Source: Virgibacillus senegalensis
Lineage (GTDB): Bacteria; Bacillota; Bacilli; Bacillales; Amphibacillaceae
Assembly (NCBI RefSeq): GCF_000821245.2
Contig: NZ_LN611424.1
Span: forward strand, 1,009,965-1,073,964
DNA length: 64,000 nucleotides
Direction of reading: 5' to 3'
Shown here: one piece after another, positions 1 to 64,000 of the stretch
How positions within the stretch are numbered: position 1 is the first letter of the stretch
Layout of the letters: the number at the start of each line of letters is the position of its first letter
Position numbers and translations under genes: made by a program
Notes under the pieces: generated by a model
Told to the model about the DNA's origin: nothing
The model's input: the letters and a program-made list of their open reading frames with translations, nothing else
The model's database searches: none

Positions 1-455
1 CAGGCATCAGGATCTTGAGACTCTTGTAATTCCAGTTGGTCATCTGTAATCGTCTCTTTCAGTAAGTTCAGAGGTTCTTTGATTTTGGGGATAAAAACGA
101 GCTTTGGTTCCTTTTCAATGACTTCGACAAGACGTTCTGAATAGTCCAGCTCAGCTTCAAGCGTATCTTCGGTTGGTTTCAGGAAATTTTTCTTCATGGA
201 TTCATCGAGAGAATAAATCATTTTACGGACGTTCTTGGAACGGCTACGCAATACTTCTTGAGGGGATGTTTGATTGTATCGAGCCTTTGTGTGTGTCGCA
301 TTAAGGATGAGAGACTTCGATTGGATCACGCCTTTCTCAAGCGCGACCTCTACGGTTTTTCCAATCAGGAAATCTAAAAGGTTTGGATCTTTCAGACGTT
401 TACGACGGAAGTAAGCTAATAAGCTGGGATCAATGACGTCATCTTCCGGTGCCAT
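1..455 (-). pseudogene. IS1182-family transposase, N-terminally truncated and cut by the window edge
   Basis: An open frame on the minus strand runs off the left edge. Its product starts MAPEDDVIDPSLLAYFRRKR and contains GVIQSKSLILNATHTKARYN, both typical of IS1182-type DDE transposases. In intact family members the MAPEDDV segment lies about 95 residues inside the protein, so this Met is internal and the N-terminal domain is missing. The frame ends where a long palindrome begins (464-612), so the gene looks interrupted or rearranged there. The C-terminal catalytic part lies outside the window. Family assignment is from memory of conserved motifs. Confidence 0.8.
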
Positions 456-463
456 TTCCCCTC

Positions 464-612
464 TGTTGATTCCACGATGAGCGTTCGGTGGTGACGCCTG
501 CGGGAACAGCGCGAGCCGAAGATCCACTTGGTTAAGTGATCTTCTTGACCAAGTTAGCTGAGGCCGTGCCCGCGGCAAGCATCCACCGATAAGCGATTCG
601 CGAGAATCAACA
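464..612. repeat. 149-bp imperfect palindrome, MITE/REP-like
   Basis: The outer arms are TGTTGATTC (464-472) and GAATCAACA (604-612). Inner arms pair CGGTGG with CCACCG and GCGGG with CCCGC, and the centre pairs AAGATC-ACTT with AAGT-GATCTT around a GGTT loop. The whole segment could fold into one long interrupted hairpin. It lies exactly where the IS1182 transposase frame fails. Similar GC-rich palindromes recur in Bacillaceae genomes as I recall, but I cannot name a family from sequence alone. Confidence 0.6.
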
Positions 613-658
613 ACAAACTTTAAAATCTCTTCTGGATTAGAAAGGACTTTTTCAGTGG

Positions 659-682
659 CCTCCCTTTCGAGGGTGGTTTTTT
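659..682 (+). terminator. Weak hairpin plus T-run
   Basis: CCCT-TTCG-AGGG, extended by C-G pairs past one mismatch, is followed by six T. It could end transcription entering from the left, before the muropeptide operon promoter. It may also be part of an IS end. Confidence 0.4.
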
Positions 683-717
683 GTAAACCTTAATATTAAG
701 AAAATTTAAACAATATA

Positions 718-761
718 TTGACCGATGTCGTTTCTTCTATTAAAATGTAGTTTAACTACAT
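718..761 (+). promoter_or_regulatory. Promoter and operator of the muropeptide operon
   Basis: TTGACC (718-723), a 17-bp spacer and TAAAAT (741-746) make a good sigma-A promoter. A perfect 17-nt palindrome, ATGTAGTTTAACTACAT (745-761), overlaps the -10 box and start site. It is the obvious candidate operator for the RpiR-type regulator encoded next. Confidence 0.7.
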
Positions 762-826
762 AAAAAATATAAAAATATGAAATAAAACTCCGTACGACTG
801 GCCGAGTATCATTGGGGGATTTAAGG

Positions 827-1672
827 ATGAATGACGGGTTAGAAAGAATCAGACAAGGAATTACAACGTTGAAACCTTCAGAAAGAAAGGTAGCTCAATA
901 CATATTAAAAGATCCTGACAAAATATTAGCGATGCCTATCTCTCGACTAGCCAAAGAGTGCGAAGCTAGTGAAGCTACTATTATCCGAATGTGCAGATCC
1001 CTCCAATTTAAAGGGTTTCGAGAATTAAAATTAAGTATTTCTGCTTCCGTTAATAAAAGAGAGGGTCATTCAGAGAGATATCAAGACATTACTACATCTG
1101 CAAGCATGAAAGAAATTATTGAAGTTGTTTCGAATAATAATCTCCAATCAATCGAAGCTACCTTATCTGTCCTAAATGAGCACTCCATGGAAGATGCTGT
1201 TACAAAGATGGAAAATGCACGAAGAATTTTAGTTGTGGGCGTAGGGGCTTCTGCAATTGTGGCACAAGACTTTGAACAAAAATGTAAGAGAATCAACAAA
1301 TGGTGTGAAGCTTTGACAGACAGTCATTCCCAACTCACCTCTGCTGTACACCTTACCAAGGAAGATGTAGTGCTGGCCGTTTCTTATTCAGGAGAAACGA
1401 AAGAGGTCATCGACACGATAAAAATAGCCCTTGAAAATAAGGCTACTGTAATTTCTATAACAAGTTATGGAAATAATGCAGTGCAAGGTTTAGCAGATGT
1501 GAATCTATTTGCTTCCAATCTTGAACAAAGCGTTAGAAGTGGAGCAACGGCTTCAAGGATTGCACAGCTCAATATAGTCGATATTTTGTTTACCGGATTA
1601 GCCTCTAAGAACTATCAAACATCAATTGCATTTTTAGATAAGACTAGAAATGTGATTCAAAACAGATTTTAA
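827..1672 (+). CDS. MurR/RpiR-family transcriptional regulator
   Basis: A 281-residue RpiR-type regulator. Residues 1-75 form the helix-turn-helix domain (ECEASEATIIRMCRSLQFKG). A SIS sugar-phosphate-binding domain follows from about residue 120, with VVGVGASA and the phosphate-binding SYSGETKE stretch. A TTG at 812 is also open, but ATG 827 is chosen because GGGGGA (814-819) lies at proper distance. It heads an operon with murQ and anmK, and family members of this kind (MurR) sense MurNAc-6-phosphate, so control of muropeptide uptake is the natural role. The palindrome at 745-761 would be its operator. The ligand is inferred. Confidence 0.85.
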   Translation: MNDGLERIRQGITTLKPSERKVAQYILKDPDKILAMPISRLAKECEASEATIIRMCRSLQFKGFRELKLSISASVNKREGHSERYQDITTSASMKEIIEVVSNNNLQSIEATLSVLNEHSMEDAVTKMENARRILVVGVGASAIVAQDFEQKCKRINKWCEALTDSHSQLTSAVHLTKEDVVLAVSYSGETKEVIDTIKIALENKATVISITSYGNNAVQGLADVNLFASNLEQSVRSGATASRIAQLNIVDILFTGLASKNYQTSIAFLDKTRNVIQNRF

Positions 1673-1688
1673 TTTTTTGGAGGTTTTT

Positions 1689-2762
1689 ATGGAAAAAATA
1701 GATCAGATATTTGAGCGATACCTCCAAAAAAAGTTCTTTTCAGGGGGAGTTTGCTCTATATCCATTAATGGGCAAGAAGCTTTTCTAAAAGCATACGGAA
1801 AAGCCGATACGGTTAAAAATAAGGTAATGAAAGCAACTACCATCTTTGATTTAGCCAGCATCACTAAGATTTTCACCACCACGATAATCCTGCATTTAGT
1901 CACTAACAAGAAAATTTCTCTTTCAACGACATTGAAACACTGCCTTCCTATTACATCACGACATTCCACATTAGCTAACATAACAATCAATCAGCTATTA
2001 TCCCATTCATCCGGGTTGAAAGCTTGGCACCCTTTTTATACGAAATTACCCAACAATAATTTTTTTGAAGTACTTGCTGAGATAGATTTAATAGAAGAAA
2101 ACAGACAAGAAGTTATGTATAGTGACTTAAACTTCATGTTATTAGGTGAAGTGATTAAAGAACAGACTAACGAAACTTTAGAAACAACTATACAGAAAAT
2201 GATAAGAGAACCACTAGAATTATCCACCTTGACTTACCAGCCTTCAAGCCATTCCGATATTGCCGCTACAGAATATGGAAACAGAATAGAGATGAAAATG
2301 TGCGAGGATAGGAATCTAGTGTTTGATGGTTGGCGGCCAACTCACCAGCCAATCTCAGGCACTGTAAATGATGGGAACGCTTTTTACTTCTTTTCTGGTG
2401 AATCGGGGCATGCTGGTTTGTTCTCTAATATAGAAGACTTAATAAAGTTGGGAAATCTGTATATGAAGGGAGGCGTTTATAAAGGCAGGCAATTGATCAG
2501 TAAGGAACTGGTTGATTACAGCATCAGCCAGAGAGTCCACAATCGGGGGCTAGGTTGGGAAGTGAATGGGATCTTTCCTGAAGGTGCAGGCCATACAGGA
2601 TTCACAGGGACAGCTATATGGATTGTACCAGAAAAACAGTTAACTGTAGTAATTCTTACGAACCGTCTTCATGTTGAAAAACCGAAAAACATCAATCCTT
2701 TTAGAAAAGAAATCGTTGAAACAGTGCTCAAGGAATTTGAAAAATTAAAGGGGGATTTATAA
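1689..2762 (+). CDS. Beta-lactamase-family serine hydrolase
   Basis: A class C beta-lactamase/penicillin-binding-like fold of 357 residues. The motifs are readable in order: S-x-x-K in SITK (near residue 57), Y-S-D in VMYSDLNF (near 145) replacing the YxN motif, and GHTGFTG near residue 300 replacing KTG. No signal peptide is evident, so it is probably cytoplasmic. Similar hydrolases (YbbE type) sit in Bacillus murQ clusters, so trimming or hydrolysis of peptides from imported muropeptides is likely, though the substrate is unproven. ATG 1689 follows GGAGG by 5 nt. The stop abuts the next start. Confidence 0.8.
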   Translation: MEKIDQIFERYLQKKFFSGGVCSISINGQEAFLKAYGKADTVKNKVMKATTIFDLASITKIFTTTIILHLVTNKKISLSTTLKHCLPITSRHSTLANITINQLLSHSSGLKAWHPFYTKLPNNNFFEVLAEIDLIEENRQEVMYSDLNFMLLGEVIKEQTNETLETTIQKMIREPLELSTLTYQPSSHSDIAATEYGNRIEMKMCEDRNLVFDGWRPTHQPISGTVNDGNAFYFFSGESGHAGLFSNIEDLIKLGNLYMKGGVYKGRQLISKELVDYSISQRVHNRGLGWEVNGIFPEGAGHTGFTGTAIWIVPEKQLTVVILTNRLHVEKPKNINPFRKEIVETVLKEFEKLKGDL

Positions 2763-4322
2763 ATGTTTATTAACAGAAAAAAGTGGCTGCTGTGTTTATT
2801 CCTTTTTATTTCGCTTATCGTTGCCGGATGTTCCTCTGATGAAACAGGAGGAGAAGAGAATACTGGAGAAGTAAAGGGAGAGACGGCTGAAGAACAAGTT
2901 TTGAATATTGCGAATGATCAGGAACCGGCAGGATTGGATCCGCACAAAACACCAGCACATTCTTCTATACGGGTTTACTCCCAAATTTACGAAGGTTTAC
3001 TTACTTTTGATGAGAATATGGAAGTGAAAGGACAACTGGCAACAGATTGGGAGCAACCCGATGACACTTCTTATGTATTCCATCTGGTAGAAGGTGTTAA
3101 ATTCCACAATGGCCGTGAAATGAATGCGGAGGATGTTGTTTACAGCTTTGAACGAATTCTGGATGAAGAAACTGCTTCCCATATCGCATCGTATTTTTCC
3201 AATATAGAAAAAGTCGAAGCGGAAGATGAGTATACGGTCAAATTTACTTTGAGTGAACCTGATGCAACGTTCCTTTCTTACTTAACCAACGCCAGTGCTG
3301 TCGTCATACCTAAAGAGGTGGTAGAAGAGAATGAAGACTTACAGCAAACAGCTGTAGGAACTGGACCATTTAAGCTGGAAGAATGGGTTCCCGATAACCA
3401 TGTAACCTTAGTTAAAAATGAAGATTATTACATGGAGAATCAGCCGAAATTGGACCAAGTAGTTTATAGCACAATGAAAGAGGAATCTTCCAGGCTATCA
3501 GCTATCCGTACTGGAGAAGTAGACTTAACAACTTTATCTGCCAAATCTGCTTCCTTATTACAGGATCAAGATGGAGTAAATATTATGGATTATCAGTCTC
3601 TCGAATACAGTTATGTTGGATTCAATGTCGATAAAGAACCATTTAATAATGAAAAAGTCCGTCAAGCATTAAGTCTGGCCACTGACCGTCAAAGCATTGC
3701 AGATATAGTATGGGATGGCGATGCCGTCATTTCGGGTCCAGTAGCTCCTTCTATGGGAGATTGGGCAATAGATGTCACAGAGGAAGAGCTTTATCAAAGG
3801 GATTTAGAAAAAGCGAAAGAATTATTGGCGGATGCGGGTTATCCGGATGGTTTTAAGACAGTAATTACTACTGCCTCAACATATCCAGACATGGTGGATA
3901 CAGCGCAACTCTTACAACAACAATGGAAAGAGATTGGGGTAGAAGCAGAGATCAACCAAATTGAATGGGGAGAGTACATTGACACATGGTCAAATACTTC
4001 TGCAGATATTCTGGTGGGGCGGAACGGCTCTGGGACGGATCCAGATCGTTCATTAAATTACTTCTTTAACACCGAAGGTTCTGCGAATGTGTGGAATTTT
4101 TCGAACGAAGAATATGATGAGCTAGTGGAAAAAGGAAGGCAAACGCTAGATAAAACAGAACGACAAGAGATTTATACAAAGGCACAAGAGCAAATTATTA
4201 ATCTATCACCTAACCTATTTCTGGTTTCTCCTATGAATTATGTAGCTGTCAGAGACACTGTCGAAGGATTTACTCCTTACCCACATAATGGTGAGGAAAT
4301 CGTAGAGGTTTATAAGAAGTGA
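2763..4322 (+). CDS. ABC transporter substrate-binding lipoprotein, Dpp/Opp family
   Basis: A 519-residue extracytoplasmic family 5 solute-binding protein. A lipoprotein signal ends in the lipobox VAGC (Cys 23), followed by an acidic linker. The mature part has the family pattern LDPHKTPAHSSIRVYSQIYEGL and VEGVKFHNGREMNAEDVVYSFERI. It is the receptor of the importer whose permeases and ATPases are encoded at 4378-6183 and 8324-10283. Given murQ and anmK in the same operon, a muropeptide or anhydro-muropeptide ligand is more likely than a plain di- or oligopeptide. That ligand is inferred from context only. Confidence 0.88.
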   Translation: MFINRKKWLLCLFLFISLIVAGCSSDETGGEENTGEVKGETAEEQVLNIANDQEPAGLDPHKTPAHSSIRVYSQIYEGLLTFDENMEVKGQLATDWEQPDDTSYVFHLVEGVKFHNGREMNAEDVVYSFERILDEETASHIASYFSNIEKVEAEDEYTVKFTLSEPDATFLSYLTNASAVVIPKEVVEENEDLQQTAVGTGPFKLEEWVPDNHVTLVKNEDYYMENQPKLDQVVYSTMKEESSRLSAIRTGEVDLTTLSAKSASLLQDQDGVNIMDYQSLEYSYVGFNVDKEPFNNEKVRQALSLATDRQSIADIVWDGDAVISGPVAPSMGDWAIDVTEEELYQRDLEKAKELLADAGYPDGFKTVITTASTYPDMVDTAQLLQQQWKEIGVEAEINQIEWGEYIDTWSNTSADILVGRNGSGTDPDRSLNYFFNTEGSANVWNFSNEEYDELVEKGRQTLDKTERQEIYTKAQEQIINLSPNLFLVSPMNYVAVRDTVEGFTPYPHNGEEIVEVYKK

Positions 4323-4328
4323 TTTTAG

Positions 4329-4346
4329 GGGCTGTTTTTACAGCCC
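4329..4346 (+). other. Intercistronic stem-loop after the binding-protein gene
   Basis: GGGCTG-TTTTTA-CAGCCC is a perfect 6-bp stem with no T-run after it. Such loops behind binding-protein genes often stabilise the upstream mRNA and keep the binding protein in excess over the permeases. That role is inferred. Confidence 0.6.
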
Positions 4347-4377
4347 TTCCTATTCTCTTGGTAGTGAGGGTGATTGA

Positions 4378-5322
4378 ATGTACGCATACATAGCGAGACG
4401 TTTATTAATGCTCATCCCGGTATTATTTGGGGTTTCCGTTTTTATTTTTGTCATTATGAGAATCGTTCCAGGAGATGTGGCCATGACTATTCTGGGAACC
4501 GATGCTACCCCGGAATCCCTGCAACAGCTGCGGGAAGATTTCGGTTTAAACCTGCCGATTTATCAACAGTATGTTGAATGGATGGCAGGTGTTCTTACAG
4601 GAGACTTTGGTGAATCAATGAGAACAGGCAAAGAAGTTCTTCCTGACATCCTTAATCGTTTTAAATTAACATTTGAGTTAACCCTTATTTCAGCAATCAT
4701 CTCCTGGATAATCGCTATTCCATTAGGAATAATTGCTGCTATAAAGAGAAACTCCAAAACAGATTTTGGAGTCCGGCTGATTTCTTTGTTAGGTGTATCC
4801 GTTCCTAACTTTGCTTTAGCCACCGTTTTAATTCTGGTTTTTGCTTTGTTCTTTTCCTATAGTCCGCCTGTGGGATATGTTGGATTCTTTGATGACCCTG
4901 CCACCAATTTGCAGATCATGATTCTCCCATCCTTTGTGTTGGGTACCGCGATGGCAGGAGCTGTCATGCGTATGACAAGATCCTCCATATTGGAAATTCT
5001 GCGTCAGGATTTTATTCGGACTATTAGAGCTAAGGGAGCAAGAGAAAGAGTGGTCATTTTTCAGCATGCGTTGCGGAATGCGATGATTCCGATTCTTACC
5101 ATCATTGGGATGCAAATCGGTACCCTTTTGGGAGGAACAGTTATCATCGAACAAATTTTTTCTCTGCCCGGCTTAGGCCAACTTGTTCTAACGGCTATTA
5201 CGCAAAGAGATTTTACAGTAGTCCAGGGAGCAGTTCTTTTTATTGCATTTGTATTTGTATTGATCAACCTGCTAGTTGACCTTCTTTATTCTTATCTGGA
5301 TCCAAGGATAACGTACAAATAA
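4378..5322 (+). CDS. ABC transporter permease, DppB-like
   Basis: A 314-residue integral membrane protein with about six hydrophobic segments. The first (residues 9-31) follows the typical N-terminus MYAYIARRLLMLIP. The EAA-type loop that docks the ATPase is seen near residue 220 (RAKGARERVVIFQHALRNAM). It forms the membrane channel with the following DppC-like protein. The start is ATG with GAGGG 7 nt upstream. Length and motif order match the DppB family. Confidence 0.9.
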   Translation: MYAYIARRLLMLIPVLFGVSVFIFVIMRIVPGDVAMTILGTDATPESLQQLREDFGLNLPIYQQYVEWMAGVLTGDFGESMRTGKEVLPDILNRFKLTFELTLISAIISWIIAIPLGIIAAIKRNSKTDFGVRLISLLGVSVPNFALATVLILVFALFFSYSPPVGYVGFFDDPATNLQIMILPSFVLGTAMAGAVMRMTRSSILEILRQDFIRTIRAKGARERVVIFQHALRNAMIPILTIIGMQIGTLLGGTVIIEQIFSLPGLGQLVLTAITQRDFTVVQGAVLFIAFVFVLINLLVDLLYSYLDPRITYK

Positions 5323-5355
5323 GGATTGGAAAGAATCAGGGAAAAGAGTGATGAG

Positions 5356-6183
5356 ATGAAAAATTTTTGGGGAAGATTGAAAAAAGATAAAGTCGGTTTA
5401 ATAGGATTTCTGGGAATCTTTGTCGTTATAATAATTGGTTTACTCTCACCAGTTATCGCCCCCTATAGTCCGGAACAGATGTTTACCGACCATACCATGG
5501 AAGGTCCCAGCAAACAATTCATTTTTGGAACTGATGAATTTGGCCGCGATATATTTTCAAGGATTGTTTATGGAACGCAAGTATCATTAAAAGTGGGAAT
5601 CATAGCGGTAGGAATTGGAGCGGGCTGTGGGTTGATATTCGGTTTGATTAGTGGATACTTTCAAGGAAAAGTAGATCAGGTGATTATGAGAATTATGGAC
5701 GTCTTTTTTGCTTTTCCTGATATTTTACTTGCCTTGGCCATAGTCGCGGTTTTGGGCCCTAGTTTAACGAATACCATGATAGCGATAGGCATTGTCTTTA
5801 CTCCCGTATTTACCCGGACAGTTAGGGCAGCAGTTATCGCTGTGAAAGAGAATGAGTATATTACAAGTGCTGTGGCGATAGGTGTATCTCCATTAAATAT
5901 TATTTTCAAGCATATAACACCAAACATACTTGCTCCTTTTATCGTCCAAATTACCCTGGCTTTATCTGGAGCAATACTGACAGAAGCGGCCTTAAGCTTC
6001 TTAGGTTTGGGTATTCAACCTCCAAATCCTTCATGGGGAGTAATGCTTGACGCAAGCCGGACTTATATGGAGTTCGCTCCATGGACGATTTTATTCCCTG
6101 CAGGCGCGATCGTATTCACCATCTTTTGCTTCAATCTTTTTGGAGATAGTTTAAGAGATATTTTAGATCCTAAAATGAAATAG
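5356..6183 (+). CDS. ABC transporter permease, DppC-like
   Basis: Second permease of the importer, about 275 residues, with an N-terminal DppC-type opening (MKNFWGRLKKDKVGLIGFLG). The EAA loop is at about residue 180-200 (AVAIGVSPLNIIFKHITPNI). The conserved ALSFLGLGIQPPNPSWG segment lies near the C-terminus. A TTG ten codons upstream (5326) is an alternative start but has its SD directly abutting. ATG 5356 gives the family-typical N-terminus, though its own SD is weak. It lies 33 bp after dppB. Confidence 0.88.
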   Translation: MKNFWGRLKKDKVGLIGFLGIFVVIIIGLLSPVIAPYSPEQMFTDHTMEGPSKQFIFGTDEFGRDIFSRIVYGTQVSLKVGIIAVGIGAGCGLIFGLISGYFQGKVDQVIMRIMDVFFAFPDILLALAIVAVLGPSLTNTMIAIGIVFTPVFTRTVRAAVIAVKENEYITSAVAIGVSPLNIIFKHITPNILAPFIVQITLALSGAILTEAALSFLGLGIQPPNPSWGVMLDASRTYMEFAPWTILFPAGAIVFTIFCFNLFGDSLRDILDPKMK

Positions 6184-6202
6184 TACACGAGGAGCGTTGC
6201 GT

Positions 6203-7126
6203 ATGGACGTGAAAAAAAGCCATCTTGTTACTGAGGAGACCAATCGATTAAGCAGAAACATTGATGAAATGAGCACAGAGGAAATATTGACACTCATAAA
6301 TGAGGAAGATAACTCCGTTGCTTCGGCAGTAAAACAACAAATACCTAATATCCAAAGCGCAGTTGACTTAATTGTTGCAAGTATTAAAAACGGTGGCCGC
6401 TTGTTTTATGTCGGTGCAGGGACAAGTGGGAGATTAGGAGTTTTGGATGCATCTGAATGTCCACCAACATACAACACGCCACCTAACTTGGTGAAAGGAT
6501 TAATTGCAGGAGGATACTATGCGCTTGTTCATTCCCTTGAAGGAGTGGAAGATGATGAAAATCAAGCCGCTGTTGATTTGTCTGAAGAAGAACTGTGCTC
6601 CAAGGACATAGTTGTCGGAATCGCTGCAAGCGGCTCTACACCTTATGTTATAGGGGCTTTAAAGCATGCAGGATTAATGGATGCAAGCACTGTAAGTATT
6701 TCATGTAACCCTGCCTCTGTTATTTCCAATTATGCGGATGTTGCTATTGAGGCTGTAACAGGACCCGAAGTTGTGACAGGTTCAACGAGAATGAAAGCAG
6801 GAACAGCACAAAAAATGGTGTTGAATATGTTAAGCACAACAACGATGGTGAAACTTGGAAAGGTCTATCAGAACTATATGGTGGATCTTCAGGCAACAAA
6901 TGAAAAATTGAGAAGAAGGGCTTGTCGTATTGTAAGTAAATTGGCTTCTGTATCGGAACCTGTAGCACATGCTACCTTGCTGGAATCGGAATGGAGCATA
7001 AAAGAAGCCTTAATCATGCTCGAGACAAACCTAAGTAGAAGTGCTTCCCGAAAATTTCTCCGTGAAAACAATGGATTGGTAGTACAAGCGATTAATTCAG
7101 CAAGACAGGGGTGGGATTATGAATAA
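6203..7126 (+). CDS. murQ: N-acetylmuramic acid 6-phosphate etherase
   Basis: MurQ cleaves the D-lactyl ether of MurNAc-6-phosphate to GlcNAc-6-phosphate and D-lactate in the cytoplasm. The diagnostic stretch GAGTSGRLGVLDASECPPT is present near residues 70-90 and includes the catalytic Glu of ASEC. A second conserved block, GPEVVTGSTRMKAGTAQK, follows near residue 195. The length of 307 aa is normal. ATG 6203 is chosen over TTG 6197 because CGAGGAG ends 8 nt before it. It overlaps anmK by 8 bp. Its product feeds NagA (27992-29185). Confidence 0.95.
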   Translation: MDVKKSHLVTEETNRLSRNIDEMSTEEILTLINEEDNSVASAVKQQIPNIQSAVDLIVASIKNGGRLFYVGAGTSGRLGVLDASECPPTYNTPPNLVKGLIAGGYYALVHSLEGVEDDENQAAVDLSEEELCSKDIVVGIAASGSTPYVIGALKHAGLMDASTVSISCNPASVISNYADVAIEAVTGPEVVTGSTRMKAGTAQKMVLNMLSTTTMVKLGKVYQNYMVDLQATNEKLRRRACRIVSKLASVSEPVAHATLLESEWSIKEALIMLETNLSRSASRKFLRENNGLVVQAINSARQGWDYE

Positions 7127-8327
7127 ACAATTAGGGGTCGGCTTAATGTCAGGTACTTCTCTTGATGGCATAGACGCTGTACTGATAGAAATAGAAGGAG
7201 TTTCACCCGACACGCGAGTTAGGTTAGTAGAGTCTTTATCCCATGAATACGATCCAGAAATAAGACAAGCACTAAAAGAATTATGTGATCCGGAGACAGC
7301 ATCACTAGAAAAAATTTGTTCCATGAATATGTTTTTGGGAAAAGAGATGGGAAAGATAGTCAACGACCTATTAAACAAAGCGAATATAGGTAAAGAAGAT
7401 GTTCTTTTTGTCAGTTCCCATGGTCAAACAATTTTTCACAAGCCAACAGGTGGAAAAAATGTAACAGATGTGCCTGGTACTTTGCAAATAGGAGATTTGT
7501 CGATGTTATCAGAAGTAACAGGAATAACCGCTGTTGGAGATTTCCGAACCGCAGATATGGCTGCAGGTGGACAGGGAGCTCCTCTGGTATCGTTTGTCGA
7601 TTATATTCTTTTTAATAATCACGAACGTTCCAGGGCCATTCAAAATATTGGCGGAATTGGAAATGTTACATATATACCAAGAAATGCAAAGAGAGATCAG
7701 ATAATGTCTTTTGACACTGGGCCCGGAAATATGGTAATAGATGAGGTTGTTTATAGAATAACAGAAGGAAAGCAAGCTTATGATAAAGATGGGGCGATTG
7801 CTTACAGTGGAGAAGTGAATCAGAAATTATTGGAGAAGCTTATGGAGCAACCATATCTTTCAATGGAACCTCCTAAGACTACTGGCCGTGAGCTTTTTGG
7901 AAGTTCCTTTGTAGATTCTATTATGAGGGAGACCGATGATTTGCGTCAGGAAGATATTGTGGCTACAGTTACCGCCTGGACTGCTAAAACAATAGCCGAC
8001 GGGTACTCCCGTTTTATTGAATCCTCGAATAACGTAATCGATGATGTTGTGATAGGCGGAGGTGGCAGCTACAATCCATTTTTAATGGAGCAGCTGCGTC
8101 GGTATCTCCCGAACAAAACAGTTTACAAGCATGAGGATTTCCAACTATCCAGTGATTTTAAGGAAGCTATTGCCTTTGCCATTCTAGGTTTTCACAGTCT
8201 ATGTGGCCAGTACAACCAAATCCCGTCTGCCACTGGAGCAGATCATCCTGTAATAATGGGCAAAATCTCGCATACTCAGCCACTATCATTTCTCCGATTG
8301 AACGCTTTAAGGAGGGATCTGCCGTGA
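7119..8327 (+). CDS. anmK: Anhydro-N-acetylmuramic acid kinase
   Basis: AnmK hydrolyses the 1,6-anhydro bond of anhMurNAc and phosphorylates it, giving MurNAc-6-phosphate for MurQ. The protein of 402 residues begins with the ATP-binding signature GLMSGTSLDGIDAVL. It carries GDFRTADMAAGGQGAPLV around residue 140 and FDTGPGNMVID around residue 200, as in the family. Translational coupling to murQ (8-bp overlap) and to the next ATPase gene (GTGA overlap) shows a tight operon. Its presence implies that anhydro-muropeptides made by lytic transglycosylases are a substrate of this operon. Confidence 0.93.
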   Translation: MNKQLGVGLMSGTSLDGIDAVLIEIEGVSPDTRVRLVESLSHEYDPEIRQALKELCDPETASLEKICSMNMFLGKEMGKIVNDLLNKANIGKEDVLFVSSHGQTIFHKPTGGKNVTDVPGTLQIGDLSMLSEVTGITAVGDFRTADMAAGGQGAPLVSFVDYILFNNHERSRAIQNIGGIGNVTYIPRNAKRDQIMSFDTGPGNMVIDEVVYRITEGKQAYDKDGAIAYSGEVNQKLLEKLMEQPYLSMEPPKTTGRELFGSSFVDSIMRETDDLRQEDIVATVTAWTAKTIADGYSRFIESSNNVIDDVVIGGGGSYNPFLMEQLRRYLPNKTVYKHEDFQLSSDFKEAIAFAILGFHSLCGQYNQIPSATGADHPVIMGKISHTQPLSFLRLNALRRDLP

Positions 8328-9310
8328 GTTCGTTGCTTGAAATTAGAGATCTTTCCATAGATTTGCATGCAGATCGTAAAAAATTCAATGTGATCAATAG
8401 CATCAACCTTACAATAGATAAAAAGCAAAAATATGGAATTGTTGGTGAATCAGGAAGCGGAAAGAGTTTAACTTCTCTTTCCATTATGGATTTACTTCCA
8501 GATGCTCTTGCTATTAGTGATGGGAACATACTATTGGATGGAGAAAAAGACTTAACGAAACTCTCCAAAAAAGAATTGTTGAAAATCAGAGGAAATGAAA
8601 TTTCGATGATTTTTCAGGAACCGATGACTGCTTTGGATCCCCTTTATCCCATAGAGCATCAAATAATGGAGGTATTGAAGTTTCACGGAAGTTATAGCAA
8701 AAAGCAAATGAGGCAGTTGGCTGTGGAGATGCTGGAAAAGGTAGGGATACCGAGGCCTCATCAGTTGATGAAAGAATACCCCCACCAATTGTCTGGAGGA
8801 ATGAGACAAAGAATCATGATTGCTATTGCGCTAATTTGTCATCCAAAGCTTCTTATTGCGGATGAACCAACGACGGCACTGGATGTAACCATTCAAGCGC
8901 AAATTCTTGATTTGATGAATGAACTTACGGATACCTATGATACTTCTATTTTAATGATCACTCATGATCTGGGGGTCATAGCGGAAACATGTGAGAGGGT
9001 TGCCGTAATGTACTCTGGCGAAGTAGTGGAGGAAGCAGCTGTAACAACGTTATTTAAAAATCCAACCCATCCTTATACGGTGGGATTGCTTGAATCAGTG
9101 AAATCACTAGGGGACAAATCGAAAAAATTATATTCTATACCAGGTAATGTTCCATCACCCAAGCAATTGACAGGAGGATGCCGTTTTGCTTCCAGGTGTC
9201 CTCATGTAATGGAAATCTGTCATAGCCAAGCCCCACCATTGTTTTCAGTAGATGCAGATCATAAGAGTAAATGTTGGCTATACGGGGAGGAGGAAGTAGT
9301 CAATGGGTGA
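8324..9310 (+). CDS. ABC transporter ATP-binding protein, DppD-like
   Basis: First ATPase of the importer, about 328 residues. Walker A is GESGSGKS, the signature is LSGGMRQRI, Walker B is LLIADEP, and a C-terminal Cys-rich oligopeptide/dipeptide extension (CRFASRCPHVMEIC) is present. The open frame extends upstream to 8201, but GTG 8324 is taken because AAGGAGG (8309-8315) precedes it and the family N-terminus (SSLLEIRDLSIDL) begins there. It overlaps anmK by 4 bp and dppF by 8 bp. Confidence 0.92.
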   Translation: MSSLLEIRDLSIDLHADRKKFNVINSINLTIDKKQKYGIVGESGSGKSLTSLSIMDLLPDALAISDGNILLDGEKDLTKLSKKELLKIRGNEISMIFQEPMTALDPLYPIEHQIMEVLKFHGSYSKKQMRQLAVEMLEKVGIPRPHQLMKEYPHQLSGGMRQRIMIAIALICHPKLLIADEPTTALDVTIQAQILDLMNELTDTYDTSILMITHDLGVIAETCERVAVMYSGEVVEEAAVTTLFKNPTHPYTVGLLESVKSLGDKSKKLYSIPGNVPSPKQLTGGCRFASRCPHVMEICHSQAPPLFSVDADHKSKCWLYGEEEVVNG

Positions 9311-10283
9311 TCAACCAGCAGTTCTGGAAGTGAAAAATCTTAAAAAGTATTTTCCTGTAAAAGAAGGAATATTTAAAAGAACGAAAGGCCATGTGAAAGC
9401 TGTTAATGATATAAGTTTTGAAGTTCAAGAACATGAAACCTTCGCTTTAGTAGGAGAAAGCGGCTGCGGGAAATCCACTACGGGGCGTTCTATTTTAAGA
9501 ATCTTAGAACCTAGCGAGGGGGAGGTTTTCTTTAAAGGGGTAAATCTATTAGATTACTCGAAAAGAGAATTTCGAAAAATAAGAAAGGATTTACAGCTTA
9601 TTTTTCAGGATCCCTACAGTTCACTGAATCCGAGAATGACTGTGAAAAAATTGCTTTTGGAACCGTTGCTTACACATGGAATCACAAACAAAAAGGAAGC
9701 AGAACAAAAAGTTATAGAAATTGCAGAAAGAGTAGGACTCTCGAGAGAACAAATTAATCGGCATCCTCACGAATTCAGCGGGGGACAACGTCAACGAATC
9801 AGCATTGCCCGTGCTCTGATTCTTCACCCCCAGCTGGTCATTTTAGATGAGGCGGTGTCTGCACTTGATGTGTCCATACAAGCTCAGATTTTAAATCTTT
9901 TGATCGAGTTGCAAAAAGATTTAAAACTAACCTATGTATTTATCTCACATGATTTAAATGTGGTGAAGCATATAAGTGACCGAGTAGGTGTCATGTATTT
10001 GGGCCAAATGATGGAACTGTCCAATACTGAAGATTTGTATCACAACCCGCTGCATCCCTATACACAATCTCTTCTTTCCGCTATCCCTTCACATGATCCG
10101 TCTGTTAAAAAGGAAAGGATTATATTAAAGGGGGATGTACCTGATCCGGCTAATCCGCCCTCTGGTTGTCCGTTTCATTTGAGATGCCCAAAGGCACACA
10201 AGAGATGTACTTTAGAAAAACCAGCATTCTTGGAAAAAGAATCAAATCATTGGGTTGCCTGTCATCTTTATGATCAGGAATAG
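9303..10283 (+). CDS. ABC transporter ATP-binding protein, DppF-like
   Basis: Second ATPase, 326 residues, last gene of the operon. Walker A is GESGCGKST, the signature is FSGGQRQRI and Walker B is LVILDEA. The C-terminal zone has CPFHLRCPKAHKRC, as in DppF/OppF. It pairs with the DppD-like ATPase to energise the permeases at 4378-6183. The split of the transporter genes around murQ-anmK, all translationally coupled, argues that uptake and cytoplasmic processing are one functional unit. A strong terminator follows. Confidence 0.93.
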   Translation: MGDQPAVLEVKNLKKYFPVKEGIFKRTKGHVKAVNDISFEVQEHETFALVGESGCGKSTTGRSILRILEPSEGEVFFKGVNLLDYSKREFRKIRKDLQLIFQDPYSSLNPRMTVKKLLLEPLLTHGITNKKEAEQKVIEIAERVGLSREQINRHPHEFSGGQRQRISIARALILHPQLVILDEAVSALDVSIQAQILNLLIELQKDLKLTYVFISHDLNVVKHISDRVGVMYLGQMMELSNTEDLYHNPLHPYTQSLLSAIPSHDPSVKKERIILKGDVPDPANPPSGCPFHLRCPKAHKRCTLEKPAFLEKESNHWVACHLYDQE

Positions 10284-10300
10284 CTATTTCGGTTTTTAAA

Positions 10301-10327
10301 ACCATCCTTTTGAGGGTGGTTTTTTTG
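10301..10327 (+). terminator. Rho-independent terminator of the muropeptide operon
   Basis: ACCATCC-TTTTGA-GGGTGGT followed by seven T. It ends the 827-10283 operon. Confidence 0.85.
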
Positions 10328-10429
10328 TTGAAATTAAATATCCCTTGTTATAGATACTATGACTGACTAACGTTACCCCCTACACTTTTTGTTTTTTCGA
10401 CAAATTTAGCAATCTATTGATTTTACCGG

Positions 10430-10488
10430 TTGTAATTTGAATGCGTTTACATTATACTCAAACTAAATCGATTTACTAAACCGTTTTA
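10430..10488 (+). promoter_or_regulatory. Promoter with cre site and LacI-type operators
   Basis: TTGTAA (10430-10435), a 17-bp spacer and TATACT (10453-10458) form a sigma-A promoter. TGAATGCGTTTACA (10438-10451), inside the spacer, matches the CcpA cre consensus at all but one position. Two CG-centred palindromes follow: TAAATCGATTTA (10464-10475, perfect) and TAAACCGTTTTA (10477-10488). They fit operators of the LacI-family regulator encoded downstream. Together they predict induction by substrate and carbon catabolite repression. Confidence 0.7.
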
Positions 10489-10559
10489 TTAAAAAGCGGT
10501 TGCTAATCTTTTACACTACCTTTTTCAAGTACAGGGGTAAGGGAGAGGGGGGCAGGGTT

Positions 10560-11582
10560 ATAAAAACAGTCACGATAAAGGATGTCGCAAGAAAAGCTGG
10601 CGTGTCACCTAGCACGGTTTCCCAGTTTGTGAACAAGCGATATCATTATATGGGGGAAAAAACAAAAAAGAAAGTGGCCGAAGCCATTGAGGAACTAGGT
10701 TTTCATCCGAACACAGTGGCCAGAAGCTTGAAACAAAAGAAAACGCTTACGATAGGCGTGATTATCTCTAATATTTTGCATCGGTATTCCACTGTCGTCA
10801 GCAGGTCGATTGAAGACTATTGTTACAACTATGAATATCATACGATTATCTGCAATGCCGATGATGATCCGGAAAAAGAGCAAAAATACGTGGAAATGCT
10901 TCTGGCCAAGCAAATAGACGGTTTGATCGTCGTCCCGACGAATTACAATCGTGAGCTTTATCAAAGGTTGAAAGAACGAAATATTCCGGTCGTATTTTTA
11001 GACCGTTATATCGATGACCTTGAAATCCCGACAGTGGTTGTAGATAATCAGAAAATCACCGAACAAGCGATCAACCATTGGATTGAAGCAGGTCATAGGC
11101 GGATTTCCTTGATAACGGCTCCGTTGAAGGTTAGTACAAGAAGGGAAAGAGTCGAAGGGTATAAGCAAGCGTTACAACAGGCGGATATTCCGATAAACGA
11201 TGCCTACCTTCATCATGTCGAGATGGACGATGTCTTTGAAGTTTGTAAGGAGATGCTGGAACTTGAAGAGCCTCCGACAGCTATTTTGGCAGCCAGTGAC
11301 CTCGTTTTGATTGAACTGGTGAAATTTATTAAGCAACAGCACATACAGGTTCCGGAGGATTTGGCGGTCATGGTATTTGATGAAGTACATCTGGCAGAAC
11401 TGCACGAACCACCTATTACAACTATCAATCAACCATTCTATGAAATGGGCCAGAAAGCAGCAAGCCTGCTAATGGATTTGATCGACCACAAACCAGTGGA
11501 AGATAAAAAGTATGTGTTCGAAGCGACAATCAATATTAGGGAATCGAGCGAAACAAAAATATTAGACAAAGGGGTAATGTAA
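10560..11582 (+). CDS. LacI-family transcriptional regulator of the TRAP/hexulose cluster
   Basis: A LacI/GalR regulator. The helix-turn-helix TIKDVARKAGVSPSTVSQFVN is at the N-terminus, followed by a periplasmic-binding-protein-like sensor domain (about residues 60-330). Start choice is odd. The only canonical start in frame is TTG 10500, which adds 20 unrelated residues and lacks a good SD. A very strong SD (GGGAGAGGGGGG, 10541-10552) sits 7 nt before ATA 10560, exactly where the family begins, so ATA or a lost ATG is suspected. It is followed after 1 bp by dctP. It probably senses the imported sugar or its phosphate. Confidence 0.85.
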   Translation: MKTVTIKDVARKAGVSPSTVSQFVNKRYHYMGEKTKKKVAEAIEELGFHPNTVARSLKQKKTLTIGVIISNILHRYSTVVSRSIEDYCYNYEYHTIICNADDDPEKEQKYVEMLLAKQIDGLIVVPTNYNRELYQRLKERNIPVVFLDRYIDDLEIPTVVVDNQKITEQAINHWIEAGHRRISLITAPLKVSTRRERVEGYKQALQQADIPINDAYLHHVEMDDVFEVCKEMLELEEPPTAILAASDLVLIELVKFIKQQHIQVPEDLAVMVFDEVHLAELHEPPITTINQPFYEMGQKAASLLMDLIDHKPVEDKKYVFEATINIRESSETKILDKGVM

Positions 11583-11583
11583 G

Positions 11584-12594
11584 ATGAAAAAGCGATTAGG
11601 AGTTATTTTTTCTGCACTAATCTTATCGGTTATGACAGCATGCGGAGGCACAGAAACGGAAAACAGCAATGCTGCTGAAAATGGAAGCGTTAACTTGATT
11701 GCAGCTACACAGTTGGATGCAGATAGTCCGTTTGCTACAGGCTTTGAAAAATTTAAAGAAGTGATTGAGTCAGAAACCGATGGGGATGTAACCGTTGAAA
11801 TCCACACGGACGGCGCTTTAGGCGGTAATGAAGATGAATTGGTGCAAAACCTGGAATCTGGATCCGTTGATTTGGTAGCAGCTTCTCCTGGATTCATGAC
11901 CCAAGCGGTTCAGGACGTAGATTTCTTCGCGCTTCCTTACCTATTTGAAAGTCGTGACCATTGGAAAAAAGTTGTGGATGGAGAAGTTGGGGAAACCATT
12001 TTTAACAGAATCGAAGAAAATACCTCTTTCAAAATGCTTGGTTACTGGTCAGCAGGTGTGCGAAACTATTACGGCTTCAAACCGATTGAAAAGCCGGAAG
12101 ATTTGAAAGGCGTAAAAGTACGTGTGCAAAATTCACCTGTCGTTCAAGACACTTGGAAAGCATTTGGTGCACAGCCGGCTAACGTAGCTTGGAATGAAAT
12201 GTATCAAGCGTTACAAAACAAAGTAATCGACGCAGCAGAAAATGACTTTACCAATATCTATCAAGCAAGTCACTATGAACAGGCAAAATATATTTCCGAA
12301 ACTGAGCATGATTTCACCACGCGTCTTTTCTTCACTGCTGACAGAGTTTACGACCAATTGAACGATGAACAGAAAACAGCATTTGATAAAGCGGCTGAAG
12401 AAGCTACGAAAGCAGCACTTGAAGCTGACGATCAACTAGCAGAAGAATCGTTGAAGGCAATGGAAGACGAAGGGGTAGAAGTCTACGAAGTTGATAAGCA
12501 ACCATTTATTGATGCAACAGAACAGATCAGACAAGATGCAGTTAAAAAGCTTGGTATGGAAGACTTGTATCAAATCGTACAGGAATTGAAATAA
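11584..12594 (+). CDS. TRAP transporter solute-binding protein, DctP family
   Basis: Extracytoplasmic receptor of a TRAP transporter, 336 residues, with a lipoprotein signal ending in MTAC (Cys 20). The DctP core is seen in ESGSVDLVAASPGFMT, the LGYWSAGVRNYYGFKPI stretch and VRVQNSPVVQDTWKAFGAQ (about residues 175-200), which carries the conserved substrate-carboxylate Arg. TRAP receptors of this type usually bind organic acids or sugar acids. It is separated from dctQ by 400 bp holding a hairpin and four REP-like repeats, which may favour higher expression of the receptor. Confidence 0.9.
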   Translation: MKKRLGVIFSALILSVMTACGGTETENSNAAENGSVNLIAATQLDADSPFATGFEKFKEVIESETDGDVTVEIHTDGALGGNEDELVQNLESGSVDLVAASPGFMTQAVQDVDFFALPYLFESRDHWKKVVDGEVGETIFNRIEENTSFKMLGYWSAGVRNYYGFKPIEKPEDLKGVKVRVQNSPVVQDTWKAFGAQPANVAWNEMYQALQNKVIDAAENDFTNIYQASHYEQAKYISETEHDFTTRLFFTADRVYDQLNDEQKTAFDKAAEEATKAALEADDQLAEESLKAMEDEGVEVYEVDKQPFIDATEQIRQDAVKKLGMEDLYQIVQELK

Positions 12595-12666
12595 GCTCAT
12601 CTTGGGCAAGTTCAATAAGAAAACAAAGGGGTTCAATAAACAGTTCAAATAAAAAACCAAACACCC

Positions 12667-12716
12667 GCTGCCCCGCATTACAAAGTTGTTGGGGGACAAC
12701 CAGAAATGCAGGCGGC
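12667..12716 (+). other. Long branched stem-loop after dctP
   Basis: GCTGCC pairs with GGCGGC, GCATT with AATGC and GTTGT with ACAAC, in nested order. The structure lies 72 bp after dctP. There is no T-run, so mRNA protection or partial attenuation is more likely than full termination. Confidence 0.5.
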
Positions 12717-12747
12717 TGCTGGAAATAGAGGAACAAAGATGGAGTTG

Positions 12748-12938
12748 GGGGACAGTCCCTACCACGAGAACTCTTGCATGATTTGCTCTAGTGGAGGACT
12801 TCCGGGGACTGACCCCATTCCACCAATTTGAAGCTTGGAAAAAGAGCGAAATGCTGAAATGGCGGCTTTTTTACAGGAGTGGGGACTGACCCCGGAGCAG
12901 GGTGAATTAGCGTGGAACAGCATTAGGGGACTGACCCC
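12748..12938. repeat. REP-like cluster A (four 13-bp near-palindromes)
   Basis: GGGGACAGTCCCT at 12748-12760 and GGGGACTGACCCC at 12804-12816, 12881-12893 and 12926-12938. The first faces the other three. All lie in the dctP-dctQ gap, so the cluster splits what should be one operon. Confidence 0.85.
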
Positions 12939-12997
12939 ATAAATCTCTATAGGGGATGCGCTTGGTGGGTTGGTTTTTAGATGGAGGGGTGTTTTGG

Positions 12998-13492
12998 GTG
13001 AAGAAATGGATTAATGGGTTAGCAAAGGTTCAATTAGTATTGGCGGCAATCTTCTTTATCATCTTTATGGTGTGTGTCATCCTACAGGTTGCCTCCCGTT
13101 ATATTCCGGGTATCTCCGTGTTTTGGGCGGCCACGATTGCAACTTATTCCTTTATTTGGATGGTCTTTTTCGGAGCGGCAATTACCTTACGCGAGAAGGA
13201 GCATTTCAAGCTGACGATTTTACTGGATAAGTTGAAAGGGTTGCCGTTATTGGTCCTGCAGGTCATTATCCAGGTGATCTTGATCTGGTTCGGTTATATT
13301 ATGGTTTCCGATGGTTATGAAATCAGTCAGCAATTCTGGGGTTGGACGGTTAACAGCATGCCGCAGTTGAAGCAGGGGTATATGTGGCTGGTACTGCCGA
13401 TTACCGGTGTGACGTTCATGATTTATGCATTGGAAAGCCTTGTCGAGGAATTCAACAAATACCGCAGAGATAAAGGAGGGTATCAAGCATGA
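12998..13492 (+). CDS. TRAP transporter small permease, DctQ family
   Basis: The small membrane subunit, about 164 residues, with four hydrophobic segments and the family pattern ASRY near residue 40 and FFGAAITLREKEHF near residue 70. An ATG at 12956 is in frame, but GTG 12998 is preferred. GGAGGGG (12983-12988) lies 9 nt before it, and it gives the typical VKKWINGLAKVQ opening. It overlaps dctM by 4 bp (ATGA), as usual for this pair. Confidence 0.87.
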   Translation: MKKWINGLAKVQLVLAAIFFIIFMVCVILQVASRYIPGISVFWAATIATYSFIWMVFFGAAITLREKEHFKLTILLDKLKGLPLLVLQVIIQVILIWFGYIMVSDGYEISQQFWGWTVNSMPQLKQGYMWLVLPITGVTFMIYALESLVEEFNKYRRDKGGYQA

Positions 13493-14769
13493 CAGGTCTA
13501 TTGCTCGTTCTGCTGTTTGCTGTTTTACTGATTATCGGATTGCCGATCGCATTTGTCATCGCTGTGACGGCTTACGTAGGAATAGCCATGCTTGATACTA
13601 TTCCGATGACTACGGTAGTTCAGCGGATGTTTTCCGGACTTGATTCTTTCATCCTTCTGGCGGTTCCGTTATTTATTCTTGCCGCCAACATCATGAACCA
13701 AGGAAAAATTTCCGATATGCTGATCAAGTTCGCTGTTTCACTTGTAGGACATATTAAAGGCGGACTCGCACAGGCAAACATTGTTGTTTCCATGTTTTTT
13801 GGGGGGATCTCCGGGGCTTCCACAGCTGATACGGCCGGAGTCGGAAAAATCCTTATCCCGAACATGCTGCGGGAAAATTACAGCAAGGAAACCTCTGTGG
13901 CAGTAACCGCCGCATCTTCAACGATGGGGATGATCATTCCGCCAAGTATTCCGATGGTAATCTACGGAAGTATCGCCAATGTATCCGTAGGAAAGATGTT
14001 CATGGCCGGTATTATACCAGGACTTGCAATCGGGCTTGCGCAAATGATCTTTGTGAACTTCATCGCGAAAAAGCATGGCTATCCAAGTCACCAGCGAATG
14101 AAGGTTGGCGAGGTACTAAAAGAAGGTATGAAAAGCTTGCCGCCGCTAATGACACCGATCATTATTTTGGGTGGAATCGTCGCAGGTATCGTTACACCGA
14201 CAGAAGCGGCGGTCATTGCTTGTATCTATGCTTTTATTCTTTCCTTTTTCTTTTATCGCACCATCAAGATAAAAGACATGATGCCAATTCTATATGACAC
14301 ATTAAAGCTAAGCTCGCTTACATTGTTTGCTTTGTCAGCTGCTAGTGCATTAGGACGTCTGATCAGCTATTACAATTTGCCGGTTGTTATCGGTAATTTC
14401 TTCACCCAATATATGCCGTATAAATGGTTGTTCATCGTTGCGGTTATCCTTTTATTCTTGTTGATTGGCATGATTCTCGATACGGTTCCGGCTATCATCT
14501 TGTTTGTCCCTATCGTTTTGCCGACTGCGTTGAATTTGGGAGTGGACCCCATTCATATCGGAGTCGTGATAATGATGTGTTTGGCCATTGGATTGGTAAC
14601 ACCGCCATATGGGTTATGCCTTCTGTTGGCAAGCCAGATAGCGAAGCTGCAAATCGGAAAATCATTTCGTGCAGTCTTACCGTATATCGGGATTATTCTA
14701 GTAGTCATTTTGCTTATAGCATTTGTCCCGGCCATCTTTATGTGGCTGCCGACGATGTTTGACATTTAA
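13489..14769 (+). CDS. TRAP transporter large permease, DctM family
   Basis: The main transport subunit, 426 residues, with about twelve hydrophobic segments. Family blocks are visible: FFGGISGASTADTAGVG (about residue 105), TAASSTMGMIIPPSIPMVIYG (about 145), IVTPTEAAVIACIYA (about 235) and a C-terminal LVTPPYGLCLLLAS. It uses an ion gradient to import the substrate delivered by DctP. AAAGGAGGG precedes the ATG. Confidence 0.93.
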   Translation: MTGLLLVLLFAVLLIIGLPIAFVIAVTAYVGIAMLDTIPMTTVVQRMFSGLDSFILLAVPLFILAANIMNQGKISDMLIKFAVSLVGHIKGGLAQANIVVSMFFGGISGASTADTAGVGKILIPNMLRENYSKETSVAVTAASSTMGMIIPPSIPMVIYGSIANVSVGKMFMAGIIPGLAIGLAQMIFVNFIAKKHGYPSHQRMKVGEVLKEGMKSLPPLMTPIIILGGIVAGIVTPTEAAVIACIYAFILSFFFYRTIKIKDMMPILYDTLKLSSLTLFALSAASALGRLISYYNLPVVIGNFFTQYMPYKWLFIVAVILLFLLIGMILDTVPAIILFVPIVLPTALNLGVDPIHIGVVIMMCLAIGLVTPPYGLCLLLASQIAKLQIGKSFRAVLPYIGIILVVILLIAFVPAIFMWLPTMFDI

Positions 14770-14780
14770 ATAGAAAATGG

Positions 14781-14819
14781 AAAGCAGCCAAGCGCACCGG
14801 GCGTCAGTTCGGCTGCTTT
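14781..14819 (+). other. Stem-loop between dctM and the kinase gene
   Basis: AAAGCAGCC (14781-14789) pairs with GGCTGCTTT (14811-14819), followed by only a short T-run. It is probably a partial terminator or processing site that tunes expression of the catabolic genes. Confidence 0.5.
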
Positions 14820-14848
14820 TCTACTTTCAGAAAAAGGAAGTGTTTTAC

Positions 14849-15802
14849 ATGCTGGACGTATTAACAATTGGAGACGGGATGATCACCTTCAATCCCAAAA
14901 ATACAGGACCGATGCGGTTCGTGAATGAGTTTGAGAGAAAAGTGGGCGGAGCAGAGCTGAATTTTGCTGTCGGCTGTGCCAGGCTTGGAATGCACAGCGG
15001 CTGGATTAGCCGTGTGGGGAAGGATGAGTTTGGAAAATACATCCTTAACTTCATGCGCGGGGAAGGGGTAGATGTGACAGAAGCAAGGCTTGTCGAGGGG
15101 TACCCAACTTCACTCAATTTTAAAGAAATCCGAGACTCCGGAGAAGGCAAAACGTTTTATTATCGGGAGAAATCACCGACCGAAACGATGACGTTGGACG
15201 ATATAGACGAAGCCTATATCAAACAGGCGAAAATCCTGCATGTCACAGGGGTATTCCCGGCAATATCCGAAAAAAATATAGACTTGATCAGAAAAGCGAT
15301 ATCGCTTGCCAAGAAACACGGTTTAAAGGTTTCGTTTGATCCGAATATCAGACTGAAGCTTTGGAGCGAAGAAAAAGCGAGGGACGTACTGAAATCGTTT
15401 CTTCCAGATGTCGATATCCTGTTGGCCGGAATTGAAGAGTTAAGCTTTCTGTTTGAAATAGAAGAGGAGGAAGCAGGATTGGTCGAGCAGCTGCGTCCTT
15501 ATGAAATCGAAGCCATTGTCATTAAAAAAGGGGCTGAAGGCAGTGTTGGATACATGAACGGTCAGCGCTTTCAAGTTCCCGGGTTTCCCGTAGGAAAAGT
15601 GGTTGATACCGTCGGAGCCGGTGATGGTTTCGATGCAGGTTTTATCTATGCCTGGAATCAAAACTGGAAACCGGAACGAATGCTGACGTTTGCCAACGCA
15701 GTTGGTGCGCTTGTTGTTTCCGTAGCTGGTGACAACGAAGGATTGCCTGACTTGGATGAAGTATTGGAAAAGATAGGAGAGAAAAAAAGGGTTGAGCGGT
15801 AG
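14849..15802 (+). CDS. PfkB-family sugar kinase (KdgK-like)
   Basis: A cytoplasmic ribokinase-fold kinase of about 317 residues. The N-terminus shows VGGAELNFAVGCARLG and the C-terminus the PfkB signature VDTVGAGDGFDAGF, whose GAGD carries the catalytic Asp. Overall it resembles 2-keto-3-deoxygluconate kinases. No KDPG aldolase follows. Instead a hexulose-phosphate synthase and isomerase do, so the true substrate may be a keto-hexose or sugar acid. The open frame reaches back to 14777, but ATG 14849 has AAAAGGAAG 8 nt upstream. Confidence 0.85.
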   Translation: MLDVLTIGDGMITFNPKNTGPMRFVNEFERKVGGAELNFAVGCARLGMHSGWISRVGKDEFGKYILNFMRGEGVDVTEARLVEGYPTSLNFKEIRDSGEGKTFYYREKSPTETMTLDDIDEAYIKQAKILHVTGVFPAISEKNIDLIRKAISLAKKHGLKVSFDPNIRLKLWSEEKARDVLKSFLPDVDILLAGIEELSFLFEIEEEEAGLVEQLRPYEIEAIVIKKGAEGSVGYMNGQRFQVPGFPVGKVVDTVGAGDGFDAGFIYAWNQNWKPERMLTFANAVGALVVSVAGDNEGLPDLDEVLEKIGEKKRVER

Positions 15803-15826
15803 CACACAAAGGAGGAGTGTTGGAGG

Positions 15827-16447
15827 ATGAAATTGCAGGTTGCCTTGGATCGACTGCCGTGGGAAGAATGTTTTTCGGTAATCGCTTCGGTAAAAGATTC
15901 CGTTGATTATATCGAAATCGGAACGGGAGTCATCAAAGAATTTGGGATAGAAATAATCAAAGAGATGAAACGAACCTATCCGGATAAAACACTGGTTGCA
16001 GACATGAAAATTTGCGATGCAGGCAAGCATGAAACGGCACTTGCATTGGATGCAGGAGCAGACATTGCCACCGTCATGGGATTCGCCCCACTACAGACAA
16101 TCAAGGATTGTATAGAAGTCGCCAATCACGCGGACAAACAGATCATGGTCGATTTGCTTGGAATCCGTAGCCGCGACAAGGTAGATCAACTTGTGGAGAG
16201 TGGGGCAGACTTGCTCTCCTTGCATATAGGCAAAGATGAGCAGAAAACCGGTGGACTGGATGCCGGACATTTTGATTTGGTGGAAGGACTGACAGGTGTC
16301 CAAACTGCTGTCGCAGGAGGAATTAATCAGGACAGCTTGCCAGCATTTCTTAAGTATCAGCCGGATGTAATCATTGTCGGAAGTGCGATCACGAAAGCAG
16401 CGAACCGGGAAGAAGCGGCAAAAACGATTAAAGGGATGATCAAATGA
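15827..16447 (+). CDS. hxlA: 3-hexulose-6-phosphate synthase-like decarboxylase/aldolase
   Basis: A 206-residue TIM barrel of the orotidine-phosphate decarboxylase superfamily. The D-x-K-x-x-D motif is ADMKICDAG (residues 45-53). The later blocks IMVDLLGI and LHIGKDEQKTGG resemble HPS (MVDL, VHTG-D-Q) rather than the UlaD decarboxylase, which has a Glu and an Arg at the matching places. HPS reversibly joins formaldehyde and ribulose-5-phosphate to 3-hexulose-6-phosphate. It is 24 bp after the kinase and overlaps hxlB by 4 bp. The precise reaction here is inferred. Confidence 0.8.
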   Translation: MKLQVALDRLPWEECFSVIASVKDSVDYIEIGTGVIKEFGIEIIKEMKRTYPDKTLVADMKICDAGKHETALALDAGADIATVMGFAPLQTIKDCIEVANHADKQIMVDLLGIRSRDKVDQLVESGADLLSLHIGKDEQKTGGLDAGHFDLVEGLTGVQTAVAGGINQDSLPAFLKYQPDVIIVGSAITKAANREEAAKTIKGMIK

Positions 16448-17007
16448 AGGATATGTCAGCAATTATCGATACGATCGGAAAAGAAATAACCGGCGTTCTT
16501 GCACGGATTGACCAGGATAGCGTCAAGCAACTGGCAGAAGAATTGAACAGTGCAAGGCGGATTTTTGTCGATGGGGAAGGACGTACAGGACTGATGGGAA
16601 AAGCTTTTGCCATGCGGCTGATGCACGCCGGCTTTCCTGTGTATGTCGTAGGAGAGACCATCACGCCAAGTATAGCGGACGGTGACTTGTATGTTGCATT
16701 GTCAGGATCTGGGTCGACCGGCGGTACGTTCACGAAAGCCGAAAAAGTACGGGAAGTTGGTGCTAAGGTAGCAGCAGTTACTGCCAATCCTGAATCACCG
16801 TTGAGCAAGCTGGCTGACCATGCTATCTACCTTCCGACAGCAACAAAAAAACGGCTCCCGTATGAACCTGATACGATCCAGCCGCTAGGTAATCAATTTG
16901 ACCAAACGTTGCATTTAGTGTTGGACGCTTCTGTCATCTATGCGATGGAAACGTTTAAAAATACAAATCATGAAGCACTTAAACAACAGCATACCAATTT
17001 GGAATAG
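16444..17007 (+). CDS. hxlB: 6-phospho-3-hexuloisomerase
   Basis: A SIS-domain isomerase of 187 residues converting 3-hexulose-6-phosphate to fructose-6-phosphate. Family motifs are RIFVDGEGRTGLMGKAFAMR (from about residue 38), LMHAGFPVYVVGETITP and the phosphate loop ALSGSGSTGGT. It is translationally coupled to hxlA and closes the operon. Together they are the two enzymes of the ribulose monophosphate route, but here they follow a TRAP importer and a PfkB kinase rather than a formaldehyde-linked gene. Confidence 0.88.
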   Translation: MKDMSAIIDTIGKEITGVLARIDQDSVKQLAEELNSARRIFVDGEGRTGLMGKAFAMRLMHAGFPVYVVGETITPSIADGDLYVALSGSGSTGGTFTKAEKVREVGAKVAAVTANPESPLSKLADHAIYLPTATKKRLPYEPDTIQPLGNQFDQTLHLVLDASVIYAMETFKNTNHEALKQQHTNLE

Positions 17008-17015
17008 AGGACAGC

Positions 17016-17043
17016 AAAGGGACTATCTAACTGGTAGTCCTTT
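17016..17043 (+). terminator. Terminator after hxlB
   Basis: AAAGG(G)ACTA and TAGTCCTTT form the stem, with a T-rich tail beyond. Confidence 0.7.
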
Positions 17044-17152
17044 CTTATTGTATTTTTTTTGAAAAGGGAAAGTTTTTTGAGGGTGTGAAGGATTTTACTA
17101 GCACGAAGCCAACTTAGATAAAAGAAAAATCGGAAGCAGATGTAAAAAAAAG

Positions 17153-18531
17153 GGTTCTACGTCAAATGTTGGGGTGGGAGAAATTTGCTCCTACTCCTTA
17201 ACCCACTTGAAAGCCCCTGAATTCCTTCAGTTGATGATGTAATAACACTTTCGTTCTTAAGCGATCGTAACGACGAAACCCAAAAGCATTCCGTTTGATG
17301 ACTTTCGTTTGGTTGTTCAATCCTTCAATAAACCCATTGCTATAATCGAGCGCAAAGCTATTCAGAATCTCTGTCTGCCAATTCTTCAAGGTGCCAATCG
17401 CTTGTAGATATTCTTCCATACCACTTTGCTTCACTCGGTCATAATACTGATACAATCGTTGTTTTACATAGCCAATATCGGTTTTCCCCATTGCTTTTGC
17501 CTCTTCAAACCAGCTGCGAAAAGCCTCTTTCAGCTTATAGGCGACTCGTAGTTCATCCGATAGATCGAGGTATCGGTTCAGATACCAGCGCTGCTTCTCG
17601 GTTAGTTCCTCCTGCTTCTTGTAAAAGATATGTTTCATCCGTTTACACTTTTTCCGGTCGTATTCATGGAAGTTCTTTTGGACTCGCCTGCGCACCTTTT
17701 CCAAAGCCCAATAAATATACCGACAAAAATGGAAACGATCGGCCACAATGATGGGGCTTCCCACCGCCTTCCGGACAGCTGACTTAAAACTATAGCTCAT
17801 GTCCATGATGACCTTCCGGACATTACCCCCTTTTTCCCGAAGGTACTGCTTGACGGTTTTGACGGATCGATCAGGCAGGATATCTATTGGATTTCCGGTC
17901 TCTCCATCGCCAATGATGACCTGGTATTTCCCCGCATTGGTATCGCCTTTATATTCATCAATCGCAATCACTTCTGGAAGCTCTTCCACCTCTTGAAGTT
18001 CTGGTGTGGCCACCTGATCGAACCGGCGAATGGCTGTAGCTTGTGAGGTACGGAACTGCGCAGCGGTATCCTTGAAGTTCATCCCCTGGATCACCCGAAG
18101 GCCAAGTGCCTGGTTCCACTCTCTTGAATGACGCTGATAACGGTCCACCATCGGATTGGCTTCTGCGAATCGTTTACCACAGGAACAGGCATAGCGTCGT
18201 TTGCGGTAAAACAAATAGGTGGTTCGTTCAAATACCTTTAAGTGCTGGATTTTCTGTATTCGGTAATCATGAACGCGGGAAGTCTGGTTACCACACGCCG
18301 GACAGGTTTGCGCCTGCCTGGGCATCTCCACCTCTATGTGGTAAGCTCCCTCCACCTCTTCTACTTTCTTGATAGAAACACTTTCTAATCCGGGTAATGT
18401 CATGTTAGAATGCATGTACACACAACTCCTATCTGCTTGTTTCTTAGTCAATTCAAGTGTAGTAGAGATAGGAGCTTGTGTGTATTTTTTATGCGGAATT
18501 TTTCTAAAACCCCAACAAATATTGTAGAGCC
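17153..18531. mobile_element. Intact ISL3-family insertion sequence
   Basis: Imperfect 23-bp terminal inverted repeats lie at 17153-17175 (starts GGTTCTAC, ends GTTGGGGT) and 18509-18531. The flanks carry a perfect 8-bp direct repeat, AAAAAAAG, at 17145-17152 and 18532-18539, the target-duplication length of ISL3. The element is 1379 bp and holds one transposase gene on the minus strand. The intact ends and exact duplication indicate a recent insertion. Confidence 0.92.
17198..18415 (-). CDS. ISL3-family transposase
   Basis: About 406 residues, full length for the family. An N-terminal zinc ribbon (TCPACGNQ and ACSCGKRF) precedes the helix-turn-helix region. The DDE domain is seen from VIAIDEYKGDTNAGKYQVII through VIMDMSYSFKSAVRKA to NGFIEGLNNQTKVIKRNAFG, where the last Glu is expected. 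A TTG at 18451 is open, but ATG 18415 has AGGAG 10 nt upstream. No frameshift is seen, so the element may still be active. Confidence 0.93.
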   Translation of the reverse strand: MHSNMTLPGLESVSIKKVEEVEGAYHIEVEMPRQAQTCPACGNQTSRVHDYRIQKIQHLKVFERTTYLFYRKRRYACSCGKRFAEANPMVDRYQRHSREWNQALGLRVIQGMNFKDTAAQFRTSQATAIRRFDQVATPELQEVEELPEVIAIDEYKGDTNAGKYQVIIGDGETGNPIDILPDRSVKTVKQYLREKGGNVRKVIMDMSYSFKSAVRKAVGSPIIVADRFHFCRYIYWALEKVRRRVQKNFHEYDRKKCKRMKHIFYKKQEELTEKQRWYLNRYLDLSDELRVAYKLKEAFRSWFEEAKAMGKTDIGYVKQRLYQYYDRVKQSGMEEYLQAIGTLKNWQTEILNSFALDYSNGFIEGLNNQTKVIKRNAFGFRRYDRLRTKVLLHHQLKEFRGFQVG

Positions 18532-18562
18532 AAAAAAAGAGAGCGTTCCATTGGAACAGCTC
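18532..18562 (-). terminator. Terminator of the PBP gene; its T-tract is the IS target
   Basis: On the minus strand GAGCTGTTCC-AAT-GGAACGCTC is followed by CTC and seven T. The T-tract (AAAAAAAG on plus) is the very 8-bp sequence duplicated by the ISL3 element, so the terminator was kept intact after insertion. Confidence 0.8.
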
Positions 18563-18579
18563 CCTATTTTGCAGATATG

Positions 18580-20601
18580 TTATTTTATTTCCTCTAATGC
18601 TTCGACAGCGCGGTCGACAACAATATGGCTGCCGCCTTGGTCTTTGACGTTCTCCATCATCATCGAGATTAACATATCCTCGTCTTCAGGATAGGTGACA
18701 AACCAGCCATTTTCTTCGCCATCTTCATCATCCAGGCTTTTTTTCAATTCTGCTGTACCCGTTTTACCAGATAAGTTGATGTCTAGTGAGGCTGCACTAT
18801 GAGCCGTTCCGTTTGAAGCGGAGACGACTTTGCGGAGTGCACCACGGATAATAGAGATGTTGTCTTCGCTAACGACGCCTTCTTTCCAAACCTGGCCGTC
18901 TTCTTCGCTTTCCTCCAGGGTCGGCTGGATCATATTACCGTTGTTTAGCAAGGTAGTATAAGCCGCTGCCAAATGCAGGGCGCTCATTTCCAACTGTCCT
19001 TGACCGTAGCTGGTATCGGCCAACATCGCTTCACTATCGATTTTCCCGTTATTGGAAACGGAGGAAGCTTCGATTGGATAGGTGTAAGGGAAGTCCTCCC
19101 CGACTCCAAATTGGTTCAGACCGTCAATCAGATTGTCAGACCCGATTTCCAACGCTTGCTTTGCGAAGTAAATATTATCTGAGCGTACGAGTGCATCCGT
19201 TAAATCGACGGGACTGCCTTCCGAGACACGCGTTACACGATAGTCACCCCAAGATTCATCCTTTTGCCATTTAAGACCATTGATTTCGATTGCCTCATTC
19301 GGATCGATCGCGCCTGCTTCCAGTCCGATTGCCGCAGTGATTGGTTTAATGGAAGAGCCCGGCGCAAAGGTTGCACTGAAACGATTTTGCAGTGGATGCT
19401 GTTCATCATCCTGTAGTTCTTCCAGTCGTGACTGGCTGATTCCATAAGCCAGCTCGTTTGGGTCGAATCCTGGAGCACTCACGAGCGCAAGGGTTTCCCC
19501 AGTTTTTGGCTGGACTACAGCTGCCGTGCCGGACTGGTCTTCATAGGAGTTGTAAATCGATTCCTGAATATCTGCATCGATGGTGACCGTAATATCTTCG
19601 CCATTTTTCACTTCGGTTTGTGTCAGAACCTGGTCTTCTTCTCCATCCTTTGTTACAGCGATGGTTACGCCGGGTTCACCCTTTAGTCTGTCTTCAAACA
19701 ATAATTCCAGGCCGCGTTTTCCAATGATATCACTATTTGAATATTCACCCGGATCGGCTTCCTCTATTTCTTCAGCAGTTACCGAGCCGATATACCCGAC
19801 TAAATGGGAAGCTGCTTCGCCATAGGGATAAACCCTGCCGGTTGTCGTTTGACTTAAAACAGGTCCCAGTTCAAATAGGGCGTCCAATTGTTCCTCGTTC
19901 GTTTTTGGAACTTTTTTCAAAGGAACAAACGAATCATCTTGCACCCATTCTGCTTCCAGTGCTGCATTTATTGTATCGACATCCATTGAAAGCAGATAAG
20001 CTATCTTTTCTTTCGTTTCTTCAGCATCCTCGCCGAATTCCCCTGGGACTACGCCAATTTCATAAATTTCCTCATTTACCGCAAGGCCATTTTCGTTTCG
20101 ATCGAAAATTTCTCCCCGTTCTGGAGATTCTGTTTGAAACGAAATTTCGCCTCCGTCTTTCAACTGCGGAAAAATATAGCCGGGATCCCAATTGACTACC
20201 CAGTCGGTTTCACCTTCGTCATCCTCTGTTTTGTTCAAAGTAGCATCATATTCAAAGGAAATCGGCCCGCCTACCGTATCCATTTCCACGGAGACCGGGA
20301 ATTTAGCCGTCTCATCCTCCTGGCTATTTTCTTCACCTTCCTCCGGTTTCTCATAGCTGACATTTAAATTTTCTACGTTCAAATCGTTATAGATTTTTTC
20401 ATAACGATCAACAAACTCTTCTGTAGGGTAAGCCTCTTTTGATTCAGAGGATGCCATATCGTACATTGCTTTAAAGTCCTGCTCGTTCCAATGGTCGACG
20501 AATTCGTCCATCCGTTCTTCCGGTGTTACTTCATCGTTGGAACAAGCTGATAGGACAGCAATTAATGTCATCATAGCTAGCAAACTATAAATTTTTTTCA
20601 C
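18580..20601 (-). CDS. Class B penicillin-binding protein with MecA-type N-domain (PBP3-like)
   Basis: A transpeptidase that cross-links peptidoglycan outside the membrane, about 673 residues. A lipoprotein-like signal ends in LSAC. Next comes an NTF2-like MecA_N domain (to about residue 140), then the PBP dimerisation domain. The catalytic domain has S-x-x-K in GSSIKP, S-x-N in RSDN and KTG in SGKTGTAE. TTG 20631 and ATG 20610 are in frame, but GTG 20601 has AAAGG 9 nt upstream and gives VKKIYSLLAMM. It resembles Bacillus pbpC. The acidic composition suits a halophile. Confidence 0.9.
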   Translation of the reverse strand: MKKIYSLLAMMTLIAVLSACSNDEVTPEERMDEFVDHWNEQDFKAMYDMASSESKEAYPTEEFVDRYEKIYNDLNVENLNVSYEKPEEGEENSQEDETAKFPVSVEMDTVGGPISFEYDATLNKTEDDEGETDWVVNWDPGYIFPQLKDGGEISFQTESPERGEIFDRNENGLAVNEEIYEIGVVPGEFGEDAEETKEKIAYLLSMDVDTINAALEAEWVQDDSFVPLKKVPKTNEEQLDALFELGPVLSQTTTGRVYPYGEAASHLVGYIGSVTAEEIEEADPGEYSNSDIIGKRGLELLFEDRLKGEPGVTIAVTKDGEEDQVLTQTEVKNGEDITVTIDADIQESIYNSYEDQSGTAAVVQPKTGETLALVSAPGFDPNELAYGISQSRLEELQDDEQHPLQNRFSATFAPGSSIKPITAAIGLEAGAIDPNEAIEINGLKWQKDESWGDYRVTRVSEGSPVDLTDALVRSDNIYFAKQALEIGSDNLIDGLNQFGVGEDFPYTYPIEASSVSNNGKIDSEAMLADTSYGQGQLEMSALHLAAAYTTLLNNGNMIQPTLEESEEDGQVWKEGVVSEDNISIIRGALRKVVSASNGTAHSAASLDINLSGKTGTAELKKSLDDEDGEENGWFVTYPEDEDMLISMMMENVKDQGGSHIVVDRAVEALEEIK

Positions 20602-21137
20602 AGTACCCATCCTTTCTTTATCGTACTTCAAGTAAACAATACAGCCGTACTATCTCGTATGTATTTCTCAACGTTGTACCCGTATGGCCAAAATGAGAAC
20701 AAAGATTGTTCCGTTTTTGAAGACAAAGCTTCATTCTAGTCAAAAGATTCCAACCCCCATTATACCTCAATACCCCAGCTACCGTCTAAACCAGAAACCA
20801 AAAAAACACCAAAAATTTGAAAAAAGAAAAGGTTGAAAAAGAGGATGCAAATCAAGGGGTCAATCAGGGGGTCCAATCAGGGGGTCAGCAATCAGGGGGT
20901 CAGTCCCCAAATTAGAGGAACATAGGAAATGCCAAGAAGAGGGGACAGTCCCTCCTTTTCATAGAATGCTGTAGCGATAGGATTTAGATGAATTTTTGGC
21001 AAGGAAAACTTTTATTTAGGGTGATTTGGGGTCAGTCCCTGAATCAGTCAAAATGTATGGGAATGAGTTTTGAGGGACTGTCCCCGAGTTAAGGCCGGAT
21101 TAACTTCAGGAATAGTGGGTTCGCGTTTCTTCAGTGA
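20602..21137. other. Gene-free interval with tandem repeat and REP-like cluster B
   Basis: The 536-bp gap between two minus-strand genes has no convincing coding frame. It contains tandem copies of AATCAGGGGGTC (20850-20908; the first has one change). Four REP-like units follow: GGGGTCAGTCCCC 20896-20908, GGGGACAGTCCCT 20941-20953, GGGGTCAGTCCCT 21028-21040 and AGGGACTGTCCCC 21073-21085. The PBP promoter must lie in its left part, but I see no clear boxes. Confidence 0.75.
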
Positions 21138-21740
21138 TTAGTCGATTGGGAGGGCTGTAATGATATAGCGCTGTGGGGCGTTTCCTAAATAGGAAAATGG
21201 ATAACAGGTTGTCAGCGTCAATACTTCGTCGGGCGCTGTGGATTTGATTATTGTCCGATCATTAGCATCGACAATTCTGGCACTTTCCATTTGATAGCGA
21301 AACTCTCCATAAGGAAGTTTAACAATAAAAATATCACCGATTTCTACTTCGCCCATTCGTCGGAAAACCGTATCTCTGTGTCCTGATAGTACAATTTGGT
21401 CATTCTCGGTAGGATATGCTGTTCCCTTGTAATGGCCAACTCCTTTTTCCAAATCGTCCGGGTCGGTTCCTTCTACAATTGGCAGCTCCGCACCTATTTT
21501 CGGGATAGCAAGAATTCCGGCAGTTTCTCCTTGCTCCGGAAGATAAGCTGCATCGCCGTGTTGCTTATCAATTATGGTTGGGTTATTTTGTTTCGTTTCA
21601 GAGGAGTTTCTTTCCTTTAATAGTAAATGAGCCTCAGCAAGGCTTTTTTGCTGGGACTGTCCCGTTTGCACTAACTGGATGGCGCCGTATCCTGCTAACA
21701 CTATACCCACTGCCATGATTAGAAACGCTATTTTTTTCAC
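21138..21740 (-). CDS. Class D sortase
   Basis: A membrane-anchored cysteine transpeptidase of about 200 residues. An N-terminal transmembrane helix (VKKIAFLIMAVGIVLAGYG) is followed by a linker and the sortase barrel. The catalytic His lies in LSGHRDTVF, the Cys in TLTTCYPF and the Arg in APQRYII, the class D pattern. GTG 21740 is taken because GAGGG lies 8 nt upstream; ATG 21749 abuts the SD. No LPxTG substrate gene is present in the window, so its target is unknown. An 11-bp REP-like core (GGGACTGTCCC) lies inside the gene. Confidence 0.88.
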   Translation of the reverse strand: MKKIAFLIMAVGIVLAGYGAIQLVQTGQSQQKSLAEAHLLLKERNSSETKQNNPTIIDKQHGDAAYLPEQGETAGILAIPKIGAELPIVEGTDPDDLEKGVGHYKGTAYPTENDQIVLSGHRDTVFRRMGEVEIGDIFIVKLPYGEFRYQMESARIVDANDRTIIKSTAPDEVLTLTTCYPFSYLGNAPQRYIITALPID

Positions 21741-22067
21741 CCGTTCCATCCCTCTTTCAACGTTTTCTCTTCTATATTAATGAACGGTAATCTTGAAATC
21801 TGAAAATCGTTTACATTCAAACTAAATTTATCAGTAATCACTTAGCAAAACAACAGACATTAACCCCTACAATCCGCCAATTTTTATAAGATTGCTAATC
21901 AAATTAGGGCTATTAGCCCGGGAATTTTTACGAAAAAGCAGGGTCTCATTAGATTCCCTCGAATCAAGCAGCATTTTGTCTTAATTATAGTATAAATGAA
22001 TGAGTCTGATTCGCTCTCCTTTACAAAACTAGTAGTTATTAGACAAAAACAACCCATAGGAAATCCA
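21741..22067. other. Gene-free interval upstream of the sortase
   Basis: An AT-rich 327-bp stretch. Short frames here have no SD or family resemblance. It must contain the sortase promoter (minus strand), but no convincing boxes are seen. Confidence 0.5.
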
Positions 22068-22096
22068 TGGAAATTATAGTATATTTTCAATATAAC
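22068..22096 (+). promoter_or_regulatory. Probable sinI promoter
   Basis: TGGAAA (22068-22073), a 17-bp spacer and TATAAC (22091-22096). The start site would fall near 22103, so the transcript would begin almost exactly at the riboswitch aptamer. Confidence 0.45.
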
Positions 22097-22107
22097 ATTG
22101 CTTCTTC

Positions 22108-22192
22108 AGTAAAAGGCAAACTTATTGAAAAATAAGGACGCAAAGCAACAGATCTAAAGCACCTTGGTGCTAGGATGGCTGTGCTGCCTGAC
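22108..22192 (+). promoter_or_regulatory. Cyclic-di-GMP-I (GEMM) riboswitch upstream of sinI
   Basis: The conserved GEMM-I features occur in order: GGCAAAC (22115-22121), the CTTATT-GAAA-AATAAG hairpin with its GNRA loop, GGACGCAAAGC (22136-22146), the tetraloop-receptor strand CTAA followed by hairpin GCACC-TT-GGTGC and TAGG, then a closing TGCC (22185-22188). The aptamer ends about 12 nt before the sinI SD (22201-22206). No T-run terminator lies between them, so control by access to the SD is likely. Recognition rests on memory of the consensus; no covariance model was run. Confidence 0.87.
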
Positions 22193-22214
22193 AGAATATT
22201 GGAGGGTAAACCGT

Positions 22215-22349
22215 ATGTTGAAAACGTTGGACGAAAAAATTCTGGATAGAGATTGGATTCACCTTATGGAAGAAGCAAAGCAGATCGGACTGCAGATTGA
22301 TGAAGTGAAAATATTTTTGTCCAAGCAATCTTCTGTAAATAGCAAATAA
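22215..22349 (+). CDS. sinI: SinI-like antirepressor
   Basis: A 44-residue protein made almost only of the SinI helical hairpin (LDRDWIHLMEEAKQIGLQID). It is homologous in pattern to the C-terminal helices of the SinR encoded 79 bp downstream (LDEDWLELVQDAMESGVSKE). SinI binds SinR and frees biofilm matrix genes from repression. ATG 22215 has GGAGGG 8 nt upstream. The longer frame from 22164 would start inside the riboswitch and is rejected. It sits directly behind the cyclic-di-GMP aptamer. Confidence 0.88.
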   Translation: MLKTLDEKILDRDWIHLMEEAKQIGLQIDEVKIFLSKQSSVNSK

Positions 22350-22395
22350 CTGTGTGGCTTTTACGTGCTTTATATAGAACCATTCGCCTTTCTTG

Positions 22396-22404
22396 TGATA
22401 TAAT
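22396..22404 (+). promoter_or_regulatory. Extended -10 promoter of sinR
   Basis: TG-A-TATAAT (22396-22404), 25 bp before the sinR start, with no good -35. It gives SinR an origin separate from sinI, as in B. subtilis. Confidence 0.55.
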
Positions 22405-22428
22405 CTGGTTGAAAGAAGGTGAATGGCC

Positions 22429-22761
22429 TTGATCGGGGATAAAATCAAACAATTGCGCCAAGAGAAAAAAATGTCCTTATCTGAATTGGCAGAACAAGCT
22501 GGCGTGGCAAAATCATACTTAAGTTCAATAGAAAGAAACCTGCAAACGAATCCTTCTATACAATTTATGGAAAAAGTAGGCGCGGTACTGGGAGTGTCCA
22601 TCAATGAGCTGCTAATGAAAGAAGAAAGCGAAGAAATGAAGAAGCAGCTGGACGAGGATTGGCTGGAGCTCGTTCAAGATGCCATGGAATCCGGAGTTTC
22701 TAAAGAACAATTCAGAGAGTTTCTCGAATTTAATCGTTGGCGAATCAACCAGGATAAATAA
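22429..22761 (+). CDS. sinR: SinR-like biofilm master repressor
   Basis: A 110-residue repressor. Residues 1-60 are an Xre-type helix-turn-helix (IKQLRQEKKMSLSELAEQAG, then VAKSYLSSIERNLQTNPSIQF). The C-terminal helices (about 75-105) form the oligomerisation and SinI-binding domain. In Bacillus it represses the exopolysaccharide and amyloid-fibre operons. ATG 22423 is in frame, but TTG 22429 lies 7 nt after AAGGTG and gives the family N-terminus. A strong terminator follows. Confidence 0.92.
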   Translation: MIGDKIKQLRQEKKMSLSELAEQAGVAKSYLSSIERNLQTNPSIQFMEKVGAVLGVSINELLMKEESEEMKKQLDEDWLELVQDAMESGVSKEQFREFLEFNRWRINQDK

Positions 22762-22780
22762 ATAGTACGAAAAAACCTGG

Positions 22781-22814
22781 ACACCCGGAGGGAAAAACGC
22801 CCTCCGGGTGTTTC
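22781..22814 (+). terminator. Terminator of sinR
   Basis: ACACCCGGAGGG (22781-22792) pairs perfectly with CCCTCCGGGTGT (22800-22811), then TT. Confidence 0.9.
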
Positions 22815-22840
22815 ACGTTATTTGGGCGTGGGAGCAGTTT

Positions 22841-22983
22841 GGGGTCAGTCCCTCATCCTGTTAGCGCTCTAAAGTGTTAAAGCGAGATTTAACAATAGCG
22901 GAAAGCTTCTGGCCCTTTTAATGAGGGGACATGCTAAGATCCACTCCTGAAGATTTTGATAAACAAATCTGGGGACTGACCCC
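22841..22983. repeat. REP-like pair C between sinR and the VanZ-like gene
   Basis: GGGGTCAGTCCCT (22841-22853) faces GGGGACTGACCCC (22971-22983), with 117 bp between. A decayed GGGGACATG lies at 22924. Confidence 0.8.
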
Positions 22984-23054
22984 CACTCTGTTACAGTTGT
23001 AAACGATTCTTTTTGGTATAATGCTAGGTAGGTCAGTGACATGAGGAGATTGGA

Positions 23055-23573
23055 ATGCAGAAGATGAAAAAATGGAGTTATTGGTTATTGCCTATCAGCT
23101 GGATGGTGGTGATTTTTTATGCTTCATCCCAGCCATACGAGGATCAGGATATCAAACCTTTTATGGCCGATTACGTTGATTTGGACTTTTTAGCGCCCTC
23201 ATTAGATGGGATAGTGTTTTCATACCACCATTCGGAGGTTAGTATCCATTCGTTAGGGGTATATGGGTTTGTGGAATTCTTTATAAGAAAAGGAGCACAC
23301 ATGGCTGTGTTCTTCGTGTTACTGCTTTGTTTTTTTACCGCCATTAACAGGACGCTCGATGTTAAGCGCAGAGTGCAAATAATCATTTCCCTTTTTATTA
23401 CAGTTGCATATGCTGCAATAGATGAGTTTCATCAGAGTTTCACTCAGAATAGGACTCCATATGCCGGTGATGTCGTGCTGGATACTTGCGGTGCTATCCT
23501 GGCAATTCTATTTATTTATTTGTTCTATCAGCGAAAAAACAGAAAAATCACAAAAAAAGCTGTAAAATTTTGA
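23055..23573 (+). CDS. VanZ-family membrane protein
   Basis: A 172-residue membrane protein with four hydrophobic helices (about 8-24, 73-92, 102-120, 135-155). VanZ hallmarks are the early FYASSQ motif, RKGAHMAVFFVL and the DEFHQSFTQNRTPYAGDVVLD loop. VanZ-like proteins are linked to low-level teicoplanin resistance and envelope homeostasis; the biochemical role is unknown. The start ATG follows GAGGAG. It is probably transcribed alone. Confidence 0.85.
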   Translation: MQKMKKWSYWLLPISWMVVIFYASSQPYEDQDIKPFMADYVDLDFLAPSLDGIVFSYHHSEVSIHSLGVYGFVEFFIRKGAHMAVFFVLLLCFFTAINRTLDVKRRVQIIISLFITVAYAAIDEFHQSFTQNRTPYAGDVVLDTCGAILAILFIYLFYQRKNRKITKKAVKF

Positions 23574-23699
23574 AAGAAAATCCCCCTTTTTGTTCCAAAA
23601 GATGATATAGTGGAAACAATTATGAAGAAAAACGAATTTGTCAGATGATTCTGTGACTTATATAAAAGCTTAGATTGATAGAAAAAATGAGGTGAAGTA

Positions 23700-23846
23700 A
23701 TGAAAGAGCAAGAGTTATATAAAAGCGTATTATCAAAATTGATTGATAAAACAGAGAACTCTCAAATAAATGATTCCCATGAATTTATCGAGCACTTAAT
23801 CAAGGAATTGAACCAGAATCATGTAGTGAAATCGGAAAATGCCTAA
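23700..23846 (+). CDS. Small hypothetical protein (48 aa)
   Basis: The frame reads MKEQELYKSVLSKLIDKTEN to the end ...VVKSENA with a clear SD (GAGGTGA, 6 nt before ATG) and a strong terminator just after the stop, so it is very likely a real monocistronic gene. It is rich in charged residues and predicted to be helical. No family is recognised. It lies between the VanZ-like gene and the RAYT. Confidence 0.7.
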   Translation: MKEQELYKSVLSKLIDKTENSQINDSHEFIEHLIKELNQNHVVKSENA

Positions 23847-23861
23847 ACGATATAAGAGAAG

Positions 23862-23892
23862 AAGCGTTGAAATTCCAGTCAACGCTTTTTCT
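23862..23892 (+). terminator. Terminator of the small gene
   Basis: AAGCGTTGA-AATTCCAG-TCAACGCTT followed by TTT. Confidence 0.88.
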
Positions 23893-23932
23893 TTGCTTCC
23901 ATACTTTAACACGCTACCACTTTACCATGGTG

Positions 23933-23945
23933 GGGGACTGACCCC
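23933..23945. repeat. REP-like unit upstream of the RAYT gene
   Basis: GGGGACTGACCCC, 95 bp before the transposase start. The adjoining ACCATGGTGGGGGACTG resembles ACCGTGGTGGGGGACTG at 61573-61589, hinting that the mobile unit is longer than 13 bp. Confidence 0.8.
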
Positions 23946-24039
23946 TAAAATATTCTCATTTAGAGATGCTGTTAAAGAGGGTTTTAAGTGATTTTGTCGA
24001 AAGGTTATCTGAAATACTATAAGGAAAGAGGGAATGCTA

Positions 24040-24633
24040 ATGCCGAGAATGTTGAGAGCCTGGGTCCCCGGGGGAACTTATCATATTACGGCCCGGGGAA
24101 ACAGGAAGCAAGTTTTATTTAGGGATGAGGAGGATCTTCACCGATACCTGGAAATTCTCCAATCCGTGAAACAGAAGTATCCTTTTCAGCTACATGCCTA
24201 CTGCCTTATGCCCAATCACATCCATCTCCTCGTGGAAGCCACCGAACAAGCCCCGAGTATGTTTATGAAAATTCTCCATACGAAATATGCTATTTATTTC
24301 AACAGAAAATATGATCTAGTCGGCCACGTTTTTCAGGGAAGATTTCATGCCCACTACATTACTTCAGTACAATATTTTCTCCACGTTTCCCGCTATATTC
24401 ACCTAAATCCATGCGCAGCCAAGATTTGTTCTATCCCTGAACAATATAAGTGGAGCAGTTACAATGAATATATGTTCCCGGAAATGCAAAAAAGAATAGT
24501 AGACCAAGACAGGCTGTTGTCTTATTTTTTTGAACCAAGAAGGTTTCGGTATCATCAGTATGTAAACGATAGAAAAGCCGAAGTAACTGCCTTGGCTCCA
24601 GTATTACCAAGTCCTATTCCTGAGGAAAAGTAA
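24040..24633 (+). CDS. REP-associated tyrosine transposase (RAYT, Y1/HUH)
   Basis: A single-domain HUH nuclease of the IS200/REP-associated type, about 197 residues. The N-terminus WVPGGTYHITARGNRKQVLF, the HUH motif in CLMPNHIHLLVE (about residues 56-66) and the downstream block HVSRYIHLNPCAAKI with FQGRFHAHYI are RAYT signatures. The catalytic Tyr is expected in the helix around VQYFLHVSRYIH. ATG 24040 is chosen because GAGG lies 8 nt upstream. It is flanked by REP-like units at 23933 and 24651/24696 and has no IS ends. It presumably moves these repeats in trans. Confidence 0.9.
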   Translation: MPRMLRAWVPGGTYHITARGNRKQVLFRDEEDLHRYLEILQSVKQKYPFQLHAYCLMPNHIHLLVEATEQAPSMFMKILHTKYAIYFNRKYDLVGHVFQGRFHAHYITSVQYFLHVSRYIHLNPCAAKICSIPEQYKWSSYNEYMFPEMQKRIVDQDRLLSYFFEPRRFRYHQYVNDRKAEVTALAPVLPSPIPEEK

Positions 24634-24650
24634 TTTTTTGTTTTATTTTT

Positions 24651-24708
24651 GGGGACAGTCCCTCTATAATAAGTTTAGTCGAAAATTGTAGTTGGAGGGA
24701 CTGTCCCC
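24651..24708. repeat. REPIN-like inverted pair just after the RAYT gene
   Basis: GGGGACAGTCCCTC (24651-24664) and its exact reverse complement GAGGGACTGTCCCC (24695-24708) are separated by 30 bp. The RNA would form a 14-bp stem, so it may also act as the transcription end of the RAYT gene. This is the cleanest inverted pair in the window. Confidence 0.88.
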
Positions 24709-24720
24709 ACACTAAATAGA

Positions 24721-24773
24721 ATTGGTATAGACATCTATATATTACCGGTGTTATACTTTCTACAGCGTTTTCA
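24721..24773 (+). promoter_or_regulatory. nagE promoter with NagR-type operator and cre-like site
   Basis: TAGACA (24728-24733), an 18-bp spacer and TATACT (24752-24757). TATAGACATCTATA (24726-24739) covers the -35 and differs by one base from the element before nagA (27900-27913), so both are likely NagR operators. TGAAAACGCT on the minus strand (24764-24773) is a cre core, placed just after the -10 for roadblock control by CcpA. Confidence 0.65.
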
Positions 24774-24794
24774 AAATATAGAGGAGTGGAATTA

Positions 24795-26729
24795 ATGCTA
24801 GCGTTTTTACAACGAATTGGTAAATCTTTAATGTTTCCAATCGCTATGCTCCCTGCTGCTGCTCTACTGGTTAGACTGGGTGCTGATGATATGTTGGATA
24901 TCCAGTTTATCAGCCAGGCAGGAAGCGGGATATTAGATAATCTTGCACTTATTTTCGCGATTGGCGTAGCGATGGGCTTCGCTCGTGATGGAAGCGGAGC
25001 TGCCGCCTTGTCAGGTGCAGTAGCATTCCTGGTATTGACTGGCGGTGTCGGAGCCTTTGGTGATGAGTTAGATATGGGCGTATTCGGCGGTATTATCGCC
25101 GGAATTGTTGCTGGTCTGCTTTATAACCGGTATTCCAATATCCAACTCCCGGACTGGTTGGCTTTTTTTGGTGGAAAAAGGTTTGTCCCGATCATCACGG
25201 CAATTGTCATGGTGATCTTATCTGGTATCTTCGGACTCATCTGGCCGCCAATTCAGACAGCGATCAATGGTCTAGGGGAATGGATGCTTGGTGCAGGCGC
25301 CCTTGGGGTCGGAACATATGGCTTTTTCAACCGGCTTTTAATTCCGGTTGGACTCCACCATGTCATCAACACCCTGGTATGGTTTGATTTTGGTTCCTTC
25401 GTACCCGAGGGAGCTTCGGAGCCGGTAAGAGGAGAAATCAATCGTTTCTTGCAAGGAGACCCGTCTGCAGGTACTTTCCTTGCAGGATTCTTCCCGATCA
25501 TGATGTTCGGTCTGCCGGCAGCTTGTCTCGCCATGTATGCCGCTGCTAAAAAGACACGCAGAGCCGCGGTTGGTGGTATGTTATTCAGTATCGGATTTAC
25601 TGCATTTTTGACCGGTGTAACGGAACCAATTGAGTTTTCATTTATGTTCTTGTCTCCACTTTTATATGTGGTACATGCCATACTGACTGGTATCTCTATG
25701 ATCATAGCTTTATGGCTAGATATCCGGCATGGGTTTGGTTTTTCAGCCGGTTTCATTGATTATGTCTTAAATTTCGGTATAGCACAAAATCCAATCATTT
25801 TGTTCATTCAAGGACTGGTCTTTGCGGCTATTTACTTTGTGGTATTCTACGTGTTGATTGTCAAGCTCGATTTGAAGACCCCCGGCCGTGAGGATGAGGA
25901 CGTAGAACATGCCGATGAAAGCGGGATTATCGCTAAAGGCGGTAAGAATTATGATGCTAAGGCTTATCATTATTTACAAGCACTCGGTGGTCCAGAAAAT
26001 ATTAAAAACCTGGACTATTGTGCAACCCGGCTTCGCCTGGAAATGAATAACATGGAGGAAGTCGATGAGAAGGCGCTTAAACGCCAAGGAGCCAATGGTG
26101 TCATGAAACTGAACAAGCGAAATTTACATGTGGTTGTGGGAACTACAGTTGATTTCCTTGCTGAAGCAATGCGTAAACGAATGGAAAACAACAACATGGA
26201 AGCACCGGGAAAAGAAGAGGATGCAGAAATCCCGGCTGAAGAAAGCCAGAGAACAGTAGGAAAACTTGCGAGCAACGATTTTGTTGCTCCTGCATCTGGT
26301 AAGCTAATGGAAATTACAGAAGTGCCGGACGAAGTATTCTCTGAAAAAATGATGGGTGATGGATTTGCAATCGAACCAGAAGACGGCTTGTTTGTTGCCC
26401 CAGTCGATGGCGAAATCATCAACGTCTTCCCGACCAAGCATGCTGTCGGAATTAAAGCTTCCACTGGACATGAAGTGCTGGTCCATGTCGGACTTGATAC
26501 CGTGCAGCTTGGAGGAAAAGGCTTTGAAGTATTTGTAAGCGAAGGGAAGCAAGTGAAAAAAGGGGAAAAACTCCTGAAGGTGGACCTCGGATTCATTAGA
26601 GAAAATGCAGCTTCTGCCATTACCCCTGTCATCTTCACAAACCTCGGAGATAACGAGCAGGTTAGATTACTTCAAAGCGGTACCATTAAAATTGGCCAGG
26701 AAAATATACTTGACTTAAAACAAGAATAA
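24795..26729 (+). CDS. nagE: PTS N-acetylglucosamine-type EIICBA component
   Basis: A fused sugar phosphotransferase permease of 644 residues. The membrane IIC domain spans about 1-360 (MLAFLQRIGKSLMFPIAMLP). The IIB domain follows, with its phospho-Cys in LDYCATRLRLE (about 415). The IIA domain is at the C-terminus, with the phospho-His in EVLVHVGLDTV and DGLFVAPVDGEI before it. It imports and phosphorylates GlcNAc, giving the NagA substrate. GTG 24786 is in frame, but ATG 24795 has the better SD spacing. GlcNAc specificity rests on sequence type and the nearby nagR-nagA-nagB. Confidence 0.88.
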   Translation: MLAFLQRIGKSLMFPIAMLPAAALLVRLGADDMLDIQFISQAGSGILDNLALIFAIGVAMGFARDGSGAAALSGAVAFLVLTGGVGAFGDELDMGVFGGIIAGIVAGLLYNRYSNIQLPDWLAFFGGKRFVPIITAIVMVILSGIFGLIWPPIQTAINGLGEWMLGAGALGVGTYGFFNRLLIPVGLHHVINTLVWFDFGSFVPEGASEPVRGEINRFLQGDPSAGTFLAGFFPIMMFGLPAACLAMYAAAKKTRRAAVGGMLFSIGFTAFLTGVTEPIEFSFMFLSPLLYVVHAILTGISMIIALWLDIRHGFGFSAGFIDYVLNFGIAQNPIILFIQGLVFAAIYFVVFYVLIVKLDLKTPGREDEDVEHADESGIIAKGGKNYDAKAYHYLQALGGPENIKNLDYCATRLRLEMNNMEEVDEKALKRQGANGVMKLNKRNLHVVVGTTVDFLAEAMRKRMENNNMEAPGKEEDAEIPAEESQRTVGKLASNDFVAPASGKLMEITEVPDEVFSEKMMGDGFAIEPEDGLFVAPVDGEIINVFPTKHAVGIKASTGHEVLVHVGLDTVQLGGKGFEVFVSEGKQVKKGEKLLKVDLGFIRENAASAITPVIFTNLGDNEQVRLLQSGTIKIGQENILDLKQE

Positions 26730-26736
26730 CAATCGT

Positions 26737-26771
26737 AAAACCCCAGCTTTAATAAAAGCTGGGGTTTTGTT
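26737..26771 (+). terminator. Terminator of nagE
   Basis: AAAACCCCAGCTTT-AATA-AAAGCTGGGGTTTT, a perfect 14-bp stem. Confidence 0.95.
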
Positions 26772-26806
26772 TGATTCATTGAAGCCAATTTACTAGGAAT
26801 CCCGCC

Positions 26807-27042
26807 GGGGTCAGTCCCCAAAATAACAAAAATGCGAAAAAAGGTGATTGCGGGGACTGACCCCAAACCAAACATAAATAAAAAGAAACCGACTTTGGGG
26901 TCAGTCCCCGATCCGCTTAAATCCACCAATGACAAGGTTTTTATATAAGGGAAGACACGAAAAAGACCGTTTCGGGGACTGACCCCTAAACGGTCTTTTC
27001 TGCACATATGGGCTCTTATGTTAGCGGTAGGGGACTGTCCCC
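26807..27042. repeat. REP-like cluster D (five units) between nagE and nagR
   Basis: Alternating units occur: GGGGTCAGTCCCC 26807-26819, GGGGACTGACCCC 26852-26864, GGGGTCAGTCCCC 26897-26909, GGGGACTGACCCC 26974-26986 and GGGGACTGTCCCC 27030-27042. A half unit, CTGTCCCC, lies at 27052-27059. The first four form two facing pairs spaced 32 and 64 bp apart. The gap has no gene besides. Confidence 0.9.
26961..26999. terminator. Terminator-like hairpin carrying a REP unit in its loop
   Basis: AAAAGACCGTTT (26961-26972) pairs perfectly with AAACGGTCTTTT (26988-26999). The whole loop is one REP-like unit with one base each side. With its A-rich and T-rich arms it could end transcription from either strand, including nagR on the minus strand. 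Confidence 0.7.
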
Positions 27043-27080
27043 TCAAGCGTGCTGTCCCCATCCCACCGTCCCATCCGAGC

Positions 27081-27803
27081 TTAACGGGGCATTTGCAGTT
27101 TGAATTTGTATTTGTCTGCCCGGTAGGCGGATTTGACATATTCGAATGGTTCATCATTGCTTAAGTAGGTGAGACGCTCGATTAACAACACAGGATCACC
27201 TGGTTTAAGCTGTAAGTACTTGATTTCCTTATCATTGGCAAGTGCCGATTCAATTTCCTGATCGGCATGCTTGATGGTATGGCCGAGCGTGTTTTCGATA
27301 TAGTCATAAAACGACGGTGCAAAGTCTTCTCTCGTCATGTTCCCTGCGATTTTCTTCGATGTGTAGATTGTTTCTACTGCCAGCGGTGCTTGATCTGCCA
27401 TCCGAACCCGTTCGATTTTAAAAATCGATTCTCCGATGTCCACTGCCAGATTGGCAGCAAGTTTTTCGTCAGCCTCCATTTCCTCGAAGCGTACAAGCTT
27501 ACTGGAAGGAGTAAGACCCCTAGCCCGCATATCCTCACTGAAGCTGGTCAATCCCTGTAAGTTTTGCTCGAATTTTTTCTCAGCTACAAATGTACCTTTG
27601 CCTTTTTGGCGATACAGCAGCCCTTCAGAGGCCAGGTTGTTAATGGCTTGTCTGACAGTCATCCGGCTGATGTGGTGTTTCTCTGCGTATTCCCGCTCGG
27701 AAGGGAGGAGTTCTCCCGGTTTTAATTGTTCGGTTTCGATCAGGTGTTTGATTTCCTCTTCCAATTGATAATATATAGGTAATGGTGAATTTTTATCGAC
27801 CAT
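27081..27803 (-). CDS. nagR: GntR/HutC-family repressor of GlcNAc use
   Basis: About 240 residues. The N-terminal winged helix (PIYYQLEEEIKHLIETEQLK and SEREYAEKHHISRMTVRQAI) is followed by a UTRA effector domain from about residue 85 (LTSFSEDMRARGLTPSSKLV). In B. subtilis, NagR/YvoA is released from DNA by GlcN-6-P or GlcNAc-6-P. It is divergent from nagA, and the shared interval carries the TATAGACA-type operator also found before nagE. ATG 27803 is chosen because AAAGGAG lies 6 nt upstream; ATG 27809 abuts the SD. Confidence 0.9.
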   Translation of the reverse strand: MVDKNSPLPIYYQLEEEIKHLIETEQLKPGELLPSEREYAEKHHISRMTVRQAINNLASEGLLYRQKGKGTFVAEKKFEQNLQGLTSFSEDMRARGLTPSSKLVRFEEMEADEKLAANLAVDIGESIFKIERVRMADQAPLAVETIYTSKKIAGNMTREDFAPSFYDYIENTLGHTIKHADQEIESALANDKEIKYLQLKPGDPVLLIERLTYLSNDEPFEYVKSAYRADKYKFKLQMPR

Positions 27804-27878
27804 ATCCATCTCCTTTCATCGCCTGGCTTGTAAAGAGAAAATGAAAAGCTATAAAAATTTTATCAAAATATTCAGGTT

Positions 27879-27930
27879 AAGTATATACTTATATTAATGT
27901 ATAGACAACTATATCTCATTGTGATACCTT
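27879..27930 (+). promoter_or_regulatory. nagR-nagA divergent control region
   Basis: TATAGACAACTATA (27900-27913) is the probable NagR operator. TAGACA (27902-27907), a 17-bp spacer and TG-A-TACCTT (27922-27930) form the nagA promoter. A perfect 12-bp palindrome, AAGTATATACTT (27879-27890), lies beside it and may serve as a second site or as the -10 of nagR. Confidence 0.55.
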
Positions 27931-27991
27931 AAAAGTGACTTCCTATATTATCGGTGTTTTTTGCAATTATTTAGAAAAGAGGCGAGCGACT

Positions 27992-29185
27992 GTGGCGAAA
28001 GAAGGCACGTTACTCATAAAAAATGTTAAGGTTTTTGCGGAAGAGGAAGTAATCGAGAAGGGATATTTATTGGCTGAGCAAGGAAAAATAAAAGAAATCG
28101 GCCCAATGGAACAGCTGACTACCGAAACATCCGACAAGGCAGTCGTGGTGGACGGAAACGGTCTTAATGCTATTCCCGGGTTTATAGATGGGCATATTCA
28201 TGGAGCCAACGGGGCAGACGTAATGGATGCCACTCCGGAAGCATTGGAAACGATGGCGACCGTCCTTCCACGTGAGGGGACCACAAGCTTCCTGGCGACA
28301 ACCATTACCCAGTCTACCAATAACATCCATAAAGCATTGGAAAATGTAGCTCGTTACCAAAATAAACCGGCTCAAGCGGAGATCATCGGAATCCATTTGG
28401 AAGGACCGTTTATCGAGGAAAGCAAAGCAGGTGCCCAGCCGAAGGAACACATTCTAGCTCCAGATGTAGAGCAATTTGAAAAATGGCAGCGAATTTCTGG
28501 TAATCGGATCAAGACGATTACTATGGCGCCTGAAAAAGATGAGGATGGAGCACTTACCAAATACCTTACCGGTCACGGAATTAACGTATCGGCAGGACAT
28601 ACATCGGCAACCATCGCCGATATGCGAAAAGCGGTCGAGAACGGTGTCCAACAGGTGACCCATCTATGTAACGCGATGTCGCCAATTCACCATCGTGATA
28701 TCGGGGTTGTAGGGGCTGCTTTAACACTGGAAGAGCTGAAAAGCGAACTAATTGCTGATAAAATTCATGTCTCTCCGGAGATGATCAATTTTATTTATCA
28801 GAACATTGGCAGTCAACGCCTCATGCTGATTACGGACGCGCTCCGGGCAAAGTGCTTAAAACCGGGCACTTATGATCTTGGCGGACAAGAAGCAACGGTA
28901 ACAGAGGACCGTGCTACGTTAAGTGATGGGACGCTTGCTGGATCTATTTTGAAAATGTACCAGGGCGCCCAAAATATGATGGAAATTACCGATGCGAGGT
29001 TAACGGACATTGTAACCATGACAGCAGTCAACCCGGCAAAGCAAGTCAACATGTATGATCGAAAAGGAAGCCTTGCGCCAGGAAAAGATGCGGATGTTTT
29101 GTTGGTGGAAGACGATGTCTCCATTAAATACACTTTTTGCCGTGGAGAATTGGCATACGAGGAGGCGAACGAACGTGAATATTAA
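27992..29185 (+). CDS. nagA: N-acetylglucosamine-6-phosphate deacetylase
   Basis: A cytoplasmic amidohydrolase of about 397 residues that removes acetate from GlcNAc-6-P. Metal and catalytic motifs are present: PGFIDGHIHGANGADVMD (near residue 60), HLEGPFIEESKAGAQ (about 130, metal Glu), SAGHTSAT (about 200), THLCNAMSPIHHRD (about 222) and LITDALRAK (about 282, catalytic Asp). The frame opens at 27935, but GTG 27992 has AGAGGCG upstream and the family N-terminus. It overlaps nagB by 11 bp. It links GlcNAc import and MurQ output. Confidence 0.94.
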   Translation: MAKEGTLLIKNVKVFAEEEVIEKGYLLAEQGKIKEIGPMEQLTTETSDKAVVVDGNGLNAIPGFIDGHIHGANGADVMDATPEALETMATVLPREGTTSFLATTITQSTNNIHKALENVARYQNKPAQAEIIGIHLEGPFIEESKAGAQPKEHILAPDVEQFEKWQRISGNRIKTITMAPEKDEDGALTKYLTGHGINVSAGHTSATIADMRKAVENGVQQVTHLCNAMSPIHHRDIGVVGAALTLEELKSELIADKIHVSPEMINFIYQNIGSQRLMLITDALRAKCLKPGTYDLGGQEATVTEDRATLSDGTLAGSILKMYQGAQNMMEITDARLTDIVTMTAVNPAKQVNMYDRKGSLAPGKDADVLLVEDDVSIKYTFCRGELAYEEANEREY

Positions 29186-29906
29186 ACAAGTAGAAGACTA
29201 TGAGGCTATGAGCATAGCAGGTGCCCAGTTAATTATGGAGACAGTAAAGCGGCTGGAAAACCCCGTACTCGGACTGGCGACAGGCTCAACGCCAGAAGGA
29301 GTTTATAAACAGCTGATCGATGCATATCAGCGGCAGCAAGTGTCATTCCGTGAAACGACTACCTTCAATCTCGATGAATATGTCGGTCTCGCTGGAGAAG
29401 ACCCGAACAGCTATCGTTATTTCATGGATGACAAGTTTTTTGACCATATTGACATCAATAAGCAGCAAACCTTTGTTCCGAATGGAAAAGCGGATGACCT
29501 GCAACAGGAATGCGAGCAGTATGAACAACGGTTGAAGGACCATCAGGAAATCGATTTGCAAGTATTGGGAATCGGTGTAAATGGCCATATTGGCTTTAAT
29601 GAACCGGGAACATCGTTTAAAACGAGAACCCACGTTGTCAATCTCGCGCCATCAACACGAGAAGCCAATGCCCGCTTTTTTAACAGCATGCAGGAGGTCC
29701 CGGAACAAGCGATTACGATGGGGATTGCAACGATCATGAAAAGCGAGAAAATTGTATTGCTCGTTTCTGGAGAGAAAAAAGCGAGGGCGTTAGATCAATT
29801 GCTTCATGGGGATGTAACGGAGGAATTTCCTGCCTCGATATTGCAAACCCATGATAACGTCCAAATCATCGCAGATAAAGCAGCATTATCGAAGGTAAGA
29901 GTGTAG
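29175..29906 (+). CDS. nagB: Glucosamine-6-phosphate deaminase
   Basis: NagB isomerises and deaminates GlcN-6-P to fructose-6-P and ammonia. The 243-residue length equals the short Bacillus NagB. Motifs seen are LGLATGSTPEGVY (about 35), FNLDEYVGL (about 65, catalytic Asp), VLGIGVNGHIGFNEPG (about 132, active-site His) and ITMGIATIM. GTG 29175 is chosen, with GAGGAGG 9 nt upstream and overlap into nagA; the frame itself opens earlier. It ends the nagAB operon. Confidence 0.94.
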   Translation: MNIKQVEDYEAMSIAGAQLIMETVKRLENPVLGLATGSTPEGVYKQLIDAYQRQQVSFRETTTFNLDEYVGLAGEDPNSYRYFMDDKFFDHIDINKQQTFVPNGKADDLQQECEQYEQRLKDHQEIDLQVLGIGVNGHIGFNEPGTSFKTRTHVVNLAPSTREANARFFNSMQEVPEQAITMGIATIMKSEKIVLLVSGEKKARALDQLLHGDVTEEFPASILQTHDNVQIIADKAALSKVRV

Positions 29907-29951
29907 GCAATCCGGTGAATTTTTTCACAGAGGATTGCCTTTCCTCTTTTA
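29905..29951 (+). terminator. Terminator of nagAB
   Basis: AGGCAATCC pairs with GGATTGCCT (29932-29940) around an 18-nt loop, then a T-rich tail. Confidence 0.85.
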
Positions 29952-30101
29952 AAACGGAACGCTAGATTAAGTAAGGTTTCACAGCTGATAGCCACATCCA
30001 ACTTCGACAAACTTGCCATCCATAAGTGGAAAATGACGTTTCTTTTCCACGAAAGACCTCGACCACTATCATTCCCCGGGAAATAATGTCGAAAAAAAGT
30101 A

Positions 30102-30734
30102 CTATACGTCGATTTCCAAATAAGAGCTTCCGCCGGGTGTAATTTCAACCTGGTCGCTGGTTAGGTCTACCATCCAGTCGGTGAACGTTTCTTCCTGACC
30201 ACTTTCGACGTAAACAGAAAAAGCTACATTTTCCTGATAGGAGATGTCTTTCAACAAGTATTCCGAATTGCGAAGTTGATTTTCCAATTTGCCGAGTAGG
30301 GAATAATCAGCTTTGACAAGAAAGTGTTTCATTAGCTGGCGTCTAACGATCCCGGTCGTATCCAGCGCCTGCGAGGTTGTACCGGAATACGCACGGATCA
30401 ATCCGCCGGCGCCTAGCTTGATCCCTCCGAAGTATCGGGTCACCACTACGACGGTATCTTTAAGGTCCTTCTTTTTTAACACTTCAAGAATGGGAACACC
30501 AGCTGTTCCGCTTGGTTCGCCGTCATCATTGGCTTTTTGGATTTGGTTATGTTCCCCGATCATATAGGCAGAGCAGTTATGGGTAGCATCATGATGTCGT
30601 TTTTTAATTTCCCCGATGAAGGCTTGAGCTTCCTCCTCGGTTTCGACCCGCTTTACATGGCCGATGAAGCGAGACTTCTGTATGGTGACTTCATCCGTCC
30701 CTTCGGTTTTTACGGTAAAATAGCTATTTAGCAT
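30102..30734 (-). CDS. yvyE: YigZ/IMPACT-family protein
   Basis: A 210-residue protein of the UPF0029/YigZ type. The N-terminal IMPACT domain contains KSRFIGHV, HHDATHNCSAYMIG, NDDGEPSGTAGVPILEVL and TRYFGGIKLGAGGLIRAY. A smaller C-terminal alpha-beta domain follows. The family is structurally linked to RNA or ribosome binding, but its cellular role is unsettled. It lies divergent to degS, as in B. subtilis. AGGAGG lies 11 nt before the ATG. Confidence 0.92.
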   Translation of the reverse strand: MLNSYFTVKTEGTDEVTIQKSRFIGHVKRVETEEEAQAFIGEIKKRHHDATHNCSAYMIGEHNQIQKANDDGEPSGTAGVPILEVLKKKDLKDTVVVVTRYFGGIKLGAGGLIRAYSGTTSQALDTTGIVRRQLMKHFLVKADYSLLGKLENQLRNSEYLLKDISYQENVAFSVYVESGQEETFTDWMVDLTSDQVEITPGGSSYLEIDV

Positions 30735-30946
30735 CTTGCATTTAACCTCCTAAATCTTCATTATATAAAGTAAGAGCAAGTGCCGCAAATAATTGAGAAA
30801 CTGCTGGCCGCGCATGTTGGGCTTTTTTGGGCATAATGGAATTTTTTGAAGGAAGACCTTTTATAAAATTTTGAAGCACAGGGAAAATTACCCCCATAAG
30901 CCTGATTTATCCTTCGAATGTACTATGAGGAGATAGGTGGAGAAAG

Positions 30947-32092
30947 ATGACAAAGAAAGCAGATGAGAAAGCATTGGATCATATTATAACTGAGATGATC
31001 GATACGGTGGAAAACAGTAAGGATGAAGTTTTTTACATAGGCGAAGAGTCCCGTAAGGAGTACGAACAGCTGCAAAACGAATTAGCTGAAACGAAGCGTC
31101 AGGTCATCCATGTTATAGAAGAAGGCGACGATCTCGAACAAAAAGTACGTTTCTCCAGAATTAGACTATCTGAAGTAAGTAAGCATTTTGATAACTTTTC
31201 AGAAAAAGAAATCAGAGAGGTTTATGATCAAACCCATACGTTACAATCCGAGTTGACGATGAAGCGGGAAAAGGAAAAAAATCTGCGCGAGAAACGGGAT
31301 GAAATTGAGCGGCGCCTTCGATCGCTGGAACAGACAGTCAAGCGGGCGGAAGGTCTAGTCGGCAAGATTTCCGTCGTCTTAAATTATTTGAACGATGATT
31401 TCAAACAAGTGTCCGAGGTGCTTCAGGACGCTCAGCAAAAACAAGAATTCGGCTTGAAAATCATCGAAGCCCAGGAAGAAGAGCGAAGACGTTTGTCCCG
31501 TGAGATGCATGACGGGCCAGCGCAAATGCTTGCCAACATTCTCTTGCGCTCCGAACTAGTCGACCGCACATTCCGTGAGCGAAGCGTCGAAGAAGCTGTC
31601 CAGGAAATGAAAAGCATGCGGAAAATGGTCCATACATCCTTGTCGGAGGTCCGGCGGATTATTTATGATTTGCGCCCGATGGCACTTGATGATCTCGGGC
31701 TCGTCCCGACCATGAAAAAGTACTTGACCAACACGGAAGAATATAACCGAATCAAGATTGAGTTTACTCCGCTTGGAGAGCAGCGGCGGCTTGACACCAA
31801 ATATGAAGTGGCCTTGTTCCGACTAATGCAGGAATCGGTGCAGAATGCCGTCAAGCACTCGGAGGCGACGTTGATCCAGGTAAAGATGGAGATTATGCAG
31901 GACAAAGTTGGATTGGTGATCAAAGATAATGGAAAAGGGTTTGAAATGAGTGACAGAAGGGAAAAGTCATTCGGTATCATCGGCATGAAGGAACGTGTTG
32001 AAATGTTGGATGGAGAAATCGATATTTACTCCAAAATCAACGAAGGCACTTCCGTGATTATCAATGTGCCGTTGAACCAGCAGGAAGTATAG
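30947..32092 (+). CDS. degS: Two-component sensor histidine kinase DegS
   Basis: A soluble NarL-type kinase of 381 residues. A long coiled-coil sensor region (about 20-170) is followed by the phospho-acceptor His in RRLSREMHDGPAQM (about 189) and the HATPase domain (MQESVQNAVKHSEA near 300, IKDNGKGF near 335, SFGIIGMKERVEMLDG near 350). No transmembrane segment is present. It phosphorylates DegU and so controls exoenzymes, competence and motility. Synteny with yvyE and degU supports the name. Confidence 0.95.
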   Translation: MTKKADEKALDHIITEMIDTVENSKDEVFYIGEESRKEYEQLQNELAETKRQVIHVIEEGDDLEQKVRFSRIRLSEVSKHFDNFSEKEIREVYDQTHTLQSELTMKREKEKNLREKRDEIERRLRSLEQTVKRAEGLVGKISVVLNYLNDDFKQVSEVLQDAQQKQEFGLKIIEAQEEERRRLSREMHDGPAQMLANILLRSELVDRTFRERSVEEAVQEMKSMRKMVHTSLSEVRRIIYDLRPMALDDLGLVPTMKKYLTNTEEYNRIKIEFTPLGEQRRLDTKYEVALFRLMQESVQNAVKHSEATLIQVKMEIMQDKVGLVIKDNGKGFEMSDRREKSFGIIGMKERVEMLDGEIDIYSKINEGTSVIINVPLNQQEV

Positions 32093-32385
32093 CGGGATTG
32101 ACTAATGTCGTAATTTGAGGATGATTAAATTAAAGTAAAACTTGCTCAAATTAATACAAATCCAGCTATATCATGTATAATATAGAGAAAGAGACACACT
32201 GCGACAGCAGAAAGGTTTAGTAACTGGTGGTAGAAAACATAGCAACTATTACAGCAAGAGGAAAAAATCAACTTAAAAGGCGGTGTTTAACGCTGTCCTG
32301 GTATATGTTGATTTATTCTGGCCGTTGGCGGGCAGACAATTCCCGCTGAAGGAGTTTCACTTCATGCAATTAGGAGGAACAGAGT
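32093..32385. other. degS-degU intergenic leader
   Basis: A 293-bp AT-rich gap. TATAAT at 32176-32181 is a possible -10 with only weak -35 candidates. A GCGGG-CCCGC hairpin lies near 32327-32345. degU probably has its own promoter here. No coding frame is supported. Confidence 0.5.
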
Positions 32386-33066
32386 ATGACAACCAACATA
32401 TTATTAGTCGATGACCACAAGTTATTCCGTGAAGGTGTTAAAAGAATCTTAGATTTCGAGCCTTCATTCAATGTTGTCGCTGAAGGGGATGACGGTTCCA
32501 CAGCAGTAAAGCTGGTGGAAGAGTACAATCCGGATGTCGTCTTGATGGATATCAACATGCCGAACCTTAATGGTGTCCAGGCAACTTCGGATTTGATTGA
32601 GAAGCACCCGGACATAAGCGTCATCATTTTATCAATCCATGATGATGAAAATTACGTGACACATGCTTTAAAAACCGGTGCGCAAGGGTATTTACTGAAG
32701 GAAATGGATTCTGATGCGCTGATCGAGGCGATTAAGGTCGTCAGTGAAGGCGGTTCCTACCTCCATCCGAAAGTAACCCACAACCTTGTGCAGGAATACC
32801 GCAGACTGGCTGAGGAAAGTGCCAACAAGCCGGTGGAAAAACAAATCGATTATCGCAAACCATTGCATTTGCTGACACGGAGAGAATGCGAAGTGCTGCA
32901 GCTATTGGCTGACGGCAAGAGCAACCGCGGAGTCGCGGAGGCATTGTACATTAGTGAAAAAACGGTAAAAAACCACGTCAGTAATATTTTGCAAAAAATG
33001 AATGTAAACGATCGGACACAGGCCGTTGTTTCAGCTATTCGAAATGGCTGGGTCGAAGTCCTGTAA
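32386..33066 (+). CDS. degU: Response regulator DegU
   Basis: A NarL/FixJ-type regulator of 226 residues. The receiver domain (1-120) has acidic residues in LLVDDHKLF, phospho-Asp 56 in [12 protein letters not shown], and Lys in YLLKEMD. The C-terminal LuxR-type helix-turn-helix is [20 protein letters not shown] to [15 protein letters not shown]. The SD AGGAGGA precedes the ATG. It integrates motility, competence and matrix decisions with SinR encoded 10 kb upstream. Confidence 0.97.
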
Positions 33067-33076
33067 CCAACACTGA

Positions 33077-33104
33077 AAAAGCCGGGGGATATCCCCCGGC
33101 TTTT
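33077..33104 (+). terminator. Terminator of degU
   Basis: AAAAGCCGGGGGAT followed by its exact complement ATCCCCCGGCTTTT. Confidence 0.93.
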
Positions 33105-33253
33105 GTCCATTCTGCGAGCAGACGTGTGCCGGAAAAGGTTACCATTCTAGCAAATTTAGCCAAAAGAATTTTTTTGTGCTAGATAATCATGGAATCTGCC
33201 TGTAAAATAGAAGATAAGCATAATCGAAACTTTGTCTATGAAAGGTAGATTTT

Positions 33254-34096
33254 ATGAAAATTGCTGTTATGACTGATAGTACGGCTTATATACCGGAAGA
33301 GGTCCGCCGTGAAAAAAATATACATATGGTGCCGCTCAACGTCATTTTTGAAAATCAATCCTATCAGGAGGAAGTCGATATTACGGCAGATGAATTTTAT
33401 CCGATGGTGAAAGCTGCCGCGGAACTGCCAAAAACCTCCCAGCCATCGATCGGATTGATCACCGAAAAGCTGGAAGAACTGGCTAAGGATTATGATGCCG
33501 TCATTTCTGTCCACTTATCAAGCGGGATTAGCGGGACGTTTGAAGCTGTCGGTTCTGCCGGGAGAATGGTCGAAGGAATTGACGTACACCCTTATGATTC
33601 GGAAATGAGTTGTATGGTACAAGGGTTTTATGCCCTGGAGGCTGCAGATATGGCCGCCGACAATGCAACGGTTGAAGAGATTCTGGCACGGCTCGATGAA
33701 ATGAAGCAGTCGATGAGCGCTTACTTTATGGTTGATGATTTGAACAACTTGCATAGAGGGGGACGTTTAAATGGTGCCCAGGCTTTGGTTGGCAGCATGC
33801 TCCAGGTAAAACCGCTGCTTTATTTTGAAGATAAAAAAATCGTTCCATTTGAAAAAATCCGTACCCGGAAGCGTGCCTTGAAGCGGATTGAAGATTTATT
33901 TGCGGCTGATGCCGAAACCGGTAAGCCGATTCGGGCGGCCGTGATTCATTCACTTCGTGAAGAGGAAGCACAGGCGATGAAACAGGATTTCGAAGCAAAG
34001 TATCCAAACGCCGAAGTGGTCGTCAGTTACTTCGGTCCAGTGATCGGTACCCATTTAGGCGAAGGTGCCATCGGACTTGGCTGGTATTTTAAATAG
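33254..34096 (+). CDS. degV: DegV-family fatty-acid-binding protein
   Basis: A 280-residue cytoplasmic protein. The family N-terminus AVMTDSTAYIPEEV and the ligand-contact region SVHLSSGISGTFEAVGSA, followed by VDDLNNLHRGGRLNGAQALVGSMLQVKPLL, are readable. DegV/FakB proteins bind a fatty acid for phosphorylation by FakA. The position between degU and comFA matches B. subtilis yviA. Which FakB type it is cannot be told. Confidence 0.9.
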   Translation: MKIAVMTDSTAYIPEEVRREKNIHMVPLNVIFENQSYQEEVDITADEFYPMVKAAAELPKTSQPSIGLITEKLEELAKDYDAVISVHLSSGISGTFEAVGSAGRMVEGIDVHPYDSEMSCMVQGFYALEAADMAADNATVEEILARLDEMKQSMSAYFMVDDLNNLHRGGRLNGAQALVGSMLQVKPLLYFEDKKIVPFEKIRTRKRALKRIEDLFAADAETGKPIRAAVIHSLREEEAQAMKQDFEAKYPNAEVVVSYFGPVIGTHLGEGAIGLGWYFK

Positions 34097-34097
34097 G

Positions 34098-34152
34098 TTC
34101 AAGCTATCATTCAATTTTATATAATCTATGTCCCGCCTCAATTTGGCGGGGC
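34098..34152 (+). promoter_or_regulatory. comFA promoter and leader hairpin
   Basis: TTCAAG (34098-34103), 16 bp, TATAAT (34120-34125). The expected RNA start near 34132 falls inside GTCCCGCC-TCAATTT-GGCGGGGC (34130-34152), which could also end degV transcription. No clear pair of ComK A/T boxes is seen. Confidence 0.5.
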
Positions 34153-35666
34153 ATCAATCTTGGAAGGAGCTGGTTTTCATTTTTCATTTGTTTACCTCCA
34201 TCCAGTCGTATTTTCATCCCACTTTTGACTGGATTCCCTCTACTAACAAACCCTCTGAAGTAGCCTCTAAAAAAGAAATCCCGGAAAAATATTTTGTACA
34301 TGCCAAACGATTTGCCGGAAAACTGTTGCTTAAGGAAGAAATTCCTCTTGATGCTTCTGAATGGAGTGAATTACTCCACGCCAGAGCGTTTGAAGCTGTT
34401 AACTCAATCGAAGGCCATTGGTGGGGATGGCGCTGCCGCCGCTGTGGCAACAAGCTGCGCCGACAATTTGCAAATATCCCTTGCGCCCGCTGTAACGAAA
34501 CCCATCTTTACTGCCGTAACTGCGTGGGAATGGGGAGGGTGCTTCAATGCCAGCCGTTGTATGTTTGGACGGGCTCTCCTCCAGAATGGCCAGTTCAGGA
34601 AAACGTGTGCAGGTGGGAAGGGCAATTGACAAACGCTCAAAGGCATGCCTCCGACCGGATTAAGGAAGTGATGGAAGCTGGTAATGGGGAGCTCCTGATC
34701 TGGGCGGTTTGTGGCGCTGGAAAAACCGAGATGCTGTTTGAAGGAATAGGAAGTTCTCTGGAAGCAGGCAAGCGTGTTTGTCTTGCTACGCCACGCGCCG
34801 ATGTGGTCAGGGAACTGCTGCCCCGATTTAAACAGGCATTCCCTGACGTATCAATCTCCGGTTTGTATGGGGGAAGCGAGGATAAAACGGGTGACGGTCA
34901 GCTCGTACTAGCGACAACCCATCAGCTGTTGCGTTTTGCTCGTGCATTCGATGTCCTCATTATCGATGAAATCGACGCATTTCCATATCACAAAGATCCT
35001 TCACTACCATTTGCGGCTGCCCGAGCTGCAAAAAAAGAAGCTGCCCGTGTGTATTTGACAGCAACTCCGAGAAAAGAAGAGCGCCGGCGGATCGATTCTG
35101 GTCAACTAGAATCCGCTTTTGTTCCGGTCCGATTCCACGGACACCCTCTTCCAGTACCCCGCTTTATGCTTTCCAATCGAATGAAAAAGTCATTGCGACA
35201 AAATCTCCCTCCCGACAATTTTTTTGAATGGCTGAAGCATCGTCAGCAACCGAATAGACAGCTATTGATATTCGTGCCACACGTGGAGCTTGCCGGAAAA
35301 ATGGAGAAAGCAATCGGTCTGGTGCTGAATAATCAGTTTGGTTTATCGGCAGTTTCTTCTGTCCATGCTGCCGATGAGGACAGGGAAGAGAAGGTCCGGC
35401 AATTTCGAAATAAACAACTGAACGTGCTGATCACCACAACGATATTGGAACGGGGTGTCACCTTTCCTTCTGTTGATGTGGCCGTGCTGGATGCAGGGCA
35501 TTCTGTATTCGATGAGGCTGCACTTGTGCAGATCGCAGGCAGGGCAGGGAGGAGCCCTGATGATCCGGATGGTGAGGTGCTGTTTTTTCATGCGGGGAAA
35601 ACGAATGCGATGGTAGCTTCCGTCCGTTCGATACAAGCAATGAACAAGCGGGCGGTGAGGATTTGA
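34128..35666 (+). CDS. comFA: ComFA DNA-uptake ATPase/helicase
   Basis: A superfamily 2 DEAD-like translocase driving single-strand DNA import. A four-Cys zinc module (CRRCGNKL, CARCNETHLYCRNC; about 101-130) precedes Walker A in AVCGAGKTEM (about 195), the DEID box in LIIDEIDAF (about 275), TATP (about 312) and a C-terminal helicase half (TTTILERGVTFPSVDVAVLD, QIAGRAGRSP). Start is uncertain. ATG 34128 has no SD and would lie ahead of the likely RNA start, while GGAAGGAG (34162-34169) points to ATT 34179 or TTG 34188. comFB is absent before comFC. Confidence 0.92.
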   Translation: MSRLNLAGHQSWKELVFIFHLFTSIQSYFHPTFDWIPSTNKPSEVASKKEIPEKYFVHAKRFAGKLLLKEEIPLDASEWSELLHARAFEAVNSIEGHWWGWRCRRCGNKLRRQFANIPCARCNETHLYCRNCVGMGRVLQCQPLYVWTGSPPEWPVQENVCRWEGQLTNAQRHASDRIKEVMEAGNGELLIWAVCGAGKTEMLFEGIGSSLEAGKRVCLATPRADVVRELLPRFKQAFPDVSISGLYGGSEDKTGDGQLVLATTHQLLRFARAFDVLIIDEIDAFPYHKDPSLPFAAARAAKKEAARVYLTATPRKEERRRIDSGQLESAFVPVRFHGHPLPVPRFMLSNRMKKSLRQNLPPDNFFEWLKHRQQPNRQLLIFVPHVELAGKMEKAIGLVLNNQFGLSAVSSVHAADEDREEKVRQFRNKQLNVLITTTILERGVTFPSVDVAVLDAGHSVFDEAALVQIAGRAGRSPDDPDGEVLFFHAGKTNAMVASVRSIQAMNKRAVRI

Positions 35667-36358
35667 TGCATTGTTTATGGTGTGATCAAGAAATCGTGAA
35701 CGAAACGCATTGGGGAAATGTTTTGCTGCCTGATCGGGTGAAATATTTATGTGTGAGGTGCGAATCAATGTTGGAGAAGCTTGACGGGGCTTTGTGTGTC
35801 AAGTGCTCCCGGCCCGTTAAGCAAGGGGGCGAAACCTGTCAAGATTGTCGCCGGTGGGAAAAGCTCGACCAGTGGAAAGGGGCCCTGAAGCAAAATCGGT
35901 CTGTTTACGCGTATAATAAGGGGATGCAGGAGATGCTGGCCAAATGGAAGTATCGCGGTGATTATAAATTGCGTGAAGCATTTCAGGTGGATTTTCAGGC
36001 AAGTTATCGGAATGCCTTTAGCAGCGACTTGCGAAAGCACGCAATGTTAGTACCCATCCCATTAAGTGAGGAGCGACTGTACGAGCGGGGTTTCAATCAG
36101 GCAGTGGCGCTGATTGAGTTATTGGATAAATCGGCTTCGCCATTATTGAGCAGAATACATGGCGAAAAACAGTCCAAAAAATCCCGCCGGCAGCGCATCC
36201 AAACTGAAAACCCGTTTTCGATCGTAGAGACGACCGATAAACCGGTCATTCTAATTGACGATATCTACACTACCGGCACTACCCTCCGCCATGCCGCCCG
36301 AACCCTGAAAACAAACGGATCCCCGGAAGTTTACTCCTTTACGCTTGTTCGAAGCTAA
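35666..36358 (+). CDS. comFC: ComFC phosphoribosyltransferase-like competence protein
   Basis: A 230-residue protein. An N-terminal zinc finger with Cys pairs CLWC, CVRC, CVKC and CQDC comes first, then a type I PRT fold with PRPP loop VILIDDIYTTGTTL near residue 190. It is required for transformation together with ComFA and acts on the cytoplasmic side of the membrane. It overlaps the comFA stop by 1 bp. ATG 35666 lies 7 nt after GAGG. Confidence 0.93.
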   Translation: MHCLWCDQEIVNETHWGNVLLPDRVKYLCVRCESMLEKLDGALCVKCSRPVKQGGETCQDCRRWEKLDQWKGALKQNRSVYAYNKGMQEMLAKWKYRGDYKLREAFQVDFQASYRNAFSSDLRKHAMLVPIPLSEERLYERGFNQAVALIELLDKSASPLLSRIHGEKQSKKSRRQRIQTENPFSIVETTDKPVILIDDIYTTGTTLRHAARTLKTNGSPEVYSFTLVRS

Positions 36359-36377
36359 TACACACCTCCAAAGAAAA

Positions 36378-36403
36378 AAGCCTTAGGACATTACCCCAGG
36401 CTT
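36378..36403. terminator. Bidirectional terminator between comFC and the DUF4041 gene
   Basis: AAGCCT and AGGCTT enclose a 14-nt inner part with GG/CC pairs. The T-run is on the minus-strand side, so it mainly serves the convergent minus genes. Confidence 0.65.
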
Positions 36404-36411
36404 AAAACATC

Positions 36412-36924
36412 TTAAGCTATTACTGAATTTTCAATGGCAAGTGTTTGATTATATTCTTCAGCCAACATAGTAGATACAAACTCAACTGTTGGATCTATTT
36501 CTTCAACTAGGTTCCGTAAATTGTCGATGTCAGTTTTAAAAAATTCTTTTCTGAAATTCACTTTATTTACACGCTGTTCTTTTAGCTCAGAATGCAATTT
36601 CTGTTCTAATTCTACTGCGTTGTCACTAAAAACCATAGCATGCACATCAAATTTAAAAGGAACTGATGCACTTCCTAATTCGTCAATTCTTTCTTGAGGA
36701 ATCATTCTTCTTGTCATGCCAATTTTAAACATATTTTCTCCGAAAGATCCTAAATTAGAAATAGCATAAACATATCCCGCTTTTCCAAGTGCTAAACTTG
36801 ATATTTCTTCCTTCTTATCATTGACACTTTTCATTTGCGATTCAAGTTCTTTTAATCTGTCTTCTAACTGTTTTACTTTTAATTCATCTTTCTCCTCTAA
36901 AAGTAATTGTTTATTTCTAGCCAT
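36412..36924 (-). CDS. GIY-YIG-type (T5orf172/MUG113) C-terminal half of a split DUF4041 gene
   Basis: A 170-residue product. An N-terminal coiled coil (about 5-40) is followed by a T5orf172-type GIY-YIG domain with GYVYAISNLGSFGENMFKIG and MTRRMIPQERIDELGSASVP. In relatives I remember, this domain is the C-terminus of a single DUF4041 protein of about 450-550 residues. Here a stop and a 2-bp gap separate it from the N-terminal half, and the usual linker of about 60 residues is missing. It may be translated by coupling or be a decaying gene. Function is unknown; nuclease activity is possible. Confidence 0.7.
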   Translation of the reverse strand: MARNKQLLLEEKDELKVKQLEDRLKELESQMKSVNDKKEEISSLALGKAGYVYAISNLGSFGENMFKIGMTRRMIPQERIDELGSASVPFKFDVHAMVFSDNAVELEQKLHSELKEQRVNKVNFRKEFFKTDIDNLRNLVEEIDPTVEFVSTMLAEEYNQTLAIENSVIA

Positions 36925-36926
36925 TT

Positions 36927-37778
36927 CTATTTCGAGTCTTCAAGATTATTATATTTTAATTGAAATAATAATATTTGTATTTCAGCTTGGAGAGCAATAA
37001 TCATCAAATTATAAATGGTCTTATTACTTTTTGTTGAGTATCTATCCTCAAATTTAGATAATACCTTTTTTATTTCTTTATTCGTTGCAGTAGAAAGCTT
37101 ACGTAGTTCTTTTGAATTATCCGAATGCAAATGAAGAGTCATAACTGTTCCAATCAGCGAGTCATCAGACAATTCCTCTTCTAACTGTTCTATTTGATTT
37201 TCTACTTCTTCAAAATTAATAGTAAAAGGAAATCTCTCATTAAAATTTTTTAATCCAACAACCTCTGACTTATATTTCCTTGCTTGAGTCCTATACTTTT
37301 TTATTTCTTTAAGTAACATTTCATATTCATTGTTCATCGATTCTAGTTTATTTTGTTGTTCTTGTGTTTTTTCTAATACTATTTTTAAATCCTCATTAGC
37401 AGAATTATTTATAGAATCTGCTTCCTTTTTTGCATTACTAATAATTTCTTCTTTTTCTGTGAGAGTATCATTTTTTGTTTCTTCAATTATTTTGTTGATT
37501 AGTTCGTTTTTATTCTCTAGAATAGATGACTTTTCTTCAAGTTCACGTGTAGTGTGCTCTAGTTCTTTGTTTAGGTTGGCTATTTTTTCATCCTTTTCCC
37601 TTACTGGTATATTTAGTAACTCATCCTCTTTCAGATGGTTATAAAATTCACTTCTTTTTTTGGACTGAATTATTAGCAAAATTATAGCTAAAATTCCAGG
37701 AACAACTAGAAAACCTAAAAATGAAAGGCATACAATTACTGTGCTGGAGTACCACCACTTATCTCTATAAGTTGTCAT
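36927..37778 (-). CDS. DUF4041-type membrane-anchored coiled-coil protein (N-terminal half)
   Basis: A 283-residue product with a transmembrane segment at about 12-36, a long coiled coil (about 55-170) and then the DUF4041 core (VVGLKNFNERFPFTINFEEV to ILLFQLKYNNLE), where it stops. It is distinctly more AT-rich than the com and flg genes on both sides and lies inverted between comFC and yvyF, positions that are adjacent in B. subtilis. Horizontal entry is likely. Intact relatives often occur near phage or accessory genes. Confidence 0.7.
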   Translation of the reverse strand: MTTYRDKWWYSSTVIVCLSFLGFLVVPGILAIILLIIQSKKRSEFYNHLKEDELLNIPVREKDEKIANLNKELEHTTRELEEKSSILENKNELINKIIEETKNDTLTEKEEIISNAKKEADSINNSANEDLKIVLEKTQEQQNKLESMNNEYEMLLKEIKKYRTQARKYKSEVVGLKNFNERFPFTINFEEVENQIEQLEEELSDDSLIGTVMTLHLHSDNSKELRKLSTATNKEIKKVLSKFEDRYSTKSNKTIYNLMIIALQAEIQILLFQLKYNNLEDSK

Positions 37779-38112
37779 TTCCTTCCTCCTTGTTAAATGA
37801 TAATTATAATTCTAACATAAATTGGAAGGTGGCAACCTTTTAATAGCAAATTAGGTGATATATATTCAATTAATTTCTTATGCTAACAAATTAGAAGTTT
37901 AACCTTTACTATAAGGTACAGACCTTCCGAAACTAAAAATCCTGTTTTATCAACATTCCACTTAAAAATGAGAGAGAAAAACCCCTGATTGGGTTCAGTC
38001 CCCTCCCGAGCCAAAATCTCTAATTTCTCTCCAAGGGGGACAGTCCCCGGTTCATGTCTCCGGCTGTTCTGCCATTATTTCTCATTCTCTTGTCACGGTT
38101 CAGGGAGTCATG
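37779..38112. repeat. Interval with REP-like units E
   Basis: A gene-free gap. It holds a degenerate unit GGGTTCAGTCCCC (37991-38003) and GGGGACAGTCCCC (38036-38048), here in the same orientation. The part nearest the DUF4041 gene is AT-rich and must carry its promoter (minus strand). Confidence 0.7.
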
Positions 38113-38121
38113 TGCTATAAT
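38113..38121 (+). promoter_or_regulatory. Extended -10 promoter of yvyF
   Basis: TG-C-TATAAT at 38113-38121, 30 bp before the ATG. A TTGTCA at 38090 is spaced 20 bp, too far for a standard -35. Confidence 0.55.
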
Positions 38122-38151
38122 GTACGAAAAATGCTTTTAGGGGGAACGACG

Positions 38152-38571
38152 ATGGGAGAATTAATGAACTGTCCACGCTGTGATGCATTGTTTGTATCTG
38201 GTGTCCGGTCAATTTGCCAGGATTGCTACAAAGAAGAGGAGCGTGCTTACACGACAGTTTACAATTACCTGCGCCCGAGAAAAAATCGCCAGGCCACTAT
38301 CCCGGAAATTGTAGAAGCTACTGGAGTAGATGAAGAAATTATCTATAAATTTATAAAAGAAAAACGTTTACGGCCATCTCAATTCCCGAATTTGACTTAT
38401 CCATGTGATCGATGCGGGACGATGATATCAGACGGTAATCTCTGTAACAACTGCCTGACAGAGATGCAAGCAGACCTGGACGAACAAAGAAAATTGGATG
38501 AAATCGCCCGACGTAACCAACAGAATGTTCAAGAAGCAAACACATACTATACAGTCGAAAAAAAACAATGA
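38152..38571 (+). CDS. yvyF: Flagellar operon protein YvyF (TIGR03826 type)
   Basis: A 139-residue cytoplasmic protein with two zinc ribbons (NCPRCDALFV with ICQDCY, and CDRCGTMI with CNNC) around a MerR/HTH-like middle (EIVEATGVDEEIIYKFIKEKRL). It precedes flgM in flagellar operons of Bacillaceae. Its role is thought to be regulatory but is unproven. ATG 38152 is chosen over 38110 because AGGGGG lies 7 nt upstream and MGELMNCPRC is the family N-terminus. Confidence 0.9.
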   Translation: MGELMNCPRCDALFVSGVRSICQDCYKEEERAYTTVYNYLRPRKNRQATIPEIVEATGVDEEIIYKFIKEKRLRPSQFPNLTYPCDRCGTMISDGNLCNNCLTEMQADLDEQRKLDEIARRNQQNVQEANTYYTVEKKQ

Positions 38572-38579
38572 CTTTTTAT

Positions 38580-38606
38580 TAAACAATACTGCCCATCTGC
38601 CGATAT
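38580..38606 (+). promoter_or_regulatory. Sigma-D promoter of flgM
   Basis: TAAA (38580-38583), a 15-bp spacer and GCCGATAT (38599-38606): a perfect match to the sigma-D consensus. It gives FlgM feedback expression by the sigma factor it inhibits. Confidence 0.9.
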
Positions 38607-38654
38607 TAAGATTAGAGCATGTACGCCAGTTAACCGTGAAAGGAGTGCAGTGCA

Positions 38655-38924
38655 TTGAAGATTAATGGTACCAATCAAACCAACTTTAATCCGTACCAAA
38701 AACAACTGCAGAAGCAGGCGGAAGTGAAAAAAGAATTGACAAACAAAGAAGATAAAATACAAATCTCGAGCCAGGCAAAACAGCTTCAGGAAACGGCGAA
38801 ACCAGATCCGGCACGGCAGCAGCGAGTACAGGAAATTAAACAGGCAGTAGAATCCGGCGAATATAATATCGATCCAAAACAGACTGCTAAGAAGATGATT
38901 GAATTTTGGAATAATCAAGGCTAG
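38655..38924 (+). CDS. flgM: Anti-sigma-D factor FlgM
   Basis: An 89-residue, largely unstructured protein. Its C-terminal half (RVQEIKQAVESGEYNIDPKQ) is the conserved sigma-binding helix region. It holds sigma-D inactive until the hook is complete. The TTG start has AAAGGAG about 10 nt upstream. The sigma-D promoter in front and flgN 14 bp behind match the Bacillus layout. Confidence 0.93.
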   Translation: MKINGTNQTNFNPYQKQLQKQAEVKKELTNKEDKIQISSQAKQLQETAKPDPARQQRVQEIKQAVESGEYNIDPKQTAKKMIEFWNNQG

Positions 38925-38938
38925 AGGGAGGACATCCG

Positions 38939-39439
38939 ATGTCCGTTCAACCGATCGTGGAATCATTACAGCGTATGATCAAGCTGCATGACAGTTTATT
39001 AACCCTTTCAAAAGAAAAAACAGAGTCGCTGAAATCCGGTGAAACAGATAAGCTGCAAAGTCTGATGCTGCAAGAACGAAAGCATGTGCAGGCAATCAAC
39101 CAGGTTGAGAAGCAGCGTCAGCAGGAAGTGGAAGCATGGGCAATTCAAGCCGGCCTTCGTCCGGAAGAAGCTACTGTATCGGTCATCCTTGACCATTTGG
39201 AGGATGAGCAGGAGAAGATAGATTTAGAAAATCGCTTTTTAAAGCTGACCAATGTGCTGTACGACTTAAAACAGCAAGAGAACCTAAATCAGGATCTAAC
39301 AAGGCAATCCTTACAATTCATTCAAATGTCAATAGATATGATGGATCCTTCCTTGAAAAATATGAATTACGGAAATGCAAAGATCCAGCAGCAGGCATCA
39401 CAATCATCCAAGCGTTCGCTGTTTGATTCAAAAGCGTAG
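38939..39439 (+). CDS. flgN: Flagellar chaperone FlgN
   Basis: A 166-residue helical protein typical of FlgN export chaperones for FlgK and FlgL. Long amphipathic helices run through about residues 1-130 (SLQRMIKLHDSLLTLSKEKT, LQEERKHVQAINQVEKQ-like repeats), with a Gln/Ser-rich tail. GGGAGG precedes the ATG. It is followed directly by flgK. Confidence 0.9.
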   Translation: MSVQPIVESLQRMIKLHDSLLTLSKEKTESLKSGETDKLQSLMLQERKHVQAINQVEKQRQQEVEAWAIQAGLRPEEATVSVILDHLEDEQEKIDLENRFLKLTNVLYDLKQQENLNQDLTRQSLQFIQMSIDMMDPSLKNMNYGNAKIQQQASQSSKRSLFDSKA

Positions 39440-39458
39440 GGAGAGAGGAGTAACAAGT

Positions 39459-40991
39459 GTGAGTTCAACTTTTAACGGATTAGAGGTAGCCAGACGTGCG
39501 CTGACGACCCAGCAATCCGCTTTATATACCACCGGTCATAACATAGCCAATGCGAATACGGAGGGTTTTACCAGACAGCGAGTCAATTTCGAACAGACGG
39601 GTCCATACCCGCCGGCATCTCGAAACAGACCACAGATTCCAGGGCAAGTAGGCAGCGGTGTCCAGGCGGGGTCAATTGAACGGGTCCGTGACCAGTTTTT
39701 GGACAAGCAATACCGAAGCGAGAATGCCAAGTTCGGTTACTATGACTCCAAAGCAAGTGCGATGGAGCAAATGGAATCGATCATGAACGAGCCGTCAGAG
39801 CAAGGGCTGTCGAAAACAATGGATCGTTTTTGGCAATCGCTTCAGGACTTGGCTACCAATAAAGACGAAGGCTCCAGGTCTGTTACGGTGCAACGGGCTA
39901 CTGCGGTTGCTGAGACGTTTAATTATGTTTCCGATTCTTTAAATTCAGAAAGAAGCAATCTGCAGGAAGAAATGAATGTTACGAAAAAGGAGATAAATTC
40001 ATTAGTCAGGCAGATAAACAACCTAAACAAACAAATCGGGGACATTGAACCCCACGGTCTGGTACCTAATGATTTATATGATGAACGAGACAGATGTATA
40101 GATAAGCTCTCCGGCCTTGTGAATATCAATGTTTCCTATGAAAGCAGCGGTGGACAGCCAAACGCGATTGCACAGGGGAAAGCAACTATCACTTTGGCTG
40201 ATGCACAAGGAAAAGATACAGACACCGTCTTGATCGACGCATCATCTGGCGAGTATAAGCAAATGGAAATAGGTCTTGATGATAAACAAAATGTAGAGCA
40301 ATTCAATTTTAAAACCATTGACAAGGATGGCAATGAAACATCGACTGATTCCATTGCTGCGGCTGATTTTTCTTCTCAAGGTAAAATGAAAGCACTCATG
40401 GAATCCAATGGCTACATAGATGGTGGCGAAGCAGTTGGGGAATATCCGGATATGCTGGACGAGTTGAATTTTTTAGCTGAAAACCTAACTGCCGCACTTA
40501 ATGAAGTTCACGCTCAAGGTGTTGATGCCAATGGTGGCCCTGGGCAGGAATTCTTTGTGATTGACGACCCGGAAAATGCTGCCGCATCGATAAAAGTATC
40601 TGAAGCAATTCAAGAAGATAGTGACTTGATTGCTGTCAGTGCCAATGGAGACAGCGGTAATGGGGAAAACGCGCTCGCCATGGCTGAAGCAATGCGTAAG
40701 AAAGGTGTCGGCGAACTGGGAGAAGGTTCGTCGATACAAAGTTACTATGAAGGGGTTATCGGTGAAATGGCCGTGGTTGCTCAGGAAGCCGATCGGATGC
40801 AAAGCAACGCTACGGTACTCAGAGATCAAGTGGATGCAAATAGACAATCGGTCAGTGCCGTATCGCTCGATGAAGAAATGACAAACATGATCAAATTCCA
40901 GCACGCATACAATGCGGCTGCACGGAATATGACGACCGTGGATGAAATGCTTGATCGGATCATCAATAATATGGGATTAGTCGGAAGGTAG
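39459..40991 (+). CDS. flgK: Flagellar hook-associated protein 1
   Basis: HAP1, about 510 residues, forming the first hook-filament junction ring. The conserved N-terminus is SSTFNGLEVARRALTTQQSA with NIANANTEGFTRQRVNFE. The C-terminus has VSAVSLDEEMTNMIKFQHAY and AARNMTTVDEMLDRIINNMG, as in the rod/hook family. The frame opens at 39375 inside flgN, but GTG 39459 follows GAGAGGAG by 8 nt and gives the family start. Confidence 0.96.
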   Translation: MSSTFNGLEVARRALTTQQSALYTTGHNIANANTEGFTRQRVNFEQTGPYPPASRNRPQIPGQVGSGVQAGSIERVRDQFLDKQYRSENAKFGYYDSKASAMEQMESIMNEPSEQGLSKTMDRFWQSLQDLATNKDEGSRSVTVQRATAVAETFNYVSDSLNSERSNLQEEMNVTKKEINSLVRQINNLNKQIGDIEPHGLVPNDLYDERDRCIDKLSGLVNINVSYESSGGQPNAIAQGKATITLADAQGKDTDTVLIDASSGEYKQMEIGLDDKQNVEQFNFKTIDKDGNETSTDSIAAADFSSQGKMKALMESNGYIDGGEAVGEYPDMLDELNFLAENLTAALNEVHAQGVDANGGPGQEFFVIDDPENAAASIKVSEAIQEDSDLIAVSANGDSGNGENALAMAEAMRKKGVGELGEGSSIQSYYEGVIGEMAVVAQEADRMQSNATVLRDQVDANRQSVSAVSLDEEMTNMIKFQHAYNAAARNMTTVDEMLDRIINNMGLVGR

Positions 40992-41001
40992 GTGACTGAA
41001 A

Positions 41002-41871
41002 TTGCGCGTAACACAAGGGATGCTTTCGAATAATATGTTGAAAAACTTAAGCAACAGCTATAATAGTTTAGGGACCTATATGGATCAATTATCGACGGGG
41101 AAAAAGATAAATCGGCCTTCTGATGATCCAGTGGTCGCTATGAAAGGTATGAATTACCGCACGCAAGTGACAGAGATTGAGCAATATCAGCGTAACACAA
41201 GCGAAGTTCATAACTGGATGGACAACTCTGATTCGGCTTTGGATCAAGCTACGCAAGCTCTTCAAAGACTACGGGAATTAGCGGTTCAAGGCAGTAATGG
41301 AACGTATGAAGATGGACAAAGGGAAAACATGGCACAAGAAGTTGATCAATTGCGCGATCATTTGGCTGACATTGCCAATACGAAAGTGAACGGGAAATAT
41401 ATTTTCAATGGTACGAAAACCGATACCCCTCCTGTAATCGATGGTGAAGTCCAGGAGGGTGGTGGAGACGTTCTAGTCGAAGTGGCCAGCGGCACTAAGT
41501 TAAAGGCCAATATTGATGCCGGAGAAGTATTCAGTAGTGACTTGTTCGACGATATTCAAGCTTTCTCTGATGCCTTGAGGTCTGATATACCTGATGAAGA
41601 AATGGGTGCCAATATTTCTTCGCTGGATAATCATATCGACAATGTAGTAAACGAGCGAGCAGATTTAGGTGCACGCATGAACCGGTTAGATCTTATAGAA
41701 GACCGCCTTTCTTCTCAAGAAGTTACAGCTAACAAAATGATGTCAGATAATGAAGACATTGATTTAGAAAAAGTCATCATGAAACTAACCACTCAGGAGA
41801 GTGTTCATAGGGCCGCTCTCAGTGCCGGGTCACGAATTATCCAGCCAACTTTGACAGATTTTCTAAGATAA
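41002..41871 (+). CDS. flgL: Flagellar hook-associated protein 3
   Basis: HAP3, 289 residues, related to flagellin. The N-terminal D0/D1 helices are MRVTQGMLSNNMLKNLSNSY and DQLSTGKKINRPSDDPVVAM. The C-terminal helix is AHRAALSAGSRI-like (TTQESVHRAALSAGSRIIQP). The TTG start is preceded by AGGTGA. It lies 10 bp after flgK. Confidence 0.95.
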   Translation: MRVTQGMLSNNMLKNLSNSYNSLGTYMDQLSTGKKINRPSDDPVVAMKGMNYRTQVTEIEQYQRNTSEVHNWMDNSDSALDQATQALQRLRELAVQGSNGTYEDGQRENMAQEVDQLRDHLADIANTKVNGKYIFNGTKTDTPPVIDGEVQEGGGDVLVEVASGTKLKANIDAGEVFSSDLFDDIQAFSDALRSDIPDEEMGANISSLDNHIDNVVNERADLGARMNRLDLIEDRLSSQEVTANKMMSDNEDIDLEKVIMKLTTQESVHRAALSAGSRIIQPTLTDFLR

Positions 41872-41948
41872 AAATAATTTTGGTGAAAGCACTTGCCCTC
41901 TATATGAGCGGCAAGGCTTTTTACTATGAAGGGAATGGAGGAGCACGT

Positions 41949-42539
41949 ATGCAACTGCCTCAGGTCAGAATGCAATCTAAACTGGCAAAAATCCAAATCA
42001 CGCAGACACCGGTACAGCAAACCATTAAACAACCAAAAGCAGAGCAAACAATCAGACAACCCCATGCTGAAGTTACCATGCAACGCATACCGTCCAAAAT
42101 GACTATTGATCAATCAAAAGCTTGGGAGGATATGAATCTTAAGAGTGCTGCCAAGAGCATATCTGAAGCGGCTCAAAAAGGGAAAGAGGCAGTATATAAG
42201 GGCATGCAGCGAAGAGTGAGCCAAGGGGAGCAACTGATGAAAATTGAAAATGGAGGAAATCCAATAGCCTCTCAAGGAAAACAAAATGGGGAAAAACCAA
42301 TGAAGCAATTCAATATTGGCTGGATTCCATCCCATTTTGCCGTGAAAACCGATTACCAGCCGTCCGAGCTGAAGATAAATGTCCAAACCCATGAACCGAT
42401 TATTGAAAATAAGCCGAACAAGCCAATCATCAATAATCAACCCGGTGGAGTAGAAACATCTATTCTTCAAAAGGAGAGTTTGGATATTGACTTTGCAAAT
42501 TTGAAATTTAAAGGTATTGATTTTGAAATGTTGATATAA
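41949..42539 (+). CDS. yviE: YviE-like DUF6470 protein
   Basis: About 196 residues, always found between flgL and fliW in Bacillaceae. It begins MQLPQVRMQSKLAKIQITQT and is rich in Gln, Lys and short beta-prone repeats (IKQPKAEQTI, IRQPHAEVTM). No signal or membrane segment is seen. Function is unknown; context says flagellar. The open frame reaches back to 41880, but ATG 41949 has GGAGGAG upstream. Confidence 0.85.
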   Translation: MQLPQVRMQSKLAKIQITQTPVQQTIKQPKAEQTIRQPHAEVTMQRIPSKMTIDQSKAWEDMNLKSAAKSISEAAQKGKEAVYKGMQRRVSQGEQLMKIENGGNPIASQGKQNGEKPMKQFNIGWIPSHFAVKTDYQPSELKINVQTHEPIIENKPNKPIINNQPGGVETSILQKESLDIDFANLKFKGIDFEMLI

Positions 42540-42552
42540 AAGGATGATGAAT

Positions 42553-43005
42553 ATGAAAATAAAAACAAAATATTTGGGAGAAGTAGAGATAGATAGAGAA
42601 AAGGTGATCGCTTTTCCACATGGAATTCCGGGTTTTATTGAAGAGAAGGAGTTCGTTTTGTTAGATTTTCCAGACAACCCTGTCTTTCAAATATTACAAT
42701 CTATCAACACCCAACAACTAGCCTTCATCGTTACTGCACCTTATCAATTTAACAGTAGTTACGAGGTTGAATTAGATAAAGCCATTTTAGATGTATTAGA
42801 AATAAATGAAGAACAAGAGGTAGTCATTTTGGCCATTATTTCATTAAAAGAGCCATTTGAAAAAAGTACGATAAATTTACAGGCTCCCCTTGTTATAAAT
42901 AACAGGAATTGTATGGGAAAACAGTTTATAACGAATAATAAAAGATATGGTACAAAGGAACCAATCAATGTTGAATCCATTTCCTCTAGTGAGAAGGGGG
43001 ATTAA
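42553..43005 (+). CDS. fliW: Flagellar assembly factor FliW
   Basis: FliW, about 150 residues, binds flagellin and the allosteric site of CsrA, linking flagellin level to its translation. Signatures are [20 protein letters not shown] at the N-terminus and VTAPYQF in the middle. Three Met codons are in frame; ATG 42553 has the right spacing from AAAGG. It overlaps the csrA region by 1 bp at TAATG. Confidence 0.94.
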
Positions 43006-43007
43006 TG

Positions 43008-43238
43008 ATGCTTGTATTAACCAGAAAATTAGATGAAGCAATTCAAATCGGAGAAGATATTGAACTAAAAGTATTAGAGATAGATGGAGAGCAAGTAAAA
43101 CTGGGAATAACTGCACCAAAACATATCGACATCCATAGGAAGGAAATCTATCTCGAAATTAAGCGTGAAAACAATGAGGCTGCTCACGTTTCAAAAGACT
43201 TGCTGAATTTATTAAAAAATAATTCAAAAAGAGGTTAA
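43008..43238 (+). CDS. csrA: Carbon storage/translation regulator CsrA
   Basis: A 76-residue RNA-binding dimer. The conserved N-terminal strand is [15 protein letters not shown], with the [16 protein letters not shown] strand carrying the RNA-binding Arg. It represses hag translation until bound by FliW. Start 43008 is preferred to 43005 from SD spacing (AAGGGGG, 7 nt). Its stop codon is part of the hag promoter -35 region. Confidence 0.96.
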
Positions 43239-43262
43239 ACATTATGCAATTCTCTCCGATAA
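43236..43262 (+). promoter_or_regulatory. Sigma-D promoter of hag
   Basis: TAAA (43236-43239), 15 bp, TCCGATAA (43255-43262). One mismatch to the consensus. The -35 overlaps the csrA stop codon. Confidence 0.88.
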
Positions 43263-43284
43263 TATAAATGTACACCAAATGATG

Positions 43285-43356
43285 CCAAAGACGGCCGCTT
43301 TGGTTCATGCGGTGGAGACCACAAGGACGTGGGATATATTTAACCATTCAGGGAGG
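43285..43356 (+). promoter_or_regulatory. hag leader with hairpins and CsrA sites
   Basis: CCAAAG-CTTTGG hairpin (43285-43303), then ACAAGGACGT (43321-43330), close to the CsrA consensus ACARGGAUG, and CAGGGAGG (43349-43356) containing the hag SD. Two GGA sites at this spacing match the B. subtilis hag leader, where CsrA blocks the SD. Confidence 0.75.
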
Positions 43357-43364
43357 AAATAATA

Positions 43365-44393
43365 ATGAGAATTAATCACAACATTGCGGCGTTAAACACA
43401 CACCGCCAACTTGCAGGTAACCAATCTGCTACTCAAAACTCTTTAGAAAAACTTTCTTCAGGTCTTCGTATCAACAAAGCTGGAGACGATGCTGCAGGAC
43501 TTGCAATCTCTGAGAAAATGCGCGGACAAATCCGTGGATTGGATCAAGCACAAAACAATGCTCAAGACGGCATCTCTTTGATTCAAACTGCTGAAGGTGC
43601 GATGAATGAAACTCACTCTATCCTTCAACGTATGCGTGAATTGGCTGTTCAATCTTCCAACGATACGAACACCGACGCAGACCGTGCTGAACTTCAAAAA
43701 GAAGTAAACCAGTTGTCTGAAGAGTTGACTCGTATTGCAGACGATACAGAGTTCAACACCCAAAAACTATTAGATGGTAACTTTGAAGGTAAATTCCATA
43801 TCGGTGCAAACAAAGACCAAAACATTTCTCTTTCTATCAATGCAGTTGATGCTGAAACACTAAAAGTAGGGGAAGAATTGGATGTAGCAAATGCAACTAG
43901 CGGTGACTACAGCGGTCAATCCGTATTGCAAGATGCCAGCGGTAACACTGTAGCTGTATTTGTTGATGATGCATACTATTCAACTAGTGATGTAACAGGT
44001 ACTGCTGCGAGCGGTAACCTTGCTGCTGCAACAGATGCAGTTGCTTATGTAGATTCTGCAGCACTTGCTTCCGGAGACACTGCATACCGTGGTATTGACA
44101 TCTCTTCTCAGTCCGGTGCTAACAGTGCTATTGACACAGTTAACGATGCAATTGAAACAGTATCCGCTGAGCGTTCTAAACTAGGGGCATACCAAAATCG
44201 TTTAGAACATACTATTAACAACTTGGGTACTTCTTCAGAAAACCTTACTGCTGCTGAATCTCGTATCAGAGACGTAGACATGGCTAAAGAAATGATGGCG
44301 TTCACCAAGAACAATATCCTTTCTCAAGCTGCTCAATCTATGCTGGCTCAAGCTAATCAACAGCCACAAGGTGTTCTTCAACTACTTCAATAA
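43365..44393 (+). CDS. hag: Flagellin
   Basis: Flagellin of 342 residues. The N-terminal D0/D1 (MRINHNIAALNTHRQLAGNQ, LSSGLRINKAGDDAAGLAIS) and C-terminal D1/D0 (ALGAYQNRLEHTINNL-type, IRDVDMAKEMMAFTKNNILS, ANQQPQGVLQLLQ) are conserved. The central part (about 165-255) is low-complexity, rich in Ala, Ser, Thr and Asp, and is the surface-exposed segment where O-glycans would attach. Codon use is strongly biased, fitting very high expression. A nearby Maf transferase suggests glycosylation. Confidence 0.97.
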   Translation: MRINHNIAALNTHRQLAGNQSATQNSLEKLSSGLRINKAGDDAAGLAISEKMRGQIRGLDQAQNNAQDGISLIQTAEGAMNETHSILQRMRELAVQSSNDTNTDADRAELQKEVNQLSEELTRIADDTEFNTQKLLDGNFEGKFHIGANKDQNISLSINAVDAETLKVGEELDVANATSGDYSGQSVLQDASGNTVAVFVDDAYYSTSDVTGTAASGNLAAATDAVAYVDSAALASGDTAYRGIDISSQSGANSAIDTVNDAIETVSAERSKLGAYQNRLEHTINNLGTSSENLTAAESRIRDVDMAKEMMAFTKNNILSQAAQSMLAQANQQPQGVLQLLQ

Positions 44394-44403
44394 TATAGTA
44401 TTT

Positions 44404-44433
44404 AAAACCGCCGTTTTAGACGGCGGTTTTTTT
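44404..44433 (+). terminator. Terminator of hag
   Basis: AAAACCGCCG-TTTTAGA-CGGCGGTTTT followed by further T. Confidence 0.95.
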
Positions 44434-44471
44434 GTGTTTTCATATTCGCAGAAATAAAACACAAATTACCC

Positions 44472-44501
44472 TTGATAGTTGTCGATTTTTACCGATATAA
44501 A
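44472..44501 (+). promoter_or_regulatory. Promoter of the glycosyltransferase pair
   Basis: TTGATA (44472-44477), 18 bp, TATAAA (44496-44501). The overlapping ACCGATAT resembles a sigma-D -10, but no TAAA lies at the right distance. Confidence 0.5.
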
Positions 44502-44537
44502 TAGTATAATTACCTAAGTTTATGGGAGGTTTATTAG

Positions 44538-45146
44538 GTGCTTCTTACAATTAACGACAATTCATTTGAATTTGAGAATAAATTATCCGCTGTTGAATCC
44601 ATCATTAAGAAAATTGAAAACGAAGTTTCTGATTCAAATCAGTTCTTTAGTCACTTAATAATTGATGATGAGGAAATTTTTGATCAGTTTGAACTGAGAA
44701 TTGAGGAAGACATCGCTTCTATCCAAGAGGTGAAGGTTGTCCTTAAGTCCATTAAGCAATTCGTGAACGATTGCCTTATCACAAAAGAAGATTATTTAAC
44801 AGGAGCTATTCCTGAATTGGAAATTTTAATAGATGAATTATACCAGGGACCAACTAATGAATCCTGGGAAAAGCTTGGGCAACTTTTAGAAGGCTTGCAA
44901 TGGTTGAATCAGCTCATCGATACCATTGACAAAGGTTCGCATCACCCGGGAAATTGGGATGCCTATCTCCGATTGCATGCTACATTAGTTGCTGAGTTTT
45001 CCTCATTAGAACAGGCAATAAATACGCAGGATCACATTCTTATTGCTGATATCCTTCAATATGAGGTACTGGCCGTATTGAATTCATTGAAAACCGAAAC
45101 AACAACAACGATTGACCGGGAAGGGACAAGAAGTAATGTTAATTGA
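44538..45146 (+). CDS. Hypothetical protein coupled to the Maf glycosyltransferase
   Basis: 202 residues, acidic and predicted to be helical, with no signal or membrane segment. I do not recognise a family. Starting at GTG with GGGAGG 8 nt upstream, it overlaps the maf start by 11 bp, so translation is coupled. Position after hag and before maf suggests a partner in flagellin modification, such as a chaperone or specificity subunit. That is inference only. Confidence 0.75.
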   Translation: MLLTINDNSFEFENKLSAVESIIKKIENEVSDSNQFFSHLIIDDEEIFDQFELRIEEDIASIQEVKVVLKSIKQFVNDCLITKEDYLTGAIPELEILIDELYQGPTNESWEKLGQLLEGLQWLNQLIDTIDKGSHHPGNWDAYLRLHATLVAEFSSLEQAINTQDHILIADILQYEVLAVLNSLKTETTTTIDREGTRSNVN

Positions 45147-47007
45147 AAACATTAACTATTTAAGAAAGCACTATCGGCAAATAAGAGACTATTTCAAAGA
45201 AAATGAAGAAATGTTATTAGAAGAACCTATTGAAATGGTTCAATCTAAAACAGGAATACCGACTCTTCAAGTGCATACCGAAAGTGGTTCATTGCTACTC
45301 CATAGTAAATATAACCCTGAACAAGAAGCTGAGCGTCTCGTTCAAAAATACAAAGATGAGATGGACCAATACCAACATGTGTTATTCTACGGAGTGGGAT
45401 TAGGCTACCATGTGGAAGCATTCTTGAAAGAGTTTCCAAATATTTCTTTTTCATTGTATGAACCAAGCCCCGCTATCTTTTATCATTATCTATCTACTAA
45501 GCGATTAGAAAGTCTACCTGTAAAACAGTTGACCAACCTATACTTGGAGACCTCGTCCAGGACTAGTCTGAAAAGCCTCGTCCATCATACTAACGAATTG
45601 AACGGGAATATGCTGCTGGTACCTTTGCCAAGTTATGAGCGAGTATTTAAAGAATCCTATCAAACCTTTTTGAAGCAATTTAAAAAAAGCATGCAAAACA
45701 AAAAGTTCTCGTTTCATACAAACTTAGCATTTGAAAAACGCTGGACGGTCAATAGTATGAAAAATTTTCCTAAAGTCATCAAAACACCGAACATTCTTCA
45801 CAAAAAAAATGAGGGCATCTTTAAAGATAATCCAGTGATTATCGTTTCTGCTGGTCCCTCGTTAAATGATGAACTGGAAAATCTAAAATATATTAAACAA
45901 AACCGTCTAGCTTATATTTTTGCGGTAGGCTCAGCAAACAAAACACTAATCAAACATGGCATAATTCCCGATGCCGTTTGCTCCTACGACCCTAAAGCGG
46001 TGAATTATTTGGTAGTCGAAGAAATTAAAACAAATAAAATCGACATTCCTCTTATTTTTGGCAGTAGTGTAGGTTTTGAAACTCTTGAGAACTATCCTGG
46101 GCCTAAGATTCATTTTATTACAAGCCAGGATACGGTTTCAGGATACTATTTGGATGAAGACCGTTCGGATTATTTTATTGTCGATGATGCACCTTCTATT
46201 GCCATTATCACCTTCCAGATTCTTTCCAGACTAAAGGCAAGTACAGTTATTCTGGTCGGGCAAAATCTGGCATACAGGGATAACCGTTTTTATTCATCTG
46301 GGATTGAGTATGAGGGAAGGAGTACTTCGGTTTCTAAAAGCGATCTGGATAAAGCAATGACCGTAAAAGATGTTCAGGGAAAAGAAGTTTTAACCAATGA
46401 AAGCTTTTTGCGCATGAAATCAGTACTGGAATATTATATTTCAAAGTCCAAAATGAACGTGATTAATACAACAAAAGGCGGGGCTGCCATCTCTGGCACA
46501 ATTTTTGAAAGCCTTGAGGAAGTAATTAATCAAAAGTTGACGAATGCTGTGGTGGATGAGAAGTGGTATCACGATCTTAACTATTTTTATAATGTGGAAA
46601 ATATTTGGAAAAGACAATCGGACATGGATAAAGCCAGGGACGAAATTGGAAATATAATGGATGGACTGACGACCAGGCTCCGACAAATTGAATATTTAAC
46701 AGACAGGAAGCAATCCAAGGAACTTGAAAAAGAATTCGTCGGTTTAGACAAAGAATTTAAAAAGCTTAGAAAAAATATCTATTATCGGACTTTTTTACAT
46801 CCCATGCTGCGAGTTCCCTTTGAATTTACTGAAAAAAAGGTAAAAAATGTAAAGTTCGAACATAATCAGATAGTAAAAGGGACAACCATTGTTAGAGCTT
46901 ATAGCCGATTCATTTATGAATGCAAAAAAACTTTAAACCAGACGTTACCTTTTTATCAAGAGCTCGAAAGTACAACAGCTAAAGAATCAGTCAAAGGAGA
47001 ATACTAG
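45136..47007 (+). CDS. Maf-type motility-associated flagellin glycosyltransferase (DUF115)
   Basis: About 623 residues. The central MptE-like/DUF115 domain has VIIVSAGPSLNDELENLKYI (about 235), IFAVGSANKTLIKHGIIPDA and CSYDPKAVNY, then a substrate region with ILVGQNLAYRDNRFYSSGIE (about 375). Maf proteins transfer nonulosonic acids such as pseudaminic or legionaminic acid to flagellin Ser/Thr. The CMP-legionaminate operon at 47848-50728 would supply the donor. ATG 45136 is taken; the frame opens earlier at 45112. Confidence 0.9.
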   Translation: MLIENINYLRKHYRQIRDYFKENEEMLLEEPIEMVQSKTGIPTLQVHTESGSLLLHSKYNPEQEAERLVQKYKDEMDQYQHVLFYGVGLGYHVEAFLKEFPNISFSLYEPSPAIFYHYLSTKRLESLPVKQLTNLYLETSSRTSLKSLVHHTNELNGNMLLVPLPSYERVFKESYQTFLKQFKKSMQNKKFSFHTNLAFEKRWTVNSMKNFPKVIKTPNILHKKNEGIFKDNPVIIVSAGPSLNDELENLKYIKQNRLAYIFAVGSANKTLIKHGIIPDAVCSYDPKAVNYLVVEEIKTNKIDIPLIFGSSVGFETLENYPGPKIHFITSQDTVSGYYLDEDRSDYFIVDDAPSIAIITFQILSRLKASTVILVGQNLAYRDNRFYSSGIEYEGRSTSVSKSDLDKAMTVKDVQGKEVLTNESFLRMKSVLEYYISKSKMNVINTTKGGAAISGTIFESLEEVINQKLTNAVVDEKWYHDLNYFYNVENIWKRQSDMDKARDEIGNIMDGLTTRLRQIEYLTDRKQSKELEKEFVGLDKEFKKLRKNIYYRTFLHPMLRVPFEFTEKKVKNVKFEHNQIVKGTTIVRAYSRFIYECKKTLNQTLPFYQELESTTAKESVKGEY

Positions 47008-47672
47008 ATGATACAACTACCTGACTTTGACAAAAGTTTTGACTATGAGGATGACTTTTATTTATCGTGTGATCCTTCCAGGGTCTCAAAAATCCTCGCA
47101 CACTATGAATTATAAAAAAAGTCTTGAACAGCCTGGGAGCAATTGTGGAATATGGGGTGTTTAAAGGTGCTTCATTGGCCAGATTTGCTATGTTTCGGGA
47201 GTTGTTTGAAAATTCCTTTTCTAAAAAAAATCGGATTTGATGCATTTGGGAAATTTCCCAATACTGATTTCTCGGAAGATAAAGAATTAAGACAACATTT
47301 TATTGACGTAGCGGGCCGGGAAGGAATATCCAAAAAGCAACTGTATGACGTTTTGGAAAATAAAGGGTAAATAATCAAATTAAATTAATGGAAGGGGACA
47401 TTTCACAAACAGTTCCAGAATACTTAAATAAGAATCCCCATTTGAAGATATCTTTGCTGAACTTAGATACTGATATTTATGAACCAGCGGTTACAATTTT
47501 AGAAAATTTATACCCACGAATCTCTATCGGAGGGATACTGATTGTAGATGATTACGGGGTTTTTGCAGGTGAAACTAAAGCTGTCGATAACTTTTTCAAA
47601 GATAAAAATATTCAAATCAACAAGTTTCCATTTGCAAAGACTCCAAGTTTTATTATCAAAAAAGAGGGATAG
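47008..47672 (+). pseudogene. TylF/MycF-type methyltransferase gene with two frameshifts
   Basis: Three reading segments together form one class I methyltransferase. MIQLPDFDKSFDYEDDFYLS... stops at 47113 near an A7 run. The middle part (GAIVEYGVFKGASLARFAMF, FDAFGKFPNTDF) ends near 47370. The last part (MEGDISQTVPEYL, LNLDTDIYEPAVTILENLYP, LIVDDYGVFAGETKAVDNFF) runs to the stop. Each junction is repaired by one added base (about 47111 and 47369). The intact start and SD (AAAGGAG) show that it once followed maf in the operon. It would have O-methylated a flagellar sugar. Sequencing error is an alternative. Confidence 0.8.
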
Positions 47673-47744
47673 TCTTCGTTAAAATGATTGTTCCCTTAGT
47701 ATTCTCTATAGCTAAAAAGTGCTGAAAGTCAAGTATGATAAATG

Positions 47745-47785
47745 TAAAGGGTGATGATTATTAGTTACATAATCATCACCCTTTA
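47745..47785. terminator. Strong bidirectional hairpin between convergent operons
   Basis: TAAAGGGTGATGATTAT pairs perfectly over 17 bp with its complement (47769-47785) around a 7-nt loop. It separates the maf and legionaminate operons. Confidence 0.85.
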
Positions 47786-47847
47786 TTGTCAGCCGGACTC
47801 AAAGGAAATCCCATGGCCGATCAGTGAAATTCAGGAGAAAAAAATCC

Positions 47848-48537
47848 TCATACTTTAACTCTTCTCAAGAGTTCTTCAATATCGCTCTGTTTATCTATAT
47901 CCAAATCATACTTCTCGTCCATGATATAGCCTATTTCGTTATCATTCAGACTGGTCTGATTAGATAAGGAGGAGATCTTATTAATGTAAATAGCACCATT
48001 TACTTTATAAACATCGGGGAAATCCTGACGTCTTAGGGTACTGTTTATATTTAGGACGTTTTTTAACCGGCCTTCCGAGCTTATCGTTCTCATTAAAACG
48101 GGATGTTCAACTACTTTACTAATGCTGACAAGGCCATTTTGACCATTTTCAATAATTTTCAAAGCTGCTTCATCAATATGCCAACTTTTCCGTAAAGGCT
48201 GGGTGGGTTGCAGGATAACAACGTAACTATATTCCTTATACCGGTTTCTTTGCTCATTAATGACATGCATGACAGCATCGATTGTTTTCGAATGATCACC
48301 GGCAAGTTCAGGCGGTCTAAGGAAAGGGACACTTGCCCCAAGTTTGATGGACACATCGGCAATATCCTGGTCGTCGGTAGAGACAATAACATCATCGATA
48401 GCTTCAGATGTTAAAGCCTCTTCGATTGTGTACTGAATAAGTGGTTTCCTATTAACAAATGTCAGGTTTTTTCTCGGTATTCCCTTGCTTCCGCCGCGGG
48501 CAGGAATCACTGCTAAGAAAGTTTTTCCATTAAGCAT
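47848..48537 (-). CDS. legF: CMP-nonulosonate (legionaminate) cytidylyltransferase
   Basis: An acylneuraminate cytidylyltransferase-type protein of 229 residues. The N-terminal CTP-binding loop is AVIPARGGSKGIPRKNL, followed by VIVSTDDQDIADVS and YVVILQPTQPLRKSWHIDEA. It activates the nonulosonic acid with CTP for transfer by Maf. Last gene of a three-gene minus operon, 2 bp after legG. Assignment to LegF rather than NeuA or PseF follows the LegI-type synthase upstream. Confidence 0.85.
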   Translation of the reverse strand: MLNGKTFLAVIPARGGSKGIPRKNLTFVNRKPLIQYTIEEALTSEAIDDVIVSTDDQDIADVSIKLGASVPFLRPPELAGDHSKTIDAVMHVINEQRNRYKEYSYVVILQPTQPLRKSWHIDEAALKIIENGQNGLVSISKVVEHPVLMRTISSEGRLKNVLNINSTLRRQDFPDVYKVNGAIYINKISSLSNQTSLNDNEIGYIMDEKYDLDIDKQSDIEELLRRVKV

Positions 48538-48539
48538 GT

Positions 48540-49685
48540 TTACACCTCATTACTAGAAGCATCAATAAATTTCTTTTGGATAGAGACGCTCCATATAGTG
48601 TCACTTTCCAAAAGCTTAATGAACTGCTTGTGGCTATTTCCTTCGCCATAATCTACTTGCCTGTTTTGCCTGCCATTTATGGAAGCAATAGCATGTAGTA
48701 TATCTTCACTATTTTCCTTTACGGAAATTATTGAACCGCCCTGTTTAGTGGCATCATATCTTCCGTTTTGTCTATTTCCGATATCAATAGAGGGTATGCC
48801 GTAAATGCCAGTTTCTCTAATCCCAGTACTAGAATTGCCAATTAAAAATCTTGAATTTTTAAGTAAAGTCAAAAAATATTCGAAACGCATAGAGGGATAC
48901 AATTTGATTTTTGGATTTTCTTCAAATTGTTGATACATATCTAAGATTTTTTGGTTGCCTTCATCATTGTTCGGGTATATTACCACATAATTATGGTTGG
49001 ATTGTACTACTGCCTCGACAACTTGTTTAATATTGTGTTCCAATTGTTCCAACTCAGTAGTGACGGGGTGATAAATCAGAATAGCATATGAATCAAAAGG
49101 AAGCTCGTATCTTTGTTTTACTTCGTTCAAATCGGGCAAGTCTTCTGACAACATGATGTCTATATCGGGTGATCCAATGATGAAAATAGTATCCTCTTTT
49201 TCGCCGAGTTGTATGACCCTTCTCTTAGCTTCCTGATTACTTACAAGATGTATGTGTGAAAATTTGGTTATGGCATGTCTGATCGATTCGTCAATCGTAC
49301 CTGAAATCTCGCCGCCCTCGATATGGATAACCCGTATATTATTGAATCCACCTACTATAGCTCCTGCTAGTGCTTCAAGTCTGTCTCCGTGAATCACTAT
49401 CATGTCCGGCTGGAGTTCGTGAACATAGTTACTTAAACCCAATATGGTATTACTTAACGTAATATCCATTTGACCTTGTCCTGTTTGGTTTATATACTGA
49501 TGGATGTTTTTGAAATTATCTTTTTTTATTTCCTGCCAAGTAGAACCATACTTAGATAACATGTGCATCCCGGTGACAAAAACAAACAATTCAAAGCTAT
49601 CACTCAATTCAACTTCCTTCATAAGTGATTTCAATTTACCATAGTCTGCTCTTGTTCCCGTGATGAATAATACTTTTTTTTTCAT
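48540..49685 (-). CDS. legG: UDP-sugar 2-epimerase, hydrolysing (LegG/NeuC family)
   Basis: 381 residues with a GT-B-like epimerase fold. The N-terminus KKVLFITGTRADYGKLKSLM is diagnostic of NeuC/LegG. VIHGDRLEALAGAIVGGFNN and HIEGGEISGTIDESIRHAITKFSH give the catalytic region, and FLIGNSSTGIRETGIYGIPS the UDP-binding part. It releases a 2-epimerised free sugar from a UDP-sugar, the substrate of LegI. It overlaps legI by 1 bp. Confidence 0.88.
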   Translation of the reverse strand: MKKKVLFITGTRADYGKLKSLMKEVELSDSFELFVFVTGMHMLSKYGSTWQEIKKDNFKNIHQYINQTGQGQMDITLSNTILGLSNYVHELQPDMIVIHGDRLEALAGAIVGGFNNIRVIHIEGGEISGTIDESIRHAITKFSHIHLVSNQEAKRRVIQLGEKEDTIFIIGSPDIDIMLSEDLPDLNEVKQRYELPFDSYAILIYHPVTTELEQLEHNIKQVVEAVVQSNHNYVVIYPNNDEGNQKILDMYQQFEENPKIKLYPSMRFEYFLTLLKNSRFLIGNSSTGIRETGIYGIPSIDIGNRQNGRYDATKQGGSIISVKENSEDILHAIASINGRQNRQVDYGEGNSHKQFIKLLESDTIWSVSIQKKFIDASSNEV

Positions 49686-50728
49686 TAAAGAACGTCACTC
49701 CAACTTAGATGCTCATCTTTTTCAATAGTCCTTGCTGATTTCCTGCCAATCAACCGATTATAATCCTCTGCTTTGATTTCGCCTGTTCCAGGTCTTTTAA
49801 CCCAAATGTTATCTTTTGTGATTGTATCCCCGGATGCTATTTTTTTGGTGCTCACCACTGTGGCAAACGCAAAGTCGACTGTCACTTTTTCTTCTGCCGC
49901 TGCTTCTTTTTTGCCACCTCGCATTTTGGATATCTCTTTACTGCCGCTTATGAGTTGTTCTAATTCTTGAGGATCCATTGAACAAACTATATCCGGCCCT
50001 TTTCTAGCTTTACTATCGGTGAAATGTCTTTCCAGTATACTGGCCCCTAAGCCGGTAGCGGCTAAGCAAGCATTGTTATTAAGTGTATGATCGGACAACC
50101 CGACAACGGCATTAGGGAATTCCTTTATTAATTCTTTCATTGCCCCCAATCGAACTAACTCAGGGGGGGTAGGATATACATTCGTACAGTGAAGTAAAGC
50201 ATATTGTATTTGATGCTTTTCTAAAATATCGACCGTTTTTCTTACGGCCTCGATGTCATTCATACCTGTCGAAACAATCATAGGTTTTCCAAAAGAGGCA
50301 ATATGTTCAATCAAAGGATAATTATTACATTCACCAGAACCAATTTTATATGCCTTTACTTGCATTTTTTCAAGCCTGTTTGCTGCTGCCCTTGAAAAAG
50401 GGGTGCTCAGGAAAATCATTCCTTTGGCTTCAACATAATTTTTGAGTTCCATTTCTTCCTTTTCATTAAGTGCACACCTATCCATTACATCATAAATCGA
50501 TACATCTGTATTGCCGGGAATGACACTCTTGGCAGCTTTGCTCATTTCATCTTCCACAATATGAGTTTGATGTTTAATTACTTCTGCACCAGATTTAAAA
50601 GCTGCATCAACCATTTGTTTTGCAGTAGTCAAACTGCCTTCATGGTTGATACCGATTTCTGCTATTACTAAAGGTTCATAGGCATAACCAATTTTTCTAT
50701 CACCTATTTGTAAAACGGGGTTATTCAT
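49685..50728 (-). CDS. legI: N,N'-diacetyllegionaminate synthase
   Basis: A NeuB-superfamily aldolase-type synthase of 347 residues that condenses the epimerase product with phosphoenolpyruvate. The TIM barrel begins [60 protein letters not shown] and [20 protein letters not shown] resemble LegI/NeuB2 rather than sialate or pseudaminate synthases. A C-terminal SAF antifreeze-like domain (about 285-347) is present. First gene of the operon, with a sigma-D promoter in front. LegB, LegC and LegH are not in the window. Confidence 0.9.
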
Positions 50729-50770
50729 TTAGGGGTCCTCCAATAAGATGATTTAATCTATCTACTATAA

Positions 50771-50797
50771 TTATCGGGTGAAATCAAGGAAATTTTA
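50771..50797 (-). promoter_or_regulatory. Sigma-D promoter of the legionaminate operon
   Basis: Reading the minus strand: TAAA (50797-50794), a 15-bp spacer, CCCGATAA (50778-50771). One mismatch to the GCCGATAA consensus and ideal spacing, 43 bp before the legI start. Confidence 0.75.
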
Positions 50798-51001
50798 AAT
50801 CAAGGAATCCTATTATACTATGTTTAGGAGAGTAAATAAATATTACTATTTTTATTAGAGAGAGATTCAAGTTTGGGATTTTTGTTTAGACTCTAGTCAT
50901 TCGACAGCTTTTTTGATAATCTTTAAAGTGGGAAACCTTGTAAGCGTTTTTCACTATAAATACGCGACAAGCTAGTCAACTAGATTAGAAGGGGTTAAGG
51001 T

Positions 51002-52063
51002 ATGAGGAGATTAGTGATACTTGGCGGCGGCTACGGAGGGGTTAAAATTCTGAATAAACTTTTGGATGGTGGATTACCTGGAGATGTCCATATTACGTTA
51101 ATCGACAGGAATCCTTACCATTCGTTGAAAACAGAATTTTATGCAATAGCTGCCGGGACAAAAGCAGACAGGGAAGTAAGAATGGAGTTTCCAGAGCATG
51201 GGCAGGTTGATTATGTGTATGGAGAGATTGAAAAAATCGACGTGGACGATAAGCAGATTCTTGTCCAAGGGGTGACGGAAGCTGTCCCATACCATTATTT
51301 GGTGATCGGGTTGGGCTGTGAAGACAATTACCATGGCATTGAAGGAGCAGCGGAGTTTACCGAAAGCGTGCAGACCATTTCACGGGCCAGACATGGAAGT
51401 GTCGCAGTCGGCGACTTAAAAGCATATGGTAAGGTTGCCATCGTGGGTGCCGGTTTAAGCGGTATTGAGGTAGCATCCGAAATCAGGGAAAGCCGGCCGG
51501 ACTTGAACGTAAGGTTGCTCGATCGCGGGGAAACGGTGTTGAGTGCGTTCAATTCGAAAATCCAAAATTACGTGGAAGAATGGTTTGCCAAAAATGACGT
51601 CGAAGTCATTCACAAGGCAAATGTCGAATATGTCGAAAAAGACGGTGTATGCAACAATGGGGTTTGCTTTGTGAATGATGTTACAATTTGGACTGCAGGT
51701 GTACAGCCAAATTATTTGGTCCGGGAGCTTCCATTCTCGAAGGACCGACAGAATAAGATAGTGCTAAATGATTATTATCAGGTTCCTTCTCATCCGACGG
51801 TATATGTTGTGGGGGACTGTGCTTCTTCTGTGCATTCGCCCAGTGCACAGCTGGCTGGACAACAGGGGGAACAAATAGCGGATGTACTGCTTGCATTGTT
51901 AAACGACAATGCGCCGGAACAGCCGAAAGAAATCAAGTTAAAAGGAGCTTTAGGCTCATTGGGCAAATCGGACGGTTTCGGGAACATGCTGCAGCAGCCG
52001 GTGACAGGATTGTTGCCTCGTCTGGCCAAATCGGGTGTGCTGTGGCTGAACAAACGACACTAG
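51002..52063 (+). CDS. Type II NADH dehydrogenase-like FAD-dependent oxidoreductase
   Basis: A two-dinucleotide-binding flavoprotein of 353 residues. The FAD-binding GxGxxG is in LVILGGGYGGVKI, the NAD(P)-binding one in VAIVGAGLSGIEVA (about 150), and the C-terminal FAD motif is TVYVVGDCASS (about 275). It resembles YutJ/NDH-2 proteins that pass electrons from NADH to quinone at the membrane. CNNGVC (about 220) is an unusual Cys pair. It is a single gene with a terminator. Confidence 0.88.
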   Translation: MRRLVILGGGYGGVKILNKLLDGGLPGDVHITLIDRNPYHSLKTEFYAIAAGTKADREVRMEFPEHGQVDYVYGEIEKIDVDDKQILVQGVTEAVPYHYLVIGLGCEDNYHGIEGAAEFTESVQTISRARHGSVAVGDLKAYGKVAIVGAGLSGIEVASEIRESRPDLNVRLLDRGETVLSAFNSKIQNYVEEWFAKNDVEVIHKANVEYVEKDGVCNNGVCFVNDVTIWTAGVQPNYLVRELPFSKDRQNKIVLNDYYQVPSHPTVYVVGDCASSVHSPSAQLAGQQGEQIADVLLALLNDNAPEQPKEIKLKGALGSLGKSDGFGNMLQQPVTGLLPRLAKSGVLWLNKRH

Positions 52064-52078
52064 CATTCAGTATTGGTG

Positions 52079-52107
52079 AACGGATAGGAGATGTCCTATC
52101 CGTTTTT
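52079..52107 (+). terminator. Terminator of the oxidoreductase gene
   Basis: AACGGATAGGA-GATG-TCCTATCCG followed by TTTTT. Confidence 0.93.
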
Positions 52108-52146
52108 ATATATTTTTCGGATGAACCTTTACTTTTTAAATGTCTT

Positions 52147-52154
52147 GCCGATAT
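52147..52154 (+). promoter_or_regulatory. Sigma-D -10 box of the flaG-fliD-fliS-fliT operon
   Basis: A perfect GCCGATAT. The -35 at the standard 15-bp distance reads TTTA rather than TAAA, so the match is partial. It lies 37 bp before flaG. Confidence 0.65.
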
Positions 52155-52190
52155 AAAAAGAAACTACATAGAATAGGAGTGGCTTTTGCC

Positions 52191-52568
52191 ATGAACGTTG
52201 GGAAGATTTTATCTGGATCCCAACTCCTGCAAAAGACTGAACAACTTGAGTTTTCTACAACTGCAAGAGAAAGATCCATTAATGAACCTGTTAGTGAACA
52301 AACTGATTTTGAAGTAATTAATGGTGCGTATAAAGAAGAAAATGAAAAAAATCAAGTCCAAAACACTATCGACGCACTGAATGAATTTTTAGAGCCGACT
52401 CATACTGGTCTCAAGTTTGAATTGCATGACAAGCTTGAAAAGTATTATGTAACAGTGATAGACACGGATACAAAGGAAGTAATCAAGGAAATACCACCGA
52501 AAAAGCTTCTTGATGTCTATGCTGCAATGGCTGAATTCATGGGATTTATTGTCGATGAAAAGATTTAA
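52191..52568 (+). CDS. flaG: FlaG-family flagellar protein
   Basis: A 125-residue FlaG/YvyC protein. The variable N-terminus is followed by the conserved C-terminal domain (LNEFLEPTHTGLKFELHDKL, DTKEVIKEIPPKKLLDVYAA). It affects filament length in other bacteria. ATG 52191 follows an AGGAGTGG SD; the frame opens earlier at 52140. It is first in the filament-cap operon. Confidence 0.9.
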   Translation: MNVGKILSGSQLLQKTEQLEFSTTARERSINEPVSEQTDFEVINGAYKEENEKNQVQNTIDALNEFLEPTHTGLKFELHDKLEKYYVTVIDTDTKEVIKEIPPKKLLDVYAAMAEFMGFIVDEKI

Positions 52569-52582
52569 AGGCTGGTGAAAAA

Positions 52583-54094
52583 ATGGTAAACAATGTAAAT
52601 AGTATGCGAATTGGCGGTTTGGCTTCCGGGATGGACATCGATCAACTAGTCAATGATTTAATGGAAGCTGAGCGTATCCCGCTGCAAAAGATGGAGCAAG
52701 ACAAAACGTGGACAACTTGGCAGCGCGATGCTTACAGGGATGTAAACAAAAGTTTATCTGAATTAGATGATCTGGTTCAGAAAATGAAATATCAAAAAGT
52801 CTATAGTACCAGACAGGCTTCCTCGTCACAAGAAAGTGCAGTATCAGCCACGGCAGCTGCCTCAGCTTCAAATGGAACCTATAACATTGAAGTGACTCAG
52901 TTGGCAGAGGCTGCAGTGAATGTCAGTACCCAAGGGATTTCTGGAGGAACTGAAAAGATAAATCCGTTCGGCAAACTATCTGAGCAGAATTTTACCGGCG
53001 GTGTTACAGTACCTAGTACGATGAAATTCACCACATATGAAAATGGAGAAGGAACAGAATACGAAATTGACATTACAGAAAACGATACATTAAATAGTGT
53101 GTTGACGAAGATTACAAACCAAGATAACGGAGTACGTGCTTTTTATGACGTACAAGCGGATAAAGTCGTAATGGAGCGAACAGAAGCAGGTGTACATAAT
53201 GAAGGAGGCCCGGAAATCGATTTCAGCGCAGACACCTCCGGGTTTTTTACAGGCACCTTGCAGCTTGGTCAGGAGAAGGCTGCGCAAGATGCAGAATTCA
53301 TATACAATGGCGCTATTACGTTGAAGTCCAAAACAAACTCAACGACTCTAAACGGCGTGACATTTAACTTCAATGACACAACAAATGGTTCCGCCAATAT
53401 AACCGTCAGTAATGACGTAGATGCCTCAGTAGAAAAAATAATGAAGTTCGTGGATAAGTACAATGAAGTGATTGAAAAGGTAAACGGAAGCCTAAGTGAA
53501 GAAAAATACCGGGATTATAAACCATTGACCGATGCTCAAAAGCAAGACATGTCTGAAAAAGAAATTGAGTTGTGGGAAGAAAAAGCGAAGAGTGGATTAC
53601 TAAAAGGTGATTCAATACTTTCCTCGGGAATTTTCAATATGCGGCAGGACTGGTATTCGGAAATTGACAATGGCAGTGAGTACTCTCATTTATCAGAGAT
53701 AGGCATTGAAACCTCTCCGAATTACTTGGATGGAGGGAAGTTAATCGTAACCGAAGGTAAACTGCGTGAAGCACTTCAGAGTGATCCTGATTCTGTTTAT
53801 CAGTTGTTTTCCAATGATGTGGAAGGTGATGGTCGTGGCATAATCAACCGACTGGATGATTCGATTAATTCCACAGTGAAGAGAATCGAAGAACGTGCTG
53901 GTAAAGGTTACCACACATTGGAACAATATACACTCGGAAAGCAGTTGAAGGATGTTGATAGCAGAATTGACCGTTTTCAAGATCGATTGACCCAAATCGA
54001 AGACCGATACTGGAGCCAGTTTACTGCGATGGAGAAAGCAATTCAAAGAATGAATGAACAATCTTCTTATTTGATGCAACAATTTAATGGATAA
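52583..54094 (+). CDS. fliD: Flagellar filament capping protein
   Basis: HAP2 of 503 residues, exported to the filament tip, where it folds flagellin. The N-terminal domain (NSMRIGGLASGMDIDQLVND with ERIPLQKMEQDKTWTTWQRD) and the C-terminal helix (LKDVDSRIDRFQDRLTQIED, YWSQFTAMEKAIQRMNEQSS) match the family. The SD GGTGA precedes the ATG, 14 bp after flaG. Confidence 0.96.
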   Translation: MVNNVNSMRIGGLASGMDIDQLVNDLMEAERIPLQKMEQDKTWTTWQRDAYRDVNKSLSELDDLVQKMKYQKVYSTRQASSSQESAVSATAAASASNGTYNIEVTQLAEAAVNVSTQGISGGTEKINPFGKLSEQNFTGGVTVPSTMKFTTYENGEGTEYEIDITENDTLNSVLTKITNQDNGVRAFYDVQADKVVMERTEAGVHNEGGPEIDFSADTSGFFTGTLQLGQEKAAQDAEFIYNGAITLKSKTNSTTLNGVTFNFNDTTNGSANITVSNDVDASVEKIMKFVDKYNEVIEKVNGSLSEEKYRDYKPLTDAQKQDMSEKEIELWEEKAKSGLLKGDSILSSGIFNMRQDWYSEIDNGSEYSHLSEIGIETSPNYLDGGKLIVTEGKLREALQSDPDSVYQLFSNDVEGDGRGIINRLDDSINSTVKRIEERAGKGYHTLEQYTLGKQLKDVDSRIDRFQDRLTQIEDRYWSQFTAMEKAIQRMNEQSSYLMQQFNG

Positions 54095-54120
54095 TATGTT
54101 ATGGGGAGTGTTTTACACAA

Positions 54121-54522
54121 ATGTCAATGCAACAGCAATACCAGGCGTATAAAAATAATTCCGTGACAACCGCTTCGCCAGGGGAATTGACGCTGATGCT
54201 ATATAACGGATGCCTCAAGTTCACAAAACAGGCAGTCAAGGATATTGAAGCAGGAAACCATGAACAAAAAAACATCAATATACAAAAGGCTCAAAAAATC
54301 ATTCAGGAATTAATGGTCACTCTTGATCAAAAAGCCGAAATTTCCAAGGAAATCCTGCCTATTTATGATTATATAAATCGTCGGCTTATGGAAGCGAACA
54401 TAAATAGCGATAAGGAAATCGTGGAAGAAGTTATGGGCTTGGTGGAAGAGTTCCGTGATACTTGGAAGGAAGTCATCAAACTAAATAGACAAAAACAATA
54501 TGGCCGGGGAGCCCAAGCATGA
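54121..54522 (+). CDS. fliS: Flagellin export chaperone
   Basis: 133 residues, helical. The conserved opening QQYQAYKNNSVTTASPGELT and LMLYNGCLKFTKQAVKDIE are typical. It binds the flagellin C-terminus before export and is part of the FliW-CsrA-Hag control loop. It overlaps fliT by 4 bp. Confidence 0.95.
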   Translation: MSMQQQYQAYKNNSVTTASPGELTLMLYNGCLKFTKQAVKDIEAGNHEQKNINIQKAQKIIQELMVTLDQKAEISKEILPIYDYINRRLMEANINSDKEIVEEVMGLVEEFRDTWKEVIKLNRQKQYGRGAQA

Positions 54523-54875
54523 AGAACCGGATCCAGCCTCTTTATGATATTACCCTGGAACTAAGCGAGAAATTAAAAGGAGAAATTCCAGCAGACCAGC
54601 GTGAAGAGACCATTTCAGAGATTAATAGAGTCCTCGAACACAGAGACACTTTGATAGAAGGAATTGCATCACCTTATTCCGAGGAAGAAATGGAAACCGG
54701 GCGCGCTTTACTGCCGATAAACCGGGAAGTTCATGACAGCCTGAAACAGTTACTGATGAGGTTGCGAACAGAAATGAAAACAGTCAAAAAGCAAAAAAAC
54801 TCTAACCATAAATATACTAATCCTTATAAACAATTAGCGAACTATGATGGCATGTTTTTAGATCAAAAGAAGTGA
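54519..54875 (+). CDS. fliT: FliT-like flagellar chaperone
   Basis: 118 residues, charged and helical, following fliS with an ATGA overlap as in Bacillus. Sequence conservation in FliT is low, so the name rests mainly on size and position. The probable partner is FliD. A terminator follows at once. Confidence 0.82.
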   Translation: MKNRIQPLYDITLELSEKLKGEIPADQREETISEINRVLEHRDTLIEGIASPYSEEEMETGRALLPINREVHDSLKQLLMRLRTEMKTVKKQKNSNHKYTNPYKQLANYDGMFLDQKK

Positions 54876-54880
54876 AAGAG

Positions 54881-54903
54881 AGGCGTTTCGACGCCTTTTT
54901 TTT
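54881..54903 (+). terminator. Terminator of the fliDST operon
   Basis: AGGCGT-TTCG-ACGCCT followed by seven T. Confidence 0.95.
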
Positions 54904-54995
54904 ATTGGATAAATCCTGTAAAACGGGGTTGGATTAGGAGTGGAGGATGTCTTTTCCTTTACCTTTTCGACACATATTCGACAAAATATTTCTTT

Positions 54996-55029
54996 GTTTA
55001 GGGAGGAATTGGACAGGGTATTGTGGAAT
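54996..55029 (+). promoter_or_regulatory. Overlapping sigma-B and sigma-H promoters of hpf
   Basis: GTTTAG (54996-55001), 14 bp, GGGTAT (55016-55021) fits sigma-B. GGAGGAATT (55002-55010), 12 bp, GTGGAAT (55023-55029) fits sigma-H. B. subtilis yvyD is known to use both sigma factors. Confidence 0.8.
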
Positions 55030-55063
55030 AATAAATACATAAGGTTAAAAAGGAGGCACTTAC

Positions 55064-55636
55064 ATGAAATTCAACATTCGTGGTGAGAATCTAGAAGTGA
55101 CTGAATCCATCAGCAGTTATGTGGAAAAGAAGATCTGTAAGCTAGAACGGTATTTTGAAAAACCGCCAACATCCGATGTATATGTGAATCTAGGTGTCTA
55201 TAATGATGAGCAGGTAATCGAAGTAACCATCCCGATGACCAATTTGCTGTTGCGTGCAGAGGAACGACACAGCGACTTATATGCTGCCATCGACCTTGTA
55301 GTAGATAAATTAGAACGGCAAATCCGTAAATATAAAACAAAAGTAAACCGGAAATCCCGGCAAAACGGCGCCCCTAAACATGTTTTCGCAGAATTGGAAC
55401 AGGAGGCGTTGGAAAGCCAGCTGAACCAGGAAGAAATGGAAGAAGATGCGGGCGTCGAAATCGTCCGTACCAAGCGATTCAATTTGAAGCCGATGGATTC
55501 GGAGGAAGCAGTCCTGCAAATGGATATGCTCGGTCACGCTTTCTATGTATTCACTAACGCTGTAACAGGTGATACGAATGTTGTTTATCGTCGCCGTGAT
55601 GGCCGCTATGGCTTGATTGAACCTAATGAAGCTTAA
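55064..55636 (+). CDS. hpf: Long-form ribosome hibernation promoting factor
   Basis: A 190-residue long HPF. The N-terminal S30AE domain (1-100, NIRGENLEVTESISSYVEKK) binds the small-subunit decoding region. The C-terminal dimerisation domain (about 130-190, RTKRFNLKPMDSEEAVLQMD, GHAFYVFTNA) joins two ribosomes into inactive dimers. Stress and stationary-phase promoters lie upstream. The SD AAAGGAGG precedes the ATG. B. subtilis name: yvyD. Confidence 0.96.
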   Translation: MKFNIRGENLEVTESISSYVEKKICKLERYFEKPPTSDVYVNLGVYNDEQVIEVTIPMTNLLLRAEERHSDLYAAIDLVVDKLERQIRKYKTKVNRKSRQNGAPKHVFAELEQEALESQLNQEEMEEDAGVEIVRTKRFNLKPMDSEEAVLQMDMLGHAFYVFTNAVTGDTNVVYRRRDGRYGLIEPNEA

Positions 55637-55993
55637 CGGCAACCGCTTATCTTGATTGTAACGCAGGAGTATGAAGTCTCGATAAAGCCCCGATTAAATT
55701 ACTGTAAAGAAACGATCCGGCTGATTTTGATTGGCCGGATCTTCATTTGACATTTTTCTTGCAAACTTGAAGTTTGAGGATAAATATACCTATCAAAATA
55801 CAAAAATCCCCTGGGCAAACGTAACGTTTCAGGGGTTTTGTGTATGAATTTGTAAAAAACGCTCATTCGTCAGAATTCCTTCCCTATGATATAACATACT
55901 TAACACGGGAACAGGCTCTCTCTAAAGTAAAACCATTTTCCGAACAGTCTGCTTCCCGTACATATTTCTACATCCTCAAGGGAGGGAGCGCAA
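55637..55993. other. Gene-free interval with two hairpins
   Basis: GATCCGGC-GCCGGATC (55714-55741) with a T-rich tail probably ends hpf. A second inverted repeat, AAAATCCCCTG / CAGGGGTTTT (55803-55839), could be a further terminator. An open frame from 55840 lacks an SD and conflicts with the better-supported small gene at 55994, so I do not call it. Confidence 0.6.
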
Positions 55994-56230
55994 TTGGCAG
56001 TCAGCCGTTGCAAGCAATGCGAAGAACAGAAAAATACGTTAAGGCAACACGAAGATACGATCACCCAGCTGTTGGAGATTATCGCTGTTACCAACCGGAA
56101 GCTGGCAGAATTGGAAGAAAAGCATTTCAAGCTTGAAAAGGACTCCTTCTTTCAGCATCAAGCTCCCCGCTTCACCGTGCCTCCCCAAGCCTCGCACGTT
56201 TCCTCTATGCTCCCTCGCCTGAATAAGTAG
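55994..56230 (+). CDS. Small Cys-containing coiled-coil protein (78 aa)
   Basis: The TTG start lies 8 nt after GGGAGGG. The N-terminus has a CKQCEEQ pair, then a coiled coil (about 15-50: TITQLLEIIAVTNRKLAELE), and a Pro/Ser-rich tail. A strong terminator overlaps the stop. I recognise no family. It lies between hpf and secA, where B. subtilis has no such gene that I recall. Confidence 0.65.
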   Translation: MAVSRCKQCEEQKNTLRQHEDTITQLLEIIAVTNRKLAELEEKHFKLEKDSFFQHQAPRFTVPPQASHVSSMLPRLNK

Positions 56231-56257
56231 CCCGTCCCTCCGGGCTGCTTATTTTTA
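56222..56257 (+). terminator. Terminator after the small gene
   Basis: AAGTAGCCCG pairs with CGGGCTGCTT, flanked by AAT/ATT, then a T-rich tail. Confidence 0.88.
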
Positions 56258-56428
56258 TTTAAAAAAAGGAAACCACTCTTATCTATTCGTGTTCACCGGC
56301 GCTTTCTTGTCATCGAACACCGCTAGTGTTATTATAAAGTTTGGACTAACCTATTTCTTACAGATTTCAAATATAGGAGAAAGAAAGCCTTTTTATCGAG
56401 CTTTCTTAAATAAAGAGGAGCGTTTTAC

Positions 56429-58939
56429 ATGCGTGGATTACTAAAGAAAGTTTTCGGGGATGGTAACCAACGTCAAGTTAGTCGTCTGCAAAAAACGGCA
56501 GATGAAATAGAAGCGCTGGAACCTGAATACGAGCGATTGACAGATGAAGAATTACGAAATAAAACAGAAGCATTTAAAGAGCGTTATCAAAACGGTGAAA
56601 GCTTGGACAGTATGTTGCCGGAAGCCTATGCGGTTGTCAGAGAAGGGGCGAAGCGTGTTCTGAACATGCGGCCATTCCCTGTCCAGTTATTAGGAGCGAT
56701 AGCCCTGCATGAAGGAAACATTGCAGAGATGAAGACAGGGGAAGGTAAAACGCTTGCTTCCACCATGCCTGCTTACCTGAATGCGTTGACTGGTAAGGGT
56801 GTACACATCGTTACGGTCAACGATTATTTGGCAGAACGTGACGCCAACCAGATGGGTGAGCTGTTTCAATTTTTAGGGCTTACGGTTGGAATCAACAGCA
56901 ACGGCCTTAGTAAGGAAGAAAAACGTGCTGCCTATGCAGCAGATATCACGTATGGTACCAACAATGAATATGGATTCGATTACTTGCGCGACAATATGGT
57001 GCTGTACAAAGAACAAATGGTGCAGCGTCCGCTTCACTTTGCCATCATTGATGAGGTTGACTCGATTTTAATTGATGAGGCGAGAACACCTTTGATTATT
57101 TCCGGTTCAGCACAAAAATCGGCAAGTCTTTATCAGCAGGCGAATGCTTATGTACGCACACTTCGCAATGAAGAAGATTACACCTATGATGAAAAAACAA
57201 AAGGGGTTCAGCTGACCGAGGAAGGGATCAACAAAGCGGAACGCTTTTTCGGCATTGAAAACTTGTTTGATTTGGAAAATGTCACGTTGACGCACCATAT
57301 CAACCAGGCGTTGAAGGCGCATGTCTCAATGCACCGTGATACCGATTATGTAGTGGAAGAAGGAGAAGTCGTCATCGTTGACCAGTTCACAGGCCGTTTG
57401 ATGAAAGGGCGCCGTTATAGTGACGGACTCCATCAGGCGATTGAAGCAAAAGAAGGTTTGCAAATTCAAAATGAAAGCATGACCTTGGCATCGATCACCT
57501 TCCAGAACTTTTTCCGTATGTATGAAAAGCTTGCAGGGATGACGGGTACAGCGAAAACAGAGGAAGAAGAATTCCGTAATATATATAACATGGATGTTGT
57601 AGTGATTCCGACCAACAAGCCGATTGTCCGGGATGATAAAGCGGATCTCATCTATCAGTCGATGGAAGGGAAATTCCGTGCGGTGGTAGAGGAAATCAAA
57701 GAACGCCATGAGGCCGGACAACCAGTGCTGGTCGGTACTGTTGCCGTGGAAACGTCTGAGTTGATTTCCAAGCTGCTGAAAAAAGCAGGTGTTCCGCATA
57801 ATGTGTTGAACGCGAAAAACCACTATCGGGAAGCAGAAATCATCGAGGATGCCGGACAAAAAGGTGCGGTAACGATTGCGACCAACATGGCTGGACGCGG
57901 TACCGATATTAAACTCGGAGATGGCGTCAAAGAATTGGGCGGCCTTGCCGTTATCGGCACGGAACGTCATGAATCCCGCCGGATCGATAACCAGCTGCGT
58001 GGTCGTTCCGGTCGTCAAGGTGACCCGGGTGTGACTCAGTTTTATCTTTCGATGGAAGATGAACTGATGCGCCGGTTCGGTTCAGACAATATGAAAGCAA
58101 TGATGGAGCGTTTCGGCATGGATGACACGCAGCCGATTGAAAGTAAAATGGTTTCCAGGGCGGTCGAGTCAGCTCAAAAACGAGTGGAAGGTAATAACTT
58201 CGATGCCCGTAAAACGATTCTTTCCTATGACGATGTACTGCGCCAGCAAAGGGAAATCATTTACAAGCAGCGCTTTGAGGTCATTGATTCCGATAACCTG
58301 CGTGAGATCATCGAGCAAATGATGCAATCGACGATCGAGCGGACGATCCAATCCTACACTTCCGATGAAGTAGAAGAAAATTGGGATTTAGGTGCTCTTG
58401 TGGAGTATCTGCATGCTAACCTGTTGGAACAGGAAGATATTTCAGTCGATGATCTAGCCGGAAAAGATCCGGAAGAAATGAACGAACTGATTTTTGAAAA
58501 GGTTAAACAGCGCTATGACAAGAAAGAAGAAGAACTGACAGCTGAGCAAATGCGTGAATTTGAAAAAGTTATCCTGCTTCGCTCTGTTGATACCAAATGG
58601 ATGGACCACATCGACCAAATGGATCAATTGCGTCAAGGTATCCACCTGCGGGCATATGGTCAAAACGATCCGCTTCGCGAGTATCAAATGGAAGGCTATG
58701 CGATGTTTGAACAAATGATCGCTGCCATTGAAGAAGAGGTTTCCAAGTATGTCATGAAGGCACAAATCAGGGAAAACCTCCAGCGGGAAGAAGTCGTCAA
58801 AAATACGCAGGCAGTGTCAGGCGGTCAAGAAGAGAAGAAGAAAACGAAAAAGCCGTATGTGAAAACAGAAACAGTCGGCAGGAATGAACCATGTCCTTGC
58901 GGCAGCGGCAAAAAATATAAAAACTGTCACGGGCGGTAG
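56429..58939 (+). CDS. secA: Preprotein translocase ATPase SecA
   Basis: 836 residues, the standard Bacillus length. Walker A is MKTGEGKTL (about 100), the [15 protein letters not shown] box is near 208, the [11 protein letters not shown] region near 370 and the helicase motif [13 protein letters not shown] near 490. The C-terminal zinc site [14 protein letters not shown] binds SecB or phospholipid. It drives protein export through SecYEG. The ATG follows AGAGGAG. It lies upstream of prfB, as in most Firmicutes. Confidence 0.98.
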
Positions 58940-58958
58940 AGCTCAAACAGTTAGACAA

Positions 58959-58990
58959 GGAAAGCACTTCTTTATACGGAAGTGTTTTCC
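58959..58990 (+). terminator. Hairpin between secA and prfB
   Basis: GGAAAGCACTTC pairs with GAAGTGTTTTCC (one G-T pair). The T content is inside the arm and no tail follows, so read-through into prfB is likely. Confidence 0.55.
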
Positions 58991-59043
58991 ACTGTCAGGA
59001 ACGGGAAAACGTTTGATAAACAATCATTTGAGGTGACGACACA

Positions 59044-60142
59044 ATGGAATTAGTGGAAATCAGGCAAGAGTTGGATAAAATGGCTAAGCGATTAGCGGAC
59101 TTCAGGGGGTCTCTTTGACTTAGAACAAAAGAGAGCCCGTATTGCTGAACTGGAAGAAGAAATGACTGCTCCGAACTTTTGGGATGACCAGCAAGAGGCA
59201 CAAAAGGTCATCAATGAGGTCAACGGGCTGAAAGAATTGGTGCAAACCTTTGATAAGCATGAAGAAACTCATGAAAACTTGGAAGTTTCTTATGAACTTG
59301 TAAAAGAGGAAAACGATGAGGATTTGCGTGAAGAGCTGGAGTCGGAAGTATTGGAATTGACCGAAGCACTCAACAATTATGAATTGTTTATTTTGTTATC
59401 TGAGCCGTACGACAAGAACAATGCGATTCTTGAGCTTCATCCTGGCGCCGGCGGAACGGAGTCACAGGACTGGGCAAGCATGCTCCTGCGGATGTATACC
59501 CGTTGGGCAGAAAGCAAGAATTTCAAGGTGGAAACCATGGATTACTTGCCTGGTGAGGAAGCGGGGGTCAAAAGTGTCACCCTGTTGATTAAAGGTCACA
59601 ACGCATATGGGTACTTGAAAGCAGAAAAAGGGGTGCACCGGCTGGTTCGGATTTCCCCGTTTGATTCTTCTGGCAGAAGACATACTTCGTTTGTTTCCTG
59701 TGAAGTGATGCCGGAACTTGACGATAATATTGATGTTGATGTGCAAACAGAAGATTTGAAAATCGATACGTACCGTTCCAGTGGAGCTGGCGGTCAGCAC
59801 GTCAACACGACGGATTCCGCTGTACGGATTACCCATTTACCGACCAATACGGTCGTTACGTGTCAATCGGAGCGTTCCCAAATCAAAAACCGGGAGCAAG
59901 CGATGAAAATGCTCAAGGCAAAGCTGTATCAATTGGAAATTGAGAAGCAGAAGCAGGAGCTGAATGAAATCCGTGGAGAGCAGAAGGAAATAGGCTGGGG
60001 AAGTCAGATCCGTTCGTATGTTTTCCACCCGTATTCAATGGTCAAAGACCACCGTACCAATCACGAAATCGGCAACACGCAGGCTGTGATGGACGGAGAC
60101 ATTGATCCATTTATTGATTCTTATTTACGTTCCCAAATGTAA
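59044..60142 (+). CDS. prfB: Peptide chain release factor 2, with programmed +1 frameshift
   Basis: RF2 ends translation at UGA and UAA. Coding begins at ATG 59044, meets an in-frame TGA at 59116-59118 (codon 25), and continues after a +1 shift (join 59044-59115 and 59117-60142), giving 365 residues. The stop-codon recognition SPF motif is in [11 protein letters not shown] and the catalytic GGQ in [13 protein letters not shown]. When RF2 is scarce, slow reading of UGA favours the shift, so the protein controls its own level. A plain frame call would start wrongly near 59162. Confidence 0.97.
59104..59119 (+). promoter_or_regulatory. RF2 recoding site
   Basis: AGGGGG (59104-59109), an internal SD, then TCT, the slippery CTT and TGA C. 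This is the standard prfB frameshift signal: SD, 3-nt spacer, CUU UGA C. Confidence 0.96.
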
Positions 60143-60148
60143 ACAAGT

Positions 60149-60192
60149 AAAAGTCTGGAGTAGTGCCAAGGAGGCATTCTCCAGACTTTTTG
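60149..60192 (+). terminator. Terminator of prfB
   Basis: AAAAGTCTGGAG pairs with CTCCAGACTTTT, with an inner TGCC/GGCA pair, then T. Confidence 0.93.
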
Positions 60193-60405
60193 TTTGGAGG
60201 AATCTGCAAAATACGGCTCTTTAGTGAATGCTGGGGTGTCCTATCCCCGGTCATGATATAGGTTCGTAAAGTGACAAAAATCATACCAACACCTTTGACC
60301 GCGAATCTAAGTTATTCATCGCCTGTTACGGACTCTTCCTACGTTTACCTTGCTGGCTGTTAGGCTATTACTTTATATATGGATACAGGAAGAGGATGTG
60401 ACGGT

Positions 60406-61515
60406 ATGAAGGAATTGACGAAACGTAAGTGGTTTGTCCCTGGTGTAGGGATCGTTATGTTATTATTGATCATTTATTTACTTGATTTAGTGAGCTTTGT
60501 TTTCACCCCGCTTGTCATTATATTTACGACGCTGGCTGCACCGATTATCGTAGCGGGTGTCTTATACTATTTGATGAGGCCGTTTGTCCACTTTGGGAGC
60601 AAATACATTCCCGATAGGGTGGCCATTTTACTCGTTTATTTATTGGCTGCCGGAGTGCTGACAGGTTTCATTTTCCTGATCGGCCCTCCATTGCAACAGC
60701 AGTTTACCAAACTCGCGGAAAATTTACCGCAATTTATCGAGGGTGTTCAGGGCTGGATAAAAGACGTGCAAAGCAACGGCTGGGTTCAGCGTTTTCAGGA
60801 AAGTGGCAATGTTTCTACTGGCGAGCTGGCCAGTAAAGTCGGAGATTACCTTAGCAGTTCAATGGAATCGATCGGTTCCAATATTTTGACGGTGATCACT
60901 ACGATTACGAATATCGTGGTATTGCTTGTCACCGTTCCTTTCATTTTGTTTTATATGCTTAGGGAAGGTGACAAGCTTCCGAAGCGACTTTTGCGTTTTA
61001 CGCCAGATAAATATGAGAGCGAAGGCAGAAAAGTACTAAAAGACTTGGATCATGCCTTGAGCTCCTATATTCAAGGACAGCTTATTGTCAGTCTTTGTGT
61101 CGGTACGCTCCTGACCATCGGCTATTTCATCCTCGGATTGCAGTACCCCCTCGTACTTGGTTTGGTAGCCACCGTTACTAATGTTGTACCGTTTATTGGT
61201 CCGTTTATCGGAACAGCACCAGCGGTCATTGTTGGATTGACGGAATCACCGGTTAAAGGCTTGCTTGTCCTGTTGGTGATCGTTATCGTGCAGCAAATCG
61301 ACAGCAACTTCTTCTCCCCTCAGGTTATGGGGAAAAAACTCGACATCCACCCATTGACCGTTATCTTGATCTTGCTTGTTGCCGCGAACTTTGGCGGTCT
61401 TATTGGATTGATTTTAGGCGTGCCAGCGTATGCAGTCGGCAAGACCATTGTCGTAAACATGTATCGATTTATTCTTATCCACCGAAGAGCTAGGTCAGAA
61501 AAGCAACAAATATAA
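60406..61515 (+). CDS. AI-2E-family transporter
   Basis: A 369-residue membrane protein of the AI-2E (formerly PerM) family with about seven to eight helices. Two hydrophobic pairs at the N-terminus are followed by a soluble segment (about 85-145). A C-terminal bundle has the hallmark VTNVVPFIGPFIGTAPAVIV and VQQIDSNFFSPQVMGKKLDIHP. Members export varied small molecules or ions, including Na+/H+ antiport in some halophiles. The substrate is not predictable here. ATG 60406 is chosen over 60379 for its SD and N-terminus. Confidence 0.87.
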   Translation: MKELTKRKWFVPGVGIVMLLLIIYLLDLVSFVFTPLVIIFTTLAAPIIVAGVLYYLMRPFVHFGSKYIPDRVAILLVYLLAAGVLTGFIFLIGPPLQQQFTKLAENLPQFIEGVQGWIKDVQSNGWVQRFQESGNVSTGELASKVGDYLSSSMESIGSNILTVITTITNIVVLLVTVPFILFYMLREGDKLPKRLLRFTPDKYESEGRKVLKDLDHALSSYIQGQLIVSLCVGTLLTIGYFILGLQYPLVLGLVATVTNVVPFIGPFIGTAPAVIVGLTESPVKGLLVLLVIVIVQQIDSNFFSPQVMGKKLDIHPLTVILILLVAANFGGLIGLILGVPAYAVGKTIVVNMYRFILIHRRARSEKQQI

Positions 61516-61518
61516 ACC

Positions 61519-61620
61519 GGGGACAGTCCCCCGCCGATGTAGAGTGGTAAAGCGGTGTCGCGCTAATACACTACCGTGGTGGGGGACTGTCCCCGAAGCC
61601 TTGCTGTCCCCGAAGCCTTG
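61519..61620. repeat. REP-like pair F with a 17-bp tandem duplication
   Basis: GGGGACAGTCCCC (61519-61531) faces GGGGACTGTCCCC (61582-61594). The segment CTGTCCCCGAAGCCTTG occurs twice head-to-tail (61587-61603 and 61604-61620), so half of the second unit is duplicated. Confidence 0.88.
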
Positions 61621-61703
61621 TTACCGAATGGCGGTAAATGATATACTCCATAAGGTTGGGTGGGGAGGGTTGTCCTTCTCTGCTACTTGATGAACGGGGT
61701 GTT

Positions 61704-62573
61704 ATGATGATTGCAAAGTACAGGCGGAATCCAATGCCTATATGGCTTGTTCATGTAATGGAATATTCATTGGTAATTATCGGAGCGTTTTTTGTGGCGC
61801 TCGCTTTTAATGTTTTTCTTTTGCCGCATGATATCGCATCAGGCGGTGTAGCCGGTATCAGTACGATAACCAACGCATTGTTTGGCTGGGAACCTTCTGT
61901 GGTACAGTGGGCGCTAAATATCCCTTTGTTTATTTCCGGGGTAATAATTCTTGGGAAAAACTTCGGTCTGAAATCCTTGGTCGGCACCGTGGTTTTGCCA
62001 TTTTTCGTGTTTTTAACACGTGAATTACCGCCAGCTACCCCTGATCCTTTGCTTGGGGCGATTTTCGGAGGGATGGGTGTCGGGCTTGGTCTTGGCATTG
62101 TCTTCCGCGGGAAGGCGTCAACTGGAGGAATCGATCTTGCTGCCCAGATCCTTCACAAATTCACGCATTTACCGCTCGGCGTTTGTGTGCCGATATTTGA
62201 TGGGATGATTGTGCTGACAGCAACGTTTGTTTTCTCGGTAGAAGAAGGGTTGTATGCCTTGATCGGCCTGTTCGTGACCAGCAGGACGATTGACTTTGTA
62301 CAGGTAGGGCTGAACACGTCGAAAAATGTTTTGATCATTACCGACTATACAGAAGATATAAGGAGAGCGCTTTTGGAGGATGTCGACAGAGGTGTTACTG
62401 TTCTCAACGGGACCGGGGGATACACCGAGCAAGAACGACGCATCGTCATGTGCGTGGTAGCACAGAACGAATTCACCAAATTGACACAACTTGTGAAAAG
62501 AATTGACCCGAATGCCTTTGTGGTAGCTATGAATGCCACGGAAGTACTTGGCGAGGGTTTTAAAACCCATTGA
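61704..62573 (+). CDS. yvjA: YitT/DUF2179-family membrane protein (YvjA-like)
   Basis: 289 residues. Five to six helices (about 15-165) with AFNVFLLPHDIASGGVAGIS and GIVFRGKASTGGIDLAAQIL come first. A cytoplasmic DUF2179 domain (about 205-289: ITDYTEDIRRALLEDVDRGV, IDPNAFVVAMNATEVLGEGF) follows. The function is unknown. In B. subtilis yvjA lies near prfB and cccB. ATG 61704 is preferred to the earlier frame start 61638, with GGGGTG as SD. Confidence 0.87.
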   Translation: MMIAKYRRNPMPIWLVHVMEYSLVIIGAFFVALAFNVFLLPHDIASGGVAGISTITNALFGWEPSVVQWALNIPLFISGVIILGKNFGLKSLVGTVVLPFFVFLTRELPPATPDPLLGAIFGGMGVGLGLGIVFRGKASTGGIDLAAQILHKFTHLPLGVCVPIFDGMIVLTATFVFSVEEGLYALIGLFVTSRTIDFVQVGLNTSKNVLIITDYTEDIRRALLEDVDRGVTVLNGTGGYTEQERRIVMCVVAQNEFTKLTQLVKRIDPNAFVVAMNATEVLGEGFKTH

Positions 62574-62618
62574 TTTGCTTATAATAGAGAGGACCAAGTA
62601 ATAAATGGGGGATAGACA

Positions 62619-62993
62619 TTGAAAAAAATTTCATTCCTGTTCCTGCTTGCTGCAGCCTTTATCCTAAATGGATGCGGCTCTGGTGACCAGGCAGAAGATG
62701 ATGGACAAACACCATCTGAAGACCAGCAAACCGAAGAAAATGATGGTTCGAATGCCACAGAAGGGACTGTTGATACCGCTGCAGCTGAAGAAGCATATAA
62801 GAAAAGCTGTCAATCGTGTCACGGAGCAGATTTAAGTGGCAATGTGGGACCAGATCTCACGGAAGTCGGAAGCAAGTATTCCCAGGAAGAAATCTTGGAA
62901 ATCATTGAAAAAGGCAAAGGCGGAATGCCACCAGGACAAGCGACAGGAGAAGATGCAGAATTAATCGCCACCTGGCTAGCAGAGAAAAAATAG
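62619..62993 (+). CDS. cccB: Cytochrome c-551 lipoprotein
   Basis: A 124-residue small membrane-anchored cytochrome c. The lipobox LNGC (Cys 19) is followed by an acidic low-complexity linker (about 22-60). The class I c-type domain has heme-binding CQSCH (about 66) and the axial Met in GGMPPGQ (about 105). It carries electrons outside the membrane to a terminal oxidase. TTG start with GGGGGA upstream. The long acidic linker suits a salt-adapted host. Confidence 0.94.
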   Translation: MKKISFLFLLAAAFILNGCGSGDQAEDDGQTPSEDQQTEENDGSNATEGTVDTAAAEEAYKKSCQSCHGADLSGNVGPDLTEVGSKYSQEEILEIIEKGKGGMPPGQATGEDAELIATWLAEKK

Positions 62994-62999
62994 AAACAG

Positions 63000-63031
63000 A
63001 AAAAGATGTCCTGAAAAGGGCATCTTTTTTA
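63000..63031 (+). terminator. Terminator of cccB
   Basis: AAAAGATG-CCT with AGG-CATCTTTT around GAAA, then further T. Confidence 0.92.
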
Positions 63032-63219
63032 TTCAAAAAAACAGGAAAGCTGCCGATAAAAGGAAGGTAGTTGAATTTTTCTAGCAAAATCACTGTCTAT
63101 CCTACCAATTACGTCATTATTCCGGTTGGTTTACTAGGTAAATAGGTTAAATTGTTGGGATAACGCTAAATTTGAAATATAAATGTAATAATTTTAGGGC
63201 TAAAAAATTTTAAAAGAGA

Positions 63220-63228
63220 TGTTATAAT
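63220..63228 (+). promoter_or_regulatory. Extended -10 promoter of ftsE
   Basis: TG-T-TATAAT at 63220-63228 in a very AT-rich stretch, with no good -35. The leader to ftsE is about 85 nt. Confidence 0.55.
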
Positions 63229-63320
63229 GTTAAAAGACTTGCTGATTCGACAAAATATCAGCGTCGGCTAGCTAGAAAATTCAACAAGATAGAACATATT
63301 GAGATAAAGGTGATAAATTT

Positions 63321-64000
63321 ATGATAGATATGCAGGGAGTTTACAAGACTTACCCGAATGGTGTCACTGCCTTGAATGGTATTGACGTCCGTATCGAGCA
63401 GGGTGAGTTTGTATATGTTGTTGGTCCAAGTGGCGCGGGGAAGTCTACGTTCATCAAGATGATTTTTAGAGAAGAGAAACCAACAAGAGGTACAGTTATC
63501 GTCAATGATTACAAGCTTCATGATTTGAAGTGGAAAAAAGTTCCTTACTTAAGAAGGGATATAGGCGTTGTTTACCAGGATTTCAAATTACTCCCCAAAA
63601 TGACAGTCTTCGAAAATGTAGCATTCGCACTGGAAGTAATTGAAGAGAGCCCGAAAGTAATACGTAAGCGAGTTATGGATGTATTGGATCAAGTCGGTTT
63701 GAAAAACAAAGCTCGCTTTATCCCGGATGAATTATCTGGGGGAGAACAACAACGGGTAGCCATTGCCAGGGCGATTGTCAATCATCCTCATTTGGTTATC
63801 GCTGATGAACCGACCGGAAACCTGGATCCGGAAACTTCGTGGGATATCATGAAAATCCTAGAAGAAATCAATGCAACAGGAACAACCATTCTAATGGCCA
63901 CTCACAGCAAAGAGATTGTGAATACTATCAAGAAACGCGTCATTGCTATCGAAGACGGTATTGTAGTGCGTGATGAACACCGAGGTGAATATGGCTATGA
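63321..64000 (+). CDS. ftsE: Cell-division ABC transporter ATP-binding protein FtsE (cut by the window end)
   Basis: About 226 of the usual 228 residues are inside the window, with no stop yet. Walker A is GPSGAGKST (about 38), the signature is LSGGEQQRVAIARA (about 142), Walker B is LVIADEP (about 162) and the H-loop is MATHSKE. The opening MIDMQGVYKTYPNGVTALNG is typical. FtsE powers FtsX to activate cell-wall hydrolases. ftsX should follow just outside. AAAGGTGA precedes the ATG. Confidence 0.96.
   Translation, partial: MIDMQGVYKTYPNGVTALNGIDVRIEQGEFVYVVGPSGAGKSTFIKMIFREEKPTRGTVIVNDYKLHDLKWKKVPYLRRDIGVVYQDFKLLPKMTVFENVAFALEVIEESPKVIRKRVMDVLDQVGLKNKARFIPDELSGGEQQRVAIARAIVNHPHLVIADEPTGNLDPETSWDIMKILEEINATGTTILMATHSKEIVNTIKKRVIAIEDGIVVRDEHRGEYGY

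Follow-up and report, generated by a model that had tools for sequence, protein, structure and literature searches.

The 64,000-nucleotide stretch of Virgibacillus senegalensis DNA analyzed here (the window) encodes an intact REP-associated tyrosine transposase (RAYT) and 22 copies of a short palindrome, members of a family that is spread over the chromosome and that goes with the RAYT gene from genome to genome. The sequence-only reading of this DNA had proposed a RAYT with a chromosome-wide cognate palindrome family in a Bacillaceae-like genome, and both the genome counts and the association with RAYT agree with it. The window's islands of palindromes are shared in position among four species, and the spacings between palindromes often fall near multiples of the helical repeat. 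On the sequence comparisons set out below, we consider it probable that this is an old, vertically inherited, TIRYT-like nuclease with its cognate palindrome, which RAYT would have generated and selection would now hold, probably in helical register.

The RAYT gene and its protein

The RAYT is an HUH-Y1 protein of 199 aa encoded by the intact ORF 24034..24633 on the forward strand. A complete single-domain gene starting at 24040, as had been read from the sequence, is borne out by profiles and motifs, with that start being the third codon of the ORF from 24034. The protein passes the NCBIfam profile for REP-associated tyrosine transposases, NF047646 (85.7 bits against a cut-off of 80), and a Pfam search matched it to Y1_Tnp. 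It also matches the TnpArep structure, chain 4er8, at an E value of 4.8e-7 over residues 7-128. Its HUH motif is H62-I-H64, and Tyr121 lies opposite Y115 of 4er8, which we take to be the catalytic residue. The motifs of the protein read NHIH, FQGRF, RYIHLNP, and WSS; NHIH and YIHLNP supply the HUH and the single tyrosine in Y---NP that characterize RAYT/TnpAREP class 2, and the inverted palindromes beside the gene, recurring genome-wide, supply the flanks typical of that class. All 70 RAYT loci examined in the family yield an ORF with the HUH and Y---NP motifs, the ORF having been picked by requiring HUH and, for the last 14 loci, by requiring both.

The window's genome (G000; 3.92 Mb in 8 contigs) holds one copy of the gene when searched with the window's RAYT protein. 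The closest RAYTs are found in records of Sediminibacillus halophilus and S. terrae. Among four orthologues dN/dS is 0.056-0.106, and the gene is under purifying selection. Synonymous divergence of RAYT is high between G000 and the congeners G122, G123, and G124 (dS of 1.47-1.82) and amounts to 0.37-0.87 among those three. No C-terminal helix-turn-helix (HTH) was recognized in the window's protein, as Pfam at an E value of 0.01 gives Y1_Tnp only; in a 253-aa relative the tail is longer and gives a weak match, under the cut-off, to the sigma-70 family. AlphaFold2 run on a three-sequence RAYT alignment returned a mean pLDDT of 36.7, too poor for a fold search.

Two further observations concern related genes. 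A second PF01797 match in the window's genome (L002, 1471-1707) looks by eye like a fragment of an IS200-type transposase. At L041, the RAYT locus of genome G150, the downstream palindromes are seemingly translated as the C-terminal tail of the protein (GDCPPP..., GDSP), also judged by eye.

Palindromes of the window and the genome

At up to two mismatches, GGGGWCWGWCCCC has 24 matches in the window against 1.88 expected, a number reached by none of 100 shuffles. At up to one mismatch there are exactly 22 units, at the very places where 22 had been reported. The two other matches, at 21652 and 27508, carry two mismatches each, look like chance, and were rejected as units. The claim that all units are intergenic also stands, as a greedy set of ORFs of at least 90 aa overlaps with none of the 22. 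The units are arranged as follows.

12748..12938: island of 4 units, spacings 56, 77, and 45 bp; common to G122-G124, with a remnant in congener G121
20896..21085: island of 4 units, spacings 45, 87, and 45 bp; alignment across species poor
22841..22983: island of 2 units with a spacing of 130 bp (128 bp in G122 and G123)
23933..23945: palindrome GGGGACTGACCCC, upstream flank of RAYT, 88 bp before its start; each of G122, G123, and G124 has a palindrome with no more than one mismatch aligned to it
24651..24708: downstream flank pair GGGGACAGTCCCT / AGGGACTGTCCCC, 45 bp apart, beginning 17 bp past the RAYT stop codon
26807..27042: island of 5 units, spacings 45, 45, 77, and 56 bp
37991..38048: island of 2 units, 45 bp apart
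61519..61594: pair of units 63 bp apart that forms a long hairpin as DNA (z -7.4); linker of the 8-bp TA-step type

The RAYT gene is therefore flanked on both sides by REP-like units, as had been noticed. The first unit of the downstream pair is kept in G122, G123, and G124 and the second is intact only in G122; folded as DNA, the window's pair gives a 58-nt hairpin (z -7.6). The 22.8-kb island is represented in G124 by one unit at one mismatch and one at two.

Over the whole genome the 12-mer GGGGWCWGWCCC gives 163 + 165 matches, a perfect 13-mer being counted on both strands, and its reversed control gives 1. When oriented by the core CAGTCCC, the units number 84 GGGGACAGTCCC and 95 GGGGTCAGTCCC, and these 179 units, at least, form 74 islands of 1 to 6 units each. 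Within 307 kb of the genome, 194 units with at most one mismatch were located, 38 of which overlap ORFs where 154 were expected. The count against shuffled sequence and the mapping to intergenic positions that the sequence-only reading had suggested thus find the palindromes in excess and depleted inside ORFs. A word this short and G+C-rich might raise the thought of chance or of a base-composition artefact, which is hardly credible here: with no shuffle of the window matching its count, and the control at 1 versus 328 in the genome and 55 versus 3342 over the 159 genomes of the family, the shuffles and controls refute it.

Units in two orientations that usually meet as facing pairs were described in the earlier reading. 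Among the 104 neighbor pairs under 200 bp there are 47 +-, 16 ++, 26 --, and 15 -+, so that facing is indeed the commonest arrangement but accounts for under half, and spacing is a more regular feature than facing orientation. The best-studied RAYT cases are those of GTAG REPs in proteobacteria. In the window's genome a GTRG head, the canonical GT[AG]G of REPs, lies within 6 bp of 10 of the 194 units against 5.1 expected, and a REP/REPIN system in the classical sense is not what these units form. No clear consensus was seen in the unit flanks.

It is conceivable that the palindromes act as RNA elements, either terminating transcripts or stabilizing mRNA. The window's 22 units are all intergenic, and the three facing pairs that were folded as DNA each form strong hairpins (z -5.0 to -7.6), which suits such a role. 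However, a T tract is absent, 27 of 194 units having TTTT no more than 10 bp away where 22 would be expected, and on this count intrinsic terminators were rejected. Flanks without a consensus, the same spacing in non-facing pairs, and the presence of units in divergent gaps also argue against RNA elements, as does an Rfam scan of 20500-27500, where a riboswitch lying apart from the units is the one match to attain its gathering score. We regard this explanation as very unlikely.

That riboswitch is an observation of its own. It is a full-length c-di-GMP-I riboswitch (Rfam RF01051, 86.8 bits, E value of 1e-16) at 22105-22191 on the forward strand, upstream of a 112-aa helix-turn-helix ORF at 22423-22761 (+), presumably SinR-like. 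It is possible that it serves as a second-messenger switch on this regulator.

Association of RAYT with the palindrome across genomes

Of the 159 genomes in the family, 75 encode a protein like the window's RAYT. Ten or more pattern matches are present in 31 of these 75 versus 2 of the 84 without it (P of 3e-14, kinship of the genomes ignored). In the rest of the order, sampled by 192 genomes, the figures are 53 of 122 with RAYT and 8 of 70 without (P of 2e-8, kinship again ignored). Closer to the window, G122, G123, and G124 each carry RAYT and 263-285 pattern matches, while a RAYT like the window's was not found in G121, which has 3 matches and 2 in the control. Equal numbers of repeats in relatives without RAYT, which would have spoken against the earlier reading, are not what is seen, with 3 matches in G121 against 263-328 in the four congeners that have the gene. 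The correspondence has exceptions in both directions. Palindromes occur where no RAYT was detected in G043 (49 matches), G210 (102), G192 (63), and G267 (32), and some genomes with a RAYT of the NHIH lineage are palindrome-poor, such as G062 (7) and G087 (8). Within the family, the median is 2 pattern matches in genomes whose RAYT falls outside the NHIH lineage.

The sequence of the palindrome also varies with the enzyme. Within 600 bp of 70 family RAYT genes, 17 have the GGGG palindrome, 26 have GTGCCTGTCAC or GTGCCWGGCAC, and 27 have neither; this motif scan covered all 70 loci and an inverted-repeat search 56 of them. Genes flanked by GTGCCTGTCAC or GTGCCWGGCAC fall almost entirely (25 of 26) in one clade of 36 proteins with a support of 100/100, and the GGGG palindrome is spread over several RAYT clades, with 8 changes on the tree. 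Palindrome labels as a whole require 13 changes on the RAYT tree versus 32.5 in shuffles, none of 200 being as low; this tree holds 70 RAYTs, roughly half of the listed loci, taken largely in order of match quality, with flanks scanned to 600 bp. A second word, the 16-mer GGGGAGTGACAGGCAC, is present in 34 of the 159 genomes at up to 58 matches per genome, with a control of 0 in all 159, and is found in 19 of the 36 genomes of the GTGCCTGTCAC clade versus 15 of the 123 others. The clade-specific palindrome, the labels on the tree, and the association among genomes all point to a palindrome that follows the enzyme. As an association, it is shown that the palindromes go with RAYT and that their sequence changes with the RAYT clade.

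Some variation was seen beside individual genes. GTGCCTGTCAC stands next to the RAYTs of L055, L058, L141, L147, and others, where it is often followed by TCCCC. In the clade of 250-270-aa RAYTs, outer arms GGGACA...TGTCCC adjoin the same GGGG core (L171, L174).

Palindromes are also concentrated around the gene. With the 600-bp flanks of the gene itself excluded, they are 7- to 92-fold enriched within about 10 kb of RAYT in 12 of 13 genomes, with Poisson values that count most units twice, once on each strand. Six of these genomes (the window's, G011, G016, G068, G069, and G150) were known beforehand to show local clusters; of the seven chosen with no prior knowledge beyond the gene's flanks, six are enriched and G095 is not (P of 0.43). 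In the window's genome, units are as dense within 10 kb at 152 of 20,000 random places and at 10 of the 74 island neighborhoods.

Age and conservation of the islands

Each of the window's eight island positions is occupied in G122, G123, and G124 as well, and the corresponding 70-72 kb of these three genomes showed no additional island of units with at most one mismatch. Where the islands are aligned, palindrome columns are 86-88% identical and the other island columns 51-55%. A unit with at most one mismatch is aligned with 16 of the 22 window units in G122, 15 in G123, and 13 in G124, the losses being partly a matter of gap placement.

In G121, RAYT and its palindromes are absent between conserved flanks. 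One island position of that genome has a unit with a decayed partner 44 bp on, which is the sole remnant pair in the matching 72 kb; the six other stretches, which correspond to the other seven islands, contain no unit at up to three mismatches, and a four-mismatch word is present in two of them. This remnant pair suggests that G121 lost the system rather than that the others gained it. Taken together, the shared island positions, the dS values of RAYT, the conservation of the palindromes, and the probable loss in G121 point to an old system that is kept where RAYT is kept. The sequence-only reading had pictured a working or recently working system, which is hard to reconcile with eight of eight island positions common to three congeners and none extra in 70-72 kb. 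Instead, the conserved system looks old and unlike a mobile element that is spreading recently.

Two blocks of the window, at about 38067-47666 and 50891-55731, are 92-95% identical to G124, where most of the window is at about 80-86%, which suggests recent exchange between the window's species and G124.

Conservation of this kind, along with quantized spacing, could be produced by a host protein. The palindromes might be sites of a nucleoid or regulatory DNA-binding protein that are palindromic by chance, with RAYT either the maker of the first copies or irrelevant today. Islands occur alike in tandem (38 of 104), divergent (12 of 32), and convergent (8 of 24) gaps of at least 100 bp, which would also fit such sites. 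Against this, both the number and the sequence of the palindromes track RAYT, and G121, having no RAYT, retains just the one remnant pair in its matching 72 kb. A host protein of this sort is in our view an unlikely explanation.

Spacing and linkers

Of the 104 neighbor spacings under 200 bp, 52 are 45-48 bp, 13 are 55-56 bp, 7 are 76-79 bp, and 5 are 23 bp, with rarer classes at 87-88 bp (5), 122-123 bp (5), and 30-32 bp (4). Over two genomes the spacings lie near 23, 45, 56, 77, 88, 99-100, 112, 122, and 133 bp. Non-facing pairs share the spacing of facing pairs, and several of the longer gaps contain a decayed unit by eye. In the window's genome, spacings have a period of 10.75-11 bp (R of 0.80, n = 44) that none of 3000 jittered sets equals, in a test that excluded spacings of 43-48 bp and of 122 bp or more and from which linkers of the TA kind had been removed by eye beforehand. 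The same test on 100 of the 137 units of G122, with no sorting of linkers and all spacings of 15-140 bp, gave an R of 0.67 at a period of 11.0 (n = 42), again with 0 of 3000 jittered sets as high. When each spacing class is counted once, 33 of 4000 jittered sets reach the observed value if a class must occur two or more times, and 1541 of 4000 do so when singletons are included, a weakening that arises because many spacings may share ancestry. Phasing near multiples of about 11 bp is therefore strong if the spacings are independent and weak if a class counts once. In looped DNA of E. coli the in vivo helical repeat is near 11 bp. The rule is not a general one, since other genera have other spacings, namely 39 and 47 bp in G150 and 31-36 bp in G101.

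The 20.9-kb island differs in spacing between species. In the congeners its spacings are 55-57, 77-78, and 55-57 bp, for units with at most two mismatches (56-77-56 in G124). Across the four species, units 2 and 4 are 132-135 bp apart, and units 1 and 3 are displaced by about one turn.

The linkers between units are of two kinds. Twenty 33-nt linkers have a pairwise identity of 27.7%, as for unrelated DNA. Of the nine 47-bp pairs in the window's genome, seven are joined by 34-nt linkers that are related to one another and carry TA at positions 9 and 25, and the linkers of the other two are plainly unrelated; the identity comparison covered twenty of the 33-nt linkers and seven of the nine 34-nt ones, two of the seven being near-copies of each other. 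The linker of the 61.5-kb pair is similar to this 34-nt TA kind. In G150, spacings of 39 or 47 bp and related linkers characterize 17 of the 23 pairs examined, several of them near RAYT, and the other six have spacings of 21, 35, 38, 46, 46, and 80 bp. The transition-to-transversion ratio is 2.3 in 12 26-nt G150 linkers and 0.45 in unrelated linkers. Watson-Crick covariation was not found inside the G150 linkers: at four position pairs compared across 12 of them, 19 Watson-Crick pairs were counted and shuffles gave 24.4. The kind of pair with TA linkers looks like a true REPIN and the 45-46-bp kind does not. As a separate observation, the 26- or 34-nt linkers of G150 (e.g., L123, L127-L129, and L135), and also the window's pair at 61519-61594, have TA steps at 8-bp multiples and keep a purine/pyrimidine skeleton, their base changes being for the most part transitions.

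Another reading, along the lines of the sequence-only one, is an ordinary mobile population, in which RAYT recently drove, or still drives, REPINs or MITEs whose positions and spacings are merely inherited from earlier copies. The related linkers in seven of nine 47-bp pairs and in the 39- and 47-bp pairs of G150, the strong hairpins of the three folded pairs, and the association of RAYT with the palindrome across genomes would all be expected of it. However, none of the four species has an island of its own in the 64 kb, for units with at most one mismatch, the 33-nt linkers that were tested are unrelated, and the GTAG head is absent. Recent or continuing mobility seems to us improbable.

Proposed explanation

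The reading that we prefer starts from a single-copy TIRYT-type HUH-Y1 nuclease with motifs like those of subclass 2.1, an enzyme that would have been inherited vertically together with its cognate 13-bp palindrome. By analogy with TnpAREP, RAYT probably recognizes the palindrome as a GGGG-loop-CCCC hairpin in single-stranded DNA. Long ago it may have multiplied the palindrome, at first near its own gene. Today the sites would be kept on one face of the helix and read by a protein, either RAYT itself or a partner, and units would at times be exchanged for others about one helical turn away. This one-turn turnover is drawn from the 20.9-kb island, in which units 1 and 3 are displaced by one turn and units 2 and 4 stay fixed (132 versus 132-135 bp). 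Both the binding of the palindrome by RAYT and a host function are what we infer from these patterns. Alternatively, copying driven by RAYT could keep the palindromes alike in place of selection.

A bolder form of the old-nuclease explanation has a domesticated TIRYT as the keeper of chromosome-wide, helically phased duplex sites, where the palindromes are immobile, turnover proceeds one turn at a time, and linkers drift freely. We put this forward tentatively and think it rather doubtful. What is surprising is the phased, immobile arrays, a reading drawn from sequence comparison. Palindromes fixed in place with quantized spacing in one genus make a host function directly testable.

Comparison with known systems

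The window's RAYT resembles IS200/IS605 transposases in belonging to the Y1_Tnp family by profile. It differs in scoring far under the cut-off of NF033573 (26.1 versus 55 bits) and in being present as one copy; no tnpB-like neighbor was noticed by eye in the window's ORF list. With TnpAREP/RAYT systems it shares an HUH-Y1 enzyme, inverted palindromes flanking the gene, and intergenic pairs and clusters (PMC2817692, PMC3116915, PMC8266576). REPs concentrated near the rayt gene are likewise described for Thauera (PMC2817692) and Marinomonas (PMC8266576). The exact function of RAYT is called unknown in PMC8049555.

Relative to GTAG REPs and REPINs, the window's system is without a GT[AG]G head, has a nearly symmetric 13-mer, main-pair linkers that are unrelated, and spacing near multiples of 11 bp, and has, in a comparison of four species over 64 kb, no island confined to one of them. 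As regards REPINs, 47 of 104 pairs are facing, seven 34-nt linkers are related and twenty 33-nt linkers are not, and private islands number zero in the four-species comparison of those 64 kb. Among the papers listed in literature searches, none describes, to judge by title or the opening of the abstract, palindrome arrays of such a kind in Bacillota.

By its motifs and its end motif, the nearest published kind resembled by the system is TIRYT, or subclass 2.1, with the reservation that the C-terminal HTH was not recognized. Subclass 2.1 of TnpAY1, which corresponds to Bertels group 1 in Table 1 of Quentin et al. 2018 (PMC6006769), is the second largest after the IS200 type according to that paper. 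Its motifs are given there as NHVH or NH[YF]H, W[EQ] or FQ, YIELNP or Y[IV]HLNP, and SS (PMC6006769); those of the window's RAYT correspond, with NHIH having I for V/Y/F, in a comparison made with Table 1 and not with an HMM. The protein has the NHxH, FQ, YIHLNP, and SS of TIRYTs and TIRtrons, and its flanking inverted repeats GGGGACAG and GGGGTCAG fit GGGGWSAS, which the TIRYT flanking repeats often contain according to Di Nocera et al. 2013 (PMC3733652). Some of those repeats recur in the genome (PMC3733652), just as the window's repeats occur elsewhere in dimers and groups. Subclass 2.1 TIRYTs are said to have a C-terminal HTH, unlike the window's protein.

Two differences bear on what the system means. 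Quentin et al. 2018 found no REP-like sequences beside subclass 2.1 genes (PMC6006769), whereas here a protein with subclass 2.1 motifs is accompanied by a matching genome-wide palindrome. Di Nocera et al. saw no obvious correlation between TIRYT genes and repeat families (PMC3733652), and among the window's relatives both a correlation of gene and palindrome and a clade-specific palindrome are seen. To these TIRYT reports the present comparison, by its sequence evidence, appears to add the gene-palindrome correlation, the clade-specific palindrome, and the conserved spaced arrays.
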